Position numbers and translations under genes: made by a program. This document shows positions 1 to 64,000 of a stretch of 64,000 bases of DNA, one piece after another. The notes below the pieces were generated by a model. That model worked only from the letters and a program-made list of their open reading frames with translations, had not been told where the DNA came from and ran no database searches. How positions within the stretch are numbered: the stretch's first letter is position 1; each line of letters opens with the position of its first letter. Source of the DNA: Acidobacteriota bacterium (GTDB taxonomy: Bacteria > Acidobacteriota > Thermoanaerobaculia > Multivoradales > J023); the NCBI GenBank assembly GCA_029263315.1, contig JAJCXR010000046.1, forward strand, positions 1 to 64,000. Reading direction: 5' to 3'.

Positions 1-150
1 GGCCCTACGACGGCACATAGAGGGGTTCTTCCGGAAAGGAGGGGGACAGACCCTCAGAGCGAAGCAACCGGCAACACAGGCCCACGAAAAGTGTTACCCA
101 TGTTCCCGGTCTAAAGTGTTACCTATGTGCCCGGTCGTACAGTACTAGGA
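1..150 (+). mobile_element. Possible 3' end of an IS (C-terminal end of a transposase-like frame plus imperfect tandem terminal repeats)
   Basis: Open frame from position 2 (LRRHIEGFFRKGGGQTLRAKQPATQAHEKCYPCSRSKVLPMCPVVQY*) and tandem AGTGTTACCCATGTTCCCGGTCT / AAGTGTTACCTATGTGCCCGGTC. This type of repeat is often seen at ends of IS481-like elements; the assignment is inference. Confidence 0.3.
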
Positions 151-240
151 CGCAAGCCGACCTGACCTGAGTGCCCGAATCGGCTAGCAGCGGGCCATAA
201 GGAATTGTTAACTGTGGTCGAGTGATGCTCGTCAGAGCGT

Positions 241-590
241 TCAGCTTGCGGATCTCTCCTGCGCGAGCGCTGCCGATGCCTCGTACTGGTAGCGTCGGAC
301 TCTGTCGCCCTCCCGTGTCAACTGGCGAGGCGTGTCGTCATACTCGAAGCGGCAACGGCCGGTCCGAGAATCGACGAGGGATGTGGGGATGGCGAACTGC
401 ATTGTAGGAAGACGATGCGGTGATGTTCGTCTGGCCCGAGGTGGCCTGGAGCTGGGTTTGACGCCCGGCGAGATCATAGACGTATTCGAGTTGGTGCCCA
501 CTGGGATGGATCTTGCGAATCATTTGGCCCACGGAATCAAAGTCGAATTGCACGGTTCTGGCGGCATTCTCGGTGGAGCCGAGTGAGTGA
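241..590 (-). pseudogene. RHS/YD-repeat remnant, frameshifted
   Basis: Minus-strand peptides VQFDFDSVGQMIRKIHPSGHQLEYVYDLAGRQTQLQ and, in another frame, GRCRFEYDDTPRQLTREGDRVRRYQYEASAAL are YD-repeat-like but lie in two different short frames. Confidence 0.6.
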
Positions 591-622
591 ACGTTGAGAG
601 CATAGAATTAGCATGGCCTCGA

Positions 623-1420
623 TCAATCAAGCTTCAACAAGATGAAGTTGTCTCGGTAGTCTCGATCGACCTGCCATGGATTCATGGGTCCTACGAAGAT
701 TTCAATGCTCTCTGGACGAGTCGGACATTCCAGGTTGAAGGTCAGCGCGACGGGTTCTTCGCCTGTGGCGTTGATCATTCCCAGGCTAAGCTGTTGACCG
801 GCTGCAAGAGTTTCTAGGTCTTTCGACTCACATTGCGTTCCGAGAATGGTCAGGAGACCTGTGGCTTGGGGCCTGCAGTCCGCCGTTCTTTTGACCTCGA
901 TCTCTAGATCGAGGGCAACACCCTTGGTAATCGTGCGGGACTGCGCAGAAACCGAAAGGTCAGGGGAACAAGGGAGACTGACTTCCTCGGGCCAGTCTTC
1001 TTGGCGACCCGATGCGAACGCCAAATCATCGAGTGCAACCTCCAGAGGGTGTCGGTTCGAGGTGCATTTGCGATCTGCACCGCAGCTCCTGAGCTCATAG
1101 GTGGAGCATACTTGAGGGTTGTCCTGCGATGGACACGTCGCATTGTACCGCAGGGGCTGTTCCCAGCCGTCGAGGATTCCCCTTGGTTGACACACAGAGA
1201 GGCTCTCCCCGAGGTGCTCGAATGCTTGGCAGAGCTCTTTTGAATCCTTTCCTGGAGGGTAGCCACCCTGTTCTAAACGGACTGACTCCAGGACTGTCGC
1301 CATGGTTCCCAAGGTTCGATACGTTTGCTTCGCTTCGTCGAGCGAGCTCGTCCAACAAGAACCTGAGCAGAGAGCCGCGAAGGCGAAGCCCACGATGATA
1401 AGCGATCTAAACTTTTTCAC
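623..1420 (-). CDS. Secreted/lipoprotein-like protein with a GspG-pseudopilin-like segment; candidate partner of the upstream RHS tip
   Basis: N-terminal hydrophobic signal MKKFRSLIIVGFAFAALCSGSC; LESVRLEQGGYPPG...DGWEQPLRYN resembles type II secretion GspG C-terminal motifs; located directly downstream of the RHS gene on the same strand. Confidence 0.55.
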   Translation of the reverse strand: MKKFRSLIIVGFAFAALCSGSCWTSSLDEAKQTYRTLGTMATVLESVRLEQGGYPPGKDSKELCQAFEHLGESLSVCQPRGILDGWEQPLRYNATCPSQDNPQVCSTYELRSCGADRKCTSNRHPLEVALDDLAFASGRQEDWPEEVSLPCSPDLSVSAQSRTITKGVALDLEIEVKRTADCRPQATGLLTILGTQCESKDLETLAAGQQLSLGMINATGEEPVALTFNLECPTRPESIEIFVGPMNPWQVDRDYRDNFILLKLD

Positions 1421-1452
1421 GTCATCCTCCAGCTGGTGGGCCCTTTATTAAA

Positions 1453-4400
1453 TTAATAGGAGGCAAGCGCTTTGTCGAGATGTTGAGACACGCCGCTCGA
1501 GAATGTCAGCTGATAGGGCTCGAGCGCACTCTCGCACATGAAATGATTGTTGCACGTGCCGATGTGAGAGAACCAGCCAGTGACATGGACGAACTCGTGA
1601 GTCGCGATATTCGCCAGCTGGAAGGCCAGAGCATCTAATTGGACAGGATTCTGAGGCAGGTAATAGGGGCCGGACTGGTTGCGCCCCCACTTCGCCTCAT
1701 TGCTTTTCGCTATTTGAGTCGTGTTGACACGCGCTACATTGGTCACCCAGAACGGATACCAGCCGTTGGCCTGCCAAAGCGTATCCGTTTGAAATCTGAC
1801 GGTTCGACTGACCACGCCTGTATTAGGTACCGCTCCTTCGAACGCCCTGACGCCCCACTTGCCCAGATTGTTCTCTACAATTTCTCGGACCCGGGATTTG
1901 AGGCGCACAGAATCTGTCTGGCTCCAATCGTCTAAGGGATAGACCAGTTGGGCAATTGGAGTGATGGCTTCAGATCCCCATTGAAGTCGGACGGCTTGAA
2001 TCGGATGTCGTCGGATCCTGTGTTTCTTTCCGAACCAGATTCCAGCTATTCCGAGGGTGATAGCAGCAACGAGGCCTGCAACCCTAGCTGTTGAAGCCAA
2101 AAACGTTTCACCACTTGGATCGGTCTGGCCGACTGGATCGCCTCCAGCATATGCGTATGGGTTGATAGATCTTATGATTCCAGGCAGCGGAGGCATCGGA
2201 TCGAGACTGAGGAAACGGCTAGACTCAGAAAGCCATCGAGCCCTCAAGTAGTAGGTTTTGAGTGGGGTGAGCCGTGTCTCACCAGCAAAGAGAAAGCTGT
2301 TGGAGTCGTTTCCGTGGTGTGAGAGCAGTTTACCGAAAGCAGTATAGACGTAACTGTCTGTGGTATCCCCTTCGAACGAAGTGAGAACCCTAGTGGAACC
2401 TACATGGTCGCTATGCAAATAGCGCTTCTGGCCATTCTGGAACGAGCTAAGTAACCGCTGCCCAAGTGTGTGGCTGCTCGCCACGCTTCCTGAGGTCGAC
2501 AGCTCAGCTAGAGTTTGACTCAACTGGCCCGAGGTATCCGTGACGAACCAAGTGTGAGTCGAGGAGTCGTCGTTGGGTCCCAAACCTGTGGACGAGCCGA
2601 TACGAACCCCATCGGCATCGTAGACGTTCTCAACAACCAGCCCGTCTGGGAGGGTTGCCGAGATCAGTCGATTTTCAGCGTCCCAAGAGTACTGAGTTGT
2701 ACCCTCAGTGGCAGTCTTCGAAATCTGGTTGCCATTGACATCCCAGTCATAGTTGGCTGCGACTGTCCCATCAATGCTCTCGCTGAGTAGACGACCACGG
2801 GAGTCATAGGTATAGGTAACGGTTTGGAAGACACCATCCTCGACAACCTGCACTTTCTGCAGTCGGTTGCCGACTGGGTCGTAGCTGAAGCTATTTTCGT
2901 AGACTAGGGCGCCTGCACCATCGGTCACTCGCTCGCGAATCAGCCGATACAGGGCATCGTAGTCCCAGGAACGGCTGGTGCCGTCCTCTTCGGTGACGGC
3001 TTGGCGATTTCCAAGTGGGCCAAGGACGTAGGAATAGTCTTGGATGACCGTGCCGTCCGCTGCCTCGGTATGGATTTTTGTCAAACGACCTACCTCATCA
3101 TGACCCCAAGTCGTCGTGACACCATTCGGGTAGCCGAGCGAGCGTTGGCGCCCGGCAGCATCGTAGCCATAGTTGTAGGCATCTCCGTGGTGGTCTGTCA
3201 CGGTAGCCATCCGGCCGATGGGATCGTAAGTGAAGGCGGTGGTTAGGGAACCCTCGGCTCCGAGGTCAGCGGTTACAGAAGTTCGGTTGCCAGCCTCGTC
3301 CCAGCTATAATGCAGAGTCCAACCTTCTGGCGCTGCTATTGAGATCAGGCGGTCATGGTCGTCATATGCATAGCGTGTCATGCCACGGGTATCAGTGGCC
3401 GTCTCCCTCTGCCCACTGGGTGTGTAGGTGAAGGCGACGTAGGTGCCATCGGAGTAGCTAGTGCGGACTAGCCGGTGGTGCTCGTCATAGCTGTAGAGCG
3501 TTGTCGATCCCACAAAATCAGTCCGGCGGATCCGATTTCCGGCAGCGTCATATGCGAACGTTTCCTTGCTTCCATCAGGCAAGATTCGAGCCGTTTGCCG
3601 GCCTAGGCTGTCATATTCGAAATGGATGATGCGTCCACTTGCATCAGTCTGCCGGATACGGTTGCCTCGTTCGTCATATACGTAGTGCGTGACACCGTCG
3701 AGCCCATCTTTCACTTGAATGAGTCGTCCAAGGGCGTCATAGCTAAACTCAGTACGGACTCCAGCAGCGTCGATCTCGGCAATCCGGCGCCCGAGCGCAT
3801 CGTATTCGGAATGCGAAGTCGAACCATCAGCGAGGGAGATGGAGATCAAACGGCCTGCGTCGTTGTAATTCAGAATTGTGCTGTAGCCGAGGGCATCGGT
3901 GACGCTCGTCTGGTTGCCGTTGGCGTCGAAACCGAAGAGGGTCTCGGCGCCGAGAGCCTCTTTGATGGAGGTTTGACGTCCTGCAGCATCGTATGCAAAC
4001 CTAGTGGTAAAACCCCTGGCGTCTGTCGAAGTGAGCAGTCGGCCGGCAGCATCGTAGTGGGAAACAGTTTTCGAGCCGTCGGGAGCAGTGGTTGTGATCA
4101 ACTGGCCGGCGGCATCGTAGCTCAAAGTGGTCGTGCGTTCCGAACGATCGATCACCGCAATGAGTCGCCCCTCGGCGTCATACTCACGCCTTTCTGTCGA
4201 GCCATCCGGATAAGTCGTGCCGGACTGTAAGCCAGAGTCGTTATAGGCAAATGTTGTGGTCAGGCCGAGAGGATCGGATGTGGCGATGACATTTCCAAGG
4301 GCATCGTAGCTGGTACTCGTCATCGCGCCGTCTGGAGCGGTCGTCGCCGTGATGCGTCCCAGCGCATCAAAGGTATAGCTTGAGGTCAAGGTCTGGGTCG

Positions 4401-4902
4401 TGCCATCGGCGAGAGTTCGGCTCGATGTCTGGCCAGTTGCGTTGCCGGTGGCATCGTAAGTCATGGTCGTCTCGTGCCCCAAGGCATTGGTGCCCAAGAT
4501 CTGATTGCCAAATGCATCATAGGAATGGGTTGTGACATTTCCCAGCACATCGGTCTCGTGGATCAACCGGCCAGCCGAGTCGTAGGAGAAAGACGACGGG
4601 AAACCAGACGGATCCGTGGTCTTCGTGAGATTACCGAGGCTGTCATAAACATAGCTCGTCACTTTGCCTCGGGGATCGGTGATCGAAATGGCGTGACCCC
4701 GTGCGTCATACGTGAAGCGGGTCTTATTACCAAGAGGATCGACGATCGAGGTCAAGTTGCCTTCAGCATCATAGGCGGTGGTCGTTGTGTTACCTGAGCT
4801 GAGGTGTCTCTGGCCATGGTCAAATTGGTCCTGTTCCATTTCGTGGGTGCAGAATTTTTTACTATCGTTCGAGCGATTCCAAATCAAAGCTTCTAGTTGC
4901 AT
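1453..4902 (-). CDS. RHS repeat protein (N-terminally incomplete) with C-terminal HEXXH metallopeptidase-like tip
   Basis: Many YD repeats; RHS core boundary SRFLSLDPMPPLPGIIRSINPYAYAGGDPVGQTDPSG; tip contains LANIATHEFVHVTGWFSHIGTCNNHFMCE. Confidence 0.9.
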   Translation of the reverse strand: MQLEALIWNRSNDSKKFCTHEMEQDQFDHGQRHLSSGNTTTTAYDAEGNLTSIVDPLGNKTRFTYDARGHAISITDPRGKVTSYVYDSLGNLTKTTDPSGFPSSFSYDSAGRLIHETDVLGNVTTHSYDAFGNQILGTNALGHETTMTYDATGNATGQTSSRTLADGTTQTLTSSYTFDALGRITATTAPDGAMTSTSYDALGNVIATSDPLGLTTTFAYNDSGLQSGTTYPDGSTERREYDAEGRLIAVIDRSERTTTLSYDAAGQLITTTAPDGSKTVSHYDAAGRLLTSTDARGFTTRFAYDAAGRQTSIKEALGAETLFGFDANGNQTSVTDALGYSTILNYNDAGRLISISLADGSTSHSEYDALGRRIAEIDAAGVRTEFSYDALGRLIQVKDGLDGVTHYVYDERGNRIRQTDASGRIIHFEYDSLGRQTARILPDGSKETFAYDAAGNRIRRTDFVGSTTLYSYDEHHRLVRTSYSDGTYVAFTYTPSGQRETATDTRGMTRYAYDDHDRLISIAAPEGWTLHYSWDEAGNRTSVTADLGAEGSLTTAFTYDPIGRMATVTDHHGDAYNYGYDAAGRQRSLGYPNGVTTTWGHDEVGRLTKIHTEAADGTVIQDYSYVLGPLGNRQAVTEEDGTSRSWDYDALYRLIRERVTDGAGALVYENSFSYDPVGNRLQKVQVVEDGVFQTVTYTYDSRGRLLSESIDGTVAANYDWDVNGNQISKTATEGTTQYSWDAENRLISATLPDGLVVENVYDADGVRIGSSTGLGPNDDSSTHTWFVTDTSGQLSQTLAELSTSGSVASSHTLGQRLLSSFQNGQKRYLHSDHVGSTRVLTSFEGDTTDSYVYTAFGKLLSHHGNDSNSFLFAGETRLTPLKTYYLRARWLSESSRFLSLDPMPPLPGIIRSINPYAYAGGDPVGQTDPSGETFLASTARVAGLVAAITLGIAGIWFGKKHRIRRHPIQAVRLQWGSEAITPIAQLVYPLDDWSQTDSVRLKSRVREIVENNLGKWGVRAFEGAVPNTGVVSRTVRFQTDTLWQANGWYPFWVTNVARVNTTQIAKSNEAKWGRNQSGPYYLPQNPVQLDALAFQLANIATHEFVHVTGWFSHIGTCNNHFMCESALEPYQLTFSSGVSQHLDKALASY

Positions 4903-4981
4903 TTTCTCAAGATCGATTGAAGCATCCGGCTTGAGGTCGATCTTGCGCTTATCCCAATCGTTTGCTTCGCTCTTTAGGGCT

Positions 4982-6262
4982 TGTCACAAAATAACTGACC
5001 TAGTTCAACCTTTCTTCCTCGGATGAATGGTGTAGTTCCAATTGCCGTGAAATTCGTGACGTTCAAGGTTGATTGTCGCCATCTGCTTCGGCGTAATAGT
5101 CACGCCCGTCGGATAATTGTTCTGATCGATCTCGGATCGGACCCGCAGGCCGCTCGAGGTGGTGGTCGATGCGATCAGGCTGACGATGGCGGCCAGGCTG
5201 ACTAGAGGTTGGCCGCGCCAGTTCATGGCGATGTGGGAGAAGAGACGGTGCTCGATCTTGTTCCACTTGCTGGTTCCTGGCGGAAAATGACAGACCGTGA
5301 TCGAGAGCCCTGTTCGGTTGGCAAAGCGTTGAAGCTCCCACTTCCAGAGGCGAAGTCGCGACCCGTTGCTGCCACCTCCGTCGGCTGTGATCAGAAGCGT
5401 CGCGGCCTGGGGGTACACGACGCGGCCCATCCGACGCCACCAGCTCCGAATCGCGTTGACCGCGAAGCTCCCCGTATCGTGGTCGATCCCAACGCTGACC
5501 CAACCCTCGTTGCGGCTCAGGTCGTAAACCCCATATGGGATGGCTTTGCCTCGGTCTGGGATCACGAAGTCGTGCACACGAACGGGCTCTGGCGTTCCCT
5601 TCGGCCGCCATTCCCGACCGGCATTCTTGAAATCTCCGACCAGCTCCTTCTTCTTTGTATCGACCGAGATCACCGGCTGTGCTTGGTGCAAGCTGTCTTG
5701 AACCCTTGCGTTGAGGTAGAGGAATTGTGCCTCGCGATCCGGATGCCCCGATCCCTCCAGCGTCTTTCGGTTGGCCTGCAGGCTGAAACCACTCTCGTGC
5801 AGCAGATCTGCAACCAGACGATGACTGACAGAATGTCCCATGGCGCGCAGCTCCGCCGCCAATCGGCGTACGCTTTTCGAAGTCCACCGCAAGGGGGAGT
5901 CCGGAGAACCGGCTGTCGTCGGCTCCACCAGCGCGTCCAGGTCACCAGCCAGGGATGCGTCCTTCTCCGTCGCCCGCCTGCGACCGCCTCCGGAACGGCG
6001 TGTCTGTCCCGGGCCCAGGGTCTCGCCGGTCGCGATTTCTTTGATTCCACGCGCAATCGTCGACCGCGAGATCCCGGTTGCCCGTTCGATCTTCGCGATA
6101 CCACCATGACCCAACGAAACCGCCTCGGTCGCCGCCCACAGGCGCCGAGAGCGCTCGGTCAGCTCTGGCGCCAGGGCCATAAATTTCGCCTGAATGGTTT
6201 CGATATCCACCCATTGACAATACCCTCTAATGGAGAAGAAGTCACTCAGTTATTTTGTGACA
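4982..6262 (-). mobile_element. ISAzo13-type insertion sequence, complete
   Basis: Perfect 17-bp terminal inverted repeats TGTCACAAAATAACTGA (4982-4998) and TCAGTTATTTTGTGACA (6246-6262), flanked by GCT (4979-4981) and GCT (6263-6265), consistent with a 3-bp target duplication; encloses one transposase ORF. Confidence 0.9.
5005..6210 (-). CDS. ISAzo13-family transposase
   Basis: 401 aa; N-terminal HTH region (GISRSTIARGIKEI), LLITADGGGSNGSRLRLWKWELQRFANRTGLSITVCHFPPGTSKWNKIEHRLFSHIAMNWRG typical of the ISAzo13 DDE domain. Confidence 0.9.
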   Translation of the reverse strand: MDIETIQAKFMALAPELTERSRRLWAATEAVSLGHGGIAKIERATGISRSTIARGIKEIATGETLGPGQTRRSGGGRRRATEKDASLAGDLDALVEPTTAGSPDSPLRWTSKSVRRLAAELRAMGHSVSHRLVADLLHESGFSLQANRKTLEGSGHPDREAQFLYLNARVQDSLHQAQPVISVDTKKKELVGDFKNAGREWRPKGTPEPVRVHDFVIPDRGKAIPYGVYDLSRNEGWVSVGIDHDTGSFAVNAIRSWWRRMGRVVYPQAATLLITADGGGSNGSRLRLWKWELQRFANRTGLSITVCHFPPGTSKWNKIEHRLFSHIAMNWRGQPLVSLAAIVSLIASTTTSSGLRVRSEIDQNNYPTGVTITPKQMATINLERHEFHGNWNYTIHPRKKG

Positions 6263-6364
6263 GCTCCTTAGCCTCGGCTGTTCCTCTTTGTTCGAGTCAT
6301 TTGCCATTGAATTCGCTCTCCGTTTCAAGCCTGAGCTCGGCATCTGCCGTTAGGGGGGCGGCAG

Positions 6365-6988
6365 CTATAATTTGCTGCCCTCTAGCTCCTTCAACAGATT
6401 AGTTCTCATTTTCGCCATAGAGATGATCCCTGCGGTGTCTTTCGCATGTTGTAGGTGGCCTGCCTTTGCAAGCTGCCGTGCGATGTCTCTGAGAACTCCA
6501 TATGTATCCAGGGTGAGCTGTGCATCTTCAAGCGCAAATCCTTTTTGTGCCACCTCGATTGCCTCCGACCAGATGGCGAGAGCGAGAGAGTCCTGGCCTA
6601 TTTGATGTGTTGCCTGAGCTACAGCACTCATGCTTTCAGCCTCGACCCAGTGCCAATCGTTGCATCCTTTGGACAACCTGAGAGCCTTCACGAGGGATGA
6701 ATAGGCTTTGGCACTTTGGTCCTGCTTCCAATAGCCCAGCGTGCAGTCTGCTTGCAACTCCACTGCGATAGAGGCCCAATCCTGGCTGATCCGCGCAACG
6801 ACAAGTTCTGCATCGTTGATTCGACGTTGTTCGATCAAGTGCTTGGCTAATTCCGCCCAACACTCATCATGTTCGTCATCGAAGACTTCGGAGGACAATC
6901 GCTCTTCGATCTGTGAGAGAGTTTCCTCGTTGACGTCTAGCTGGCTCAATTCAGTTTTAGTCAGGATCTTGTTGATCTTCTTCGTCAC
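6365..6988 (-). CDS. Candidate immunity protein for the adjacent RHS toxin; helical-repeat-like
   Basis: 207 aa; start codon overlaps the stop of the RHS gene (ATGA, 6985-6988); Ala/Leu-rich helical pattern. Function inferred from position. Confidence 0.6.
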   Translation of the reverse strand: MTKKINKILTKTELSQLDVNEETLSQIEERLSSEVFDDEHDECWAELAKHLIEQRRINDAELVVARISQDWASIAVELQADCTLGYWKQDQSAKAYSSLVKALRLSKGCNDWHWVEAESMSAVAQATHQIGQDSLALAIWSEAIEVAQKGFALEDAQLTLDTYGVLRDIARQLAKAGHLQHAKDTAGIISMAKMRTNLLKELEGSKL

Positions 6989-9900
6989 TGTAGGCTCCTA
7001 AGATATTCTCTAGCAAGATCTTGCAGTAGGTGCATGGCATCTTCCTTGGGTAACGGAACATCAAGATCCCAGTGGAGTGGATGGAAGCCGATAGGAATGT
7101 CAGGGGTGCCATCAGGGATTGGAGTGTAGCGGGCACTGGCTGTGAATGGAAGCCCGCCAACCGACGTGATTGTTGCGACGGTACCAGGAACCTTGAATCC
7201 AAAGTAATGACCATCGAAGGGTAGATGCACAGGGTGGGTTGGCGTCGGTAGTTCGAAGACTGAGAGCCCGCGAGCGGTACCATCGATAGGAAAGGCTGGG
7301 TCGTTGACATCATCGAATCGGAAATCTCTCCAGCGAGTCCTGCTTGGTTTGAGCTTTTTTATCCCCCGATATAGTCGAATGGGTGTCTTACGATCCTCAT
7401 CGTCATCGCTACGGTCGAAGCAAAGACTGTTCCTTTCTCCTTGTCCCAGAGCGCTCGTGGCGCAATCGATTGCAGCAATCGAAAGAATCGAAATAGAAGC
7501 AATTTCTTGATGTACACTCAGGCTGCCAAGTTGTCCCGCAAGTGTCTCGGAAAACTCTCCGGTAGGATCAGCGTAGTTGGTTGGGCTAGCGTTTCCATAG
7601 AGATATCTATGAAGTGAAATAGGATCCTCATTTACTCCCATCCACGGATCCATGGATGTGAATCGTCCGGTGTCAGTGTTCAGCCATCGGGCTCTGTGAT
7701 AATTCAGGCCGAGCAGTTGGTCGTATGGCTCTCCGCTGAAGAGAAAGGGACTGGGATCGTGCTCTGGGGAGTCGATGAAGTCACCAAAGGCCTCGTAAGT
7801 GTATTCCTCGGCGGATTGGCTGGACTCCGTGGTAAGGACTCGTGTGCTCTGGTTAGAATCTTTATGAAGATAGCGAGCTCCTGTAGCTCCACTAGAAGCA
7901 ACGACTCGATTGCTCCAGGTATATAACTTAGGAGAGCTATCTTGATCTATCTCTGCGAGTAGTTGGCTCAGAGAACCCGAAGTATCTGTTACCAACTTTG
8001 CCTCATAGGCCAAGTGTCCAGCAGCGTCAATCGCCGACGTGAGCATACGAACCCCATCTACATCGTAGACGTTCTTGACGACCGTCCCATCGGGGAGCGT
8101 TGCCGAAATCAGGCGATTCTCGAAATCCCAACCATACTGAGTCGTGCCTTCGGTCGCAGTCTTTGACATCTGGTTGCCATTCGGATCCCAAGTATAGGTG
8201 ACCGTGACTGCGCCGTTGATAGTCTCGGTTAGCAAACGATCACGGAAGTCGTAGGTGTAGACGATGGTCTGGGACGCCCCATCCGCGGCGCTGCGGACTT
8301 GCTGCAACCGGTTGCCAACCGAGTCGTACATGAAGCTGTTCTCATACTTAAGGTGATCCTCGCTGTCAGTCACTCGTTCTCGGGTCAAGCGGTAGGCCGC
8401 GTCATACTCCCATGAACGGTTGGTGCCGTCTTCCTCGACAACAGCTCGGCGGTTGCCGTTGGGATCGAAGGTGTAGGTGTAGTCCTGGATCACTGTACCG
8501 TCGGTTGCCTCGGTGTGGATCCCTGTCAGACGCCCTACGGCATCATGTTGCCAGGTTGTGGCAACGCCGTTTGGATAGCTGAGAGAGATTTGGCGGCCGG
8601 CGGCATCGTGGTCATAGGTGTAGACGCCGCCCTGAGGGTCTGTGACGGTTGCCATCCGTCCTTTGGCGTCGAAGGTGTAGGCGGTGGTGAAGGAGCCCTG
8701 TTCACCGAGGTCGGCGGTCACTGTAGTGCGGTTGCTGGTTGTGTCCCAACCATAGCGCATGGTCCAACCCTCTGGCGCCGTCAGTGAGATCAGGCGCTCT
8801 CGGTTGTCGTAGGAATAGCGGGTAACGCCGCGAGCGTCGGTGACCACTGCCCTTTGGCCAGTGGGGGTGTAGGTGAGGGCGACGAAACTGCCATCGTCGT
8901 ACGTTCGTCGTGTTAAGCGATGATTCACGTCGAAGCTGTAGAGCGTTGTGGAGCCTGCAAAGTCTGTTCGACGGAGTCGGTTGCCTACCGCGTCGTAGGC
9001 AAAGGTTTCCTCCTTGCCGTCCGGTAGGATCCGGGCGGTTTGACGCCCAACTTTGTCGAACTCGAAGCGGGTTATGTGGCCATTGGCGTCGGTCTGGCGG
9101 ATGCGCTGGCCCCGTTCGTCGTAGGCGTAGCCTGTGATGCTACCGAGGGCATCCTTCACTTGGATAAGCCGACCGAGGGCGTCGTAGACATATTCGGTGC
9201 GGAGTCCCGAGGCATCGATCTTGACGATCCGTCTCCCAAGGGGGTCGTATTCATTGCGCGTGACAGATCCATCTGCGAGGGTGGTGGAGATTAGGCGACC
9301 GACATCGTCATAGGCCTGAGTCTTGGTGTTGCCGAGGGCATCGGTGATACTTGTCTGGGAGCCGTTGGCGTCGAATCCGAAGAGAGTCTCGGCACCCAGC
9401 GCGTCCTCGACGGACACTCGTCGCCCCGCCGCATCGTACGCGAAATGGGTAGCGAATCCACGGGCATCGGTCGAAGCGACGAGCTGCCCTGCGGCGTCAT
9501 AGTTGGAGGTGATGACCGAATCGTCAGGGAAAGTGGTCGAGATTAGCCGGCCAGTGGCGTCATATGCAAACGTCGCCGTGTGATCTGAGCGGTCCACGAC
9601 CGCGACGAGTTGTCCCTCGGCATCGTATTCGCGGCGCTCACTGGTTCCGTCGGCATAGCTGGTCTCGGACCTTCGCCCTGAAACGTCGTAGGAAAACGTG
9701 GTGCTGTGGCCGAGAGGATCGGTCGTGGTCAGTAGATTGCCGAGAGCATCATAGGTGGTTCTTGTCGTCGCACCGTCTGGGAAGGTCGTGGTGGTGACAC
9801 GACTCTGAGCATCCAAGCCATAGTCAGTCGTCAAGATTTCGACCGTGCCGTCGGCGCGTGTGCGACTCGATGTCTGGGCCGTGACACTGCTATTGGTGTC

Positions 9901-12564
9901 GTAGGCCGCCGATGTTTCGTGTCCCAGGGCGTTGGTTGTCGAAATCTGGTTGCCGAAGCTGTCATGGGCAAAGCTCGTGATGTTTCCGAGCGCGTCTGCC
10001 TGGCGGATCTGCTGGCCAGACGTATCGTAGGTAAACGACGTGACGGCGCCAAGGGGATCGGTGGTGCTGGTGAGATTGCCGCGGGCGTCATAGAAGTTGG
10101 TAGTTGCCTTGCCTCGGGGATCCGTGACGGAAGTTGTTTTACCACGCTCGTCGTACGTGAAACGGGTCACGTGCCCCAGTGGGTCGGTGACCGACATCAG
10201 GTTACCACTGACGTCATAGATGCTGGTCGTTGTGTGGCCGAGAGGGTTTTGCTCAGTCAGCAGATTGTCGCGACCATCGAACGTCCGAAGCGTGACCGCT
10301 CCCAGCTCATCCACCTCCCGCACCACATTGCCACGCCCGTCGTACTCCATCACCCGTACGAATCCCAACCGATTGGTGACGACCTCCCTCCGGGCATCCA
10401 GGTCATGATCCAATGCGACGACCTTGCCCGCCGCATCGATCACCCGTACCATCCGACCGTCATCGTCATATTCCGTGCGGACCGCCCGGACGCCCAACGC
10501 ATTGACGATGTCTTCGAGATAGTGCCCGTCGGCATAGGCAAACGTCGTGACCGCCCCGATGCGATCGGTGAATGACACATGATCCCCGGCGTCGTCATAG
10601 GCGTAGACGTTCGCATTGCCCATGGGATCGATGATGCGCTCGATCCTGCCCTCGGCGTCGCGCTCGAATTCGACGCCCCGTCCGCTGGAGTGAGTGATCC
10701 CCTCCGGCGTGATCTCCAAGGTGTTGCCGTTGAGATCCTCCAGGTGGGTGACGCCATCGGCCAGGTCGAGATGGAAGATCCGACCATCCCGCGTCGTCAG
10801 CTTGACGTCTTCGGGGACAAACAACGCGAAGCTGTTGGGATCCCGCAGCTCGTCGCTGTTGTTCTGGTAGAGAACGGAGTCATTGCCGAGGATCTCCAAC
10901 GTCGCGCCGGGAACAGGACCGTCGACGAAGTCGAATTCGGCCCGGCCGATGCAGCCGCCGATGATAGTGCCGGGGTCCTTCACGGTGAGGCGGAAACGGT
11001 AGACCTCTTGGTCCGATAGCCGCACGGTTGTCAGGTGGCTCTTGAGCTCTTGGACGGTACTACAGGGCAAGCCCCACGGGCCTTCCGTCGCCGGGATGCG
11101 CCAGCCGTCGCCGGGTGGACGGTTGTTGCGGTAGGAGCCTTGGCGGATGTCTAGGGACCAGCCAGGTCCGAAATCGTTGCCGGCGAAGTCACCCTGGAGA
11201 TGCCGTTGACGGCTGTCGTAGGTCCTCACCACCTGGATGTCGAGACCGGACAACGGGATCGCCAGATCGACAAAGCTCAGGGTGAAATGACCGATCTTCA
11301 TGTTGCCTTCGACGACGAGGGCGATGGAGTCGGTGACCTGCTGGCCTTGCAGATCTGTCGCAACAAGCTCGAGCTCGTACATGCCGTTGAGCAGCAGCGT
11401 CGGGTCGAAGTCGCCGAGCTTGCCTTGGACGGGATAGTTGCCGTTGGCGAGCTCGACCCAGTCGGCCTCACCGATGCCGCGGTAGCGCAGCTGCCAGGAC
11501 TCCAGGAGATCGCTGGCGACGGTGCCTTGAATCTCCGTGGGAGCGGTGATGACGTCGAGGTCTTGGGGGCTGGTGAAGGCGATGGACGGAGCATCACCGA
11601 CGTTCTTGATCTCTAGCTGCACGTCTTCGGTGACCAGCACCCAGTAGCCCATGCCGGGCAACATGGTGTCGAGGTCGCTGGCCCAGGCGGGGGCGCTGGC
11701 TTCGTAGAACTTCCAGTTGTCGGCCAGGTCGAAGGGGTCGAAGGCATAGACCCTGACGACCTTGTCGAGGATCGGCGCCAGAGCGCTTTTGACGTGTCTC
11801 GGATAGGCCGACGGGAAGCCGATGAGGTTCCAGCCGGTGCAGAGCTGGATCGTGGTGCTGTCGGGTAGGGTGCCGTCGCTGGGCAGGCTGACGGCGGCGG
11901 TGGCGTCGATGAGGAGACCCTGTTCGACGTCGATCGTGGTCAAGTCGCTGGCGGCGAGATCGTTGGGGTCGTAGACCTTCCACGGGTCGGTGGCGTCGCA
12001 ACAGTTGTAGGTGTAGACCTTGTGGTAGCTGCCGCCGATGGCGGCTAGGACAGAGGCGGGGTCACTGCTGGCGGGGACTTCAGGTAGCGAAACCTGGTTC
12101 CAGCCGGGCAGCAGGGGGACGGCGTCGAGGGCGTTCTTGTCGGAGAAGCCTGCTGCCAGGCTGGCCAGGTCGTAGTCCTTGGACGGGCGGGCGGCGTCCT
12201 TGGGCGGCGAAGGCGGGGCGCTGCCGCTAGAGCTGCCGGCACCGCTGGCGCCGATGTCGGGAGCGGTGAAGAGGAGGCCGAAAGCGTCGGTCCAGGGCTG
12301 GGACGCGACATCCAGTGCCAGTTGACGGACCTCGTCTTGCACTGCGTTGAGGCTTTGACCGGCGGTTTCGAGGACCGGCTCGACCCAGGACGGATCGTCC
12401 GCGGTGGTGCTTGCTTCGGTCGTGGAGCTCTTGGGCTCGGTGATGCTGTCGAGGGCTTGCAGGGGCGCGCCGTAGAGCAGCATCAGCAGGCATAGGGCTT
12501 CGACGCCGAAGCGTCGCAGGTCGTGGAACAGCGAGTAGTTGGCGGTCGTCTTCTGGTCGGCCAT
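6985..12564 (-). CDS. RHS repeat polymorphic toxin, full length, signal peptide
   Basis: ORF extends to 12678, but the likely start is ATG at 12564 (MADQKTTANYSLFHDLRRFGVEALCLLMLLYGAPLQALDS) with upstream AGAGGA. N-terminal duplicated LLPGWNQVSLP / GWNLIGFP...GMGYWV modules, YD repeats, core boundary FTSMDPWMGVNEDPISLHRYLYGNASPTNYADPTGE, then a unique tip. Confidence 0.9.
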   Translation of the reverse strand: MADQKTTANYSLFHDLRRFGVEALCLLMLLYGAPLQALDSITEPKSSTTEASTTADDPSWVEPVLETAGQSLNAVQDEVRQLALDVASQPWTDAFGLLFTAPDIGASGAGSSSGSAPPSPPKDAARPSKDYDLASLAAGFSDKNALDAVPLLPGWNQVSLPEVPASSDPASVLAAIGGSYHKVYTYNCCDATDPWKVYDPNDLAASDLTTIDVEQGLLIDATAAVSLPSDGTLPDSTTIQLCTGWNLIGFPSAYPRHVKSALAPILDKVVRVYAFDPFDLADNWKFYEASAPAWASDLDTMLPGMGYWVLVTEDVQLEIKNVGDAPSIAFTSPQDLDVITAPTEIQGTVASDLLESWQLRYRGIGEADWVELANGNYPVQGKLGDFDPTLLLNGMYELELVATDLQGQQVTDSIALVVEGNMKIGHFTLSFVDLAIPLSGLDIQVVRTYDSRQRHLQGDFAGNDFGPGWSLDIRQGSYRNNRPPGDGWRIPATEGPWGLPCSTVQELKSHLTTVRLSDQEVYRFRLTVKDPGTIIGGCIGRAEFDFVDGPVPGATLEILGNDSVLYQNNSDELRDPNSFALFVPEDVKLTTRDGRIFHLDLADGVTHLEDLNGNTLEITPEGITHSSGRGVEFERDAEGRIERIIDPMGNANVYAYDDAGDHVSFTDRIGAVTTFAYADGHYLEDIVNALGVRAVRTEYDDDGRMVRVIDAAGKVVALDHDLDARREVVTNRLGFVRVMEYDGRGNVVREVDELGAVTLRTFDGRDNLLTEQNPLGHTTTSIYDVSGNLMSVTDPLGHVTRFTYDERGKTTSVTDPRGKATTNFYDARGNLTSTTDPLGAVTSFTYDTSGQQIRQADALGNITSFAHDSFGNQISTTNALGHETSAAYDTNSSVTAQTSSRTRADGTVEILTTDYGLDAQSRVTTTTFPDGATTRTTYDALGNLLTTTDPLGHSTTFSYDVSGRRSETSYADGTSERREYDAEGQLVAVVDRSDHTATFAYDATGRLISTTFPDDSVITSNYDAAGQLVASTDARGFATHFAYDAAGRRVSVEDALGAETLFGFDANGSQTSITDALGNTKTQAYDDVGRLISTTLADGSVTRNEYDPLGRRIVKIDASGLRTEYVYDALGRLIQVKDALGSITGYAYDERGQRIRQTDANGHITRFEFDKVGRQTARILPDGKEETFAYDAVGNRLRRTDFAGSTTLYSFDVNHRLTRRTYDDGSFVALTYTPTGQRAVVTDARGVTRYSYDNRERLISLTAPEGWTMRYGWDTTSNRTTVTADLGEQGSFTTAYTFDAKGRMATVTDPQGGVYTYDHDAAGRQISLSYPNGVATTWQHDAVGRLTGIHTEATDGTVIQDYTYTFDPNGNRRAVVEEDGTNRSWEYDAAYRLTRERVTDSEDHLKYENSFMYDSVGNRLQQVRSAADGASQTIVYTYDFRDRLLTETINGAVTVTYTWDPNGNQMSKTATEGTTQYGWDFENRLISATLPDGTVVKNVYDVDGVRMLTSAIDAAGHLAYEAKLVTDTSGSLSQLLAEIDQDSSPKLYTWSNRVVASSGATGARYLHKDSNQSTRVLTTESSQSAEEYTYEAFGDFIDSPEHDPSPFLFSGEPYDQLLGLNYHRARWLNTDTGRFTSMDPWMGVNEDPISLHRYLYGNASPTNYADPTGEFSETLAGQLGSLSVHQEIASISILSIAAIDCATSALGQGERNSLCFDRSDDDEDRKTPIRLYRGIKKLKPSRTRWRDFRFDDVNDPAFPIDGTARGLSVFELPTPTHPVHLPFDGHYFGFKVPGTVATITSVGGLPFTASARYTPIPDGTPDIPIGFHPLHWDLDVPLPKEDAMHLLQDLAREYLRSLQ

Positions 12565-12647
12565 GGCAGCAAATCCTCTCATCGCAAGGGCATCATATTC
12601 TGGACGTGGGTTGTTCGTTGCATTCCGGTCGCTTGTCGATCGTGACC

Positions 12648-15600
12648 TCATGGCGTCTGCCCCCCATCGACGGGGCACACCGCAAAGTCATCGAACGCCG
12701 CGGTGACGGGTACCGTTGGGTCGTACGACACCACCACCGGCCCCACCAGCACCTCTTGCGGCAGGACGATATCGACCTCCCCTTGCGCACCGCCGGTAGG
12801 CTGCACCCAGGTGGCGCCGTGGTCTCGGGAGTACTCGACGGTGAGGTGGTCACCCTGTCGCTCGATGGCGAAGCGCATGGGCAGCGGGATGTGCTGGAGC
12901 AGATTGGCCCAGTCGTCGGTGGCTCCCGCCTCGTCGCGGTAGTGGAATTGCAAACCGGTGGTCAGGCCGCCGTCGCCTTGCAGGTGAGGAATGAAACAGG
13001 CCATGGCCCGGGGACCCCGCACCGCCAGATCGCCCCGCAGCATGAGGCAGGCTTTACGCACCTGGCCGCCTTGGTCGACGGGGAATCCGGTGATCTCGAC
13101 CTCGATGCGCACATCGCCAGTCACCATTTGATAGGCGAAGGCGCCGCTGTCGTCGAGGTTGAAGAGGCTGGAACCGTTGCCGGTGAGCTGGAGCTCGCCG
13201 TCGGTGACTTCCATGCCCGCGACATCGGCATCGCCTAGGGTGGTCAAGGTCCACGACGGATCAACCGGCGCTTGGTCGAAGGTATGGGCCTCACACAGGT
13301 TGACCGGCGGACCGTCGTTGTCGGTGGTGTAGCCGAAGTCGATGCCCAGGTTGCTTTCGCCGTCGGCAAGGGTGACCGTGACCCAATCCATGGTGGCGAC
13401 GCCGTCGGCATCGAAGGTGGGCGTCATGATGTCCGCCGGCAGGGAGCCGGGGTGGACTTCGACGACATAGGTGCCGGCCGTCAGCTGATCGAAGGCGTAG
13501 GCCCCCGCAGCGCCCGTCGTGGTGAACGGTAGACGGAAGCCGTGACCGTCGTAGAGCTGGACGGTGACGTCGCCGAGGCCGGATTCTCCCGCCCCGTCGA
13601 GGCCGTCGCCGTCGACGTCGTACCAGACGCGATCGCCGAGCACGCCGCTGCCGAGGTCTTCGCAGCGCAGGTTGGCCCACAGAGCGTCGGTGGCGGCGAA
13701 CAGGGTCGCCGTGTCGCCGACGCTGAAGGCGCGGGCTCCCGTGACGTGGGCGCCGTATTCCAGCAGATCGCCGTTGAAGGTGCCGAGGTCGAAGCCGTCG
13801 CCTTCGAGGCCGAGTCCGTAGATCCGCAGCGACGGCAGGACTTGTTTGGCGCGCTCGATCTCGGCCATGACGTTGGCCAGGGGCTCGCCGTCGAAGGTGC
13901 CGAGCAGGCCGTTGAAGCCGCCGGACCAGGCCACCTCGCTCCATGGACGGTAGCGTCCGCGGCCGTCGTCGAGGCTCAAGGCTTGCAACTCGTCGAGCTC
14001 GTAGCCGTCGGGACCTCGACCGGCGGCGTCGATGTTGGGGATGCCGTCGGTGAGCAGGACGATGGCTTGTTGGTGGGTCTCGTCGGCCTCCGTTTGTAGT
14101 AGCTCCCGGGCCGCCGCCAGGGCGAGGGCCAGGGGCGAGGTGTCGCCGCTTTGGATGTCGGCGACCTGTAACGCGTTAACCAGATCGCCGATGGCGGGAA
14201 GGTCGTCGGTGAGGCCGGAGGCAACCACCGCGCCACTGGCTAGATTCTCCTCCGGTGTGCGGAATCCGGCAAAGGTCACCAAGGCAGCGCGGCTGCCGTC
14301 ACCGTCGGCGGTGAGCTGACCGTGGATCTCTGAGATGGCCAGCTGCGCCGCTTCGAGACGGCTCAGCATCGCGGCGCCGTCGGGGAAGTCGGCGGTCATG
14401 GAGCCGGACACGTCCAGCAGGTAGACCAGGTCGACGGGCTGGTCGGGATCGCACGGGACGTCCACCGGGGTCACTGGTGGACCGTCGTTGGGACGGCAGA
14501 TGGCAAAGTCGTCCAGCTCAGCAGTGAACAGTGTTTGTGAATCGTAGGACGATACCGCCATGCCCGCCAGAATGGTGGGTCCAAGATCCACCTCGACGGT
14601 GCCTTGATGGGGCACGCCGGTGGGAATCGTCCAGGTGTCGCCGCTGTCCGTGCTGAAGAGGACGGTGTAGCGGTTCCCTCGCTTTTCGATGGCCAGGCGC
14701 GCCGGCAGCGGCACGGCGAAGACGGTATTCGCCACCTCGGCGCCGGGATCGCCGACCAAGGCGCGGAAGTCGAATTGCACGCCGGTGCCCGACGGATCGG
14801 GGAAGTGGGGCACGAAGGTCACCATCACCCGCGGATCGTAGGCGCCGGTGCCGCTTCTCAGCATCAACGCCGTCTTGCGGACATCGCCCCCTTGATCGAG
14901 CGGGAAGCCGGTGACCTCCACCTCTACGCGGAATTCGTCGTTGCCCGTCAGCTCTTGATAGACGAAGCTGCCGTGGTCGCCGTCGTGGAAGAGGCTGGAG
15001 CCGTTGCCGGTGAGCCTCAGACGGCCGTCGACCACATGGGCGTCGCCGTCGTTGCCGTCGCCGAGGTAGGTGAAGATCCAGTCGGTGCTGAGGGGGCCAT
15101 CGAACGGCTCCACCTCACAGACGGTCGTGGCGTCGGACGGAGCCAGGGCCGTCAAGGTGGCGTCGCCGGGCTCCGCCGTATCGGGATCGTCCGACAGCAC
15201 CGTCGGCAGGTCGAGCTGCTGCATGACCTCCGCCTGGTTGCTGAGGAATTCCAGCTCGAAGGGGATCTCGTCGCCGAGCTCGACGACGAAATCCACGGTC
15301 GCTGCGGCGCCTCCGGAGGTGCCTGGCACCACCGTGCCGAGGTCGACAACAATGGGGTCCGTGCCGACGACGGCGCCCTGACTGGTGCTCAAGGTGCCTG
15401 GCACCAGGGTGACCCACGACGGCAGGCCGTCGCTGAGCATCACCTCGAGTGCATCGCTCTCGCCCGTGTTCTGGACAGCGAGCTGGTAACCGACAAGATC
15501 GCCGCGACCGGCCAGACCGTCGCCGTTGGCATCATCCAGCAGCAAGTCGATCTTGGTGACTTCCAAGACCGGCGGGCCGGCACCTACTTCGACGGAAGCC

Positions 15601-18600
15601 TGGCCGCAACCGGTGTCGCCGTCGTCGTCGGTGACGCAGACCTCCACCGTGTAGGTGGCCGAAGCCGTGTAGGCGTGGCTTCCTTGGACGCTTCCTGCTC
15701 CGCCGCTACCGATGACGAGGCCGTCGCCGGTGGTGCCGTCGCCCCAATCGATGGTGGCGGTGTGGGTGTCGAAAACGCCCACGTCATTGTAGGTGGCCAG
15801 GTCGAATGCCGTCAGCGTGCCGCGGAAGGCATCGAAGGTGCCGCCTGTGAGGACCGTCGGTGCGACGTTGCGGATCGTGACGTCCAGCTGGTTACAACCC
15901 TCGTCGCCGTCCTCGTCCTGGATGCAAGCCGTGACGGTGACCTCGCCGTCGTCGCCGTAAACGTGCTCACCCAGGAGGGTGCCGCTGCCGTCAATCGTGT
16001 CTGTCGTCGCTGCGGTCGTCGTGCCGTCGCCCCACTGGATGGTGCCGGTGTGCACGTCGAGCACACCGGGGTCGCGGTACGGCAGGTCGATGGCGAGGGA
16101 GCTGCCCTCGTCCACCTGAAGCCCTGTGGCGCGAACACCGCTGTAGGTGACGCCACACTGGGATTGGTTGAAGAACGCAAAGTGCCCCTCTTGGAAGTCG
16201 CTGAAGAGTCGAATCTCGAGCTCGTCGTCGATCCACATCTGAAGCTCGTTGGCAGTGACTTGGAAGCGGAATGTGTACTCTTGGTCAAAGCTCCAACCTT
16301 GATAGCCGAAGTGGATGCCGTCGAGCAGGGGCTCAACCTCGCCTGGAGTCCCGCCATCGGTGCTATCGCGTTGCCAGAAGTCTTCGAGGTCCGGGACTCC
16401 GTGGACTCGGTAGATCTGGAGCCCTCGGCTCGCACCTCCCTGGTTGTCTTGCTTCCAGCTCACCACGTAATAGTTGGCGTCAGGATGGGTCGTGTCGCCG
16501 GGTTGGAAGCCCAGGGCAAAGCCGAAGAAGTCGTCGTCGTTATTGCAGACCGAGTCGATCTTCACCGTGGCTTCGATCGTATTGTCGAGGGATTGAATGG
16601 GGCCGTAGAAGAGGCTGGGAGGTGAGTTCTTCCATTGCGTCACCTCACCGCCGCCGGGGGCCACTTCCCAAAGGGGCGGATCCTCGCCGGGTTCGCCGGA
16701 TACAGGATAGTGCTCCGACTGCCAGAGGGCCAAGTCGAGGCCGGCGTCACCGAACAGCGTAGCCGGTACATTGAGAACCTCGACGGTCAATTGGCCACAG
16801 CCCTCGACCTCGAGATCATCCTGCACGCAGACCTGGATGGTGTAGAAACCATCGTCCAGGTAGCTGTGCTGGGCGATCAGCTCACCGCCACCGGTGACCA
16901 CCGTCCATGGCAACGATTCTTGGCTGCCGTCGCCCCAATCCAGAGTCGCCTGGGGGAGCAGGGGAGCCGCTCCGGCGTCGAGGGAGGCCGTCAGCTCGAC
17001 GAGGCCCCCCTCCACCACCTCGCCCCCGATGGCGACGCTGCGCAGCCCCAGATTGACACCGGGAGTCGTCTCATCCCAGAGCACCCAGGGGAGGGTCTCC
17101 GCGTTGTTCTCCGGAGCAATGTCGGCCCCTTGGGTGCCGTCGTCGGTCACCGTCAACAGGCCCTCGACCGTCACCCCGAAGGGCAGGGTGGCGTCGGCCT
17201 GCAAGGTGGCGAAACGTTGCAAGTTGGTGCCGACCAGCAAGCTCGGCTCGGCCCAGGTGATGCGGCGGGTAGCAGCGTCGTAGGTGCCACCCCCGTCGGC
17301 CGAGACGAAGCTGAAGTGATCCGGGAGCTGCAGGGTGAGCTGGACGCCGAAGGTGTCGAGAGTTCCGACGTTCTCCACCAAGGCGGCGAGATCCAAGGTC
17401 TCGCCTGGGCGAATGACTTGGCGGTCGGCCGCAGCCTGCAACACCAAGTCGATGCGCGGATCGAGCCAAGTGACCTCGAAACGATCGCAACCCACGGCGC
17501 CGTCGTCATCTTCCACACAAACCTCGACGGGATAGATCCCTTCCGCGGCATAGGCATGCAATGCCGTGGCCGTCCCTTGGCCGTCGACGGCGGTGAGGGG
17601 GAGCGTTTCCCGGGCGCCGTCACCCCAGTCGATGGTGGCGCTGTGCGTATCCTGGGTGCCTGAGTCGCTGAAGATGAAGTTGACCTCGAGACCGTCTCGG
17701 CTGAGGACGGTGCGATCGCCACCGGCCTCCACCTGCGGATCGGCGTTGAGGATCTGGAGCATCAGGTCACCGCATGCCGTCCCCAGATCATCGTCCTCAA
17801 TGCAGACCTCGACGACGTAGTCGCCGTCGTCCGCATAGACATGGGTGCCCTCCACGGTGCCGCTGCCGCCCTGAAAGGTGACATGGCCATCGCCGGTCGA
17901 GCCGTCGCGCCAATCGATGGTGGCACTGTGGGTGTCGAGCAGGCCAGGATCGAGGAACGGAAGGACGAACGACGCCTCATGGCCCTCCAAAGCACTGGTG
18001 CCCATGGAGCTGAATTGGGTGTAGTAGGTGTTTTTCTGCGACAGGTTGTAGAGGCCAAAGCGTCCGTCACCGAAGTCGAAATCACCGCTCACATCCAGCT
18101 CGAGCACGCCGTCGAGGAAGACGCGGACACGGGTGGGGGTGGCCTCGACCGTCAAGGTATAGGTGATGCGTTGATTCGGCCAGACGTATCTTTGCCAGCC
18201 GACATCTCCGGTGTGGAAGCCGCGTTGCAGCTCTTCGACCCGGCTCAGACCGTTGTTGGGCAGGTCGCGATGTCCCCAGAGCTCGCTCAACCCGGGGGTG
18301 CCGTAGACCCGAGAGATCGCCAGGCCGCGACGTCCGGTGACGCCCTCATTCGTATCCTGATCTCTGCGCTTCCAGTCGACGACCAGATATTCGGCGTCGG
18401 GATTCTGAAAGTCTCCGGGCTCATAGCCCAGGACGAAGCCGAAGAAGTCGTCGTCGCTGTCGGTGGTGTAGAAGGTGCCCTCGATGGTCAGGCCCGTGCT
18501 CAGAATCGGCCCGTAGAAGATCGCGGGGTCGCCATCCTCCAGTCGGCGGACCGAGCTCCCATTGTTCTCGACCCGCCACTGCCCGGGGTTGCCGTACACC

Positions 18601-21600
18601 CCCTCGGCCGTCCAGCCGTCGTTGAAGTTGATGTCCCTATCTCCGGCCACCAGCACCGGATCGGAATTCTCCACCGTCACCGTGAAGCTGTCGCAGGTCA
18701 GGGCACCATCGTCGTCGGTGACGCACACCGTCACCACGAACACCCCATCGTCCGGGTAGGTGTGACCCGCCGACAGTGTGCCCGACGACGGATTCACCGT
18801 CGCCGCGGCGAAGGTACCGTCGCCCCAATCGACGGTGGCGGTGTGGGTATCGGCGCTGCCGGCATCGCTGAACGACGCCCCCGCCAGGGTGATGGCGTCA
18901 CCCTCGGTGACTTGGAGATCCGCCCCGGCGTCGACGGTGGGCGCCGAGTTGTTGACGGTGACGGTGGCCGTGGCGATGTCCGTCTCGCCGCTGTCATCGG
19001 TGACCCGGACGGCGACGGTGTAGGTGCCGTTGTCGTTGAAAGTGCGGTTGGCGGTGATGGCGTCGCCTTCATCGAAGAGGCCATCATTGTCGAGGTCCCA
19101 GGCGTAGGCGACGACATTGCCGTCGCGGTCGCTGGAGCCTGAGGCATCCAAGGTGAGTATCGACCCTTCGTCACCCGTGTACGGTCCACCGGCGTCGGCC
19201 CGCACCGTCAAAACGCGGTTCGAGTCGACGGCGACGTTGTTGGACGGCGAAGGGTCATCGCCGTGGCTGCCATCGTCCGCGACGCTGACCGTGACGTCCA
19301 CCGTCTCCTGGGTCAACGGAATCTCCGCCGCCACCGTCAAGGTGACGCTGCGGCTGATCGACGCCCCGGCCGTCAGGGAGACGGCGGGCCAGGTGACGAC
19401 GCCACCATTAAGGCTGCCACCGTCGCTGACAGCGACAACGGAAGTGAACGGCGGCACGGTGACGGACACTGCGACGCCAGTTCGATCGAATTGGCTGCCG
19501 TTGCTGGCCGTTACCTGGTAGGTGGCGACATCCTCGGGGCGCAGGCTGTTGGTGCCGTCGTCGATCTGGACGATGAGGCCCACCGGGTCGGTGGTGTAGT
19601 CGAGCCTTTGCCGATTGTCGTCGAGGACACATTCGCGGCGTTGGCCGCCGCCCGTGCCGTCGTCACCGACGATGGCCACCACCTGCGCCGGACCGAAGCC
19701 CGAGGAGGTGCCAGGCACCTGTAGCTCGACGTACTGACCGGGTGCGAGGGCGGTTACCGTCACCGCGACGCCGATCAACTGGCCGCCGGTTTCTGGCGCC
19801 CCGTCGTAGAACGCCAACGGTACGCCTGCTGGCGCGGTGGTGAGACCGCCGTTGCCCACCCGGACACTGAACGTGAGGGCGGGATAGTCGGTGAAATCCA
19901 CTGCCAGCCGCGACGCCGTCAGGTTGGACGCTGCGAAGGCCCCCTCGGCCGGCGGCAGGTTGGCGCGAAAGGTATTGTGGCTCAGCCAGCCGGCTGCTGG
20001 GCGGGCCGGGATGGACCCGCCGTCGTCGACGTTGTCGTAGCTGAAAGCACTCTGATTCCACAGGCCGCGGGTGCCGACCCAGTTGTCGTTGCCGTCGCCG
20101 AACACCAGGATGCCCGACGTGCGCGTCGGGATGCCGCCGAGCTCGGACGCCAGGTCGGAGCTGACGATGATCTCGGCCCGGCCGTCGCCATCGACATCCG
20201 CCACCACCGGCTGCTCGTTGGCGGTGAACGAGCTCACCGCATGCTCGAAGAGCACCGTGCCGTCGTCACCGCGGTAGATGCGCAGGTGGGTTTCGTCGCG
20301 GTAGATGACCTCGTAGCGGCCGTCGCCGTCGAGATCGAAGACCGTCGAACCAGTCTGGTTGGAGCTGCCGTCCTGGACGGTGCGCTGCCATTTGAGGGTG
20401 CCGTCGGTCTCGAAGACGGCGTACTGCGTCGATCCGGCGACGCCGATTTCCGGCTCGCCATCGCCGTCGAAGTCCGCCACCGTCGGCGCGCCTCCGGCCT
20501 CAGCGCCGGTGCCCGGCAGGTCGATTGGGCCCCAGATCAAGGTGCCGTCCTGGTCGTGCAGTCGCACCTGACCGCGGGCCACGACGACGATCTCGGGGAA
20601 GTCATCGGCGTCGAAATTGGCCACGGCGGGGTAGCCGTCGGCGTCGCCGGTCTGCCACATCACCGTGCCGTCGGCCCCGTAGACGGTATTACCGGTGACC
20701 ACTTCCTGCAGGCCGTCCAGGTCGAGATCGGCGGCGACCGAGATGGCTCCCGAGTCGACCCCGTCGGCATTGCGGGCCGACTGGTAGGCTTGGCCACCGC
20801 TGCCGGTCCACTGCAGCTGACCCAAGTGATTGAAGACGTTGGCACCGACCAGGATCTCCGACAGCCCGTCGCCATCGAGGTCCGCCAAGGTCGGGTGGTC
20901 GCGGTTGGTGAACGTCGTGCCCGTCGGATGGGTGACGAAGGCGTCGCTAGACCACAGCCGCTGGCCGAGCCGGTTGTAGGCGGTGAGGTGGTTGCTGAAG
21001 CCGCCGAAGGGTGGCAGCGGCGGCGACGGCGTCGAGACAATGATCTCGATGGAGCCGTTGCCGTCCAGGTCCCCCGCCGCTAGGCCGGTGAGCGCAAAGG
21101 TCATGAACTGGGAGGCCGGTGGCGTCACCGCGAAGAGCGAGTGACCGTCGTCGCCGGAGATGGCGCGCAGCAGGATCTTGGGGTCCAGCGGGTTCACCAG
21201 GTTGGCGCTGACGAAGACGATGTCGGGCACGTCGCGGGCGTCGATGACGCCGTCGCCGTTGTCGTCGCTCAGTTGCACCACGATGGGGGTCGACAGGCTC
21301 TCCTTGGACAGCGGCTCAGGCACGTTGGCCACGTCGTCGGGCCACGAAAGCTCCAACACCGGCTGGAAGTCGCCCACCACCGGTGCCGCCAAGCAAGCCT
21401 CGGCGCTGTGTACGATGTTGTTGCTTTCGTCGCTCTCGGCGACGGCTTCCGCGCTGTCGACCCAGGCGTAGAGCCGGTTGCCCCGGAAAAGCAGCTGGCC
21501 ACTGACGGAGATCTCAAAGCTGGCGCTGTCGCCGCCCCCCAGGGTCGGCGTGAAGGTGTCGAGGCCGAGGACTTGATCGGCGGCGGAAAGCCCGCCGTCA

Positions 21601-22916
21601 CCGTCCAGGTCCTCGAAGAGCGTCAGTGCAAAGGGTTCGTCGGCCAAGCCGTTGCCCAGGTTGTGCACCGTCACCGCGACGCTGCCCGACAGGCTCGCCG
21701 TCGCCGGGTCGGTGAGCAACAACGAGGTGTCCATGGCGCTGGCTTCAAGGTCGATGAGTTGCGCGACGGCGTCGGTGTCGGATGCCTGGTTGTCGGCCGC
21801 GTTGGCGTCCGGGCCATTGCCGGGGTCAACGGTCGCCGTGGCGACGAGCTCTGTGGCCGCGTCGAGACCGTCGAAACGCCAGGTCAGCTGACGGGACGCC
21901 GTGGCATGGACGGCCAGGTCGAAGGCAGGCCAGGTGATCGTGCCAGGGGGCGACTCGATGCCGTCGTCGGAAGCGGTCAGGAAGGTGACGTCGCCGGGCA
22001 GCGGCGCGTTGAGCAGCACCGCGGAGGCGTCCTGATCGCCGGTATTCTGAATCGTCAAGGTGTAGGTCAACGTCTCGCCGGGGGCGACGAGATCGCGGCC
22101 GTCATCCAGAGTCAGGACCAGGTCCGGGCTGGCGTCTAGGGTCGTCTCGACCGACGCGAGATTGTTCGCTGGATCGGGATCGAGACCGTCGGCGCCGTCG
22201 TTGGCAACCTGCGCTTGGGCGGACACCACCTCGGCATCGGCAGAGAAGCTCGCTGCCAGACTCACCTCGGCGTGGGTGACAAACGACGCCCCCGCCGGCA
22301 GGTCGAATGCCGGCCAAGTGATCTCCCCCAAAGCCCCTTCCGTGCCGCCATCGTCGACGGACCAAACCGTCACGCCAGGGGGCAAAACCAATCGAAGCGT
22401 CACACTATGTGCGGTTAGTGCGCTGTCATTGCTCACCGTCAGCTGGTAGCCCAGCGTCTCACCGGGCTGCACCGACGCCGCATCTGCCAGCAGCGCGACA
22501 CCCAGATCTGGACCCGACGTCAACGCCACGTCCAGGCGCTGCACCACCCCCAACGTCCACGTGGCCTGCACCGGCGCCTCGGAAGCGCCGAATCGCAAGG
22601 TGATCGTCTGACCCTCACGTCCGCCCTCGACGGGGCCCGTGTCGAGGATGTCGCCGGGCACGTCGAGTCGGTACGACGAGCCTTCCACATCCTCGAACGT
22701 CACGTCCGCCGCCAGCTCGATCCCTTCGATCACCGCCGACACCGGCAGCGTCGACGGCAAGGCCGCGCCGTCCAAGGTCACCGTGCCAAACAGACTGAAG
22801 GGTTTGTCCTGTGGGTCCGCCGCCAGGCCCAAGGCGAGGCCGACGAGCAGGCCAACACAGACGAAAGCTGAGAGGCAGGGGCGGAGGAAGGAGGCTGAGC
22901 TATGCAGGGTTTTCAT
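12648..22916 (-). CDS. Giant secreted multidomain protein (DUF11/CARDB-like, FG-GAP/VCBS, PKD, thrombospondin-C-like x2, VWA, SdrD-B)
   Basis: 3422 aa; signal peptide [34 protein letters not shown]; DUF11-like repeats; [44 protein letters not shown] SdrD-B; repeated [11 protein letters not shown]...CVTDDDG PKD motifs. Confidence 0.9.
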   Translation of the reverse strand: [3422 protein letters not shown]

Positions 22917-23411
22917 AGAGATACCGCTCCGGAAAGTCGACGGGGAGTCAGGCTCGCAGCGTCGGCGCAGGAAATTCAGAGATCGCAGCAGAGGCCATCG
23001 GAGTCAACACCGGGTGCAGGGCATGGCTCCGTCGCATGGAAGAGACCCGTGGGAGGCTGTCAGGGTTCCGGAGCATCGAAAGGTTGCGGAAAGTCCTTCG
23101 AACAGCGAGAAAAATGGTACATATCGATGCTCCGGAATAAGCAATGCGGTGGACGAACGAAAAGGTCGCCAAGGGACGTGGAGTGCGCCTACTTCGACAA
23201 AGGTAGCTTACGTTGGTTTAGATCAGAGTATGCGGGGAAATGTTTAGGGCTTTTTCTCTGCGGGTGCGAATAGTCCTATTTGAGATTTCGGGATCTTGTA
23301 TGGAGAGAAAGTTGGCCTATGAAGAGTTCTTGATGGAAGCTGAGGGGGCCACAATGCCGGGAGACCGGTTGATCCACAATCAAGGGGTCCCCGTCGCGCT
23401 ATGATTCGTTC

Positions 23412-24089
23412 ATGCCAGGCAAAACGACGAAGTACTCGGCCTTCATCAGCTACGCCAGCCGCTACGCCCCGTGGGTCGAGCGTTTTCACCACGACCTTGA
23501 GCGCTCACTGCATTCGCTGGGCGCCAAGGACCGCGTCTTCTTCGATCGCAAAGAGTTGGTCAGTGGCCAGTCATGGGTCGATCAGCTGGAGCGGGGGATC
23601 GAGCAGGCCGACCACCTGATTTTGGTTCTGACCCCGGAGGCCCTCGCTTCGGAGTGGGTGAGCAAGGAGCGCAGTAGCTTCATGGTCCGCAACCGAGCGC
23701 AGCGACTCGGTGATCAAGACAGCGATCTCGAAAAGGTCGCCTGGTTCGGCGAGGGCTCTGGAGGGCAGACCCACGAAGTCGGCCAAAAAGATTCCAACAA
23801 ATGGGATCTCTACGACATGCACGGCAACGTCTGGGAGTGGGCCGTCAGTCCTTGGACCTCTGACTATCCGGAGCAAGCGAGCAGCGGCAGCCGAACGGTC
23901 GATCCTGTCGCCATTCCGGCAGATCTTGCCCAACCTGACCCCCGCGACCGCGGCGTGTTCCGCGGCGGCAGCTATTGGGTCACTCCGCAGGACGTGCGGT
24001 CCGCTTTTCGCTTCCACGGGGTCCCGGGGAGCCGGAACCAGTATCTGGGCTTTCGCGTGTTGCTGCCCTCCGCCCCGAGCGAGAATTGA
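23412..24089 (+). CDS. TIR domain fused to C-terminal part of an FGE-sulfatase (C-type-lectin fold) domain
   Basis: KYSAFISYASRYAPWVERFHHDLERSL...FFDRKELVSGQSWVDQLERGIEQADHLILVLTPEALASEWV (TIR) then SGGQTHEVGQKDSNKWDLYDMHGNVWEW...FRGGSYWVTPQDVRSAFRFHGVPGSRNQYLGFRVL (FGE). Confidence 0.85.
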   Translation: MPGKTTKYSAFISYASRYAPWVERFHHDLERSLHSLGAKDRVFFDRKELVSGQSWVDQLERGIEQADHLILVLTPEALASEWVSKERSSFMVRNRAQRLGDQDSDLEKVAWFGEGSGGQTHEVGQKDSNKWDLYDMHGNVWEWAVSPWTSDYPEQASSGSRTVDPVAIPADLAQPDPRDRGVFRGGSYWVTPQDVRSAFRFHGVPGSRNQYLGFRVLLPSAPSEN

Positions 24090-24953
24090 TTCCAGACCAT
24101 GGATCATTGAGATGATATGAAAACCCGGCAGGCAGAATCCGCCGCCGGTGGCAGCCGTTGCCGGCTTTCGAGCTGGATTCTGGAGTGCTGGGCTACTAAG
24201 CCAGAAGCACACCGACCGACGACGCCATCGAGCTTTCGAGGTCGAGGCGGGGTGGGTGGCCGAGGGTCCGGCGCCAACATACTCGGGGCCCTCAGCGTAG
24301 ACAGGGTATGGCATCTTCCGAGCTCAGCATCAACGTCATGACCATTGCGAGGTACGGTTGTTTAGCCGGAGCTATCCTGAGCATTGTGCCTTGGTGGTGG
24401 CACGGGCTTCCGGTGATCCTCGTGTCGGCGCCCGCAGTGCTGACCCTTACTTTTCGAGAGGTATGGATCTACCGCCCTCGACTCTGGCTCACTTAGATCC
24501 GTTCGTTTCTGTTGGCCGTGTTGCTGGCCACGGCACTACCTGCGAAATTCGAGGACCGGCAGATTCTCGACTTGGGGCCCAGGCACCAGTTGGCTCCTTC
24601 GGAGTTGCCGAGCCTTCTCCGAACAGCGGGCTTCATAGTGATTTCCCGTCTTGAGCCAGACAGCCTGAGAGCCGTCCCGTCCGACATCAGACGACCACCC
24701 TCACCGTAAAGGCAAGGGACGGAGAATTGGCGAAATCCACCGCCGACCGCGACGCCGTCCGTTGGACGCACTACACGAGCGAATTTTCCCACGGTGCTCA
24801 TCTTGTCCCCTCGGTTTCCGCTTACTTAATGGCGACGTGTAGATGTGTGGGTCTCCCATATTGGAGCCTCGACGATTTCACCTCGCTCCCAGGGCACGAG
24901 GCCATGGTGGTCTTCGGTCCATTCTGTTCTTCATAGCAACGAGGGATCAAACC

Positions 24954-27344
24954 ATGAGATTACTTTGTCGACGGCTGCATTGCGCCTCCACACGGCTCTC
25001 CGCCTCAGAAGCTCCGGCCCACCAGCCAACACCCCGGCGCCTTGCTCTCTTGCCAGGTCTGGCGCTTTCCGCTCTCCTCTTTCCCTTTCTCTGCGGTGCC
25101 GCCCTGGCCGCGCCTCCGGCTCCCGGCCAAGCCGTCGCCAGCTGCGACGCGGTGGTGGCCGGCAAGTGTTATGTCGACGGCAACTTCACCCTCACCGCCA
25201 CCTCGCCCGGGGCTAATCACTACCGCGTGTGTCGCAGCAACGACACCACCGGCTGGGGCGGTTGCAACCACGTCATCTCATTCAACACCGGCTCGACGAT
25301 CACCGTCTCCGGCTCCGATTTGCCGGGCGAAGGATTCCGCCGCGCCTATTACTACAGCGCCTGCGACGCCAGCAATTCGTGCTCGCCGTGGGGGGACAAT
25401 CCTGAAGCCTACGTGCAAATGGATACCACCGGCCCCACGGCGCCGGGACCGAGCACCGTCAACTGCGTACAGAGCGGCAGTGAATGCTGGGCCCAAGGCC
25501 CCTTCACCGTTTCCGTCACCGCGGCCAGCGACAGCGGCTCCGGCGTCGACATCTACGACTACTGCCGCAGCAACAATAGTTCCGGCGGCTTTGCCGGCTG
25601 CCAGTTCAACATGGCGCAGATCTCGTCCAACAGCTTCTTCGTCGACGGTTCCAATCTGCCTAGTCCTGGCTCCCGTCGTGCCTACTGGGTGCGCGCTAAA
25701 GACCACGTGGGCAACCCCGGTGCCTGGAATTCACCGCGCTACGTGCGAGTCGACCTCTACGACCCGATCGTTTCCGCTGACAACGCTTCGCCCGATTGGT
25801 TTCCCAGCCGTACCGCCACGGTCAATGCCATCGATGCGGTGGGCAACGCCGCCGCCAACTCCGGCATCGACATCGTGCGCTACCGTTGGAACAGCCCATT
25901 GAACGCCGGCTGCACCAACGGTACGCTGACGGCCGACGACGCCGTGCTCGACGTGCCGGTGGGCGATAACCACCTCTACCTCTGCACCCAGGATATCTCC
26001 GGTCGCCTCGACCATTGGGATGGCGGGCCATATCGGGTCGACCCGCCCTCGAGCTGCCCCATCGCCGACTCCGTCGAGCCAAGGGCCTGTGACAGTCAGC
26101 AGGCTGCCACCAAAACGGTGGCGCGCAAGAAGGCGGGCATAGCTCCCCTCAGCGACTTCGCGGTGCATCAGGCCCTGTACGAGGATTTTGTCAACTACGA
26201 CCTGGCCACCGTCGACCCCGCCGCCCTGCGGCGCGCCGTCGACACCGTCGGCAAGGTGCAGGTAACCTTGGCCGGCACCACCCATGACCTGATTCTGGAT
26301 CCGGTAGAGGTCCGCGCTCCATCCTACGTCGCCACGGAAGTGGGGGCCGACGGCGAGGTGGAGCTGGCCAGACTGCCTTCCAGCACCTTCCGCGGCCATG
26401 TCGACGGCGAGGCCGACAGCGACGCGCGACTTTTCATCTCGCCTGAGCTGGTGATGGGCTACGTCAAGGTCGACTCGCGTCGTTTTTTCCTCGATCCAGC
26501 CTATCGCTACGCCGAAGGAGGCGGCGCCGATCGACTGGTAATCTACGAAGAGGGCGATCAGCGCGACACTGAGGGCGTGTCTTGCGGCATGACGGAAGCC
26601 CATCGGCAAGCCGAAGAGATCTTCGGCGACTCGCTACGCAATCTCACACCGGAAGACGGCGCCAAGGGCGGCTCCCTGCGTCAGATGGAAGTGGCCACCG
26701 ACGCCGATTTCGAGTACTACGCCATGCACTTGGGCAATACCAACAGCCATATCGTGTCGATCATCAACATGGTGAACGGCCTCTACGCCGAGGTCAATTT
26801 GCAGCTCGTCGTGGTCAACCAACGGGTCTTCACCTCCGCTGCCGTCGATCCCTACGAGACCTGTAACGTCTATGGCCAGTGGTGCGAGATGTGGGAAGAC
26901 TGGACGACCCACCGCACCCACATCCACCGTGACTTGGCGCACCTGTTCAGCGGCAAGCGCCTCTATCAATCGGCCACCGTGCGGGTGCGCGGCACGGCGG
27001 GCATGCTGGGAACGGTGTGCGACAACGGCGTGGCTTTCTCCACCTCCACCCCCTACCGCGAGGTGGGTTTGGTGGCCCATGAGATGGGCCATGCCCTGAA
27101 CGGCACGCACATCTTTGGCTCGACGACCTGCCCGGACACCGATTGCTTGCTGAGCTGCGTGCCCAACCAACCCTGCAACGTCGATACCTGCCCTGATCCG
27201 GATCCGGATGGCGGCCCGGTGATGTGCGGGAGCATCCAGCAGCCGGTGACCGGGTTCGGTGCTTCGGTGCCGCAGATCACCAATTTCATCAACGGCGCCT
27301 CCTGCTTGAGCTCGGTTCGTTCAGGTAGCAAGAGCGAACCGTAG
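24954..27344 (+). CDS. Secreted zinc metallopeptidase (metzincin/reprolysin-like)
   Basis: ORF opens at 24843 but ATG 24954 precedes a basic region and hydrophobic signal (RRLALLPGLALSALLFPFLCGAALAAP). Catalytic HEMGHALNGTH; Cys-rich C-terminus. Confidence 0.85.
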   Translation: MRLLCRRLHCASTRLSASEAPAHQPTPRRLALLPGLALSALLFPFLCGAALAAPPAPGQAVASCDAVVAGKCYVDGNFTLTATSPGANHYRVCRSNDTTGWGGCNHVISFNTGSTITVSGSDLPGEGFRRAYYYSACDASNSCSPWGDNPEAYVQMDTTGPTAPGPSTVNCVQSGSECWAQGPFTVSVTAASDSGSGVDIYDYCRSNNSSGGFAGCQFNMAQISSNSFFVDGSNLPSPGSRRAYWVRAKDHVGNPGAWNSPRYVRVDLYDPIVSADNASPDWFPSRTATVNAIDAVGNAAANSGIDIVRYRWNSPLNAGCTNGTLTADDAVLDVPVGDNHLYLCTQDISGRLDHWDGGPYRVDPPSSCPIADSVEPRACDSQQAATKTVARKKAGIAPLSDFAVHQALYEDFVNYDLATVDPAALRRAVDTVGKVQVTLAGTTHDLILDPVEVRAPSYVATEVGADGEVELARLPSSTFRGHVDGEADSDARLFISPELVMGYVKVDSRRFFLDPAYRYAEGGGADRLVIYEEGDQRDTEGVSCGMTEAHRQAEEIFGDSLRNLTPEDGAKGGSLRQMEVATDADFEYYAMHLGNTNSHIVSIINMVNGLYAEVNLQLVVVNQRVFTSAAVDPYETCNVYGQWCEMWEDWTTHRTHIHRDLAHLFSGKRLYQSATVRVRGTAGMLGTVCDNGVAFSTSTPYREVGLVAHEMGHALNGTHIFGSTTCPDTDCLLSCVPNQPCNVDTCPDPDPDGGPVMCGSIQQPVTGFGASVPQITNFINGASCLSSVRSGSKSEP

Positions 27345-27368
27345 CGCCCCGTTCTTTGAGAGGCAGAC

Positions 27369-27398
27369 GGCCGCGGTCCTTCGGGATCGCGGCCTTTT
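27369..27398 (+). terminator. Rho-independent terminator downstream of the metallopeptidase
   Basis: GGCCGCGGTCC-TTCG-GGATCGCGGCC followed by TTTT; 11-bp stem (one G.T) with UUCG tetraloop. Confidence 0.8.
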
Positions 27399-27491
27399 GG
27401 TTGACGAGAGGAGGAGGTGAGATGGTGGGTCGATCTGTCGCAGTCTGGACGATCGCCGCGAGGGGAGTGAGGGGGGAGAGATCTCGGGTGG

Positions 27492-27525
27492 CAAGAGCCC
27501 GGACCTCGACAGGTCCGGGCTCTTG
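27492..27525. terminator. Hairpin between convergent protease genes
   Basis: Perfect 15-bp stem CAAGAGCCCGGACCT-CGAC-AGGTCCGGGCTCTTG. Confidence 0.6.
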
Positions 27526-27551
27526 GTTTCCAACTCGGATTCCGGGACGTT

Positions 27552-29270
27552 TTAGCGGCTGCCGCAGGTGACCGTGTTGGACGCTGAATCGTAGGTGTCG
27601 AAGTATTCTTGGTCCACGTCGGTGACGCAGAAGGTGAAGTTGGGCTTAATGCCGCTGAGTGCGGGATGCAAGATCGTCGCGACTCCCTCATGACTGGTCC
27701 TGCCCACGAAAGTGCCACTCAGTCCATTGGAGAACTCGCCGATGACATCGGCGAAGGGGACGACATTACCCAGCTCGTCGACCACCGTGATCGTCGCTTG
27801 ACCCCAGTAGAAAGGAAAGCCAGGGAATTTCTTGGTACCGGCGACCACATTGGTGACGTGCAATTTGTTGGTCTTGCTGGGCGACCCTAGGTAAGGACGC
27901 ACGCTCTTCCAGTAGTAGGAAAAGGCACCATCGAGAGTGTCGAAGACCGAAGCGTCGCAACGATTACTGTCGTTGGTTACTCCGAGATTTTGGCCGACCA
28001 CCTTGCCGTCCTCGCGAAAGATTGGGGATCCGCTGGAACCCCCTTCTGTGGTCCCGATGACGATATTGGTGTGAATGTACTTCTCGCTGGAGTGAAGAAC
28101 GACTTCGTGCTGGGAGAAAGCTTGTGGTTTACCCTTCGGGTGACTGATGCGGTAGAGCTGGGTACCTTCACTATCGATGACGTTGGCGGTGGTCCAACCC
28201 ATGAGTGCCCAGCCGGACGGTAGCTCAGAAAGCTCTAGAAGAGAGAAATCGCCACGGTTGTCGGTAGCCCAGAGGTCGGCACCGAGGACACTGTCGTTAT
28301 AGCTACCGGAGCAGCTGCCGCAAGGGCTCTGGTATTGGAAGAAAGCCTCCAGTGAATTGGCCGCCGATTCGGTGCTCAGGCAGTGGTGAGCGGTCAAGAA
28401 CCAGGGTTTGCGATGTGCGCTGTTCTGATCATTGAGCAAACCACCGCTACAGGTGTAGGAAAGACCGTCGTCGGGATCTTCGAAGGTGATTTTGGCGACC
28501 GCTTTGCGGGCATAGCTCAAGATGTCCCAGTCGTAGCATTCGGCATTCTCGACGCAGCTGATGTTGCCGCTGCAATCCGCCTTGCTCGCATCGCCACCGG
28601 CAACCTTGGCGAGCTCGAAGCGAGCCCCCAGGTGGGAGATCTCGGTGATGTCGAACGTCGCTTCGTGAAGTACCGAGGTGTCCGACGACTCGGAGCGTAC
28701 CTGGATCCAAACGTGCTCACCGAACACGGTATGAGACCAGAAGTCACCGTCGCCGTGAGGTCCCTTGCCCGTATAAGGCCCATGGGCTTGTCCGTCATCG
28801 TTGTATAGATAAAGAGCGGTGTTGGGCGGTAGGCGGAAGTTGGTGAAGTGGAGACGCAGGGCGGTGGCTCCGGTTGCATTCAACGAGGAAGTCCATATGA
28901 ACCCGCCATCAGCATCGAGGGCAGGGCTGCCGGCGCTCGACCTGGCGAATTTGTCGGCCATGGCAGCTTTCTCTAGGCCCAAATTCACCGAAACATCGAC
29001 GGGTAGGTGGACTCCGACAACGCGGCTCCCGGCCTCGTCCGAGTCGAGCAACGTTTTTTCGGTGGCATCGATTTCTACAACAACGCGACTTTTCACGGCC
29101 GAGGGTACGCGAGTCTCGACGAGATAGTTCCACAGAGCCTGTTTCATTTCTTTCTCGGCGACGATCTTCTCATGGTCGACACCGAACGAGGCATTGGTTT
29201 CGTCGAAATCTTGGCAGAACGCGGTAGCAGGAACGAGCAGCAAGGCAAAGGCAATAAGTAAACGTTTCAT
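27552..29270 (-). CDS. Secreted trypsin-like serine peptidase (lysyl-endopeptidase-like)
   Basis: Likely start ATG at 29270 (MKRLLIAFALLLVPATAFCQ; ORF to 29318). Motifs SGGLLND...WFLTAHHCLS, NRGDFSLLEL, GTTEGGSSGSPIF. Confidence 0.9.
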   Translation of the reverse strand: MKRLLIAFALLLVPATAFCQDFDETNASFGVDHEKIVAEKEMKQALWNYLVETRVPSAVKSRVVVEIDATEKTLLDSDEAGSRVVGVHLPVDVSVNLGLEKAAMADKFARSSAGSPALDADGGFIWTSSLNATGATALRLHFTNFRLPPNTALYLYNDDGQAHGPYTGKGPHGDGDFWSHTVFGEHVWIQVRSESSDTSVLHEATFDITEISHLGARFELAKVAGGDASKADCSGNISCVENAECYDWDILSYARKAVAKITFEDPDDGLSYTCSGGLLNDQNSAHRKPWFLTAHHCLSTESAANSLEAFFQYQSPCGSCSGSYNDSVLGADLWATDNRGDFSLLELSELPSGWALMGWTTANVIDSEGTQLYRISHPKGKPQAFSQHEVVLHSSEKYIHTNIVIGTTEGGSSGSPIFREDGKVVGQNLGVTNDSNRCDASVFDTLDGAFSYYWKSVRPYLGSPSKTNKLHVTNVVAGTKKFPGFPFYWGQATITVVDELGNVVPFADVIGEFSNGLSGTFVGRTSHEGVATILHPALSGIKPNFTFCVTDVDQEYFDTYDSASNTVTCGSR

Positions 29271-29423
29271 AACGCAACTCCTCGAGGCAGGCCTGTGTTT
29301 CTTTAGGTTGCTCAGCAATGAGCGTTTTGTCCGTCTTCACTTCTACAAGCGGCTTCCTTCGGCGTCGTGTGTCATCTTTTTTGATCTCTGTTCACGACGT
29401 CCGACCTGCTCGGTGGGAGCACT

Positions 29424-29560
29424 GGTTTCGGCACTGGGCAAGGTACGGCCCAAGGGGTCTGGACTGCTGAGCAAGTTGCCTCTGCCGTCGTACGTGTCGC
29501 GGGCCGAGCCACCTCGCGGATCGCGGTAGGATCCTTGGCGGATGTCTAGGCTCCCTCGGC
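29424..29560 (-). pseudogene. RHS fragment (scar)
   Basis: Minus-strand SLDIRQGSYRDPRGGSARDTYDGRGNLLSSPDPLGRTLPSAET matches SLDIRQGSYRNNRPPGDG in the full RHS at about 11.1 kb joined directly to a YD-repeat-like segment. Confidence 0.65.
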
Positions 29561-29900
29561 CGGGTTGGTGCTTGTTGGCTCGGTGATGCTGGCGAGGGAG
29601 CCCCGTCGGCCGGTCGCGCCCCTCGGCCAGAACGATATTCAGTTTTTGTTGGAGTGCCTGAATAAGCGAATTCTGGGCTCGAGGTCGCCGCACGGGTCCG
29701 CGATAAAAACCTTGGCGGAGAGGTGGCAGCGGAGAAGGGCGGACATCTCTCCAGGGGTGAGCAGGCGACGACGTTTTCTGTTGGTCGAGTAGGGTGGGTT
29801 CCTGCGACGTGAGTTGCGTACACAGGGCGGAGGAGATCTGAGGTCGACAGCTGAAGATTGGAGCCCGATGTCGATGCGGGTATAGTCTTCTCTGAAGAAA

Positions 29901-30626
29901 ATGGCCTTGCTAGACGATGCCTGCAACGATCAAGGCGACTCGATGCCAATGAGAGACTACAGATCCCCGGCGGAATCGACCTCGACGGAGGCCGGGGGTG
30001 AGACCTCGGGCCTGGCGCTGCGAGCCGCCGTCGAGGCTGCGGTGGCCCGCTTCCAATCCCGGACGGATCGTGAAGAGAGTTTCCGTTGGCTGTACCAGAC
30101 GTACTTTCCGGCCATCGAGCGCTTCTTTGCCCGCAAGGGAATTCCCCCCGAAGATTGTTTGGACCTAACTCAAGAGACATTTTTAGGGATCTATAGAGGA
30201 TTAGACGTCTTTCGGAGCGACGCTCGCTTCGAGACTTGGCTCTACCGTGTCGCCACCTCGACCTACCTCAAGAGCTTGCGGACGGGGGCCACAGCGAAAA
30301 GGAAGGGGCGGAGTGTGCCACTGGACGATGGCCTAGCTTCTGAGGCTGCTCTCGGCTCACCCGCCGATCAGCTCGAGGGAGTGATCGAGGACGAGAGGGC
30401 GCAGGCGATGGCGGCTGCCGTTCGACGGCTGCCCGATCAGATGCGCAAGTGTTTGACCTTTCGCCTCTATCAGCAGTTGGCTTATCGGGAGATCGCAGAG
30501 GTCATGAAGCTCAATATCGAGACGGTCAAGGTGCATCTCTTCAAGGCCCGCAAGAGGCTGAAGGAAGATTTGCACGAGTACACCCTAGAGGAATTGGACG
30601 CCGAGACGGAGACCACAGGATGTTAG
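29901..30626 (+). CDS. ECF RNA polymerase sigma factor (module 1)
   Basis: Sigma region 2 FRWLYQTYFPAIERFFARKGIPPEDCLDLTQETFLGIYRGL and region 4 LPDQMRKCLTFRLYQQLAYREIAEVMKLNIETVKVHLFKARKRLKE. True start may be downstream of 29901. Confidence 0.9.
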   Translation: MALLDDACNDQGDSMPMRDYRSPAESTSTEAGGETSGLALRAAVEAAVARFQSRTDREESFRWLYQTYFPAIERFFARKGIPPEDCLDLTQETFLGIYRGLDVFRSDARFETWLYRVATSTYLKSLRTGATAKRKGRSVPLDDGLASEAALGSPADQLEGVIEDERAQAMAAAVRRLPDQMRKCLTFRLYQQLAYREIAEVMKLNIETVKVHLFKARKRLKEDLHEYTLEELDAETETTGC

Positions 30627-31414
30627 GCGAAGTCACAGATTCTGAAGCTCTTGTGGCGACCCTTGCTGGGGTAGCCAAGGGCACGGTGGAGACCCATCCT
30701 GAGCTGGATCTCTTGGTCGCCTATCGTTCCGAGGCCTTGCCCATTGCCGACCGGGCCAGGGTTCAGGATCACCTCGAAGGATGCCGACGCTGTACCCAGA
30801 GCCTGCTTGAATTGAGTGATTTCGAAAACCTGAGCTCTCAGCCCCCGAGCTCTGTGGACCACTTTGCAGCGGTCGCTTCGTGGCGTGATTTCAAGAGGCA
30901 AGTCGCTGAATTTGATCGACCGACCCGCCGCCGTCCACCTCCGGCTAACAAGCTCAGGCCCGTCGCCTATGCGGTGGCCGCTGTAGCGTTGGTAGGGTTT
31001 GTATCGCTGTTGTTCAAGATCGCTGATCTGCACACCTCGAACACCGAGCTTCAGCAAGTCGTGGCGGAGTTGGAGACCATCCAGGTCAATCCACCGATGA
31101 TCCATTTGGATGTCGTCACCCGGGGCGATGAAACCAAGACGGTGGTCGAGCTCCCTGCCGGACGCCCCTACTTCTTGGTCACTGTTTTCCCCGAATCGAC
31201 GGAGGATTATCCGACCTTCGACATGGTGCTGGAAGACGCGCTGGGTCAGGTGGTTTGGCAGGCTGAGAGTGCGCTTTCGGAGGCCGAGACCCTACGCATC
31301 ATCTTCCATCGCTATCAAATCCCCGCTGGGGACTATCGACTGCGGGTCTACGGCCTCGACGGCGACGACCGGCAAGTCGTCAATGACCAGTGGCTGAGCC
31401 TGCGCTATTTATGA
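30620..31414 (+). CDS. Membrane anti-sigma factor with zinc-finger-like motif (module 1)
   Basis: ATG 30620 overlaps the sigma stop; VQDHLEGCRRCTQSLLEL (HxxxCxxC), TM segment PVAYAVAAVALVGFVSLLF, periplasmic beta-rich domain. Confidence 0.85.
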   Translation: MLGEVTDSEALVATLAGVAKGTVETHPELDLLVAYRSEALPIADRARVQDHLEGCRRCTQSLLELSDFENLSSQPPSSVDHFAAVASWRDFKRQVAEFDRPTRRRPPPANKLRPVAYAVAAVALVGFVSLLFKIADLHTSNTELQQVVAELETIQVNPPMIHLDVVTRGDETKTVVELPAGRPYFLVTVFPESTEDYPTFDMVLEDALGQVVWQAESALSEAETLRIIFHRYQIPAGDYRLRVYGLDGDDRQVVNDQWLSLRYL

Positions 31415-31537
31415 CCTGGAAGCCCATGACCTGGAGACCTACAGTCTGCGCAACCATGTGAGCTAGTGCTTCGGCAATCGTCCTAGGAGCTCCAGCATGT
31501 CGACAGCAACGGGATTGCAGGAACTACGGGGTGTGTT

Positions 31538-34500
31538 GTGAGATTCCTCGGCCCGGTCGACGGTTTGTCGATATGGCGGGTCGGGCTGCTGGCGATATGG
31601 ACGATTTCGTGCCAACCCCCTGAGGATTCTGGGCAGAGCGAGGCCATGCCCGAGGCGCAAGAGACCTCGGTGGTGCAGGACGGAGCCGTGATCTGCCGTC
31701 CGTTGCCAGCGGAGGCTGACGTCGAGAATCAGCTCAGTCCCAGCGAGGTGCATTGCTACACCCTCGATCTCGCCAGCGGCGAATTTATCCACCTGGTTGT
31801 CGAGCAGCTCGGTGTCGATGTCACCGCCACCCTCAACGGCCCCGATGGTTCGACCTTGGTCGAGGTCGACCGCGATATTGGCTACGAGGGACCCGAGCCC
31901 TTGTTGGCGTTGGCTGAAGTGGCTGGCAAGCACACCTTGGAGGTGAAGGCCTCGGACTATCCTTGGGTGACGGGGAGATACCGAATCGAGGTGCGAGAGT
32001 GGCACGACGCTTCGCAGGTTGATCGCCTCAGGGCGAGGGCAGCGGCCCTGGTCTATGGCAAGTCGGACCTGCCACGGGCCCTGGAATTATGGCAGACCGT
32101 GGCCGACGATTTCTGGCAGGCCGAAACACTCTATTTGTTGGCGAAGCAGCAAGACGATGCGGACCAAGCCATACGCCTCTATGAGCGCAGCGCGGCGTTG
32201 TTCGCTGCGGTGGGGGATGCGTCGCGACAAGGAACCGCCCTGAGCTCAGCGGGCAACCTGTGCCGCAACGCGGGCGAGGCGGAGAAGGCGATTTCCTACT
32301 ATCATCGGGCGCTGGCTGTCCAACAGGGGGCGGGGAATCGACTCGGGGAAGCGATCGCCAAGAGCAACTTGGGGGGTGCCCATCGGACCCTAGGGGGTTA
32401 CCAAGAGGCCTTGGCACACTATGAGGCAGCCTTGAGACTGTGGGATGGTGACAAGGACTCAGACCGTATCGCCCAGACCTCCCACAATCTGGGTGTGGTC
32501 TATCGCCTGCTGGGCAGCTTTGAGCTAGCGGCGGACCACCTGACGACGGCAGAAGGTGCTTTTGCTGAGCTCGGGACGGACAAAGTCGGCTCGGAGAAAC
32601 GTCGATTGGACCGGCTCCGCGCCGCGACGCTCAATCAACTGGGCAAGCTGTATCAGCAGCAGAACGAGCCGCTCAAAGCCCTTGAGCTGCACCAACAGGC
32701 CCTCTATTTGAGGACGCAGCACGGGGATAGGCGAGGTCGATCAAATTCTTGGGTGGACATCGGCCTTGCCTACCAAGCCCTCGATCGACCCGACGATGCG
32801 CGCCAAGCTTACGGCGAGGCGTTGGGCATCCTGGAAGATCTAGATCGTCCCCGGCTCGAGGCCAAGGTGCTTCTCGCCTCGAGCCTGTTGGCCGGCACCC
32901 CAGAGCAAGAGCGACTGGCCCTGGACAGGGCGGAAAAAGCAGCCGAGCTCTACCATGGTTTCGGGGATCCGGTGGGGGAGGCTGAAAGTTTGATCAGCCT
33001 GGCAGAAAATCACGCCCGTCGTGGCGATTTGAGGCTGGCTCGCCAAGCCGCCGGCCGGGCAGGGGACCTGGTCGAAGGCTTGCGCTTGAGCTCGGTCAGC
33101 CCTGACTTTCGCGCCTCATATTTTTCCACCGTAGAGCATTTTTTTGACCTCCAGATCGATCTCCTGGTGAAATCCCACCGCCACGAGCCAAAGGCTGGCC
33201 ACGCCGCGCGGGCCCTACAGGTGAACGAGCGGGCCCGCGCTCGGTCGCTCTTGGAGATGCTGGCTGAGGCGGGAGCGGATATCCGCCGGGGTGTGGCGCC
33301 GCTCTTACTAGATCGAGAGAAGAGATTGCAGGAGGAGGTCAATCGCCATGCCCAACGGCTCCGACTTCTGAAATCGGCGGCGCTGAACCGAGTCCCCCGG
33401 ATCGAGGAAGCGCAGAAACAACAGCGCGAATCGGTCGCACTTCTGGGTGCTACCCGTTCGGAGATCCGAGCTCGTAGCCCGCGCTACGCGGCCTTGACCC
33501 AACCCCAGCCGTTGGGGCTCGAAGAGATACAGCGGCTGCTGGTGGACGATTCCACCTTACTTCTCGAATACCAGTTGGGCGAGGAACGTTCACATTTGTG
33601 GCTCGTCGGCCACGACTCCCTAGAAGTTTTTGAGCTGCCTGCGAGGCATCGAGTCGAGTCGCTGGCAAGGAAGACCTCCGAGTTGCTGAAACACAGCAAT
33701 CGGCCGGAGAGCTGGGTCTCCAGCCGTCGATTCCTCTGCGAGCTGAGTCAGCAGTTGCTTGGCCAAGTGGCCAGCCGACTGACCGCCGAACGGTTGATCA
33801 TCGTTGCCGATGGGGCGCTGCAATACATCCCATTCGCCGTACTGCCAAACCCCAACACTCCAGGAGAGTGTGCCGCCGCGCCACCCCTGATTGTCGACCA
33901 CGAAGTCGTCTATCTACCGTCGGCTTCGGTGTTGGCGGTGTTGCGGCTGGAGCCTGCGGCACGTTCCCCCGCCTCTGGCTTGGTGGCGGTATTGGCCGAT
34001 CCCGTGTTCTCACCCCTGGACGGTCGAGTCTCCTCCGAGGTTGGGTCGCCGGCACCGGTCGGTAGCATGACGCCCCGGCCCTTGCCTCGTCTGGAGCATG
34101 CTCGGGCCGAGGCAGACGGAATCCTGGCCCTGGTGCCAGCCGATCGACAATTCAGCGCCTTCGACTTCGCAGCCAGCAAAGACACCGTTCTCCAAGGCCA
34201 CCTCAAGGGCTATCAAATCATCCACTTCGCGACCCACGCCATGCTCGATACCAACCAGCCCGAGCTTTCAGGCCTGGCGTTCTCGCAAGTCGATGCCGGC
34301 GGCAGATCGCAGATCGATCCCTTCCTGCGGCTGCACGAGCTCTACAACTTGGACCTTCCTACGGAGTTGGTGGTGCTCAGCGCCTGCAATACGGCCTTGG
34401 GAAAAGAGGTGCGGGGCGAGGGGCTGGTGGGTTTGACCCGTGGTTTCATGTATGCGGGTGCCCGTCGGGTCGTGGTGAGCCTGTGGAACGTCGGCGACGA

Positions 34501-34678
34501 TAGCACCCGCCAGCTGATGATCGAGCTCTACCGCGGCCTTTTGGAAGAAAGACTGCCACCCGCTGCGGCGCTTCGCCAAGCCCAGATCTCCATCTGGAAG
34601 ACGCGACGGGCTCCTTTCCACTGGGGTGCCTTTGTTCTGCAAGGCGAGTGGAACCCGCTGCCGTCGTCGGCCGAATAA
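31538..34678 (+). CDS. Exported lipoprotein-like PPC-TPR-CHAT peptidase (module 1)
   Basis: GTG start with short signal VGLLAIWTISC; TPRs; CHAT catalytic IIHFATHAMLD and VVLSACNTALGKEVRGEGLVGLTRGFMYAGARRVVVSLWNVGD. Confidence 0.9.
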   Translation: MRFLGPVDGLSIWRVGLLAIWTISCQPPEDSGQSEAMPEAQETSVVQDGAVICRPLPAEADVENQLSPSEVHCYTLDLASGEFIHLVVEQLGVDVTATLNGPDGSTLVEVDRDIGYEGPEPLLALAEVAGKHTLEVKASDYPWVTGRYRIEVREWHDASQVDRLRARAAALVYGKSDLPRALELWQTVADDFWQAETLYLLAKQQDDADQAIRLYERSAALFAAVGDASRQGTALSSAGNLCRNAGEAEKAISYYHRALAVQQGAGNRLGEAIAKSNLGGAHRTLGGYQEALAHYEAALRLWDGDKDSDRIAQTSHNLGVVYRLLGSFELAADHLTTAEGAFAELGTDKVGSEKRRLDRLRAATLNQLGKLYQQQNEPLKALELHQQALYLRTQHGDRRGRSNSWVDIGLAYQALDRPDDARQAYGEALGILEDLDRPRLEAKVLLASSLLAGTPEQERLALDRAEKAAELYHGFGDPVGEAESLISLAENHARRGDLRLARQAAGRAGDLVEGLRLSSVSPDFRASYFSTVEHFFDLQIDLLVKSHRHEPKAGHAARALQVNERARARSLLEMLAEAGADIRRGVAPLLLDREKRLQEEVNRHAQRLRLLKSAALNRVPRIEEAQKQQRESVALLGATRSEIRARSPRYAALTQPQPLGLEEIQRLLVDDSTLLLEYQLGEERSHLWLVGHDSLEVFELPARHRVESLARKTSELLKHSNRPESWVSSRRFLCELSQQLLGQVASRLTAERLIIVADGALQYIPFAVLPNPNTPGECAAAPPLIVDHEVVYLPSASVLAVLRLEPAARSPASGLVAVLADPVFSPLDGRVSSEVGSPAPVGSMTPRPLPRLEHARAEADGILALVPADRQFSAFDFAASKDTVLQGHLKGYQIIHFATHAMLDTNQPELSGLAFSQVDAGGRSQIDPFLRLHELYNLDLPTELVVLSACNTALGKEVRGEGLVGLTRGFMYAGARRVVVSLWNVGDDSTRQLMIELYRGLLEERLPPAAALRQAQISIWKTRRAPFHWGAFVLQGEWNPLPSSAE

Positions 34679-34801
34679 ACAAATCCCAGCGAAGCGGACC
34701 TAAGGAGAGGAATCACTCTGATGCAACCTAGAAAAGGACGAGGCAGCTAGGACCGGTCCTTCATCTTGTCAGTCTCCTAGCGAAAGGGAGAAAAGACGGC
34801 T

Positions 34802-37579
34802 ATGAGTCTGAGACTATCGCTTGAGATCCAAGGATTAAGCACCGACGAACCCGTCACCGTTGCCCTAGACGGCCAAGGACAGGAGTGGGTCCATCACCAG
34901 ACTTCGCAGCCTCGGGGGCAGCTCTCCGATCCAGAGAGGCTCGGTGGTGAGGCGGACCCGGACGACCCGATGGACTTGGGCGGCAGTGAGCATTCCCTGA
35001 GCTGTGGCTGCGGAGCGCCTCGGTCGGCACCGTCAACGGTCGGTTCTTCGGGCTCGACTTTTTCCTCTCGATCCACGTTTACTTCATCGGCGGCACCACC
35101 CACCAGCGGTTTCATCATCGTTTCCCTTTCGTCGTTGGTTCCCAGCAGCGACGCCCAGGACCTCTATTGCCTGGCGGACACTTTAGGGCTCGAGGGCCTC
35201 AAACAAGTCCTGTTGCGGTTCCATAGACCCGATTCGGAACCTGCGATCACCTCGCGGAGGGCAGAGAAGGACGATGCAACTTCTAGCAATGGCTACTCCG
35301 CTGGTCAAAACCCGTGTCGATCAGCAAAACGGACCTCCCTAGAGGACCTCGAGCGCCGGGCGACCCGCAGCCGATGGCGGCCCCGAAGAAGTCTGCGCAG
35401 CTACTGGCGGGTGGCTGGCCCCACCCAGACACCGAAACTGCGTTGGGGGAGGGAGGCGACCCCGGCGAGCGGCCTGGGCTACTCGACGGCCGAGTTGGCC
35501 CGAAGCTTTGTTGAGCAGCTCAACGCCTTGCGGGAAGTCGATTTGGCCTATCAGGAGCTGGCGGCGTCGGATCCCACTTCGCTGGAGAGTATGCCTTCGG
35601 CGGAGGAGTTTTCTGACTTCCAGTTCTACCTCGACCCGAGTCCGTTGGGCATCGACGCCCGCTGGGCCCGCAACCGACTCAATGGCATAGGTGAGGCAGG
35701 CAAGATTACGGTGGCGGACTTGGAGCAGGGCTGGATTCTCGATCACGAAGATCTCGTCGATGCGGCTGCGAACCCCTTGATCCACGGAGAGAACCGGCAC
35801 GGTGTCGGCACCTATCGAGGCCACCATGGTACGGCGGTTCTAGGCGAGATCGCCGCCAAGGAAGGAAATCGACGTGGCGTCATCGGTATTGTCTCGAACG
35901 CCGGGCGGGTGGTGGTGGCGTCGCATTTTCGTTCCGAGGGCACCCTGCAGCAGGCCAGCAATAGCCGCGTGGCAGATGCCATCGTCGCTTTGACCACTGG
36001 CAACAACCCACCCCTGGAAGCCGGCGATGTCTTGCTTCTCGAAGTGCAACGGGGCGGGCTACCCACGACGGTCGATCCCCTCGACTTCGATGCTGTTCGT
36101 CTGGCGGTCGCCAATGGCGTCATTGTCGTCGAGGCAGCCGGTAATGGTGGTTTTGACTTGGATCGTTTGGCCAAGACCGTCGATGGCCGCTCCTTCGATC
36201 GCCGGCATGGGGACTTTCGAGACTCCGGCTCCATCATGGTGGGCGCGGCCCACGCCGCGGTGCCCCACAACCGGGCTCCCTACTCCAACCATGGGACCCG
36301 GATCGACTGCTTCGGTTGGGGGGATCGGGTGATGACCGCCGGCTACGGGGGCTACCTGAGTGACGACGCTGAGCACTCGATCTACAGTGACAACTTTTCC
36401 GGCACCAGCGCCGCGGCGCCGATGATCGTCGGTGCCGCGGTCTTGATACAAAGCGTCTATCGGGAGAACGCGGCACCGGAAATGTTAGGCGATGACCTCG
36501 AAGGCCACCACGAGAGCTGGAGACGTCTTTCGCCCCAGCAGATGCGCTCACTACTCTCCGATCCCCGCAGCGGCACGCCGCAAGGGCCCGACGTCAGGGG
36601 TCGTATCGGTGTGATGCCGGATCTACGTGCCATTTTGGACGAAACCCTGGGTATCGTTCCAAAGGTATACCTGCGGGATCATCTGGGCGACAGCGGCCAA
36701 ACTCCACGGGCTCAGTGGACCTGCACCTCTCCCGACATCATCGTCACCAACCAGACCGCAAACGTCGAGCAATTTGGCGAGGGGAGCGGAACGGAGAATG
36801 ACCCACACCTCGGTTTCAACCTGGCTCGGCACGACAACAAACAGCTCTTTGTCCGTTTGAGGAATCGAGGTCTGCGGCCAGCCGAAGATGCCCGGGTTAC
36901 TGTCTACTCAGCTCCGATCTCGACCCTTGCCACCCCCGACCGATGGCAGCGCCTAGGGCACACAGAGCTGCACGAACCGAGCATTCCACAGGGGGATACT
37001 CTCGCCGTCAGAAAGGTTTCAATGGAGGATCAGCTCAGCTCCGGTTCCTTAGATGACGAGGGATATTGCCTGGTGGCCGTCGCCGAGCATCGGGGGAGTG
37101 CCGAAGGGCCCGTACCTTGCTCCGCAGCTAATTTCAATTGGCGGAAGTACCTCGCTATGATGCGCAACCAGGGAAATGTGGTGGTTCGCAACGTCCATCG
37201 CCTGACCTGTGGACCTTTGGCGGTCTTCAAAGTGAATGGAACCCCCGATCAACCTCGGACTTTTGAATTCGAAGTCATCCAGCGGCTGCCGATCGGCGTG
37301 ACCGTCCGACTGACCGCCCAGGTTGGACTGGCTCTCAAGATGAGTCGCGGAAGGTTATGGAAAGTGCAACGGTCGTCGGACGATCAAATGACACTCCACC
37401 TCCCGAAGCAACCTCGTTTTAGCCTCGGCAAGGTGACCTTGCCGTCGGGAATCCTCTTTCCTTGCCATTTTGCGCTGGCGGGCAGCGGCCTGGCGCCTGG
37501 CCACAGCCTGGCGCTTCGTCAGCTCTACCGTGGCCAAGAGGTGGGTCGCATCACTTGGTGTTTTCCTGCCGGGGGTTAG
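34802..37579 (+). CDS. S8 family serine peptidase (subtilase), no obvious signal peptide
   Basis: 925 aa; KITVADLEQGWILDHEDL (Asp), RGHHGTAVLGEIAA (His), FSGTSAAAPMIVGAA (Ser). Confidence 0.9.
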   Translation: MSLRLSLEIQGLSTDEPVTVALDGQGQEWVHHQTSQPRGQLSDPERLGGEADPDDPMDLGGSEHSLSCGCGAPRSAPSTVGSSGSTFSSRSTFTSSAAPPTSGFIIVSLSSLVPSSDAQDLYCLADTLGLEGLKQVLLRFHRPDSEPAITSRRAEKDDATSSNGYSAGQNPCRSAKRTSLEDLERRATRSRWRPRRSLRSYWRVAGPTQTPKLRWGREATPASGLGYSTAELARSFVEQLNALREVDLAYQELAASDPTSLESMPSAEEFSDFQFYLDPSPLGIDARWARNRLNGIGEAGKITVADLEQGWILDHEDLVDAAANPLIHGENRHGVGTYRGHHGTAVLGEIAAKEGNRRGVIGIVSNAGRVVVASHFRSEGTLQQASNSRVADAIVALTTGNNPPLEAGDVLLLEVQRGGLPTTVDPLDFDAVRLAVANGVIVVEAAGNGGFDLDRLAKTVDGRSFDRRHGDFRDSGSIMVGAAHAAVPHNRAPYSNHGTRIDCFGWGDRVMTAGYGGYLSDDAEHSIYSDNFSGTSAAAPMIVGAAVLIQSVYRENAAPEMLGDDLEGHHESWRRLSPQQMRSLLSDPRSGTPQGPDVRGRIGVMPDLRAILDETLGIVPKVYLRDHLGDSGQTPRAQWTCTSPDIIVTNQTANVEQFGEGSGTENDPHLGFNLARHDNKQLFVRLRNRGLRPAEDARVTVYSAPISTLATPDRWQRLGHTELHEPSIPQGDTLAVRKVSMEDQLSSGSLDDEGYCLVAVAEHRGSAEGPVPCSAANFNWRKYLAMMRNQGNVVVRNVHRLTCGPLAVFKVNGTPDQPRTFEFEVIQRLPIGVTVRLTAQVGLALKMSRGRLWKVQRSSDDQMTLHLPKQPRFSLGKVTLPSGILFPCHFALAGSGLAPGHSLALRQLYRGQEVGRITWCFPAGG

Positions 37580-37585
37580 GCTTAG

Positions 37586-37724
37586 TTTGTCAGATTCAGC
37601 GAGCTTGCTCGCTGCAGGTTGCCCCCCTTTGAAAAAGGGGGAAGCCAGAAGGCAGGGCCCCCCTTCGGCTTCCGGGCCGTCCTCCGTTTGCCAAAGGGGG
37701 AAGCCAGAATAGTGATCTGACAAA
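37586..37724. repeat. MITE/REP-like non-coding repeat
   Basis: Terminal inverted repeats TTTGTCAGAT (37586-37595) / ATCTGACAAA (37715-37724); internal direct repeat AAAGGGGGAAGCCAGAA x2 and a CCCCCTTT/AAAGGGGG hairpin. Confidence 0.55.
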
Positions 37725-38025
37725 GTAGCATCAGCCTTACTCGCAAGACTCTCAAGAAGAGAACGTAGGAGGAATGGGCGGTCCTGAGTACGTCCGTCCA
37801 TTGCTATTTCTGTTCGTATTCATTTTTGATAAATATTTCTGAAGTTTCTTGGCCGGCCGATAAACAAATTTTCCACAACCGGACCTATACACCCGAACGC
37901 CGAGACAGCAGTTTCGAACGGCTGACAGGGCCGGTTGAAGAGGCCGAAAACCCGTTAATCAGACTTCACCTTGCAGTTCCATGCAGCTGATTCGCATGGC
38001 GGTGGATCTCCTATGGAGAAACGAC

Positions 38026-41000
38026 ATGACATTCCTCCAGGCTCGCATTGTTCCAGTGACCCTGTCGGTTTTTTTAACCTTTCTGATCGGCGGTCCCGCC
38101 TCGGGTCAGATCTCTGGGGACACCTGGTTCCCCATCGGTCCGGCTCCCATCGATGGTTTCTTTGCCGGCGGGGTTTCCGGCCGAGCTACGGCCATTGCCG
38201 TGAATCCGGCCAATGCCGACGACATTTGGTTGGGTACAGCTGCTGGTGGTGTTTGGCACACCCTCGATGCCGGTCTCAATTGGCAACCGGAATCCGATCG
38301 ACAGGATGCGCTGGCGATCGGGGCTATCGCGGTCGCGGGTTGTGATAGCTCAGGTTGTGCTCGGATTTATGTCGGTACGGGGGAGAACGCGATCCGGCGG
38401 GACACGATTTACGGCGCCGGCTTGCTTATGGGTTCGGTGACAGGGGGTGAATTTCCGACCTTTGGCTGGACGCACATCACCGGGTCTCCCTTTGACTTCC
38501 GATTTGGCTCGATCAACGACGTCGTTCTCGATCCCGGTACTTCCGGCGGTGGCCAGCGAATTTTTGTGACGCTTTCGAGTGGGGTCACCGTCGGCGCACC
38601 GGAGTCGACGATCACGGCGCCTCAGCCATCCGGAGGTTATGGGATCTATCGATCCGACAACAACGGAGGCGCCTGGAGCAAGCTCTCTGTCAGTGGCTCC
38701 AACACTGCTCGGCCGACGGATCTAGAGATGCATCCGAGCAATCCTCAGATTCTCTTCGCTGGTTTCCTGGGGCGGGGTGTCTTCCGCTCGACCGACGGTG
38801 GGGCCACGTGGTGCCCCTTGAACGGCGGTTTTGCCCAGCCCGCCGGTTGCCCCAACCAAACTCTTCCGCATCTCGCAACAACGACCTTCGACCATGTGGA
38901 GATCGCCTTTGCGGCCGACCCGCAGGTGCTCTACGCAACGTTTGGCACCTGCCCCGATCAGCTGCTCGAGGATTGTTCACCGATCATCTACCGGTCCGGG
39001 GATGGCGGCCTGAGCTGGGTGTTCCGCCGCGACGCGACATCTGCCAATCCCCAGCCCAGGGGCTATAGCCGTTACACCCATGCCTTGGCGGTCGATCCGG
39101 CCGATGAGGACACACTGTTTGTGGGAGGCGTCAACCTTTGGCGCTCGACCGATGGTGGCATGACGTTTACGACGACGGATTTCAATCTGGCACCGGGTCC
39201 TGGCAGTGGCGTCGTCCATTCGGATCATCGCGCCGTGGTCTTTCATCCGACCTCACTGAACCGGGTCTACACCGCGGGAGATGGCGGCTTCGCCGTCTCG
39301 GAGAATGGTGGTACGGCATGGATGCCGCGCAATGACGACCTCCAGATCACCGGTTTCCACGGTATCGGATCCTCACCGTTGACCCCGGCGGTGGTCGGCA
39401 CCAGCCAGGACAATGGCGGCCAGCTGTGGAACGGTAGCCGCAGATGGAAGCATCTGCCGTGCTGTGGGGATGGAGGTTATTCCTTTCTTGATTTCGACGA
39501 CGTCATGACGGTTTATGCGGCGTCCAATCACGGTTCCCCGACACGCTCTTTGAACGGTGGAATCAACTTCTCGACGATCGCTTCCGGTCTCCCGTCCTCG
39601 GAACCCAGGCTCTTTTACGCTCCTTTTGTGCAAGCCTCATCGCCGAACGGCATGGGAGAGCATGCCCTCTACTGGGGCGGCAGCCGCTTATTCCGCAGCA
39701 TCGACAATGGCGATTCGTGGACTGCCGTGAGCCCGGTGCTGGCCACCGGGCTCGAGCCCGAGATCGTCACCGAGGCCACAACCTCCGGCCACATCGCGGC
39801 TGGAACCGGTGTCAACGTCATCAGCGCTATCGGTATCGCTCCGAGCGACCCGAACCGGGTCTACATCGGCTACTACGGTGGTGAAGTCTTCCGCTCCAAC
39901 CCGGCGCCGTGTGTCGCCGGCTCCTGTTGGTCGTCCGTCGACGGTGGTTTGCCCAACACCGCGGTCACCCGAATCGCCGTGCATCCGACCGATCCGCAGA
40001 CGGCCTATGCGACCTTCTCGGGTTTCGGCGGTTTTGCCCGGGTTTGGAAGACCACCAACGGAGGTGGCAACTGGAATCCAGTTGTGTCCGGGCTGCCGCC
40101 GAACGTGCCGGCCAATACGGTGAGTATCGAGCCGAGTTTTCCGGAGCGCCTCTATGTCGGTTTGGACAGCGGCCCTGAGGGTGCCAGCCTGTTCCGCTCG
40201 ACCAACGGTGGGGCGAGTTGGGATCCCTGGGCTCAAGGTTTGCCCAACGCCCCGGTGTTCGAGATCTCCATCGACGAAACCCACGGCCGCATCTACACCG
40301 CCACCCACGGCCGCGGCGCCTTCGTGCTCGGCGAGCCGTTCATCAGCAACTTCGAAGGTTGGGTGGACGATCGCATTTGGGACATTCCGGTGTACGGCCA
40401 GAATTTCTTTCCAAACCAGAGCTGCACCATGTCGATCTTGCAGTCCAACGGCGACGTCTGTGCTTCCGGCAGTGTCGACGTCATGGGGGGCTCCATCGAG
40501 ACCGACGCTGACGGTGTGCTCGAAACCTCGCTGGCCAACATGTGGGGGGGCAAGAAGGTTGCGTGGGCTTGCTTCAACGGCAACTGTCTTGGTGGCACGC
40601 CGATCTCAGAATGCTATGACGACGCCGACAGCGACGGAGACCTCGATCCGCTGTCGACCATCGTGGTGACCTGTGGGGGTCAGATCGCCATCGGTCAGGT
40701 GGTCGGCTGTCCCCCCCTCGACAATCCGCCGAGCAGTGTGACCGAGCTCGATCTGGATGGCTTCGGTGGCGGCGGCGGCGGTGGCGGTGGCCTCGAGGCG
40801 GACCAAGGGAGCCAACCCGAAGGCCTGCTCCGTTTGGTCGCCAGTATCCAACGGCGTGTGGGGACCGAGTCCTTGTGCGCGGTCGCCGTTCCGTACTTCC
40901 TGGGTGATTCCGATCGTCAGGTTCTCGAACGAGCCCGCGACGCGGTCGCCGCCAAACCCAACTGTGTCGCCAACGGGGTAGAAGCGATCTTCGACCCGGG

Positions 41001-42237
41001 CGATGCGGGGCCCTCGGAGGATGAGTTTGCCCGCCTACCGCGATTCATGCTGCAAGCCCCGTCGCTGACCGGCGGTCAGTTGGTGACCGGCCTTCATCTC
41101 GAGCCTGGCGAAGGCACCGGAGGTTGCTTCCGGCTCGATGGGCTTGGCGTACCGATGGTCAATCAGATTCAGATCGTGAAGATTGCTCTCCTGACGCCTC
41201 CGGGGGGCGCTGCTGGCGGCAACCTGAAGCTCGTCGAGCACACCCCTTTAGGGACCTGTGCGATCACCGTTCCGACGGTGGCAGGGCAGAGTGGAGCCGA
41301 GCTCTCGGCGGCGATCGCCAACGCTGTTCAGGCACCTGGAATTCCCGGCCCGCACCCCCACTGCCCGTCCGACAAGAATTCCCGCGACATCGTCGACCAC
41401 GGTGGTTTCTTGATCTCGGTGCACGCGTCATCGATCGAGATCTGCACCGATGATCCGAACGTCGGTTTCGACCTGCGCCCGGAGGAGCTGACCAACGTCC
41501 ATCCCATCGCCGACGCTGGCGGCGATCGAACCGTGGCGCCAGGGGCAGCGGTGACCCTCGACGGCTCGCGATCTTCTGATCCCGACTCCACCGCCGGGAC
41601 CCACGACGACATCGAGACCTTCGAGTGGTTCGAGGTCTCCGGGACCCCGGTGTCCCTGGGATCCGGCGTGCTGGTCAGCGTGCCGCTGACTGCGGGCCTA
41701 CACCGCATCCGACTGCGGACGACCGACAAGGGGGGCTTGTCGGACATCGACGAGGCAACGGTCAACGTCGGGCCTGGACTAGGCACTGAGGGGCGCTTTC
41801 AGTGGAGCTTTCATCTCGGTTCGGCCCATCCCCTATCGTCTGAGCTAGACGATTCCAACGCCGATGCCAACATCTATGTACAGCTCGATCTTGGCTACAA
41901 GCTAACCGACAACCTAGAGCTCAAGGGGATGTTGGGTCTCGCCCAGCTCAGCGCTGAGAGCTCGGCCGCAGTGGAGCATCCTCGCTGGTTGCACGGTTCC
42001 TTCAACCTGAGACGGGACTTCTTGACTTCCCCCGGTCTGGCGCCCTTCCTGCAGTTGGGGCCGGGACTCTATAAATCGAAGACAGACGATACCGATTTTG
42101 GATGGAACTTCGGACTCGGAGCGCGCCTACCACTGAGCTCACCTTTTGGTCTCGAGATCGGAGCGGACTATCACCAAATCTCCGACGACAATACTTCCAG
42201 TTTTTTTACCTTGCAACTGGGAGTGCTATTCCGCTGA
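38026..42237 (+). CDS. BNR/VPS10-like beta-propeller protein with PKD-like domain and C-terminal outer-membrane beta-barrel
   Basis: ORF opens at 37981; ATG 38026 gives signal MTFLQARIVPVTLSVFLTFLIGGPASGQ. Many (R/Y)STDGGATW motifs; DAGGDRTVAPGAAVTLDGSRSSDPD; C-terminal amphipathic strands ending in FFTLQLGVLFR with a terminal aromatic near the end. Confidence 0.85.
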   Translation: MTFLQARIVPVTLSVFLTFLIGGPASGQISGDTWFPIGPAPIDGFFAGGVSGRATAIAVNPANADDIWLGTAAGGVWHTLDAGLNWQPESDRQDALAIGAIAVAGCDSSGCARIYVGTGENAIRRDTIYGAGLLMGSVTGGEFPTFGWTHITGSPFDFRFGSINDVVLDPGTSGGGQRIFVTLSSGVTVGAPESTITAPQPSGGYGIYRSDNNGGAWSKLSVSGSNTARPTDLEMHPSNPQILFAGFLGRGVFRSTDGGATWCPLNGGFAQPAGCPNQTLPHLATTTFDHVEIAFAADPQVLYATFGTCPDQLLEDCSPIIYRSGDGGLSWVFRRDATSANPQPRGYSRYTHALAVDPADEDTLFVGGVNLWRSTDGGMTFTTTDFNLAPGPGSGVVHSDHRAVVFHPTSLNRVYTAGDGGFAVSENGGTAWMPRNDDLQITGFHGIGSSPLTPAVVGTSQDNGGQLWNGSRRWKHLPCCGDGGYSFLDFDDVMTVYAASNHGSPTRSLNGGINFSTIASGLPSSEPRLFYAPFVQASSPNGMGEHALYWGGSRLFRSIDNGDSWTAVSPVLATGLEPEIVTEATTSGHIAAGTGVNVISAIGIAPSDPNRVYIGYYGGEVFRSNPAPCVAGSCWSSVDGGLPNTAVTRIAVHPTDPQTAYATFSGFGGFARVWKTTNGGGNWNPVVSGLPPNVPANTVSIEPSFPERLYVGLDSGPEGASLFRSTNGGASWDPWAQGLPNAPVFEISIDETHGRIYTATHGRGAFVLGEPFISNFEGWVDDRIWDIPVYGQNFFPNQSCTMSILQSNGDVCASGSVDVMGGSIETDADGVLETSLANMWGGKKVAWACFNGNCLGGTPISECYDDADSDGDLDPLSTIVVTCGGQIAIGQVVGCPPLDNPPSSVTELDLDGFGGGGGGGGGLEADQGSQPEGLLRLVASIQRRVGTESLCAVAVPYFLGDSDRQVLERARDAVAAKPNCVANGVEAIFDPGDAGPSEDEFARLPRFMLQAPSLTGGQLVTGLHLEPGEGTGGCFRLDGLGVPMVNQIQIVKIALLTPPGGAAGGNLKLVEHTPLGTCAITVPTVAGQSGAELSAAIANAVQAPGIPGPHPHCPSDKNSRDIVDHGGFLISVHASSIEICTDDPNVGFDLRPEELTNVHPIADAGGDRTVAPGAAVTLDGSRSSDPDSTAGTHDDIETFEWFEVSGTPVSLGSGVLVSVPLTAGLHRIRLRTTDKGGLSDIDEATVNVGPGLGTEGRFQWSFHLGSAHPLSSELDDSNADANIYVQLDLGYKLTDNLELKGMLGLAQLSAESSAAVEHPRWLHGSFNLRRDFLTSPGLAPFLQLGPGLYKSKTDDTDFGWNFGLGARLPLSSPFGLEIGADYHQISDDNTSSFFTLQLGVLFR

Positions 42238-42308
42238 TAGATGTCGGCGACGGAGCCGTTCCGACAACAACACGGGTGTCACCCTTTGAAAGGAGGTGAT
42301 CGATAACG

Positions 42309-42333
42309 AGCTCAGCTCAGCTCAGCTCAGCTC
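42309..42333 (+). repeat. Pentanucleotide tandem repeat AGCTC x5
   Basis: Direct reading AGCTCAGCTCAGCTCAGCTCAGCTC followed by a 9-bp near-repeat CTCACTTAG/CTCACTTAC. Confidence 0.9.
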
Positions 42334-42433
42334 ACTTAGCTCACTTACATCGTTAGCCAGTAAACCATCAGGTTATTCAATTGAGACAAGAGTGCTCAGC
42401 TCAGACTGTAGTGCTCGCGAAAGGATCCTACAC

Positions 42434-42847
42434 ATGCCACAAGATGACAAGTTTCAACTCACCGCATCCAGCAACGCCACGACCCTCTTGCGACTGAATC
42501 CCGGTTTGACCTTCAGCGCCGCTGATCTTCAGGCGATTCAGGCCGGAACCCTATTGCCGGTGGGTCCAGGGACCCTTGTCGCCCGGGGGGCTGGGACCTT
42601 GAAGGGCTTCGGTTGCATCAAGTACTTACGCTATCAAGAGAACGACAATGACTTGGTGCGGGTCGAATTCGACAGTGGGGATTTTTTGGACCAGTCCAAC
42701 TGCGCTAATCTCGGCGAGTTTCGCCAGAGGCTGCAAGAGGCCGCAAATTTCGGTTTCGGGGTCACCGGTTGTCTCGATACAAAAAAGAAGAGGCTCTTCA
42801 TGCTGAACCTCTACCCATGTCAGTGCAAGTGCGATCGGAGAGATTGA
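42434..42847 (+). CDS. Small hypothetical protein with C-terminal CQCKC motif
   Basis: ORF 42296-42847; ATG at 42434 gives MPQDDKFQLTASSNATTLLRLNPG...LYPCQCKCDRRD. No family recognised. Confidence 0.6.
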   Translation: MPQDDKFQLTASSNATTLLRLNPGLTFSAADLQAIQAGTLLPVGPGTLVARGAGTLKGFGCIKYLRYQENDNDLVRVEFDSGDFLDQSNCANLGEFRQRLQEAANFGFGVTGCLDTKKKRLFMLNLYPCQCKCDRRD

Positions 42848-42872
42848 CGCTCGGGTGTTGATCTGCCGTCTG

Positions 42873-42898
42873 CCGTCCGCCGGACGTTCGGCGGACGG
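42873..42898. terminator. Hairpin between convergent genes
   Basis: CCGTCCGCCG-GACGTT-CGGCGGACGG. Confidence 0.5.
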
Positions 42899-42917
42899 TG
42901 GGTTCCAATGCCGGAGG

Positions 42918-45900
42918 CTAGGCCGCGGGCCAAGCATTCCCCTGATGAAGACGCTGTAGCACTTCGCCCAACTCTTCACCGCGTAGCGGTTTGCTCAAGA
43001 AGGCGTCCATGCCCACCGCCCTGCTGCGGTCGCGTTCGCGCCGCATGGCGCTGGCGGTGAGGGCGATGATGATCGGCTGCCCGGCGGCCGCCCCTTGGCG
43101 GATTTGTGTCGCCACCTCGAAGCCGTCGATTCCGGGCAGCTGGAGGTCGAGGAGGACGACATCGTAGGGCCGCTTGGCGACCGCTTCGAGGGCGGTCTCG
43201 CCGTCGACGGCAAAGTCGCAGCTATAACCCATGCTTTCGAGGATGGCCCCGACCACCAAACGATTCACCTCGTCATCTTCGACGGCGAGAATGGCGAGCG
43301 GTGAGTCGAAGGGCATCGTCGACGCTTGACCGCATGCCAGAGTCTGCCCGGGAGGTCGCTCGGGCTCCTGGTCGTGGCCCAGCTCAGTGGCTGGAGCCGT
43401 GCCCCGAGCCAAGATCATCAAGACCCGAAAAATGGAGCCTCCACCGTCGGGGCTCTCCAGCTCGATGCGACCGTTCATCGCCAGACATAGGCGGTTGACG
43501 ATGGCCAAGCCCAGGCCGACGCCGCCGAAACGTCGGGTGAGCGGTGCTTCGGCCTGCACAAATGGCTGGAAGATGGCGGCCTGCAGGCCGGCGGGAACTC
43601 CGGGGCCGGTGTCTTGTACCTCGAGCCACAGCTCCAGCTCCGCTCCGCGCTCGACCACCTTGGCCGTCACCCTCACCTCGCCATGATCGGTGAACTTGAT
43701 GGCATTGGTGAGAAGGTTGTTGAGCACTTGGCGCACCCGTCGCTCGTCGCCCACCGCCGGCGGCAGCTGGCGGGGAGACTGATCGAAGCTCAAGGAGAGG
43801 CCCTTCTCCGCGGCGCCCATGGCCGCCATGGAGATGGCGGTCTGTAGGCATTGCGCAAGATCGAAGGGTCGGGCGACCAACTCCAGTCGATCGTGCTCGA
43901 TACGTCCCAGGTCGAGGAGCTCATCGACGATGGCCAGGAGGTCGTCACCGGCTTTCTGGACCAGCCGCTGCCACTGTTGTTGGCGTGCATCCAAGGGCGT
44001 GGCGAGGAGCAGATCCGAGAGTCCGAGAATGGCATTGAGCGGCGTCCGCAACTCATGGCTCACAGTCGAGAGAAAGTCCGACTTGGCGGTTGTAGCGCTT
44101 TCCGCTTCTGCCCTTGCCGCTTCGGCTAGCTGGCGTGCCGCATGCTCGCGCGCCGCCGCTATTTCGAGCTCTTGATTGGCCCGCGACAGCTCGGCGGTGC
44201 GGTGCGCCACCAAGGTGCGTAACCTGCGATTCCGCCAGCGTACGACCGACATCGCCAGCAGGAGGGCGAGAACAGTGAGGGTGAGGCGGAAGGGCCAGCT
44301 TTGGAGAAGGGTGGGGGGGAGCTCGAAGTCGAGGGCCGCCACCGCTCCAAAGGGCCCCCCGTCCTGATGTCGCGCCGCCGCTTCAAATCGATAGCGGCCC
44401 GGTGGCAGATTGGTGTAGCGCAGCGAGCGCTCGGTACCGCCGTCGCGCCATCGGTCGTCGAAACCCAGCAGACGGTAGCGAAATACCACCCCTTCCGGTT
44501 CGTCGAAGTGGGGAGCAGTGAGCAGAAAAGCGAGCTCGCGGCGCCCTGCTCGCAATACCAACACAGCCTGCTCGGAGCCCAAGGGCAGCTCTTCGCCGTC
44601 GACCGTCAGACGCCGAATAACGGCCTGCGGAGGCGAGCCTTCGCTGAAGCGAGCCGGATCTCCCACCGCCAGCCCGCGGCCGGATGGGAACCATAGCCGG
44701 CCGTCGCGGTCACACCAACCTGCCGGTTGGCCGGTGCCGGAGAATCCCAAATCGCGAATGCCGTCACTTTCGGTCAACAACTGCATCTCCAGCCTGGGTA
44801 CTGCGCCGAAGGCGACCTGGGCCAGCTCGTCGGTGGCGACCCGCACCAGCCCGTGGTTGGTCGACATCCAGAGATGGCCCGTGGGGTCTTCAACCAACCA
44901 CATGACGAGAGCATAGGGAAGACCCTGGGGGGTGCCCACCTGCCCGAAGCGGTCCCCCTCCAGCACCGCCAGACCCCGATCGTTGGTGGCGATCCACAGT
45001 CTGCCCCGGTGATCTAGATGGAGGGCATTCAATTGGTTCGACGGCAGCTCGTGCGGATATTCGAATTGCCTGACCAGGTCGTCGTCGAAGGCGAACAGAC
45101 CGGCGCCGTAGGTGGCTACCCAGAGGGTGCCCGAGGGTTCCTCGACAATGGACGAAATATAGGGTTGCGCCGCACCGTCGAGCAGCGGCAGCGCCGTAAA
45201 ACTGCCGTCCGTCCGACGGGCCAGGCCGCTGCGGGAGCCCACCCAGAGGCGTCCACGACGGTCTTCGTGCACGGCGGTGATAGGACTCTGGGGTAGGCTC
45301 CCGTCGAGGTTGATCCGACGCCACGGCTGGGATTCCCCGGAGTACTGGAAGAGGCCGTGACGAAAAGTTCCAATCAGCAGGGAGCCATCGCGCCCGGCCG
45401 CCAGGGCCACGGTGTCAGAGGTGGGGAAGAGGGGCGAATCCAGGGTTTTGACCAGCCCGTCCTCGAGCTGCACGAGACCGCCATTGGTCGACACGTAGAG
45501 GGTGCCGTCAGGGCTCTCGAAAACGTTCCAAGTGGCATCGTCAGGCAAACCCTCAGGGGCACCGAAGGGCATAATCTCGTCTGAGCGTAAACGGTACAGG
45601 CCGCTGCTCCGGGTGCCGATCCACAGGCCCCCTTGGTTGTCTTCCCGCACCGTATCGACGATGCCCTCCGGACCCTTGACGAGCCGTTGCGGCGATTTTT
45701 CGCCGGCCCACGGACGCCAACGGAAGAGTCCGTCTTCCGTGGCGATCCACAATACATCGTGGGAATCGACGGTGAGGCTGCGAACCGTGGCCGGCAGGTC
45801 GACAGCCGGCCGCCTCGGGCTAGCGCCTCCGGGACCCAAAGTGACCTCGAGGAGCTGGCCGGTGTCGCTGGCGACCCACACCGAATGGTCGCCGCTGGGT

Positions 45901-46559
45901 GCCAAGGCGGTGATCAGGCGCCCGTCGACCCCGGGCAGTGGGACGAAGGCCCAGTCGGGTCCCTGTTGGCGATAGACGCCGCCCTCTGTTCCCAGCCACA
46001 GCCCGGAGGGTCCCTTGGCCAAAGCGCCGGCAGAGGCCGGCCCGCCGCTGTCTTCCAGGGGCACCGCCTTCAACTGTTCGTCGACGACCCGAAAAAGCCC
46101 AGACTGTTCGAAGGCGACGTAGACGGCGCCGCTGGCGTCGGCTTGGATACCGATCACCCGGCCACGATACTCGTCACCGGTCGGGAAGACGTTGAAGCGG
46201 CCTTGGGAATAGGTGGCCAAGGTGCCACCGTCGGTTCCGAACCACAGGCGACCGGTGGCGTCGAGGGCCAGCGCGTTGACGAAGTTATGCCCCAACTCCG
46301 GCGTGCCATCGACGGAAAAGCTGTCGAAGTCGACCCCGTCGAAGCGGGCTACCCCCTCTTGGGTTCCCAACCAAAGATAGCCCGCCTGATCTTGGAGGAT
46401 CGCCAGCACAGAAGCCTGGGGCAAACCCTGGCGCTGACCCCAAATATCGATCCGGTACTGGCTCAGGGCCCATGACGGTTCTAAGGCCAGGGCCGGCACC
46501 GCCAGCAGAATACCTATGGCCGTCCACCAGGCGACGCCCTGACGCCGATTCCAACTCAC
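42918..46559 (-). CDS. Hybrid sensor histidine kinase/response regulator with two-component regulator propeller (reg_prop) sensor
   Basis: Propeller repeats (GYLWLGTQEGVARFDG), FLSTVSHELRTPLNAILGLSDLLL H-box, HATPase GVGLGLAIVNRL, receiver ILAVEDDEVNRLVV...YDVVLLDLQLPGIDGFEV. Confidence 0.95.
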   Translation of the reverse strand: MSWNRRQGVAWWTAIGILLAVPALALEPSWALSQYRIDIWGQRQGLPQASVLAILQDQAGYLWLGTQEGVARFDGVDFDSFSVDGTPELGHNFVNALALDATGRLWFGTDGGTLATYSQGRFNVFPTGDEYRGRVIGIQADASGAVYVAFEQSGLFRVVDEQLKAVPLEDSGGPASAGALAKGPSGLWLGTEGGVYRQQGPDWAFVPLPGVDGRLITALAPSGDHSVWVASDTGQLLEVTLGPGGASPRRPAVDLPATVRSLTVDSHDVLWIATEDGLFRWRPWAGEKSPQRLVKGPEGIVDTVREDNQGGLWIGTRSSGLYRLRSDEIMPFGAPEGLPDDATWNVFESPDGTLYVSTNGGLVQLEDGLVKTLDSPLFPTSDTVALAAGRDGSLLIGTFRHGLFQYSGESQPWRRINLDGSLPQSPITAVHEDRRGRLWVGSRSGLARRTDGSFTALPLLDGAAQPYISSIVEEPSGTLWVATYGAGLFAFDDDLVRQFEYPHELPSNQLNALHLDHRGRLWIATNDRGLAVLEGDRFGQVGTPQGLPYALVMWLVEDPTGHLWMSTNHGLVRVATDELAQVAFGAVPRLEMQLLTESDGIRDLGFSGTGQPAGWCDRDGRLWFPSGRGLAVGDPARFSEGSPPQAVIRRLTVDGEELPLGSEQAVLVLRAGRRELAFLLTAPHFDEPEGVVFRYRLLGFDDRWRDGGTERSLRYTNLPPGRYRFEAAARHQDGGPFGAVAALDFELPPTLLQSWPFRLTLTVLALLLAMSVVRWRNRRLRTLVAHRTAELSRANQELEIAAAREHAARQLAEAARAEAESATTAKSDFLSTVSHELRTPLNAILGLSDLLLATPLDARQQQWQRLVQKAGDDLLAIVDELLDLGRIEHDRLELVARPFDLAQCLQTAISMAAMGAAEKGLSLSFDQSPRQLPPAVGDERRVRQVLNNLLTNAIKFTDHGEVRVTAKVVERGAELELWLEVQDTGPGVPAGLQAAIFQPFVQAEAPLTRRFGGVGLGLAIVNRLCLAMNGRIELESPDGGGSIFRVLMILARGTAPATELGHDQEPERPPGQTLACGQASTMPFDSPLAILAVEDDEVNRLVVGAILESMGYSCDFAVDGETALEAVAKRPYDVVLLDLQLPGIDGFEVATQIRQGAAAGQPIIIALTASAMRRERDRSRAVGMDAFLSKPLRGEELGEVLQRLHQGNAWPAA

Positions 46560-46870
46560 GGCGATGGCTCTGTTTTGTTGGCGGTCATCTCGGGGAGGAG
46601 TCTATCGCTTTTGAGGCGGCGCCGGATGGCACTGGGAGCCGCTGTGGGCCGCTGCCCGGTCCGGCGCCAGGCGGCGTTGAAGGCCTCGGCGGGTGCTGGA
46701 CGGGTGGAAACCTATGTTCCCCGGTCGTACAGAGGAAGGGCCCTGCGATTCAGCCCATGGAGGCCCCGGCTGCCCATGGGCGTCTTGACCTCGCATTTCT
46801 ATTCTGGCATCGTGCTTCCCATGGTCATAGTTCCCATGGTTGAAGGGCGGAGCATCGAGATCGAAGCCGG

Positions 46871-47530
46871 ATGAAACCCCGGGATGAATCGAAAGTTGGT
46901 ACACCCGCTGAGCGGTGGGTCGACGCCTGGCAGGCGGGCTCGGAACCTGAAAAAAACTTCAAACGCCTGTTCGACCAATACTCAGGAATCCTCTTCGCGT
47001 TCTTTCGCAAACGTGGCCTGTCGCTGGAGGAATGCGACGACATGGTGCAAGAGAGTTTCTTGGGGGTCCACCGGGGGCTCAGCCACTTCCGACGTGAAGT
47101 GCCCTTCGAGAACTGGCTCTTTGAGCTGGCGACCAATGTCTTTCGCAAAAGACTACGCTTCCACTCGGCCAAGAAACGTACGGGCCAAGAGGAACCCTTG
47201 AGCGATTTGATCGGGCCGCGAGACGATACGGAGAGGGCGGTGGCGGCGGATCCCGAAGAGCTTGGTAGGGTATCGTGGGCGCCACGCATCCCCCCGGCGG
47301 CGCTGCGCCGTCTGTTGGGCAAAGAGCGGCTGCGCTCGGTGCTCCAAGGGCTTGACGAGCTGCCACCCCAGATGCGCCGATGCGCTGTCTTGGCTTGGTG
47401 TGACGGCTACAGCAATCAAGAGGTCGCGACCCTGCTCAAAATCTCGACGCAGACGGTCAAAGTGCAGCATCTCAAGGCGCGTCGGCGACTACGGGAGTAT
47501 CTTCTCACCCCGGTTGAGGGTGGGAGTTGA
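46871..47530 (+). CDS. ECF RNA polymerase sigma factor (module 2)
   Basis: FKRLFDQYSGILFAFFRKRGLSLEECDDMVQESFLGVHRGLSHFRREVPFENWLFELATNVF; region 4 LPPQMRRCAVLAWCDGYSNQEVATLLKISTQTVKVQHLKARRRLREYL. Parallels module 1 sigma. Confidence 0.9.
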   Translation: MKPRDESKVGTPAERWVDAWQAGSEPEKNFKRLFDQYSGILFAFFRKRGLSLEECDDMVQESFLGVHRGLSHFRREVPFENWLFELATNVFRKRLRFHSAKKRTGQEEPLSDLIGPRDDTERAVAADPEELGRVSWAPRIPPAALRRLLGKERLRSVLQGLDELPPQMRRCAVLAWCDGYSNQEVATLLKISTQTVKVQHLKARRRLREYLLTPVEGGS

Positions 47531-47574
47531 GATGAACGAAAGGATGCATCTATCACCAATTTCAAGGGGCCGCC

Positions 47575-48426
47575 ATGGCACGGCGTGAGACCATCGAGGA
47601 GACGATCAGCACGCTCGGCGAGACGTTGCGCCAGGGTGTGAGTCGGCATCCGAGCGGCGGCCGATTGGCTGCCTACCACCGCGACGAGCTTTCGGGCTCG
47701 GAGATGGAGGCGCTGCGGGACCATCTCTCTCTGTGCCCAGAATGCTCAGAGCTGCTACTCGATCTCAGCGGCTTCGAGCAACTCGGGACAAGTGCCGAAG
47801 CGCAGCGTTGGAAGCAACGGCAACCGGCGGTTTGGCAAGCCTTGCAATCGACGCTGGCGGCGGAAGATAGGCCGGAGTCGAGGGCGCCTGGCCGTCGACG
47901 TCAGCGGACGGTTTGGTTGCCGTTGGCGACGGCGGCGATTCTGCTGCTGATGATGGGGGCTACCCTCTGGCAGAGCCTGGACTTGGGTCGGACCCGCGAC
48001 CAGCTGGCGGCAACTGTCGATGAGCTCGCCCGTGCCGAGCAGCAGATCGTCGAGCTCGGTGAAGCGGCCACCCAGTTGGAGCCCCTTCTCGACGTGCCGA
48101 GCTTCGACCTCTTCCCGCCCGGCTACCGACGGCACGGGGAGGCGGAGCCATCCCTGGCGATCCCGCCCCAGGCGGATCTCTTTGTATTGCAGCTGCACGT
48201 TGCCGAGGCGAGGCGCCAGGCGGAGCACCGGCTGAGAATCTTGACCTCCGAAGGGGTCGAAGTGTGGGCCGCCAATGGACTCCACAGAACCCCTGAAGGA
48301 ACCTTTCGTGTTGCCCTGCCGCGCCCTTTCCTACCGAGCGGGCGCTACCGCCTGGAGGTCTATGATGTCGGAAAGCCTGCCGGCTTGCCGCTGGCCCAGT
48401 ATGATCTGGAGATCGCTTACCCTTAG
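47575..48426 (+). CDS. Membrane anti-sigma factor with zinc-finger-like motif (module 2)
   Basis: LRDHLSLCPECSELLLDLSGFEQL (HxxxCxxC), TM LPLATAAILLLMMGATLW, C-terminal GRYRLEVYDVG similar to DYRLRVYGLDG in module 1. Confidence 0.85.
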   Translation: MARRETIEETISTLGETLRQGVSRHPSGGRLAAYHRDELSGSEMEALRDHLSLCPECSELLLDLSGFEQLGTSAEAQRWKQRQPAVWQALQSTLAAEDRPESRAPGRRRQRTVWLPLATAAILLLMMGATLWQSLDLGRTRDQLAATVDELARAEQQIVELGEAATQLEPLLDVPSFDLFPPGYRRHGEAEPSLAIPPQADLFVLQLHVAEARRQAEHRLRILTSEGVEVWAANGLHRTPEGTFRVALPRPFLPSGRYRLEVYDVGKPAGLPLAQYDLEIAYP

Positions 48427-48469
48427 CTACGGGCCGCGATTTAGCGACGTCCCGCGATTTGTTCGAAGT

Positions 48470-51400
48470 GTGAAAGGAAGTCTTCTTGTGGCCGCGCTCG
48501 CCGTGTTTCCCATGGCCCCCGTGGCGTATGCCGTGGAAACAGCCGGCTTTGTCGTCGAAAGCCTTCAACCAGGTTCCGGCGGTAGCCAGGCCGGGCTCAG
48601 GGTAGGAGATGTCCTGGTCACTTGGTGGCGAGAGGCAGCCGCGAGTGGCCCCGCCAAGAGAGTGGGCGGAGAGCTCTCTTCACCCTTCGATTTCTCTGAA
48701 GTCGAGCGTGAAGAGGCTCCCCGAGGCCCCGTCAAGATCGAAGGGCGTCGGCAGGGCGAACCTTTCACCGTCGAGTTGCTTCCCGGAAGATGGGGCATCG
48801 AAGGGAGGCCCTGGTTTCCCCAGGACGCCACCGCAATCTACCTCGAAGCGAGAAAATATGTGGCGGCGGATGACCTCGATTCCGGGCTGAGACTCTTGCG
48901 GCGGCTGACCGCGAAGCTTCACCACGATGGGCGCCACAGCCATGCCGCATGGTTGTCTTTCGAGGTCGCCGACTTGCTGCTTGAAGCTCAGCGCTGGGGC
49001 GAGGCAAGGGTGGCGATGCAGGCCGGTCTTGCCGATGCCGAGGCCAGCGGCAGAGCGCAAATTCTCGCCTTGGGCCATGAGCAGCTCGGCGCTTTCCTGA
49101 AATCGCAAGACGCATTGAAAGAAGCCGTAGTGCACTATGAGCACGCGCTGGCCTTGCGCCAGGCGATGCCGGCAAATCTGGCGACGGCGGACATGCTCAA
49201 TCATCTGGGACTTCTAGCCATCGAGCTAGGAAACTTCGACGGGGCGCTGGACTTGCTCGAGCGAGGGTTGGAGATCAGCAGCGAGTTGGCACCGGATAGC
49301 ATGATGGTTGCCGATATTCGCGGCCGTCTGGCGGTGATCTTCGGCATCCGCAGCGATTTTTCCGCTGCGATGGAGCACATGCTGAGCGCCCTGGAGATCC
49401 AGGAGCGCCTGGCGCCACAGAGCTCCGACGTGGTGCAGACCTTGAGCCGTCTCGCTCTGGCGTCCCGCCGTATGGGCCGCCTGGCGGAGGCCGAGGCCTA
49501 CTTCCGCCGGGCACTCGAGCTACAGCAGCGGCTCGATCCGGACAGCTACAGCATGGCGACGGTGCTCAACAACTTGGGTGTTCTGTTGACCAAGCGGGGC
49601 GATCTGAACCGCGCCGAAGCGTATTTCTGGCGATCCCTCGAGCTCTTCGCGGCGCTGCGGCCGGAGAGTCTGGCCGTGGCCGGAAACTATTCGAATCTGG
49701 GCGGAATATTCGAGGCTCGCGGTAACCTAGAAGCCGCGGAGCGATACCATCGTCAGGCTTTCGATCTCGTCGAGCGGTTGACTCCAGAAAGCCCCAATCT
49801 CGGTTTCATGCTCGATTCGCTGGGCAACTTGGCGCTCGAACGCCACGATCCGGTGGCGGCCAAGCGGTCCTTTGAGCGCGCCCTGGCGCTTCGCGAGCGC
49901 GTCTCCCCCGGCAGCATTTCGGTGGCCCACAGCTGGCGCGACTTGGGCCGTACCGCCGCCGCGGCAGGTCAGTTGGAGGAAGCCGAGCGCCTGCTTAGAC
50001 GCGCCCTCGACATCGAAAGGCGGGTGGCACCGGGCAGCCTGGACGTCGCCCATACCCTGGATCGGCTCGGCGAGGTCGCCGCCCGTCGGCAACAGCTCAG
50101 GCTCGCCGAGGGTTACCATCTAGAGGCGCTGGGAACCCACCGTCGCCTAGCCCCCGGAAGCCTGGCGGAGGCCATTTCGTGCCAGCGGCTGGCATCCATT
50201 TATCGGCGTCTCGGACGGGATGTGGAAGCCGGCAATTTTTATGCTCTGGCGATCGCCGCCCTCGAGGTCCAAAATCACCGCGTGGGTGGTTCCTATGAGG
50301 ATCGATCGGAATTTGCCGCTGCTCGGGCACCCCTCTATGCGGACTCTGTCGATCTGCTGGTCGAGCAGGGGCGGTTCGACGAGGCCTTCCAGGTGCTCGA
50401 ACGATCCCGCAGCCGCGCATTCCTCGAGATGCTCAGCCAGCGGGACTTGAGCTTCGCCGCCGATGTGCCGGCTGAGCTCCTCGAGCAGCAGCGCCTGGCC
50501 GATCAGCGCTACGATCAAGTTCTCGGCCAGCTGGCTCGGCTCTCGGCGCAAACCCCAGAGGGTGGCGAAGAAGCGCTTCACGATGAGCTCGGCAAAGCAC
50601 GTCGTCAACAGCATGAGATCAAAGCCAGGATTCGCGCCGCTTCGCCTCGCCTTGCGGCCTTGCGGGATGCCGAACCGCTCGACCTGCAAGCGACCCGACA
50701 GCTGCTTTCCCCTGGCACGCTAATGCTCGCTTACTCCTTAGGTGAGACGGGTGGTCATCTCTTTGTTATAGGCCACGGCGAGGAGCAGGTCCGCGTCTTT
50801 CCGGTCGCCATAGGATTGACTGCCCTACGCGACGAAGTGGCGAGGCTGCGCAAATTGCTGGGCTCCGGTGAGTCACTCGATGCCATCCGCTTCCGTGCGC
50901 AGCGCCTCGGAGAGCTTCTGCTCGCTCCGGCCAGGCATTTGATTGCCGATGCTGAGCGGCTTCTGATCTTGCCCCAAGGGCCACTGCACATACTGCCCTT
51001 CTCTGCGTTGCTTCTGCCGACCGAAACGGGTGAGTGGCGCTTTCTCATCGAGCACAAGCCGTTGACCGTCGTCGCCTCTGCAACCGTTTTTGCGATGCTG
51101 AGAAAGAGGGAGCTCAGCCCCGGTGAGATACGTCTCAGTGCTTTCGGAGATCCCACCTATTCCGCTCCTGAGGCGTCTGCCTCGCTCGAGCAGCCGGCCC
51201 TGAGGGCGGCGCTCGAGCTGGGCTTGCGACTCGATCCGTTGCCGACGGCGCGGGCCGAGGTCGAGGCCCTAGAGAAGCTCTTTCCGGAGGGGACCAGGAC
51301 CTTCTTGGGCGCCGCGGCCACCGAAGAAGCGGCCAAGTCCGTTGCCCCGAGCAGCAATGTCTTGCACTTTGCGTGTCACGCTGTGGTGGACGATCGCTTC

Positions 51401-51808
51401 CCCCTCGAGTCGGCGCTGATTCTCAGTCTACCGACCGACCCGCAGCACAAGGGAGACAACGGGCTGTTGCAGGCTTGGGAGATCTTCGAGGAAATGCGCC
51501 TCGACGCCGAGCTGGTCACCCTCTCGGCTTGCGATACCGCCCTCGGCAAGGAGCTGGCGGGCGAAGGCATGATCGGGTTGACCCGAGCCTTCCAGTACGC
51601 CGGCGCACGCAGCATTCTGGCATCTCTGTGGGCGGTCAACGACGCCAGCACGGCCGGGCTCATGGAGCAGTTCTATGGCCAGCTGAAACTGGGGGCGGCG
51701 AAAGACCTAGCCTTGCGGCAAGCCCAGTTGACGCTGCTACGAAATGGCGGCGATTTCGCCCATCCCTTTCATTGGGCTGCCTTCATCTTGGTCGGCGACT
51801 GGCGATAG
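48470..51808 (+). CDS. Exported PDZ-TPR-CHAT peptidase (module 2)
   Basis: Likely GTG 48470 (VKGSLLVAALAVFPMAPVAYAVE signal; ORF opens at 48275); PDZ-like LQPGSGGSQAGLRVGDVLV; TPRs; CHAT LHFACHAVVDD and VTLSACDTALGKELAGEGMIGLTRAFQYAGARSILASLWAVND. Confidence 0.9.
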   Translation: MKGSLLVAALAVFPMAPVAYAVETAGFVVESLQPGSGGSQAGLRVGDVLVTWWREAAASGPAKRVGGELSSPFDFSEVEREEAPRGPVKIEGRRQGEPFTVELLPGRWGIEGRPWFPQDATAIYLEARKYVAADDLDSGLRLLRRLTAKLHHDGRHSHAAWLSFEVADLLLEAQRWGEARVAMQAGLADAEASGRAQILALGHEQLGAFLKSQDALKEAVVHYEHALALRQAMPANLATADMLNHLGLLAIELGNFDGALDLLERGLEISSELAPDSMMVADIRGRLAVIFGIRSDFSAAMEHMLSALEIQERLAPQSSDVVQTLSRLALASRRMGRLAEAEAYFRRALELQQRLDPDSYSMATVLNNLGVLLTKRGDLNRAEAYFWRSLELFAALRPESLAVAGNYSNLGGIFEARGNLEAAERYHRQAFDLVERLTPESPNLGFMLDSLGNLALERHDPVAAKRSFERALALRERVSPGSISVAHSWRDLGRTAAAAGQLEEAERLLRRALDIERRVAPGSLDVAHTLDRLGEVAARRQQLRLAEGYHLEALGTHRRLAPGSLAEAISCQRLASIYRRLGRDVEAGNFYALAIAALEVQNHRVGGSYEDRSEFAAARAPLYADSVDLLVEQGRFDEAFQVLERSRSRAFLEMLSQRDLSFAADVPAELLEQQRLADQRYDQVLGQLARLSAQTPEGGEEALHDELGKARRQQHEIKARIRAASPRLAALRDAEPLDLQATRQLLSPGTLMLAYSLGETGGHLFVIGHGEEQVRVFPVAIGLTALRDEVARLRKLLGSGESLDAIRFRAQRLGELLLAPARHLIADAERLLILPQGPLHILPFSALLLPTETGEWRFLIEHKPLTVVASATVFAMLRKRELSPGEIRLSAFGDPTYSAPEASASLEQPALRAALELGLRLDPLPTARAEVEALEKLFPEGTRTFLGAAATEEAAKSVAPSSNVLHFACHAVVDDRFPLESALILSLPTDPQHKGDNGLLQAWEIFEEMRLDAELVTLSACDTALGKELAGEGMIGLTRAFQYAGARSILASLWAVNDASTAGLMEQFYGQLKLGAAKDLALRQAQLTLLRNGGDFAHPFHWAAFILVGDWR

Positions 51809-51844
51809 CATACCGGTCGGGCATCTAGTCCCGAGGAAACAGGA

Positions 51845-51873
51845 GAGCGCTCCCGAATAGGTCGGGAGCGCTC
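51845..51873 (+). terminator. Rho-independent-type hairpin after the CHAT gene
   Basis: GAGCGCTCCCGA-ATAGG-TCGGGAGCGCTC, 12-bp stem, followed by AATCTCTTCC. Confidence 0.6.
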
Positions 51874-51969
51874 AATCTCTTCCGCTTCCAAAGTTTCCAT
51901 GGGTGCCCGTCACCGACCGTAGGTTGCTATGGCCCCGCGTCGGGACAGGTGACGTTCAGTTTGCCGGAA

Positions 51970-52212
51970 TCAGCAGTACCAACTGGGGCCCTCTACGAGC
52001 TCACCCGACGGCCTCACGTAGATGCAACAGCAGATGGACCAGGTACACCCTGGCTCTTGGGTTTGGTTGACGTGGCTGAAATCATTGCCTAACAAAGTCA
52101 GTGGACACTGTAATGCAGCCGCCGGCTGCGCCGAGACATGGAGAATTCCAATCACCAACGCCGCGGTCATCAGGCAGGTGAAGAAACCTTTCAGAAGTAC
52201 ATTGATTTTCAT
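51970..52212 (-). CDS. Small secreted cysteine-rich peptide
   Basis: 80 aa; signal MKINVLLKGFFTCLMTAALVIGILHVSAQPAAA, predicted mature part LQCPLTLLGNDFSHVNQTQEPGCTWSICCCIYVRPSGELVEGPSWYC (6 Cys). Confidence 0.7.
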   Translation of the reverse strand: MKINVLLKGFFTCLMTAALVIGILHVSAQPAAALQCPLTLLGNDFSHVNQTQEPGCTWSICCCIYVRPSGELVEGPSWYC

Positions 52213-52328
52213 ATGTGAAGTCCTTTCATGACTATCGATGGATTCGATCTGTTGGAAGTTGTGACGGGCGCCCGGTCGTTGCTAGGGGTCTGGAAACCAA
52301 GGGTCGGGAAGAAACTTGAACTTTGCGA

Positions 52329-52916
52329 TCATGATGCGCCGCTTTCGGTCGGCCCCTCGGCAAGCTCGACGGTTTGGGTGGCGAAGCCCTCGAGGAAACC
52401 CTCAGGTAGCACCCCCAGCCAAGACCCTTCGACCCTTCCGTCGACCCCGGCATGAAGGGTCTCCGGGACGCCTGGAAGGGAGTAGTCGGACCGGAAGCGA
52501 TCCGGATCTGTCGGCACGAAGACCTCAAAAGGGAGCGCCTGGTCGCGAACGTAGGATCGCGTGGCGTCCATGGAATCGATGCTGATGCCCACCACGTTGA
52601 AGTGCTCTCCCAGCTGTTCCTCGAACGCCAACCAGTTGGGCAAATTTCCCCGGCAGGCCGGGCAGCTGGTTGTGAAGACGAAGAGCATCGTTTCGCGATC
52701 GGCATCGTTGAAGGTCAGCTTGACGTCGTGACCTTCGAGATTCTTCGCATCGATCGGCGGCAGGAGATCACCCACGGCGGGGCTGGCTGACGGCGGCGAA
52801 GCCCGCGGTGACCTCAAGTCGCGATTCTCTGCCACCAATACCACCACGAGGCTCGCCAGACCTACCAAGATCAGATGCAGGGCCACCTGGTATCCGCCGG
52901 CTTTGGGAAAGCTCAT
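52329..52916 (-). CDS. Membrane-anchored TlpA/redoxin-like thioredoxin-fold protein
   Basis: Start ATG 52916 (MSFPKAGGYQVALHLILVGLASLVVVLVAE; ORF to 52982); VFTTSCPACRGNLPNWLAFEEQLG CxxC motif. Confidence 0.85.
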   Translation of the reverse strand: MSFPKAGGYQVALHLILVGLASLVVVLVAENRDLRSPRASPPSASPAVGDLLPPIDAKNLEGHDVKLTFNDADRETMLFVFTTSCPACRGNLPNWLAFEEQLGEHFNVVGISIDSMDATRSYVRDQALPFEVFVPTDPDRFRSDYSLPGVPETLHAGVDGRVEGSWLGVLPEGFLEGFATQTVELAEGPTESGAS

Positions 52917-53092
52917 CGATGTCTCCTCCGTTGTTGGGAACTTGTGCGTCCCGCGGTCGGGCTCTCTTTTACCAAGATCCACTTCCAGCGCGGCGGTTTA
53001 CGCGCAACCTAGAAATGTTGGAGGGTTCCCGAGTCCTGGCGATGCCGGTGTCGCCCTTTCTTCGCCCGCAGCGCCCGGGCGCCATCGACCGC

Positions 53093-53977
53093 TCAGTTGC
53101 CTCGATTGGCCCCGGCGCTGTAACGGACGACCCGGTGGATACGGTGCAGGTCCTCGGAATTGCATTCGGTGATGATGTCGAGCTGGGGAAAGCGGTGATG
53201 ATCCTCGGGATCCACCCTCCAGGCAGCGGTGAAGCGCTGCTCCTTGTCGAGAAACACGGCACCATAGCCGGCCAGGGGGGTGACGGGAAAACCCGACGAC
53301 CATAGGGTTTCAGCCACCCGTTTGTCTTCAAAATCGTAGAGGCCGTCGTCGAGCTCTCGCCGTACCCGGGGGATCTCCCGCGCCAGCGGCTCGAGGCAGC
53401 GGGTGGCGATGAAATAGCCGATGCCCGTCGCCATGTCACAGCGGTAGGGACGGGTATAGGGCGTTTCGTAGCGCGGATCTTCGCATTTGCCGACGTGCCA
53501 GGTGGCGTCAGGGAGGACCTTGCGGACCTCCAGCACACGTCCCGAGTAGGGACTGGCCCGGAAGGGCTTTTTCAACAGCTGCCGCGGGTTGACGTAGCAA
53601 TCGTCGTCCACCTTGAAGACATAGCGCAAATGTTGGGGCATTTTCTGGTGCACAAAAGCCATGGCCCGCAGCACCTTGAGCACCAGGTACTCGTAGTTGT
53701 CCCGGCTGTCGACGCTCAGCACGTCGCCCCGCAGACGGGCCGGCCGGCCGGGCTCCCCAACCACAAAGAGGTGGCGTAGGCCGAGGGGGGAGAGGTCGTT
53801 GATCCATGTGGCCCGCAGGGCCCGACGGCGGGCGCCGTGGCGGCGACAGGAAATGATCAATACCAGCACGTCTTGGCCCGGTAGCGTACGGGGTGGGCCG
53901 CCGGCACGAAGGCTCGGGGTACCGGGGGCCCAGCTCGCCGGACGAGACGGTTTGGAGGTCGACGGGGGACGGTTCAT
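53093..53977 (-). CDS. GT31-like (galactosyltransferase/fringe-type) glycosyltransferase
   Basis: ATG 53977 overlaps the upstream stop (ATGA); LVLIISCRRHGARRRALRATWI, YEYLVLKVLRAMAF, YVFKVDDDCYVNP, GIGYFIATRCLEPL, DFEDKRVAETL are GT31-type motifs. Confidence 0.8.
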   Translation of the reverse strand: MNRPPSTSKPSRPASWAPGTPSLRAGGPPRTLPGQDVLVLIISCRRHGARRRALRATWINDLSPLGLRHLFVVGEPGRPARLRGDVLSVDSRDNYEYLVLKVLRAMAFVHQKMPQHLRYVFKVDDDCYVNPRQLLKKPFRASPYSGRVLEVRKVLPDATWHVGKCEDPRYETPYTRPYRCDMATGIGYFIATRCLEPLAREIPRVRRELDDGLYDFEDKRVAETLWSSGFPVTPLAGYGAVFLDKEQRFTAAWRVDPEDHHRFPQLDIITECNSEDLHRIHRVVRYSAGANRGN

Positions 53978-56900
53978 CGGGCCACCCCGCGGCGGCTTGA
54001 CTCCGGATTGGCCAGCCGGGCTTCGACGGGCCTTTCTTCGGGTTGTACCTGCCCGGCCGGCATCTCCTCGGCCGGCGTCACCCCGGCCAGCATCCTCTCG
54101 GCCGGCATCGTCTCGGCCAGCATCGCGAGGGCCGAGGGGCGCTCCCCGTGGAGAACAAAAACGCCTCGCCTCCAGGTGGCCTCTACTAGGGCGCGGGCCG
54201 AACGGCGTCCCAGCCAGAACGCCGCCGGCCCTGCGGAGCGGCTCGGCTTGCGGTGGAAGTGCGGCCGGCTCAGATCCTCCGGTAGCAGCCGGGCCTCGCC
54301 GCCCACCTCGAGGATCCAGGCCCCGGGGAAGTCGGTGCCGGCGATCACGAAGGCGCCCTTGAGCAGGCACAGGACGCGGGCCAGCTCCTTCCTTTGGCCC
54401 ACCCGGCGACAGCGGTTGCAGTACCGCACTCCCCAGACCTCACCGTCGCGGCGCCGCGTCCCGTCCGTCGGCAGGTCGCTGGGCAACAGGGCCCGTAGCT
54501 GCACCCGACGATGGGGCGGCAGCTGGCGAGCCGCCAGGGCCCGGTCGATGTCTTGCTGGTGCGTCGCGTCGGTGACCCGGTGGGAGGTGAAGTAGATCAC
54601 CGCAGGCCCGTCATCGGGCCTAACGTCGTGGCCGTCGTCGGGACCGCCGTCGGACCCGTCGGGGGCGGACCTCAAGCGCTGGCAGAGCTCGGTGGCGGCG
54701 CGGTCGATGGCGTCATGGTGGGCGGCGATCTGGCTCGGCATGCGGTTGGCGACAAAGCGGCAGTCGGTGGCCAGGTAAACATCCGGGATGTCGTACAGCA
54801 GGCGCTCGACGGCCAGGAAGGGGGTGCCGTCGAGTAGCCAGCGGCCGTCGCGCCAGTGACGCCTGATCAAGGCCTGGGCACCGCGCCGAGACAGCAGGTA
54901 GGCGCCGGCACCCCACGCCTTGCACACCGGGTCGATGTCCTGGCGGGGCACCAAGGCGCAGCGGGTCCGCCGCAGGGCGAGGTAGTGCAGGACGTCGGTG
55001 TTGTTGCACTGCAGTTGCAGGATGTTCCAATCCGGAGGCGCGGCGGCCAGCAGATCCGCCAGGCGGTGGCCCGGCCATGCCTCGAAACCCTCGAAGACCA
55101 TGTCGTCCTCCAGCACGCAAATCCTTTCGAGGCCGGGGGTGTCGAGCATCTGGCGAGCGGCCTGCAGGTGGCTGAGCAGGGTGGCCAGATCCGCCTTGGG
55201 GCTGTTGGCACCGAGGCGATTGAGGTACGACACACCGTCGAGCTCACCCTGCTGAACATCGTGCAGGCGCTGACCATCGAGGGCCGGGAGGCGACGCCAG
55301 CTGCGTGCCCCCACGGCCCGTAGCTGACCTTCGGTGTGGCTCCGTCGGTCCCCGGCTCGATCCAGGTTGAGGTACCAGATGGGTAACCCGCTGACATGTT
55401 GCCGTTGGGCCGCCAGGCGGTGGGTGTTGGCGGCGGAGTTGAGCTGCACCCCGGCCCGCGCCTTGGCCAGGCTGCCGGTGGGGGCCACGAACTGCACCAG
55501 GTGATCGAGCCGTCGGGAGTCGTTGAGCACCTCGAGATCGAAGACGCGGAAGGCTTCGGGATGGAGTCGCGCCAACCGATCGCTATGCTCGGCGTAGAGA
55601 TCCCAGTAGGCACCCAGGGCCTCGTCCAGCCCCTGGCAGTGATCGAGCTTCGGGTAACAGGCGTCCCACTGCGGCACACTGCGCCAGCGGCTACCGTCGT
55701 GGGACATCCAGTGGTTGGCGTTGTAGGGGGCGACTTTGGCCAGGTAGCTCTGGACGGTGGCCTGCCGTTGGCGGCGCAGGCAGACGAAACGAGCTCGGAT
55801 GCCCCGACGCTCCGCCCAGCCGCGGATGGTCTCGACGTGGGGCAGGTAGTAGAAGGCCACGTCGCCGAAGACGTCCCCCCCTGCGTCGGCCAGCCGCTCC
55901 AGGTGCGCTTCCACCTGGGCCGGCGCCGCGTCCCAGGGCAGCAGCGGCGGCCGCTCGTGGCTGATCGGGGCGCCATCGAAGGCTTCCGCCAGGACTTGGG
56001 AGAGGCTGACCGTGCCGCAGCGTCCGGTGCCTAGGCCGATCACCAGGGTGCGACCGGGGCCGCGGTCCGGGGCTTCCAGGGCCCGGCGATCGAGCCCACC
56101 GGCCAGGCGGCCGAGGTCTTGTGGCCGGACGACGTCTTCGATACCACCGAGGCCGAGCTTGCGCAGCTGAAGACGGCGAAAAAAGGGCACCCGCTGCCAG
56201 CGGAAGGCATCGTACTCGGGGTTGCGCTCTGAGGTGTTGAAGGCGCTGAAGTAGGGCAGCACGGTGGCCTTCAACCGGCCCCGGGCTCGCCAGAAGAACT
56301 GCAGGTGGTCCAGGGTCTTGAGCTCGTCGTCCCAGCCGATCTGGCGGATTTTGGAGCTGCGGGCAAGGTAAAATTGGGGCACAAAATCGTAGACCGGAAA
56401 ACCCGCCACCAGGCCACGGCTGGTCTCGAAGACCTGGCGCAAGACGCCCCGATGGTGGTTTGTCGAGTGGTGGTTTATCGGGCTGCGGTTTCCTGAGCCT
56501 TGGTCCACCTCGAAACATCCCCACCAGCGGGCTGGACGATAGTAGCCGGCCACCAAGTCGAGCTCGGGCACCGTCTCCAGCACCTGCCAGGCCGCTTCGA
56601 GCCGGGTCTCCTCGTCGAAGAGGGTGTCGTCGTCGACCACCATCACGTAGGGGGTCTTCACCTGTCCGACCAAGAAGTTGCGGCCGTAGGAGGCCCCCGA
56701 ATCCCGGGGCAGGAGGTAGTAGGCGGTGATCAAACCCAGCTCGTCGTCGAAGGTACGATAACCGGAGTCGTCCGCCACCAGGATGGGGATGGCGGGGAAG
56801 CGCTTGCGGATGCTGCGCACGCAGCGTTCCAGTGACGATGGCCGCAGTAGGGTCTTGATGATGATGGTGACTGTCGCCTGGACGCCGTCCAGGGGGCTGC

Positions 56901-57003
56901 GCTCGGCGGCGGCCGGAGCCCGCCCTTGCCGAGGCGGTGGCAAGCGAACGGTGGCCCCCGTGGGTTGATCCAAGGCCGACGGGTGGAGGGTTTCGAGGCT
57001 CAT
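53974..57003 (-). CDS. Fusion protein: GT12-like glycosyltransferase + sulfotransferase + GT25-like glycosyltransferase + C-terminal Cys/repeat region
   Basis: VTIIIKTLLRPSSLERCVRSIRKRFPAIPILVADDS...SYGRNFLVGQVKTPYVMVVDDDTLFD and VPQFYLARSSKIRQIGWDDELKTLDHLQFF (GT12-like); TLVIGLGTGRCGTVSLSQVL (sulfotransferase PAPS loop); IWYLNLDRAGDRRSHTEGQL...CVLEDDMVF...WGAGAYLLSRRGAQAL (GT25). Confidence 0.8.
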   Translation of the reverse strand: MSLETLHPSALDQPTGATVRLPPPRQGRAPAAAERSPLDGVQATVTIIIKTLLRPSSLERCVRSIRKRFPAIPILVADDSGYRTFDDELGLITAYYLLPRDSGASYGRNFLVGQVKTPYVMVVDDDTLFDEETRLEAAWQVLETVPELDLVAGYYRPARWWGCFEVDQGSGNRSPINHHSTNHHRGVLRQVFETSRGLVAGFPVYDFVPQFYLARSSKIRQIGWDDELKTLDHLQFFWRARGRLKATVLPYFSAFNTSERNPEYDAFRWQRVPFFRRLQLRKLGLGGIEDVVRPQDLGRLAGGLDRRALEAPDRGPGRTLVIGLGTGRCGTVSLSQVLAEAFDGAPISHERPPLLPWDAAPAQVEAHLERLADAGGDVFGDVAFYYLPHVETIRGWAERRGIRARFVCLRRQRQATVQSYLAKVAPYNANHWMSHDGSRWRSVPQWDACYPKLDHCQGLDEALGAYWDLYAEHSDRLARLHPEAFRVFDLEVLNDSRRLDHLVQFVAPTGSLAKARAGVQLNSAANTHRLAAQRQHVSGLPIWYLNLDRAGDRRSHTEGQLRAVGARSWRRLPALDGQRLHDVQQGELDGVSYLNRLGANSPKADLATLLSHLQAARQMLDTPGLERICVLEDDMVFEGFEAWPGHRLADLLAAAPPDWNILQLQCNNTDVLHYLALRRTRCALVPRQDIDPVCKAWGAGAYLLSRRGAQALIRRHWRDGRWLLDGTPFLAVERLLYDIPDVYLATDCRFVANRMPSQIAAHHDAIDRAATELCQRLRSAPDGSDGGPDDGHDVRPDDGPAVIYFTSHRVTDATHQQDIDRALAARQLPPHRRVQLRALLPSDLPTDGTRRRDGEVWGVRYCNRCRRVGQRKELARVLCLLKGAFVIAGTDFPGAWILEVGGEARLLPEDLSRPHFHRKPSRSAGPAAFWLGRRSARALVEATWRRGVFVLHGERPSALAMLAETMPAERMLAGVTPAEEMPAGQVQPEERPVEARLANPESSRRGVAR
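54055..54129. repeat. 15-bp coding minisatellite, 5 copies
   Basis: GGCCGGCATCTCCTC / GGCCGGCGTCACCCC / GGCCAGCATCCTCTC / GGCCGGCATCGTCTC / GGCCAGCATCGCGAG; encodes 5-aa repeats MLAET MPAER MLAGV TPAEE MPAGQ on the minus strand. Confidence 0.85.
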
Positions 57004-58040
57004 GGTGTGGGACCTCCTGAGGTCTGGGGTGGTGCCAGCAGGCTGCGGTGGCGGTGATTGAATTGGCGGGCGTAGGGGTATAGCTCATCGGCCTGGTAGC
57101 CGAATCCGTGGAAGCGATGCAGGCGCCAGGGGGCCGGCGATGGGTCGACGGGTAGGGGATTGGGGGCACCTACCACCGAGTAGGTGAAACGGAAACCGCA
57201 GCCCGCCAGCACCCGATCGGTGCGGTCTTCGAGAGCCCCGTTGGGATACACGAAGTGTGGGCTGACGGCTCCCAAGTGGTGGCCTAGGAGGCATCGACAG
57301 GCCATGGCGTCGCGCCGCAGATCATGGTCCGTGCGCTGGTTCGCCGTGTCGTGAAACAGCGAGTGGGCGGCGATGGTGCAATGGGAAAAGCGGTCCAGGG
57401 CGGCGATCTGGGGCCAGCCCATGTTGCGGTGCACAAAGGGCGAGCAGCGCACGGCGGCGGTGGACACGTCATCGGTCTGCCGCCGCAGCTGGTGCATGAG
57501 GAACCCTCGTCGGCGGGGGGAGGTGCGACATCGATACTCGAAGTCCGCCGCCCCCTGCTCGGGGCACGACCAGGCCAACTCGTCGTTGGCTGCGTCGCCC
57601 AGGCGCAGGACACGTCGGTGGGTGGCGGCGAAGCGGGCTCGGACCTCTTCCCACCAAAAAATGCCCCGGGCCGAGGCCTGACGCGTCGCGATGCCGGGGC
57701 AGACCGCCAGCAGGATGGGAATCTGCTCCTGGCGCAGCCAGTATTCCAGGGGCTCGAAGGTGCCGAGGTGGGCGTCGTCGAAACAGATCAGCAGATGAGG
57801 GCCGGGGCGGGGCCGATGCCGCAATCCTTCGAGCTCTTGGGCGGCGATGAGACAAAACCCCAGCGATTCCAAGAGACGGATTTCTGCCAGGCAGCGCTGC
57901 GGTGTGATGTCGAGATCGTGCACCGTCAGGCGCTGGGGGTCGGTCTCCAAACCGTGGTAGACCAGGATACTGACGAAGCAGCGGTCGCGGTCCAGGGGGC
58001 GGAATGCATCACCGAGGGAGGTGGGCAGGGGAGAGCCCAT
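57000..58040 (-). CDS. Polysaccharide deacetylase-family protein
   Basis: ATG 58040 within ORF 57000-58715: FVSILVYHGLETDPQ...HLLICFDDAHLGTFEPLEYWLRQEQIPILLAVCPG...HSLFHDTANQRTDHDLRRD, YPNGALEDRTDRVL. Stop/start ATGA overlap with the next gene. Confidence 0.8.
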   Translation of the reverse strand: MGSPLPTSLGDAFRPLDRDRCFVSILVYHGLETDPQRLTVHDLDITPQRCLAEIRLLESLGFCLIAAQELEGLRHRPRPGPHLLICFDDAHLGTFEPLEYWLRQEQIPILLAVCPGIATRQASARGIFWWEEVRARFAATHRRVLRLGDAANDELAWSCPEQGAADFEYRCRTSPRRRGFLMHQLRRQTDDVSTAAVRCSPFVHRNMGWPQIAALDRFSHCTIAAHSLFHDTANQRTDHDLRRDAMACRCLLGHHLGAVSPHFVYPNGALEDRTDRVLAGCGFRFTYSVVGAPNPLPVDPSPAPWRLHRFHGFGYQADELYPYARQFNHRHRSLLAPPQTSGGPTP

Positions 58041-58843
58041 CAGCGGGCCTCGAGGGCAACCAGGTAGTTGACCGCCCGTCGGCGCAGCGCGGGGAGGCGC
58101 CGGCCCAGGTGGCGCAAGTGGAGATCCCAGCGGGCACGCCGTGCCTCGGCGATGAAGAAGCGGTGGGGAAAAAACAGGCTGCCCCGGGCATCGCGCAGCT
58201 CGAAGCCGCTGTCGTCGGCCAGGCGGTGGAATTCCCGCGGCGTGTAACGACGGTGACTGACATCCTCGGCCGGGGGCGTCGACGTAGGCTGGCCCTCGGT
58301 TGCCGCGCTGAGCAGGCCTCGCAGCCTGGCCAACCCCCGATGCAGCGGGATGAAGAGATCGTCCGCCCAGGGGTGGCGGTTCCAGATCTGCAACACCGCC
58401 ACACCACCCGGCGTCAGCATGCTGTGTAGATGCTGCAGCAGGGCCCTGGCATCGTCGAAGTACTCGACGAAACCTAGGCCGATGAGGCCGTCGTAGGGGC
58501 CCGGAAGGTCCCCGGCCAGGGCGTCCCGGACTTCGAATCGGCAGGACGACTCGAGCCCCGCTTCGGCGGCGTTGCGACAGGCCTGCTCGATCATGCCGGC
58601 GCTGAAGTCGATGCCGTGCAGATGGTAGCCGGCCCGGGCCAGGACCAGGCTGGCGTGGCCACAACCGCAGCCCAGATCGAGGATGCGGCCGCCCGGTCGG
58701 ATGTGTCGACGGCACAGCTCGACGCCGTCATCGCGGCGCCACTGGATGCCCAGGGCGGGATAGTCATGGCGGTGATAGAGGTTTTCCCAGGCCCTCTTCT
58801 CGCGCTCGAATTTGGCCAGGATCGAGGCACTTTCGCATTGCAT
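58040..58843 (-). CDS. SAM-dependent class I methyltransferase
   Basis: ATG 58843 (MQCESASILAKFEREKRAWENLYHRHDYPALG); GGRILDLGCGCGHASLVLARAGYHLHGIDFSAGMIEQA motif I; LTPGGVAVLQIW. Confidence 0.9.
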   Translation of the reverse strand: MQCESASILAKFEREKRAWENLYHRHDYPALGIQWRRDDGVELCRRHIRPGGRILDLGCGCGHASLVLARAGYHLHGIDFSAGMIEQACRNAAEAGLESSCRFEVRDALAGDLPGPYDGLIGLGFVEYFDDARALLQHLHSMLTPGGVAVLQIWNRHPWADDLFIPLHRGLARLRGLLSAATEGQPTSTPPAEDVSHRRYTPREFHRLADDSGFELRDARGSLFFPHRFFIAEARRARWDLHLRHLGRRLPALRRRAVNYLVALEAR

Positions 58844-61349
58844 AGGAATCTCCTTCTCGGTGGTGGTTGGCCGCCTTGTGGTGGTTAGCCGCCCCGCGGT
58901 GGAGCAACTCGGCGATGGCTCGGCGACGGGTTTCATAGAGCCGAGGATCGGTGACGAAGTCGTCGACCTCGGTGATCAGGTCGGAGAGATCGAGCAGGCG
59001 CTGGGCCTGGCGGGCAGCCTGAGCCGACAGCCGGCCGCGCTGTAGCTCGCTGGCCAGGCGGCTCAGCAACTCATGGTCTTGGGAACCCAATTGCAGGGTT
59101 TCCAGGCGCAGCGAGCTGTAGGGTTCGAGCTCTGGGCCCGGGTAGAGCAGGTTGCCGTTGCCGGAGCCCCTGAGGACGCCGTCCAAAGTTTGCTGGGCCC
59201 GCCAGGGGCTGGCGGGCCAGTGGGGACGCTGGTCCATGTTGCGGTGCCAGTGGCAGGTTTCCCAGTAGAGCAAGGCTCCAAAGTCATAGTGGAAGGTCAG
59301 CCAGAAGAGGATGCGCTGGTGGAGGGGGGCGGCTTCGAGCCGTAGGCTGGGAAACGGCGGGGCGTCGTCGGTGAGGTACCACCATAGGCTGGCCCCGCGA
59401 CGCCGCAGCTCCCGGATCCGGTCCGGGTGGCGTGCCACCCAAGCGACGTGTGGACACCAAACATCCACGTAGGGGGCCAGCGCCACCGTCGGGTCGTCCC
59501 GGAAGAAGGTCAAGACGACTTCGAGACGTGGGGCGCGGCGACGGCAGGCGGCGAGGAAAGGTTCGATGCGCCCATAGAGCTCGGCGCCGGGCTCGTCGTA
59601 GGTATAAAGAAAGACCCGCGCCTCGCCCCGTTGGCTTTCGACCTGAGCCGCCCAGCGGGGTAGCTGGTCGAGCCAGTGCTGCTCCGCCGTGCTGGGGAAG
59701 GTGCCGTCCAGCTCCAGCAGACGATTCGAGGCGCGAGCCGCCCACAGCAACCCGAAGCGCTGTTTCTGGCGCCGCAGGATGGCCGGCGAGCTCGGCCCCC
59801 GGGGGATCTGGGGGGCGTGCCACCAGTTGCAGGAGCCCACCAGGGGGTCGGCGTGCAGGCGGCGTCGGGCAAGGAATTCGATCCAGCGTTCGAGGCTGGC
59901 CCCGTCGAGCTCGCGGCGGCCATAGAAACGCGCGACGGCATGGTCGTCGAGGCCCACCAGGACGGGCAGAGAGGGGCGTTGTGGCAGCTCCGGGTCGAGA
60001 ATGCGCAGCCGCATCTCGAAGGTCGTGAGCACCGCGCCTGCGATGCGCAGGCTCACCAGGCCCAACATCAGGCCGGGCCGGGAGTGGGCCGGCACCTCGA
60101 TACGGATCCAGAAGACCCGAGATGTGTCCGCGGCGAGTCCCAAGGGCGTGCGGGGACACAGGGCGTCGGGCCAGGGGTCGGTGCGACCCGGGACCTCTCC
60201 GGAGGTTGGCGAGGAGCCCTCGGAGGTGGCCTGAATCTCGATCGCACGGGCGGTGAACCAGGCGATATGGGCGGCGACGCCGGAGTCGTCGCGGTCCTCG
60301 CACCTTGCCACCACCAAATCGACCTCGGTCAGCTCTTCGAGGCTGTGCAAGACGATCTGGGCGGCGGCCATGCCGCCCTTCGGCGCCCAGAGATCGAGGC
60401 GGGTTGGGTCGTCGGCCGGCCCCAGCCGGGGAAGGGACGAGCGGGGCTGCTTGATGAATTCGGGCATAGCCACGGCGACGGCGGCCATCTCGGCGGCGGG
60501 ACCCCGTGGGGGAGCGGCCCGGCGCAGCTCCAGCCAGGCCTCCAGTCGGCGGACAGTGACCTCGGCTCGATGTCGTACCAGCGTCGGGTCCGGGGCCTCC
60601 GGATGCAGGTTGGATAGGGCCCGGTGCGCCGCAACCAAGGACTTCCGGTGCTGCTCTAAACGAATCGTGAGTAGCTCCTCGACCCTCTTGGGCAGGGCCG
60701 ACAAGCCGCGGCGCAGGTCTCGCAGCCGGCGCAGCAGTCGGCACATGGTCTCGGCCAGGTGCCCCATCGGGGTAACGAAGCACAGGTGGTCAATCGTCAG
60801 CTCGCCCACCGCCGGTGGATTCGGTAGGCCATCGGTCGCCGGCCACAGCACAAACCCCGCCCGCCGCAGGGGGAAGGTCAGCGCGCCATCGCCATCGCCG
60901 CCCCACGAGGCCCGGTGGAGACCCTTCAAGTCGACCTGCCAGGCCCCGCCGGAGTGGGGACAGGGGCCGTAGGAATAGAGCTCGCCGCCGTCGTCCTCCA
61001 CCAGCAGGACGAGCTGGATCGTCGCTTCCGACGCCCGGGACGCCGACTCGGGCGGGGTCACCGAGGAATTCGCTGGGGGCTGAGCCCTGTGACTCCACTC
61101 GATGTCTACCCAGTGGTGCAGTGGTGTGACGGTCAGGGGCGGTCCGAGCAGCAGGACCCGTTCCCCGGGCTGGTTCTCGAAACGGTAACTCAACCGCAGC
61201 CGTCCGGCTGCGGCCGTCAGATGGGCCGGACTCGCTTCGTCCACTCGCCAGCCCGAGGCCGTCCGCCGATCCAAGGCCCGCAGGACGCCGGATGGCGGAA
61301 GGTTGTGGCGTCGTCGGGCGGATGCAGTGTGCACGGTATTCAAATACAT
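58764..61349 (-). CDS. DUF4091-like glycoside-hydrolase-type protein
   Basis: 861 aa; ARVFLYTYDEPGAELYGRIEPFLAACRRRAPRLEVVLTFFRDD, PYVDVWCPHVAWV, ASLWWYLTDDAPP, GNGNLLYPGPE. Pattern of DUF4091 proteins. Confidence 0.7.
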   Translation of the reverse strand: MYLNTVHTASARRRHNLPPSGVLRALDRRTASGWRVDEASPAHLTAAAGRLRLSYRFENQPGERVLLLGPPLTVTPLHHWVDIEWSHRAQPPANSSVTPPESASRASEATIQLVLLVEDDGGELYSYGPCPHSGGAWQVDLKGLHRASWGGDGDGALTFPLRRAGFVLWPATDGLPNPPAVGELTIDHLCFVTPMGHLAETMCRLLRRLRDLRRGLSALPKRVEELLTIRLEQHRKSLVAAHRALSNLHPEAPDPTLVRHRAEVTVRRLEAWLELRRAAPPRGPAAEMAAVAVAMPEFIKQPRSSLPRLGPADDPTRLDLWAPKGGMAAAQIVLHSLEELTEVDLVVARCEDRDDSGVAAHIAWFTARAIEIQATSEGSSPTSGEVPGRTDPWPDALCPRTPLGLAADTSRVFWIRIEVPAHSRPGLMLGLVSLRIAGAVLTTFEMRLRILDPELPQRPSLPVLVGLDDHAVARFYGRRELDGASLERWIEFLARRRLHADPLVGSCNWWHAPQIPRGPSSPAILRRQKQRFGLLWAARASNRLLELDGTFPSTAEQHWLDQLPRWAAQVESQRGEARVFLYTYDEPGAELYGRIEPFLAACRRRAPRLEVVLTFFRDDPTVALAPYVDVWCPHVAWVARHPDRIRELRRRGASLWWYLTDDAPPFPSLRLEAAPLHQRILFWLTFHYDFGALLYWETCHWHRNMDQRPHWPASPWRAQQTLDGVLRGSGNGNLLYPGPELEPYSSLRLETLQLGSQDHELLSRLASELQRGRLSAQAARQAQRLLDLSDLITEVDDFVTDPRLYETRRRAIAELLHRGAANHHKAANHHREGDSYAMRKCLDPGQIRAREEGLGKPLSPP

Positions 61350-61467
61350 GTCTTCGATCCATCGCCCGGATGGGGCAGGGGGTTCTGAGACTCCTGTGTC
61401 ACAGGACGACGGGCTATTTCAGCTCAGGGGGTGAAATGTACGATTAGCGAGCTCCCGTCCTGCTTCT

Positions 61468-61805
61468 GCGCCCCTAAGCGGCCCTTGGCGCCAAGCGCCC
61501 CATGCAAGATCTAGAGATATCTGGAGACAAATAATTGGCTTGTGGCCCCGGAGGGGCCGGTGTTGGTAGCCCGGACCGCCTGACCTGAGCGTCTGCGATC
61601 AGGAGGGCGCTCCGGGCGGGGGGCGCCCTCTGGCAGGCGCCCCTAGGCGGCCCTTGACGCCAAGCGACCCATGCAAGATCCAGAGATATCTGGAGACAAA
61701 GAACTGGCTTGTGGCCCCGGAGGGGCCGGTGTTGGTAGCCCGGACCGCCCGACCTGAGCGTCTGCGATCAGGAGGGCGCTCCGGGCGGGGGCGCTCGCGG
61801 GATCT
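61468..61805. repeat. 169-bp direct tandem repeat, two near-identical copies
   Basis: Copies begin at GCGCCCCTAAGCGG (61468) and GCGCCCCTAGGCGG (61637); share CATGCAAGATC(T/C)AGAGATATCTGGAGACAAA, GGCTTGTGGCCCCGGAGGGGCCGGTGTTGGTAGCCCGGACCGCC and CCTGAGCGTCTGCGATCAGGAGGGCGCTCCGGGCGGGG. Confidence 0.95.
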
Positions 61806-61920
61806 ACGTTAAAGGGTACGGCAGGTATGGGGTCGGAGCGCTCCGGGCGGGGGCGCCCGCGGGATCTACGTTAAAGGGTACGGCAGGTATGGGGTCGGGG
61901 CGCTCCGGGCGGGGGCGCCC
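61776..61920. repeat. 62-bp tandem repeat, about 2.3 copies, nested on the 3' end of the 169-bp repeat
   Basis: GCGCTCCGGGCGGGGGCGC...GGGATCTACGTTAAAGGGTACGGCAGGTATGGGGTCGG begins at 61776, 61838 and 61900. Confidence 0.95.
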
Positions 61921-62110
61921 AAGCGATCATTACAAGAGATCCTGGGCTTTCATTGGAGCCCCCCTGGCGGGTTCCAAGCCCAGGGGGCCAACCTGTGAAT
62001 GGCTTGTTGATTTGTGGAAGAGGGATATCATCGCCTCGATCCGCCGGAACGATGGCCTACCGTAGCTGCGGCCGAACAACAACCTACAAAGAACAGCCCA
62101 TGAGGGATAT

Positions 62111-62557
62111 ATGGACGAAGCCAAGCTGATCGACAAATTGAGTTTGATCGAGGCCCTGCACGCCGGGGCGACCACCGATGGCGAACGCATCGCTGCCGAG
62201 CAGGCTCGCGCCCGGATCCTCGAGCTGTTGAAGCGTTGGGAGCAAGAGGATCCGCCCGTCGAATACAGTTTTCCGATGCCCGATATGTGGTCGAGGAAAG
62301 TTTTTGTCGCCCTTCTCCGACGGTATGGAATCCGCCCTTATCGCTACAAGGGCCAGCGCTACACGACGGTGATGGCCAGGGTGTCGGGGCGATTCGTGAA
62401 CGAAACGCTCTGGCCCGAGTTTCAACAGCTCTCAGACACCCTCAGTAGCTACCTCGCGGGGGTGACCGACCGTGTGGTGCAGCAAGTGATCCACCAGGAC
62501 AGCACGGAGGCGGAGGTGATCGAGAAACCCAAACAGCTGCCCCTTTCGATGGCTTGA
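62111..62557 (+). CDS. Small hypothetical protein upstream of the NACHT gene
   Basis: 148 aa: AGATTDGERIAAEQARARILELLKRW...MWSRKVFVALLRRYGIRPYRYKGQRYTTVMARVSGRFVNETLWPEFQQL; composition and codon use look coding. Family not recognised with certainty. Confidence 0.7.
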   Translation: MDEAKLIDKLSLIEALHAGATTDGERIAAEQARARILELLKRWEQEDPPVEYSFPMPDMWSRKVFVALLRRYGIRPYRYKGQRYTTVMARVSGRFVNETLWPEFQQLSDTLSSYLAGVTDRVVQQVIHQDSTEAEVIEKPKQLPLSMA

Positions 62558-62614
62558 GCTGGTGGCTAGCGGGATATCCTACCGTCACCAATTCTCTGAC
62601 CTTTGGGAGCGCCG

Positions 62615-64000
62615 ATGACCCAGGTATATGACCTCTCACCACCCCGCAACTGGCAAGACTTCGAAGACCTCTGCCTCGACCTCTTCCGCCAGCTGTGGAA
62701 GGCGCCGGGGGCCATGAAGCATGGCCGGGCGGGCCAGCCCCAAGCGGGCGTCGATGTCTTCGGCTTGCCCGCCGGTGGCTCGGACTGGTTCGGAGTACAA
62801 TGCAAGAAGAAGCTGGGCGGCGAGGTCACGGAGGATGAGCTGACGGCGGAAGTGGAGAAGGCGAAGGGCTTCAATCCGAAGCTGACCCGCTTCATCTTGG
62901 CCACCACTGCCCGCTGCGACGGTTCGATCCAGCAGACGGCCCGCCAGTTGACGGACGCTGGGCCGTTCGAGGTTGTGGTGTACGACTGGGATCATTTCTG
63001 CATCGATCTCTCCGGACGCACCGAGCTGCTGCGCAAGCACTTTCCCGACCATTTCGCCGGGGACCCGTCAGATCTGCGCAGCCACTACCTGCGCCATCTC
63101 TTCACCGAGCTCGACGTGGTGCAAGTGTCGAAGGTGAGCCGCGATCCCAAGAAGGATATCCGCCTGTCGTCGGTCTACATCGACCTCGACGTGATGGCTC
63201 AGGTCCATGCGATGCCTTCAGATAATGGCGTGGAGATCCAGCTCAAGGGAGATAACCTGTATCTAAAACACATCATGGAGCGCGCTCGGCGGCAAGGGGC
63301 AGCCGCGGATTCCGGTGACTTTTCGCGACGTTGTACCGCCCTGGAGGCCATCGTGGCATCACCTCGCCGGGTGCTCACCGGCCGCGGCGGCAGCGGTAAG
63401 AGCACCTTCGGACGCTACCTCTGTCTGTGCCTGGCAGGCCAACTGCTCGGCGACGAAACGCTGAACCACCGTCACCTCGACGGCCAATGGGCTGACGAAG
63501 CACCCGAGCTTCGGCCCTGGCCCCATGGCGAATTGGTGCCGTTCTTTGTGGAGCTCCGACGCTTCGTCCGCTCGGCGGAGCATTTTCCCGCCCTCGGCGA
63601 GGCTGGGCAAGCGCGGCATCTGGTCGATTACCTGGCGACCCTCGGGCCCCAGGACGCCGAGATGGGCAAGGTGGTGCGCGGTGCCATGGCCTCGGGGGCT
63701 TTGGTGGTGCTCGACGGTCTCGACGAGACTCCGGCGGCCGAAGAGGTGCGCGAACGCTTGCAGCAGGTGATCGCGGGCTTCGTGCGTACCTACCCCGAGT
63801 GCCGAGTCTTGGTGACCAGCCGTCCCTATGCTTACGAGGTGGGGCAGGAGTGGCGCCTCGACGAGGCGGGCTTCTTGGAGGAGTCCTTGGCGCCTTTCGA
63901 CCATGCCAAGATCGAGCGCTTCGTGACCGACGCCTATGCCGCCTTCGCGGCGCGGAATCGTCTCGACGATGAGGATTTGCAGCCGTTGGTGGCGGATCTT
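62615..64000 (+). CDS. PD-(D/E)xK (Mrr-like) nuclease domain fused to NACHT NTPase; 3' end outside the window
   Basis: Translated by hand from ATG 62615, open through 64000 (462 codons). N-terminal FEDLCLDLFRQLW...QPQAGVDVFG...WFGVQCKKK (D...QxK nuclease core); Walker A VLTGRGGSGKSTFGRYL; Walker B ALVVLDGLDETP; VLVTSRPYAY. Not in the supplied ORF track because no stop lies in the window. Confidence 0.9.
   Translation, partial: MTQVYDLSPPRNWQDFEDLCLDLFRQLWKAPGAMKHGRAGQPQAGVDVFGLPAGGSDWFGVQCKKKLGGEVTEDELTAEVEKAKGFNPKLTRFILATTARCDGSIQQTARQLTDAGPFEVVVYDWDHFCIDLSGRTELLRKHFPDHFAGDPSDLRSHYLRHLFTELDVVQVSKVSRDPKKDIRLSSVYIDLDVMAQVHAMPSDNGVEIQLKGDNLYLKHIMERARRQGAAADSGDFSRRCTALEAIVASPRRVLTGRGGSGKSTFGRYLCLCLAGQLLGDETLNHRHLDGQWADEAPELRPWPHGELVPFFVELRRFVRSAEHFPALGEAGQARHLVDYLATLGPQDAEMGKVVRGAMASGALVVLDGLDETPAAEEVRERLQQVIAGFVRTYPECRVLVTSRPYAYEVGQEWRLDEAGFLEESLAPFDHAKIERFVTDAYAAFAARNRLDDEDLQPLVADL

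What the first reader, a model, noticed from the sequence alone, without database searches (positions are those of the whole stretch)
53974..57003. Trifunctional GT12-like / sulfotransferase / GT25-like fusion protein
The N-terminal part closely follows the animal B4GALNT/GT12 pattern (IxxKTxLR...IADDS...AGRNxxVSQV.TKYVxxVDDD and FFLARTDKxRxxGFDxxLxxxxHLxFF versus IIIKTLLR...VADDS...YGRNFLVGQVKTPYVMVVDDD and QFYLARSSKIRQIGWDDELKTLDHLQFF), followed by a sulfotransferase PAPS loop and a GT25 domain. A single bacterial polypeptide combining GalNAc-type transfer, sulfation and a second transfer would be a striking enzyme.
Basis: partly seen in the sequence, partly recalled or inferred. Interest (0 to 1): 0.75.

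Follow-up and report, generated by a model that had tools for sequence, protein, structure and literature searches.

The report
Bacterial glycosyltransferase–sulfotransferase multi-domain fusion enzyme
One bacterial gene encodes a sugar-transferase domain strikingly similar to the human enzyme that makes brain gangliosides, joined to a sulfate-transferring domain and a second sugar-transferase, and the same first two domains turn up together again and again in phages and other bacteria, suggesting a dedicated way of building sulfated sugar decorations.

Summary
Confirmed. Window 53974-57003 (minus strand) is one intact 1009-aa gene. Residues 40-300 are GT12-like: in the PDB they match only human B4GALNT1 (E=1.2e-25, 37% identity over 207 positions); the family profile scores B4GALNT1 at 5e-42 and the best GT2 at 2e-12. 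Residues 317-530 belong to a sulfotransferase family with PAPS-site motifs (GRCG, R-x7-S) invariant. Residues 536-790 are GT25. In an operon of overlapping genes it precedes a GT31-like transferase and follows a deacetylase, a methyltransferase and a GH123-like beta-GalNAcase homologue; the genome has APS kinase for PAPS. No other genome found has the whole architecture, but the GT12+sulfotransferase pair recurs: fused in planctomycete and viral contigs, adjacent in several phage lineages (often beside the major head protein), and fused with a different sulfotransferase-like domain in a same-phylum genome. Three of five published GT12-only donor residues are kept, two changed, so UDP-GalNAc is likely but unproven. 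Most likely a cytoplasmic assembly-line enzyme adding HexNAc, sulfating, then adding a second sugar. Activity is inferred.

The parts
53974..57003 (-). 1009-aa fusion gene: GT12-like, sulfotransferase, GT25, degenerate GT25
   Evidence: intact ORF, AGGAGG ribosome-binding site and ATGA overlap with next gene, even GC3 over all domains
56104..56886 (-). GT12-like GT-A domain, residues 40-300
   Evidence: phmmer to human B4GALNT1 9h6j E=1.2e-25, the only PDB hit with E<1; profile A4 E=5.4e-42
56626..56634 (-). DDD metal/UDP motif, residues 124-126 (aligned with D356-D358 of B4GALNT1)
   Evidence: alignment
55414..56055 (-). sulfotransferase domain, residues 317-530
   Evidence: 14 of 22 family members match Pfam Sulfotransfer_3 and 12 Sulfotransfer_4; AlphaFold pLDDT 91; among the listed Foldseek matches the highest query TM-score is to a tyrosylprotein sulfotransferase
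56002..56046 (-). 5'-phosphosulfate-binding loop GLGTGRCGTVSL, within residues 320-334
   Evidence: G-R-C-G invariant in 22 sequences
55747..55773 (-). 3'-phosphate-binding motif R411-x7-S419
   Evidence: both residues invariant in 22 sequences and kept in the distinct sulfotransferase-like domain of L056-L058
54619..55398 (-). GT25 domain, residues 536-795 (LEDD at 631-634)
   Evidence: Pfam Glyco_transf_25 E=2.5e-6 over its cut-off; PHROG 2835 E=7.5e-19
54049..54612 (-). degenerate second GT25-like copy, residues 798-985, LEDD apparently replaced by LEVG
   Evidence: blastp to own GT25 2.8e-5; Smith-Waterman 76 against shuffle mean 33, sd 5.2, max 60 of 2000
53093..53977 (-). next gene, GT31-like transferase of 294 aa (DDD and ED motifs kept), overlapping the fusion by 4 nt
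   Evidence: Pfam Galactosyl_T 1.7e-14; best PDB hit B3GALT5 E=1.6e-6; alignment with other GT31-like domains
57000..58040 (-). polysaccharide deacetylase-like gene, start TGATG overlap at 58040
   Evidence: Pfam Polysacc_deac_1 5.2e-5; start
58040..58843 (-). SAM-dependent methyltransferase gene
   Evidence: Pfam Methyltransf_23 2.7e-17; start with AAGGAG
58764..61349 (-). GH123-like beta-N-acetylgalactosaminidase homologue, 861 aa, DEP motif kept
   Evidence: Pfam GH123_cat 3e-9; PDB 8k2j E=1.8e-11 with DEP aligned

Best explanation
A cytoplasmic assembly-line enzyme for a sulfated glycan. The N-terminal GT12-like domain transfers a sugar, most likely GalNAc or another HexNAc, from a UDP donor to a glycan acceptor on a lipid or protein carrier. 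The fused sulfotransferase then puts sulfate from PAPS on that sugar or its neighbour. The GT25 domain adds the next sugar, and the dead second GT25 copy serves as a docking or scaffold part. The coupled GT31-like gene product extends the chain, and the deacetylase, methyltransferase and GalNAcase-like proteins of the operon edit it. Shown here: domain identities, active-site residues, gene coupling, PAPS supply gene, recurrence of the GT12+sulfotransferase pair. Inferred: donor, acceptor, order of steps, role of the dead copy, cytoplasmic location.
For: GT12-like domain: only PDB hit is B4GALNT1, 1.2e-25; profile 5.4e-42 against 2.1e-12 for the best GT2; K284, R288, D356, D358, Y501, R505 equivalents kept, His in place of the GT2 xED Asp (criteria from PMC12217166, and PMC7185993). 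Sulfotransferase: family profile, PAPS motifs, confident model. GT25. Coupling: of 22 viral loci collected by the sulfotransferase alone, 9 (7 after collapsing near-identical ones) carry a strong GT12-like domain next to it or fused; ST-GT12 fusions in L050 and L032/L033; GT12 plus another sulfotransferase-like domain in three genes of G388. GT12-GT31 fused or adjacent in L003, L010, L011, L014, L015, L032, matching the window's neighbouring GT31-like gene. APS kinase in the same genome. GalNAcase homologue in the operon.
Against: No biochemical data. N437 and R457 of B4GALNT1, two of five GT12-only donor residues, are Gln210 and Thr230 here, and H483 is Asn256. The complete four-domain architecture was seen in this one genome only. 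The window sulfotransferase domain alone does not reach a Pfam cut-off. No sugar export or polymerisation gene was identified next to it, so the final product is unknown.
Confidence: 0.62

Rival explanations
1. The architecture is as described, but the first domain uses another donor (for example UDP-Glc, UDP-Gal, UDP-GlcNAc or UDP-GalA); it is a sister group of GT12 and not a GalNAc transferase.
For: N437Q, R457T and H483N at donor-site positions; the profile also reaches a GT2 glucosyltransferase and chondroitin synthase, far more weakly.
Against: Lys284, Tyr501 and Arg505, described as GT12-only, are kept; 37% identity to human B4GALNT1 over 207 positions and grouping with it at 0.96 support; GalNAcase homologue in the operon.
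Confidence: 0.27
2. The middle domain is a P-loop kinase or another nucleotide-binding domain, not a sulfotransferase.
For: Foldseek places the model among P-loop kinases as well as sulfotransferases, and the best E-value is a gluconokinase.
Against: No Walker A GK[ST]; the loop is GTGRCGT as in PAPS enzymes; R-x7-S invariant; Pfam Sulfotransfer_3/4 in most family members, up to 2.5e-10; among the listed matches tyrosylprotein sulfotransferase 8w5z has the highest query TM-score (0.57).
Confidence: 0.04
3. The fusion is inactive or partly decayed: a gene in degeneration, as the dead C-terminal GT25 copy might suggest.
For: Second GT25 copy lost its catalytic Asp pair and about 50 residues; singleton architecture.
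Against: 1009 codons without a stop, strong GC3 bias over all domains, catalytic motifs intact in the other three domains, overlapping start and stop codons with both neighbours.
Confidence: 0.06

Closest known systems
B4GALNT1 (GM2/GD2 synthase), CAZy GT12
   Same: GT-A catalytic core; KTxLR, ADDS, DDD, ARxxKxRxxGxDxxLxxxxHLxFF and Y-x3-R motifs; His instead of the xED Asp
   Different: No N-terminal dimerisation domain, no transmembrane anchor seen; N437, R457, H483 replaced; fused to sulfotransferase and GT25
Bacterial PAPS sulfotransferases (Pfam Sulfotransfer_3 / Sulfotransfer_4)
   Same: P-loop fold, 5'-PSB GxGRCGT loop, 3'-PSB R-x7-S
   Different: A divergent family with an invariant His-Glu after strand 2; often fused or adjacent to glycosyltransferases
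GT25 (LPS glycosyltransferases; procollagen galactosyltransferases COLGALT1/2)
   Same: LEDD motif; two tandem GT-A copies, as reported for COLGALT (PMC7185993)
   Different: Second copy has lost the catalytic residues; fused behind GT12 and sulfotransferase
COSMC (C1GALT1C1), an inactive GT-A that helps an active partner
   Same: Works-like model only: a GT copy that lost DxD next to active transferases
   Different: Different family (GT31); no evidence of chaperone function here
ST-GT12 fusion of Planctomycetales bacterium ZRK34 (L050) and ST-GT12-GT31 proteins of viral contigs L032/L033
   Same: Same sulfotransferase family and GT12-like domain in one chain
   Different: Reverse order, no GT25; L032/L033 end in a GT31 domain

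Membership tests
CAZy GT12 | Best sequence match is B4GALNT1 rather than GT2 enzymes | tested here: met
   Only PDB hit, E=1.2e-25; profile 5.4e-42 against 2.1e-12 for the next
CAZy GT12 | DxD equivalent to D356/D358 and R288 | tested here: met
   D124, D126, R54
CAZy GT12 | Lys284, Tyr501 and Arg505 (GT12-only donor residues, PMC12217166) | tested here: met
   K50, Y264, R268; Tyr and Arg invariant in all 21 prokaryotic and phage domains aligned
CAZy GT12 | Asn437 and Arg457 (GT12-only donor residues) | tested here: not met
   Gln210 and Thr230; most relatives keep Asn but none keeps Arg at this column
CAZy GT12 | Absence of the xED catalytic Asp (PMC7185993) | tested here: met
   LDH in place of xED; His invariant in the family
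CAZy GT12 | Inverting transfer from UDP-GalNAc | not testable with these tools
   needs enzyme assay
PAPS sulfotransferase | 5'-PSB loop with K/R before the GT pair | tested here: met
   GTGRCGT, R328; G-R-C-G invariant in 22 sequences
PAPS sulfotransferase | 3'-PSB Arg and Ser 8 residues apart | tested here: met
   R411, S419, invariant
PAPS sulfotransferase | Pfam sulfotransferase profile | tested here: met
   met for the family (14/22 and 12/22 members match); the window domain alone is below cut-off, E 0.012
PAPS sulfotransferase | Sulfotransferase fold | tested here: inconclusive
   AlphaFold pLDDT 91; Foldseek hits both sulfotransferases and P-loop kinases at weak E-values
GT25 | Pfam Glyco_transf_25 above cut-off and LEDD motif | tested here: met
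   28.0 bits against 24; LEDD 631-634; PHROG 2835
GT25 (second copy, residues 798-985) | Catalytic Asp pair | tested here: not met
   no acidic pair at the aligned place, LEVG the likely remnant of LEDD; homologous but not a working GT25

The most novel reading that the evidence does not exclude
GT12-like transferases are an ancient prokaryote/phage group that repeatedly teamed up with sulfotransferases and GT31 transferases to make sulfated GalNAc-containing glycans, and the animal ganglioside enzyme B4GALNT1 derives from this group; the window protein and phage contig L031 are the nearest prokaryotic relatives found here.
Probability: 0.3. Interest if true: 0.8.

Novelty: new variant of a known kind. 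Interest (0 to 1): 0.56.

Why it matters
Literature searches here found no description of prokaryotic GT12-like enzymes or of GT12-sulfotransferase fusions. If the activities hold, this is a soluble one-chain enzyme that places a sulfated HexNAc and extends it, useful for making sulfated glycans, and a route to the origin of the GM2/GD2 synthase. The recurrence of GT12+sulfotransferase next to phage head genes also makes a testable prediction of sulfated-glycan decoration of virions.

Tried and rejected
Generic GT2 as the N-terminal identity: rejected. Kinase-type P-loop: rejected by motifs and Pfam. Assembly chimera: no sign, though no second assembly holds the gene. Presence in relatives: absent from 58 relatives and about 396 phylum genomes apart from partial domains. 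GT25 relatives in viral contigs: two scans gave none. AlphaFold of residues 535-1009 without alignment was useless (pLDDT 31), so the fold of the C-terminal copy rests on sequence only. The genome-contig scan used one exact peptide (GLGTGRCGT), so its 15 loci are a lower bound. NCBIfam gave nothing for the sulfotransferase family. No RNA families or tRNAs in the window. Searching G388, G103 and G130 with the window GT31-like protein gave nothing at E<=0.001, although a profile finds a GT31 domain in the G130 protein.
Full report
OBSERVATION. The ORF at 53974-57003 is on the minus strand, 1009 aa, ATG start, no internal stop. An AGGAGG lies 8-9 nt before the ATG and the TGA stop overlaps the ATG of the next gene. 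GC at third positions is 0.82, 0.87, 0.85 and 0.86 over the four domains. The gene is single copy in its 7.99-Mb genome.

N-TERMINAL DOMAIN. Pfam gives Glycos_transf_2 at 8.8e-8, but human B4GALNT1 is itself scored as that Pfam family, so this does not separate GT12 from GT2. phmmer against all PDB chains gives a single hit with E<1, human B4GALNT1, 1.2e-25. A profile of 15 related domains (A4) scores B4GALNT1 at 5.4e-42 and the next chain, a GalNAc5-diNAcBac-PP-undecaprenol glucosyltransferase, at 2.1e-12. The B4GALNT1 structure paper (PMC12217166) names five donor-site residues conserved only in GT12: K284, N437, R457, Y501, R505. In an alignment with the human sequence printed by the tool the window protein has K50, Q210, T230, Y264, R268, plus R54 and D124/D126 for R288 and D356/D358, and N256 for H483. 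Tyr and Arg of the last pair are invariant in all 21 prokaryotic and phage domains. GT12 is one of the inverting GT-A families without the xED Asp (PMC7185993); here and in the relatives a His stands there, as in B4GALNT1. The domain is 37% identical to the human one over 207 columns; on a small tree human groups with the window and phage locus L031 (0.96), with the caution that only one eukaryotic sequence was used. Verdict: GT12-like, nearest to GT12, donor not proven.

SULFOTRANSFERASE. Alone, the window domain reaches no Pfam cut-off (Sulfotransfer_4 at 0.012), but of 22 relatives 14 match Sulfotransfer_3 and 12 Sulfotransfer_4, up to 2.5e-10. Gly-x-Gly-x-Gly-Arg-Cys-Gly, His-Glu, and Arg/Ser exactly 8 apart are invariant. 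These correspond to the 5'- and 3'-phosphate binding motifs of PAPS enzymes (established knowledge). The AlphaFold model has pLDDT 91; Foldseek returns P-loop kinases and sulfotransferases with weak E-values, the highest query TM-score in the listed matches being a tyrosylprotein sulfotransferase. The genome carries an APS kinase in a 666-aa frame, so PAPS can be made.

C-TERMINAL HALF. Residues 536-790 are GT25 (Pfam 2.5e-6 over its cut-off; PHROG 2835 7.5e-19) with LEDD intact. Residues 798-985 are a second, decayed copy: blastp 2.8e-5 to the first and Smith-Waterman 76 against shuffles with mean 33, sd 5.2, maximum 60 in 2000; the acidic pair is gone (LEVG is the likely remnant of LEDD) and about 50 residues are missing. 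A linker rich in Asp and Gly separates the copies. A fold of this half without relatives failed.

OPERON. Reading along the minus strand: GH123-like protein (best PDB match an oligosaccharide/monosaccharide-releasing beta-N-acetylgalactosaminidase, 1.8e-11, DEP motif aligned; enzymes described in PMC11087588), methyltransferase, polysaccharide deacetylase, the fusion, and a GT31-like transferase nearest to B3GALT5 (1.6e-6). Starts and stops overlap throughout. No signal peptide is obvious in the fusion by reading, so it is taken as cytoplasmic (inference).

RECURRENCE. Viral contigs collected with the sulfotransferase alone were scanned with domain profiles: 9 of 22 (7 after collapsing near-identical pairs) hold a strong GT12-like domain adjacent or fused. 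Salinibacter phages carry the pair as two overlapping genes directly behind the major head protein, as do L021 and L030. L032/L033 encode 970-aa proteins with sulfotransferase, GT12-like, an unassigned stretch that looks GT-like by eye, and GT31. Planctomycetales bacterium ZRK34 has a 534-aa ST-GT12 fusion in a complete chromosome. Genome G388 of the same phylum has three GT12-like proteins with a different C-terminal domain bearing HSGT, KDPR and R-x7-S, sulfotransferase-like by motif only since Pfam gives nothing. GT12-GT31 fusions or neighbours occur in L003, L010, L011, L014 and L015. The same sulfotransferase is fused to other glycosyltransferases in L018, L038, L040, L042 and L052. Thus the partners seen in the window are a recurrent set, although its own four-domain order was not seen elsewhere.

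MECHANISM. Best reading: UDP-sugar (probably GalNAc) to acceptor, sulfation from PAPS, then GT25 transfer, with the decayed copy as a docking part and the GT31-like protein as the next extender. Domain identity and motifs are shown; donor, acceptor, order and the role of the dead copy are inferred. A bacterial precedent for sulfated glycosaminoglycan-like exopolymers exists (Pontiella, PMC7356697), there with separate genes.

NOVELTY. Each domain belongs to a known kind. The literature searches here found no account of prokaryotic GT12-like enzymes or of their fusion to sulfotransferases; the library is open-access only and CAZy itself could not be consulted. Classed as a new variant of a known kind, moderately high interest.

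Noticed in passing
L004:4640-7781 (Salinibacter phage 10_1); L021:1472-4717; L030:1677-4909: A sulfotransferase gene and a GT12-like gene lie directly downstream of the major head protein (phrog_10) in divergent phages, about 184 Salinibacter records among them; suggests sulfated-glycan decoration of virions.
   Followed up: partly
L032:2836-5742 and L033:2836-5745: 970-aa viral-contig protein with sulfotransferase, GT12-like, an unassigned middle stretch and GT31 domain; in L032 it lies downstream of a tail tape-measure gene.
   Followed up: partly
L056:811-2577, L057:814-2391, L058:961-2418 (genome G388): Three GT12-like proteins with a different C-terminal sulfotransferase-like domain (HSGT, KDPR, R-x7-S) that Pfam does not recognise.
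   Followed up: partly
L003:1324-2952, L011:2962-4458, L014:1132-2739, L015:2962-4521: GT12-like domain fused to a GT31-like domain, reminiscent of the B4GALNT1 and B3GALT steps of ganglioside synthesis.
   Followed up: partly
window 58764-61349: Operon opens with a GH123-like GalNAcase homologue without an obvious signal peptide; a cytoplasmic hydrolase in a biosynthetic operon is unexpected.
   Followed up: partly
L039:434-2284: Sulfotransferase of the same family in a 617-aa protein ending in a PqqD-like domain.
   Followed up: no

Follow-up and report, generated by a model that had tools for sequence, protein, structure and literature searches.

What is made by five tightly coupled genes in the genome of an Acidobacteriota bacterium, and what do their products share with the animal enzymes that some of them resemble? 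Five consecutive minus-strand ORFs occupy positions 53093-61349 of the window, the 64,000-nt stretch of DNA that was analyzed as a whole, and were originally predicted to form a coupled operon for a possibly sulfated, deacetylated, and methylated glycan. ORF coordinates and junctions bore out the five genes with their overlapping ends, and the domain assignments of all five held up in profile or structure tests (Table 1).

Table 1. Operon genes and P0002 domains, with window positions and the basis of each assignment
Feature	Assignment	Position	Strand	Basis
P0005	GH123/DUF4091-type, beta-N-acetylgalactosaminidase fold, 861 aa	58764..61349	(-)	PF13320, 8k2j match, DE motif, hydropathy
P0004	SAM-dependent methyltransferase, 267 aa	58040..58843	(-)	PF13489, sequence
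P0003	NodB-type polysaccharide deacetylase, 346 aa	57000..58040	(-)	PF01522, 4wcj match, motifs
P0002	1009-aa fusion of GT12, sulfotransferase, GT25, and degenerate GT25-like tail	53974..57003	(-)	
P0002 residues 1-300	GT12 (B4GALNT1-like) domain	56104..57003	(-)	9h6j match, tree, residue check
P0002 residues 311-540	PAPS-dependent-type sulfotransferase (ST) domain	55384..56073	(-)	alignment, model, relatives
P0002 residues 541-771	GT25 domain, motif LEDD	54691..55383	(-)	PF01755, phrog_2835
P0002 residues about 781-960	short, degenerate partial GT25 repeat	54124..54663	(-)	phmmer/blastp, weak
P0001	GT31, beta-1,3-galactosyltransferase-like, 294 aa	53093..53977	(-)	PF01762, Foldseek

A five-gene unit and its surroundings

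The P0005 and P0004 genes overlap by 80 nt, with the P0004 ATG (58843) lying within the 3' end of the P0005 gene, the P0004/P0003 junction is a TGATG at 58038-58042, and ATGA overlaps connect P0003 with P0002 (57000-57003) and P0002 with P0001 (53974-53977). The internal starts of P0004 and P0002 are credible because a ribosome-binding site, AGAAGGAG, lies 7 nt 5' of the P0004 ATG and an AGGAGG is present upstream of the P0002 gene. Chance is no explanation for five successive overlapping genes with coherent function. An AhpC/TSA-redoxin gene (52329-52982) on the same strand, ~110 bp downstream of the operon, could be part of the same transcript. Sequence and hydropathy gave neither a signal peptide nor a clear membrane helix for any of the five proteins, all of which look cytoplasmic. 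The GC3 of the operon genes (0.78-0.85, versus 0.60-0.76 in seven other window genes) is higher, suggesting that the operon has a history different from that of the rest of the window.

As originally noted, the window yielded no flippase, polymerase, or sugar-nucleotide gene; no other glycan-assembly genes were found in the rest of it, and no export gene was found in the window either. An acceptor gene was likewise not found in the window. A capsule or O-antigen locus was rejected, as neither a polymerase, a flippase, nor an initiating transferase was found in the window, and so was a prophage location, as no structural genes were found.

The larger ORFs outside the operon comprise RHS-repeat, adhesion-like, protease, CHAT, and signaling genes. 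Two RHS-repeat genes with an ISAZ013-type transposase between them lie at 1453-12678, a small TIR domain-FGE-sulfatase fusion protein is encoded at 23412-24086, and two TPR-CHAT proteins are encoded at 31538-34678 and 48275-51808, with genes for an ECF sigma factor and a zinc finger (zf-HC2) ahead of the latter. At the end of the window (62603-64000; the gene extends as far as position 65635 of the contig; L025:2604-7474), a NACHT protein carrying an FGE-sulfatase domain at its C-terminus precedes a template repeat and then a reverse transcriptase. Of the 13 sites at which the 120-nt repeats of this locus differ, 12 fall on adenines of the template, and the locus looks like a diversity-generating retroelement, the template of which had no match in the window.

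Enzymes encoded by the operon

The assignment of the GT12 domain of P0002, for which a Pfam search gave no specific model, rests on its match to human B4GALNT1 (9h6j; E=1.1e-26 over residues 19-245, 227 aligned residues). The match covers the catalytic domain of this GM2/GD2 synthase (CAZy GT12, 9H6J-L, PMC12217166), whereas P0002 lacks the N-terminal non-catalytic domain and carries its GT12 domain fused to ST and GT25. Upon comparison with the published UDP-GalNAc site of B4GALNT1 (PMC12217166), we found K284, R288, D356, and D358 (the DxD) as well as Y501 and R505 to be kept, the latter two assigned via a YxxxR motif common to relatives, outside the direct alignment to the human chain. Three residues of the site are changed, namely, N437 to Q, R457 to T, and H483 to N, the last at a position likewise assigned through relatives. 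N437 and R457 are GT12-specific residues, and a bacterial GT12 close to the window copy (L060) also has Q and T at both. Owing to these three substitutions, the donor and metal use of the P0002 domain may differ from those of B4GALNT1. Judged from the sequence, membership of the GT12 family is sound, with GalNAc as a possible donor.

The ST domain shares the 5'-phosphosulfate loop, the Arg/Ser 3'-phosphate motif, and possibly the fold with TPST1/2, Cpz8, and Pfam Sulfotransfer_4; unlike these PAPS sulfotransferases, it sits fused between two glycosyltransferases and, on its own, falls below the Pfam cut-off (Sulfotransfer_4, 15.4 bits versus 22.8, E=0.017). Four of its relatives (L042, L118, L121, L211) score above that cut-off. 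The loop reads GTGRCGTVSL in P0002 (pattern GxGxGR..T), and, in an alignment restricted to the ST domains, G13, G15, G17, R18, T21, R101, and S109 are invariant in the 12 rows of P0002 and 11 relatives, including the Arg and Ser, 8 apart, of the 3'-phosphate motif. The AlphaFold model of the domain (pLDDT 87) gave TPST1/2 and Cpz8 among the top Foldseek matches, at E ~4e-4 to 1e-3 and TM ~0.5, with P-loop kinases close behind. At the level of sequence comparison, its identity as a sulfotransferase is confirmed by the relatives above the cut-off and by the motifs, with a weak fold resemblance in agreement. Elsewhere, the genome carries a PAPS synthase, an ATP sulfurylase-APS kinase fusion (L128). 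The GT25 domain matches PF01755 (Glyco_transf_25; E=2.5e-6, 28 bits versus a cut-off of 24, residues 544-714) and phrog_2835 (6.4e-19), and phmmer and blastp comparison of GT25 with the C-terminal ~230 aa of P0002 indicated a weak, degenerate partial GT25 repeat.

P0001 matches Galactosyl_T (PF01762) with E=7e-15 and 55.8 bits against a cut-off of 23, has its DxD as DDD at 124 and an ED at 217, with E217 and D218 unchanged throughout an alignment of 22 rows, and yielded a model with a mean pLDDT of 76 and a core above 90. In Foldseek, B3GALT5 came top (E=3.9e-12), and the first 34 matches were all GT31-family glycosyltransferases. Domain, DxD, ED motif, and fold are common to P0001 and the GT31 beta-1,3-galactosyltransferases B3GALT5 and B3GALT6, unlike which P0001 has no membrane anchor.

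Both P0004 (Methyltransf_23, PF13489, E=2e-17) and P0003 (Polysacc_deac_1, PF01522, E=1.3e-5) score above their Pfam cut-offs; P0003 additionally matches 4wcj (E=2.6e-6) and carries the NodB/CE4 motifs FDD (88-90, motif 1), HSLFH (227-231, motif 2, HSxxH), and YPNG. P0005 scores 37.1 bits (E=3e-9, cut-off 23.1) with PF13320, GH123_cat, which we take to be the former DUF4091. Its top solved match is 8k2j (E=1.8e-11), with the DE of which a catalytic-type DE dyad at residues 585-586 is aligned. We infer that 8k2j is the beta-N-acetylgalactosaminidase NgaDssm, as well as the numbering offset used for the Group 3 residue H479, at whose aligned position P0005 has a Leu. While PF13320 and the DE dyad are common to P0005 and the GH123/DUF4091 enzymes (NgaDssm, PMC11087588), P0005 differs in having an unassigned N-terminus of ~300 aa, no signal peptide, and no Group 3 His. 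In a study that covers the closest solved relatives of P0005, NgaDssm released Gal-beta-1,3-GalNAc and cleaved GalNAc4S (PMC11087588), activities that would fit a product of GT12, GT31, and ST. The analogy is limited by the distant relationship of P0005 and by its missing Group 3 His.

Relatives in bacteria and phages

The full set of five genes was found in this genome alone. No P0002 orthologue was present among 58 relatives, and P0005 and P0003 had only distant matches in relatives, so that the five-gene set is not syntenic in them, an outcome named at the outset as counting against the proposed pathway; sub-pairs recur elsewhere. GT12 domains as such are present in two further genomes from this phylum, in 184 Salinibacter phages, in 22 viral contigs, and at no fewer than 14 loci on genome contigs from several bacterial phyla, one of these loci (L061) being prophage-like. 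A tree of 60 GT12 rows places human B4GALNT1 amid sequences of phages and bacteria, and the GT12 rows together with the human protein form a clade apart from generic GT2 (98/98, with 3 outgroup rows and long branches). The window GT12 pairs with a cyanobacterial sequence (96/91) in the same tree, its closest GT12s being cellular (Chlorogloea, Krumholzibacteriia). With one eukaryote fragment, a small outgroup, and long branches, no direction of transfer is readable from this tree. The view of GT12 and GT31 as mainly animal families nevertheless has to be given up, as both are widespread in phages, GT12 is present in many bacterial phyla, and B4GALNT1 is nested within. The INPHARED phages gave no GT31 match. 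A mostly open-access literature, without CAZy, contained no GT12 in bacteria or phages and no GT12-sulfotransferase pairing, and within the same scope no publication describing such an operon was found, in line with the proposal of an undescribed pathway; absence of this kind is not proof.

Running HMMs for GT12, GT31, and ST over all collected loci, we observed strong GT12 matches right next to the ST (ST then GT12) in 7/10 unique viral ST loci (Fisher 8e-8 versus control). Among the unique viral GT31 loci, 10/31 had a strong GT12 match, frequently within a single protein (Fisher 5e-6 versus control). The control, 80 viral GT2 loci from a GT2 alignment search, had none in its 62 unique loci. 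Some of the rows used to build the queries for GT31 and ST were GT12-linked, and with the query rows removed, GT12 was present in 5/8 ST loci (p=5e-6) and 6/27 GT31 loci (p=5e-4). Viral scans in which one GT2 or GT25 protein served as the query gave no matches. GT12 and GT31 share one protein in L037, L045, L046, L040, L097, and L021. On the Methylomagnum ishizawai plasmid pRS11DPr2, a glycosyltransferase cluster has ST flanked by GT25 genes, at 38% identity to P0002 over ST and GT25; it lacks a strong GT12 or GT31 and, unlike the window operon, has an ABC exporter. The GT12-ST, GT12-GT31, and ST-GT25 pairings hence recur in unrelated genomes with varying gene orders and fusions, which we take as evidence for activities serving one product.

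The settings of these relatives differ. In Salinibacter phages and their relatives, ST-GT12 lies directly downstream of the major head protein gene (phrog_10), as in OR896226.1 (29037-30790, L026), where 15_1_39/15_1_40 encode sulfotransferase and GT12, and likewise in 183 further Salinibacter phage records; the proteins are annotated as hypothetical in every record among those listed. The two Salinibacter ruber phage genes overlap, and each product has ~34% identity to P0002, but they are separate genes by the major head protein, without GT25, GT31, GH, or deacetylase. The GT12-GT31 fusions L037, L045, and L040 are encoded a few kb upstream of a terminase, with the portal next in L045 and L040. 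Within the head module, the phage GT12, ST, and GT31 enzymes most likely decorate virions or host glycans, phages presumably glycosylating their heads. Two to four tandem GT31-like genes, an apparent phage glycosyltransferase expansion, are found in the viral contigs L035, L073, L083, L087, and L096. The bacterial GT12 L060 belongs to a surface-glycan-type locus with LicD, GT9, an ABC exporter, and a glycerophosphotransferase, its LicD gene adjoining GT12, and on a Chloroflexi contig a LicD-like domain is fused to GT12 amid phage genes (L061:8176-9768).

Possible products of the operon

On balance, we think it somewhat more probable than not that the operon encodes a cytoplasmic assembly and decoration line for a short HexNAc-containing, probably sulfated glycan, with either a lipid or a protein as the acceptor. 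A beta-linked HexNAc (GalNAc if the enzyme works like B4GALNT1) would be added by the GT12 domain, a beta-1,3 hexose by P0001, and a further hexose by the GT25 domain; the sulfotransferase domain would sulfate the chain with PAPS, P0003 and P0004 would modify the amino sugar, and P0005 may trim or recycle beta-HexNAc units, with the GT12-ST-GT25 fusion possibly holding related steps on one polypeptide. Of the predicted coupled pathway, the co-occurrence of building, deacetylating, methylating, and sulfating enzymes stands; what we infer is their joint action on one glycan, along with the order of steps, the sugars, the linkages, and the acceptor. Weighing against the assembly line are the single occurrence of the full set, the changed GalNAc-site residues, the missing H479, and the window without an export, polymerase, or acceptor gene. 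In its chromosomal, non-phage setting, the window copy would more probably have a glycoconjugate of the cell surface as its target.

A wider reading, which we entertain tentatively and consider rather doubtful, is that GT12, GT31, and ST form a mobile sulfoglycan-decorating toolkit common to bacteria and tailed phages (with virion heads as the target in the latter) that both predates and is ancestral to B4GALNT1. The operon would then be the most elaborate version of this toolkit in a cell, with a sulfated, deacetylated, and methylated Gal-GalNAc-type glycan as its product. It is unlikely, in our judgment, that the operon is domesticated phage cargo, with a phage-derived GT12-ST-GT25 and GT31 serving superinfection exclusion via an altered surface receptor and with the deacetylase, methyltransferase, and GH recruited later: every GT and ST domain does have phage relatives, the operon GC3 stands above that of the other window genes, the operon is absent from relatives, and the neighbors are defence-like (the NACHT protein with its retroelement, CHAT, TIR), but no phage structural gene or tRNA was found nearby, the closest GT12s are cellular, and the phage loci have no relative of GH123 or the deacetylase.

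NodB, NodS, and NodH are the same types of enzyme and act jointly in the cytoplasm, which, together with the NodB motifs of P0003 and the absence of export machinery nearby, speaks for a Nod-factor-like pathway. Its product would be a small oligosaccharide of amino sugars, either soluble or linked to a lipid, that is deacetylated, N-methylated, and sulfated and acts as a metabolite or signal. We give this only a slim chance, as homologues of NodC and NodA are missing from the operon, Pfam gave no NodS match in it, and its GT families are unrelated to chitin synthesis. Very improbable, and already disfavored, is a catabolic or salvage locus in which P0005 degrades GalNAc glycans next to coincidental neighbors: GH123-type enzymes are characterized as degradative glycosidases (PMC11087588), yet a signal peptide, a transporter, and a kinase are all absent, the three GT domains and the ST are biosynthetic, and the genes overlap.

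Fused GT-sulfotransferase enzymes would be useful glycoengineering tools, and the ST-GT12 genes next to the head genes of the Salinibacter phages, which are culturable, make sulfated virion glycans directly testable. If GT12 and GT31 act in bacteria and phages as they do in animals, these genomes would hold a prokaryotic reservoir, and possibly the origin, of ganglioside-type synthesis.
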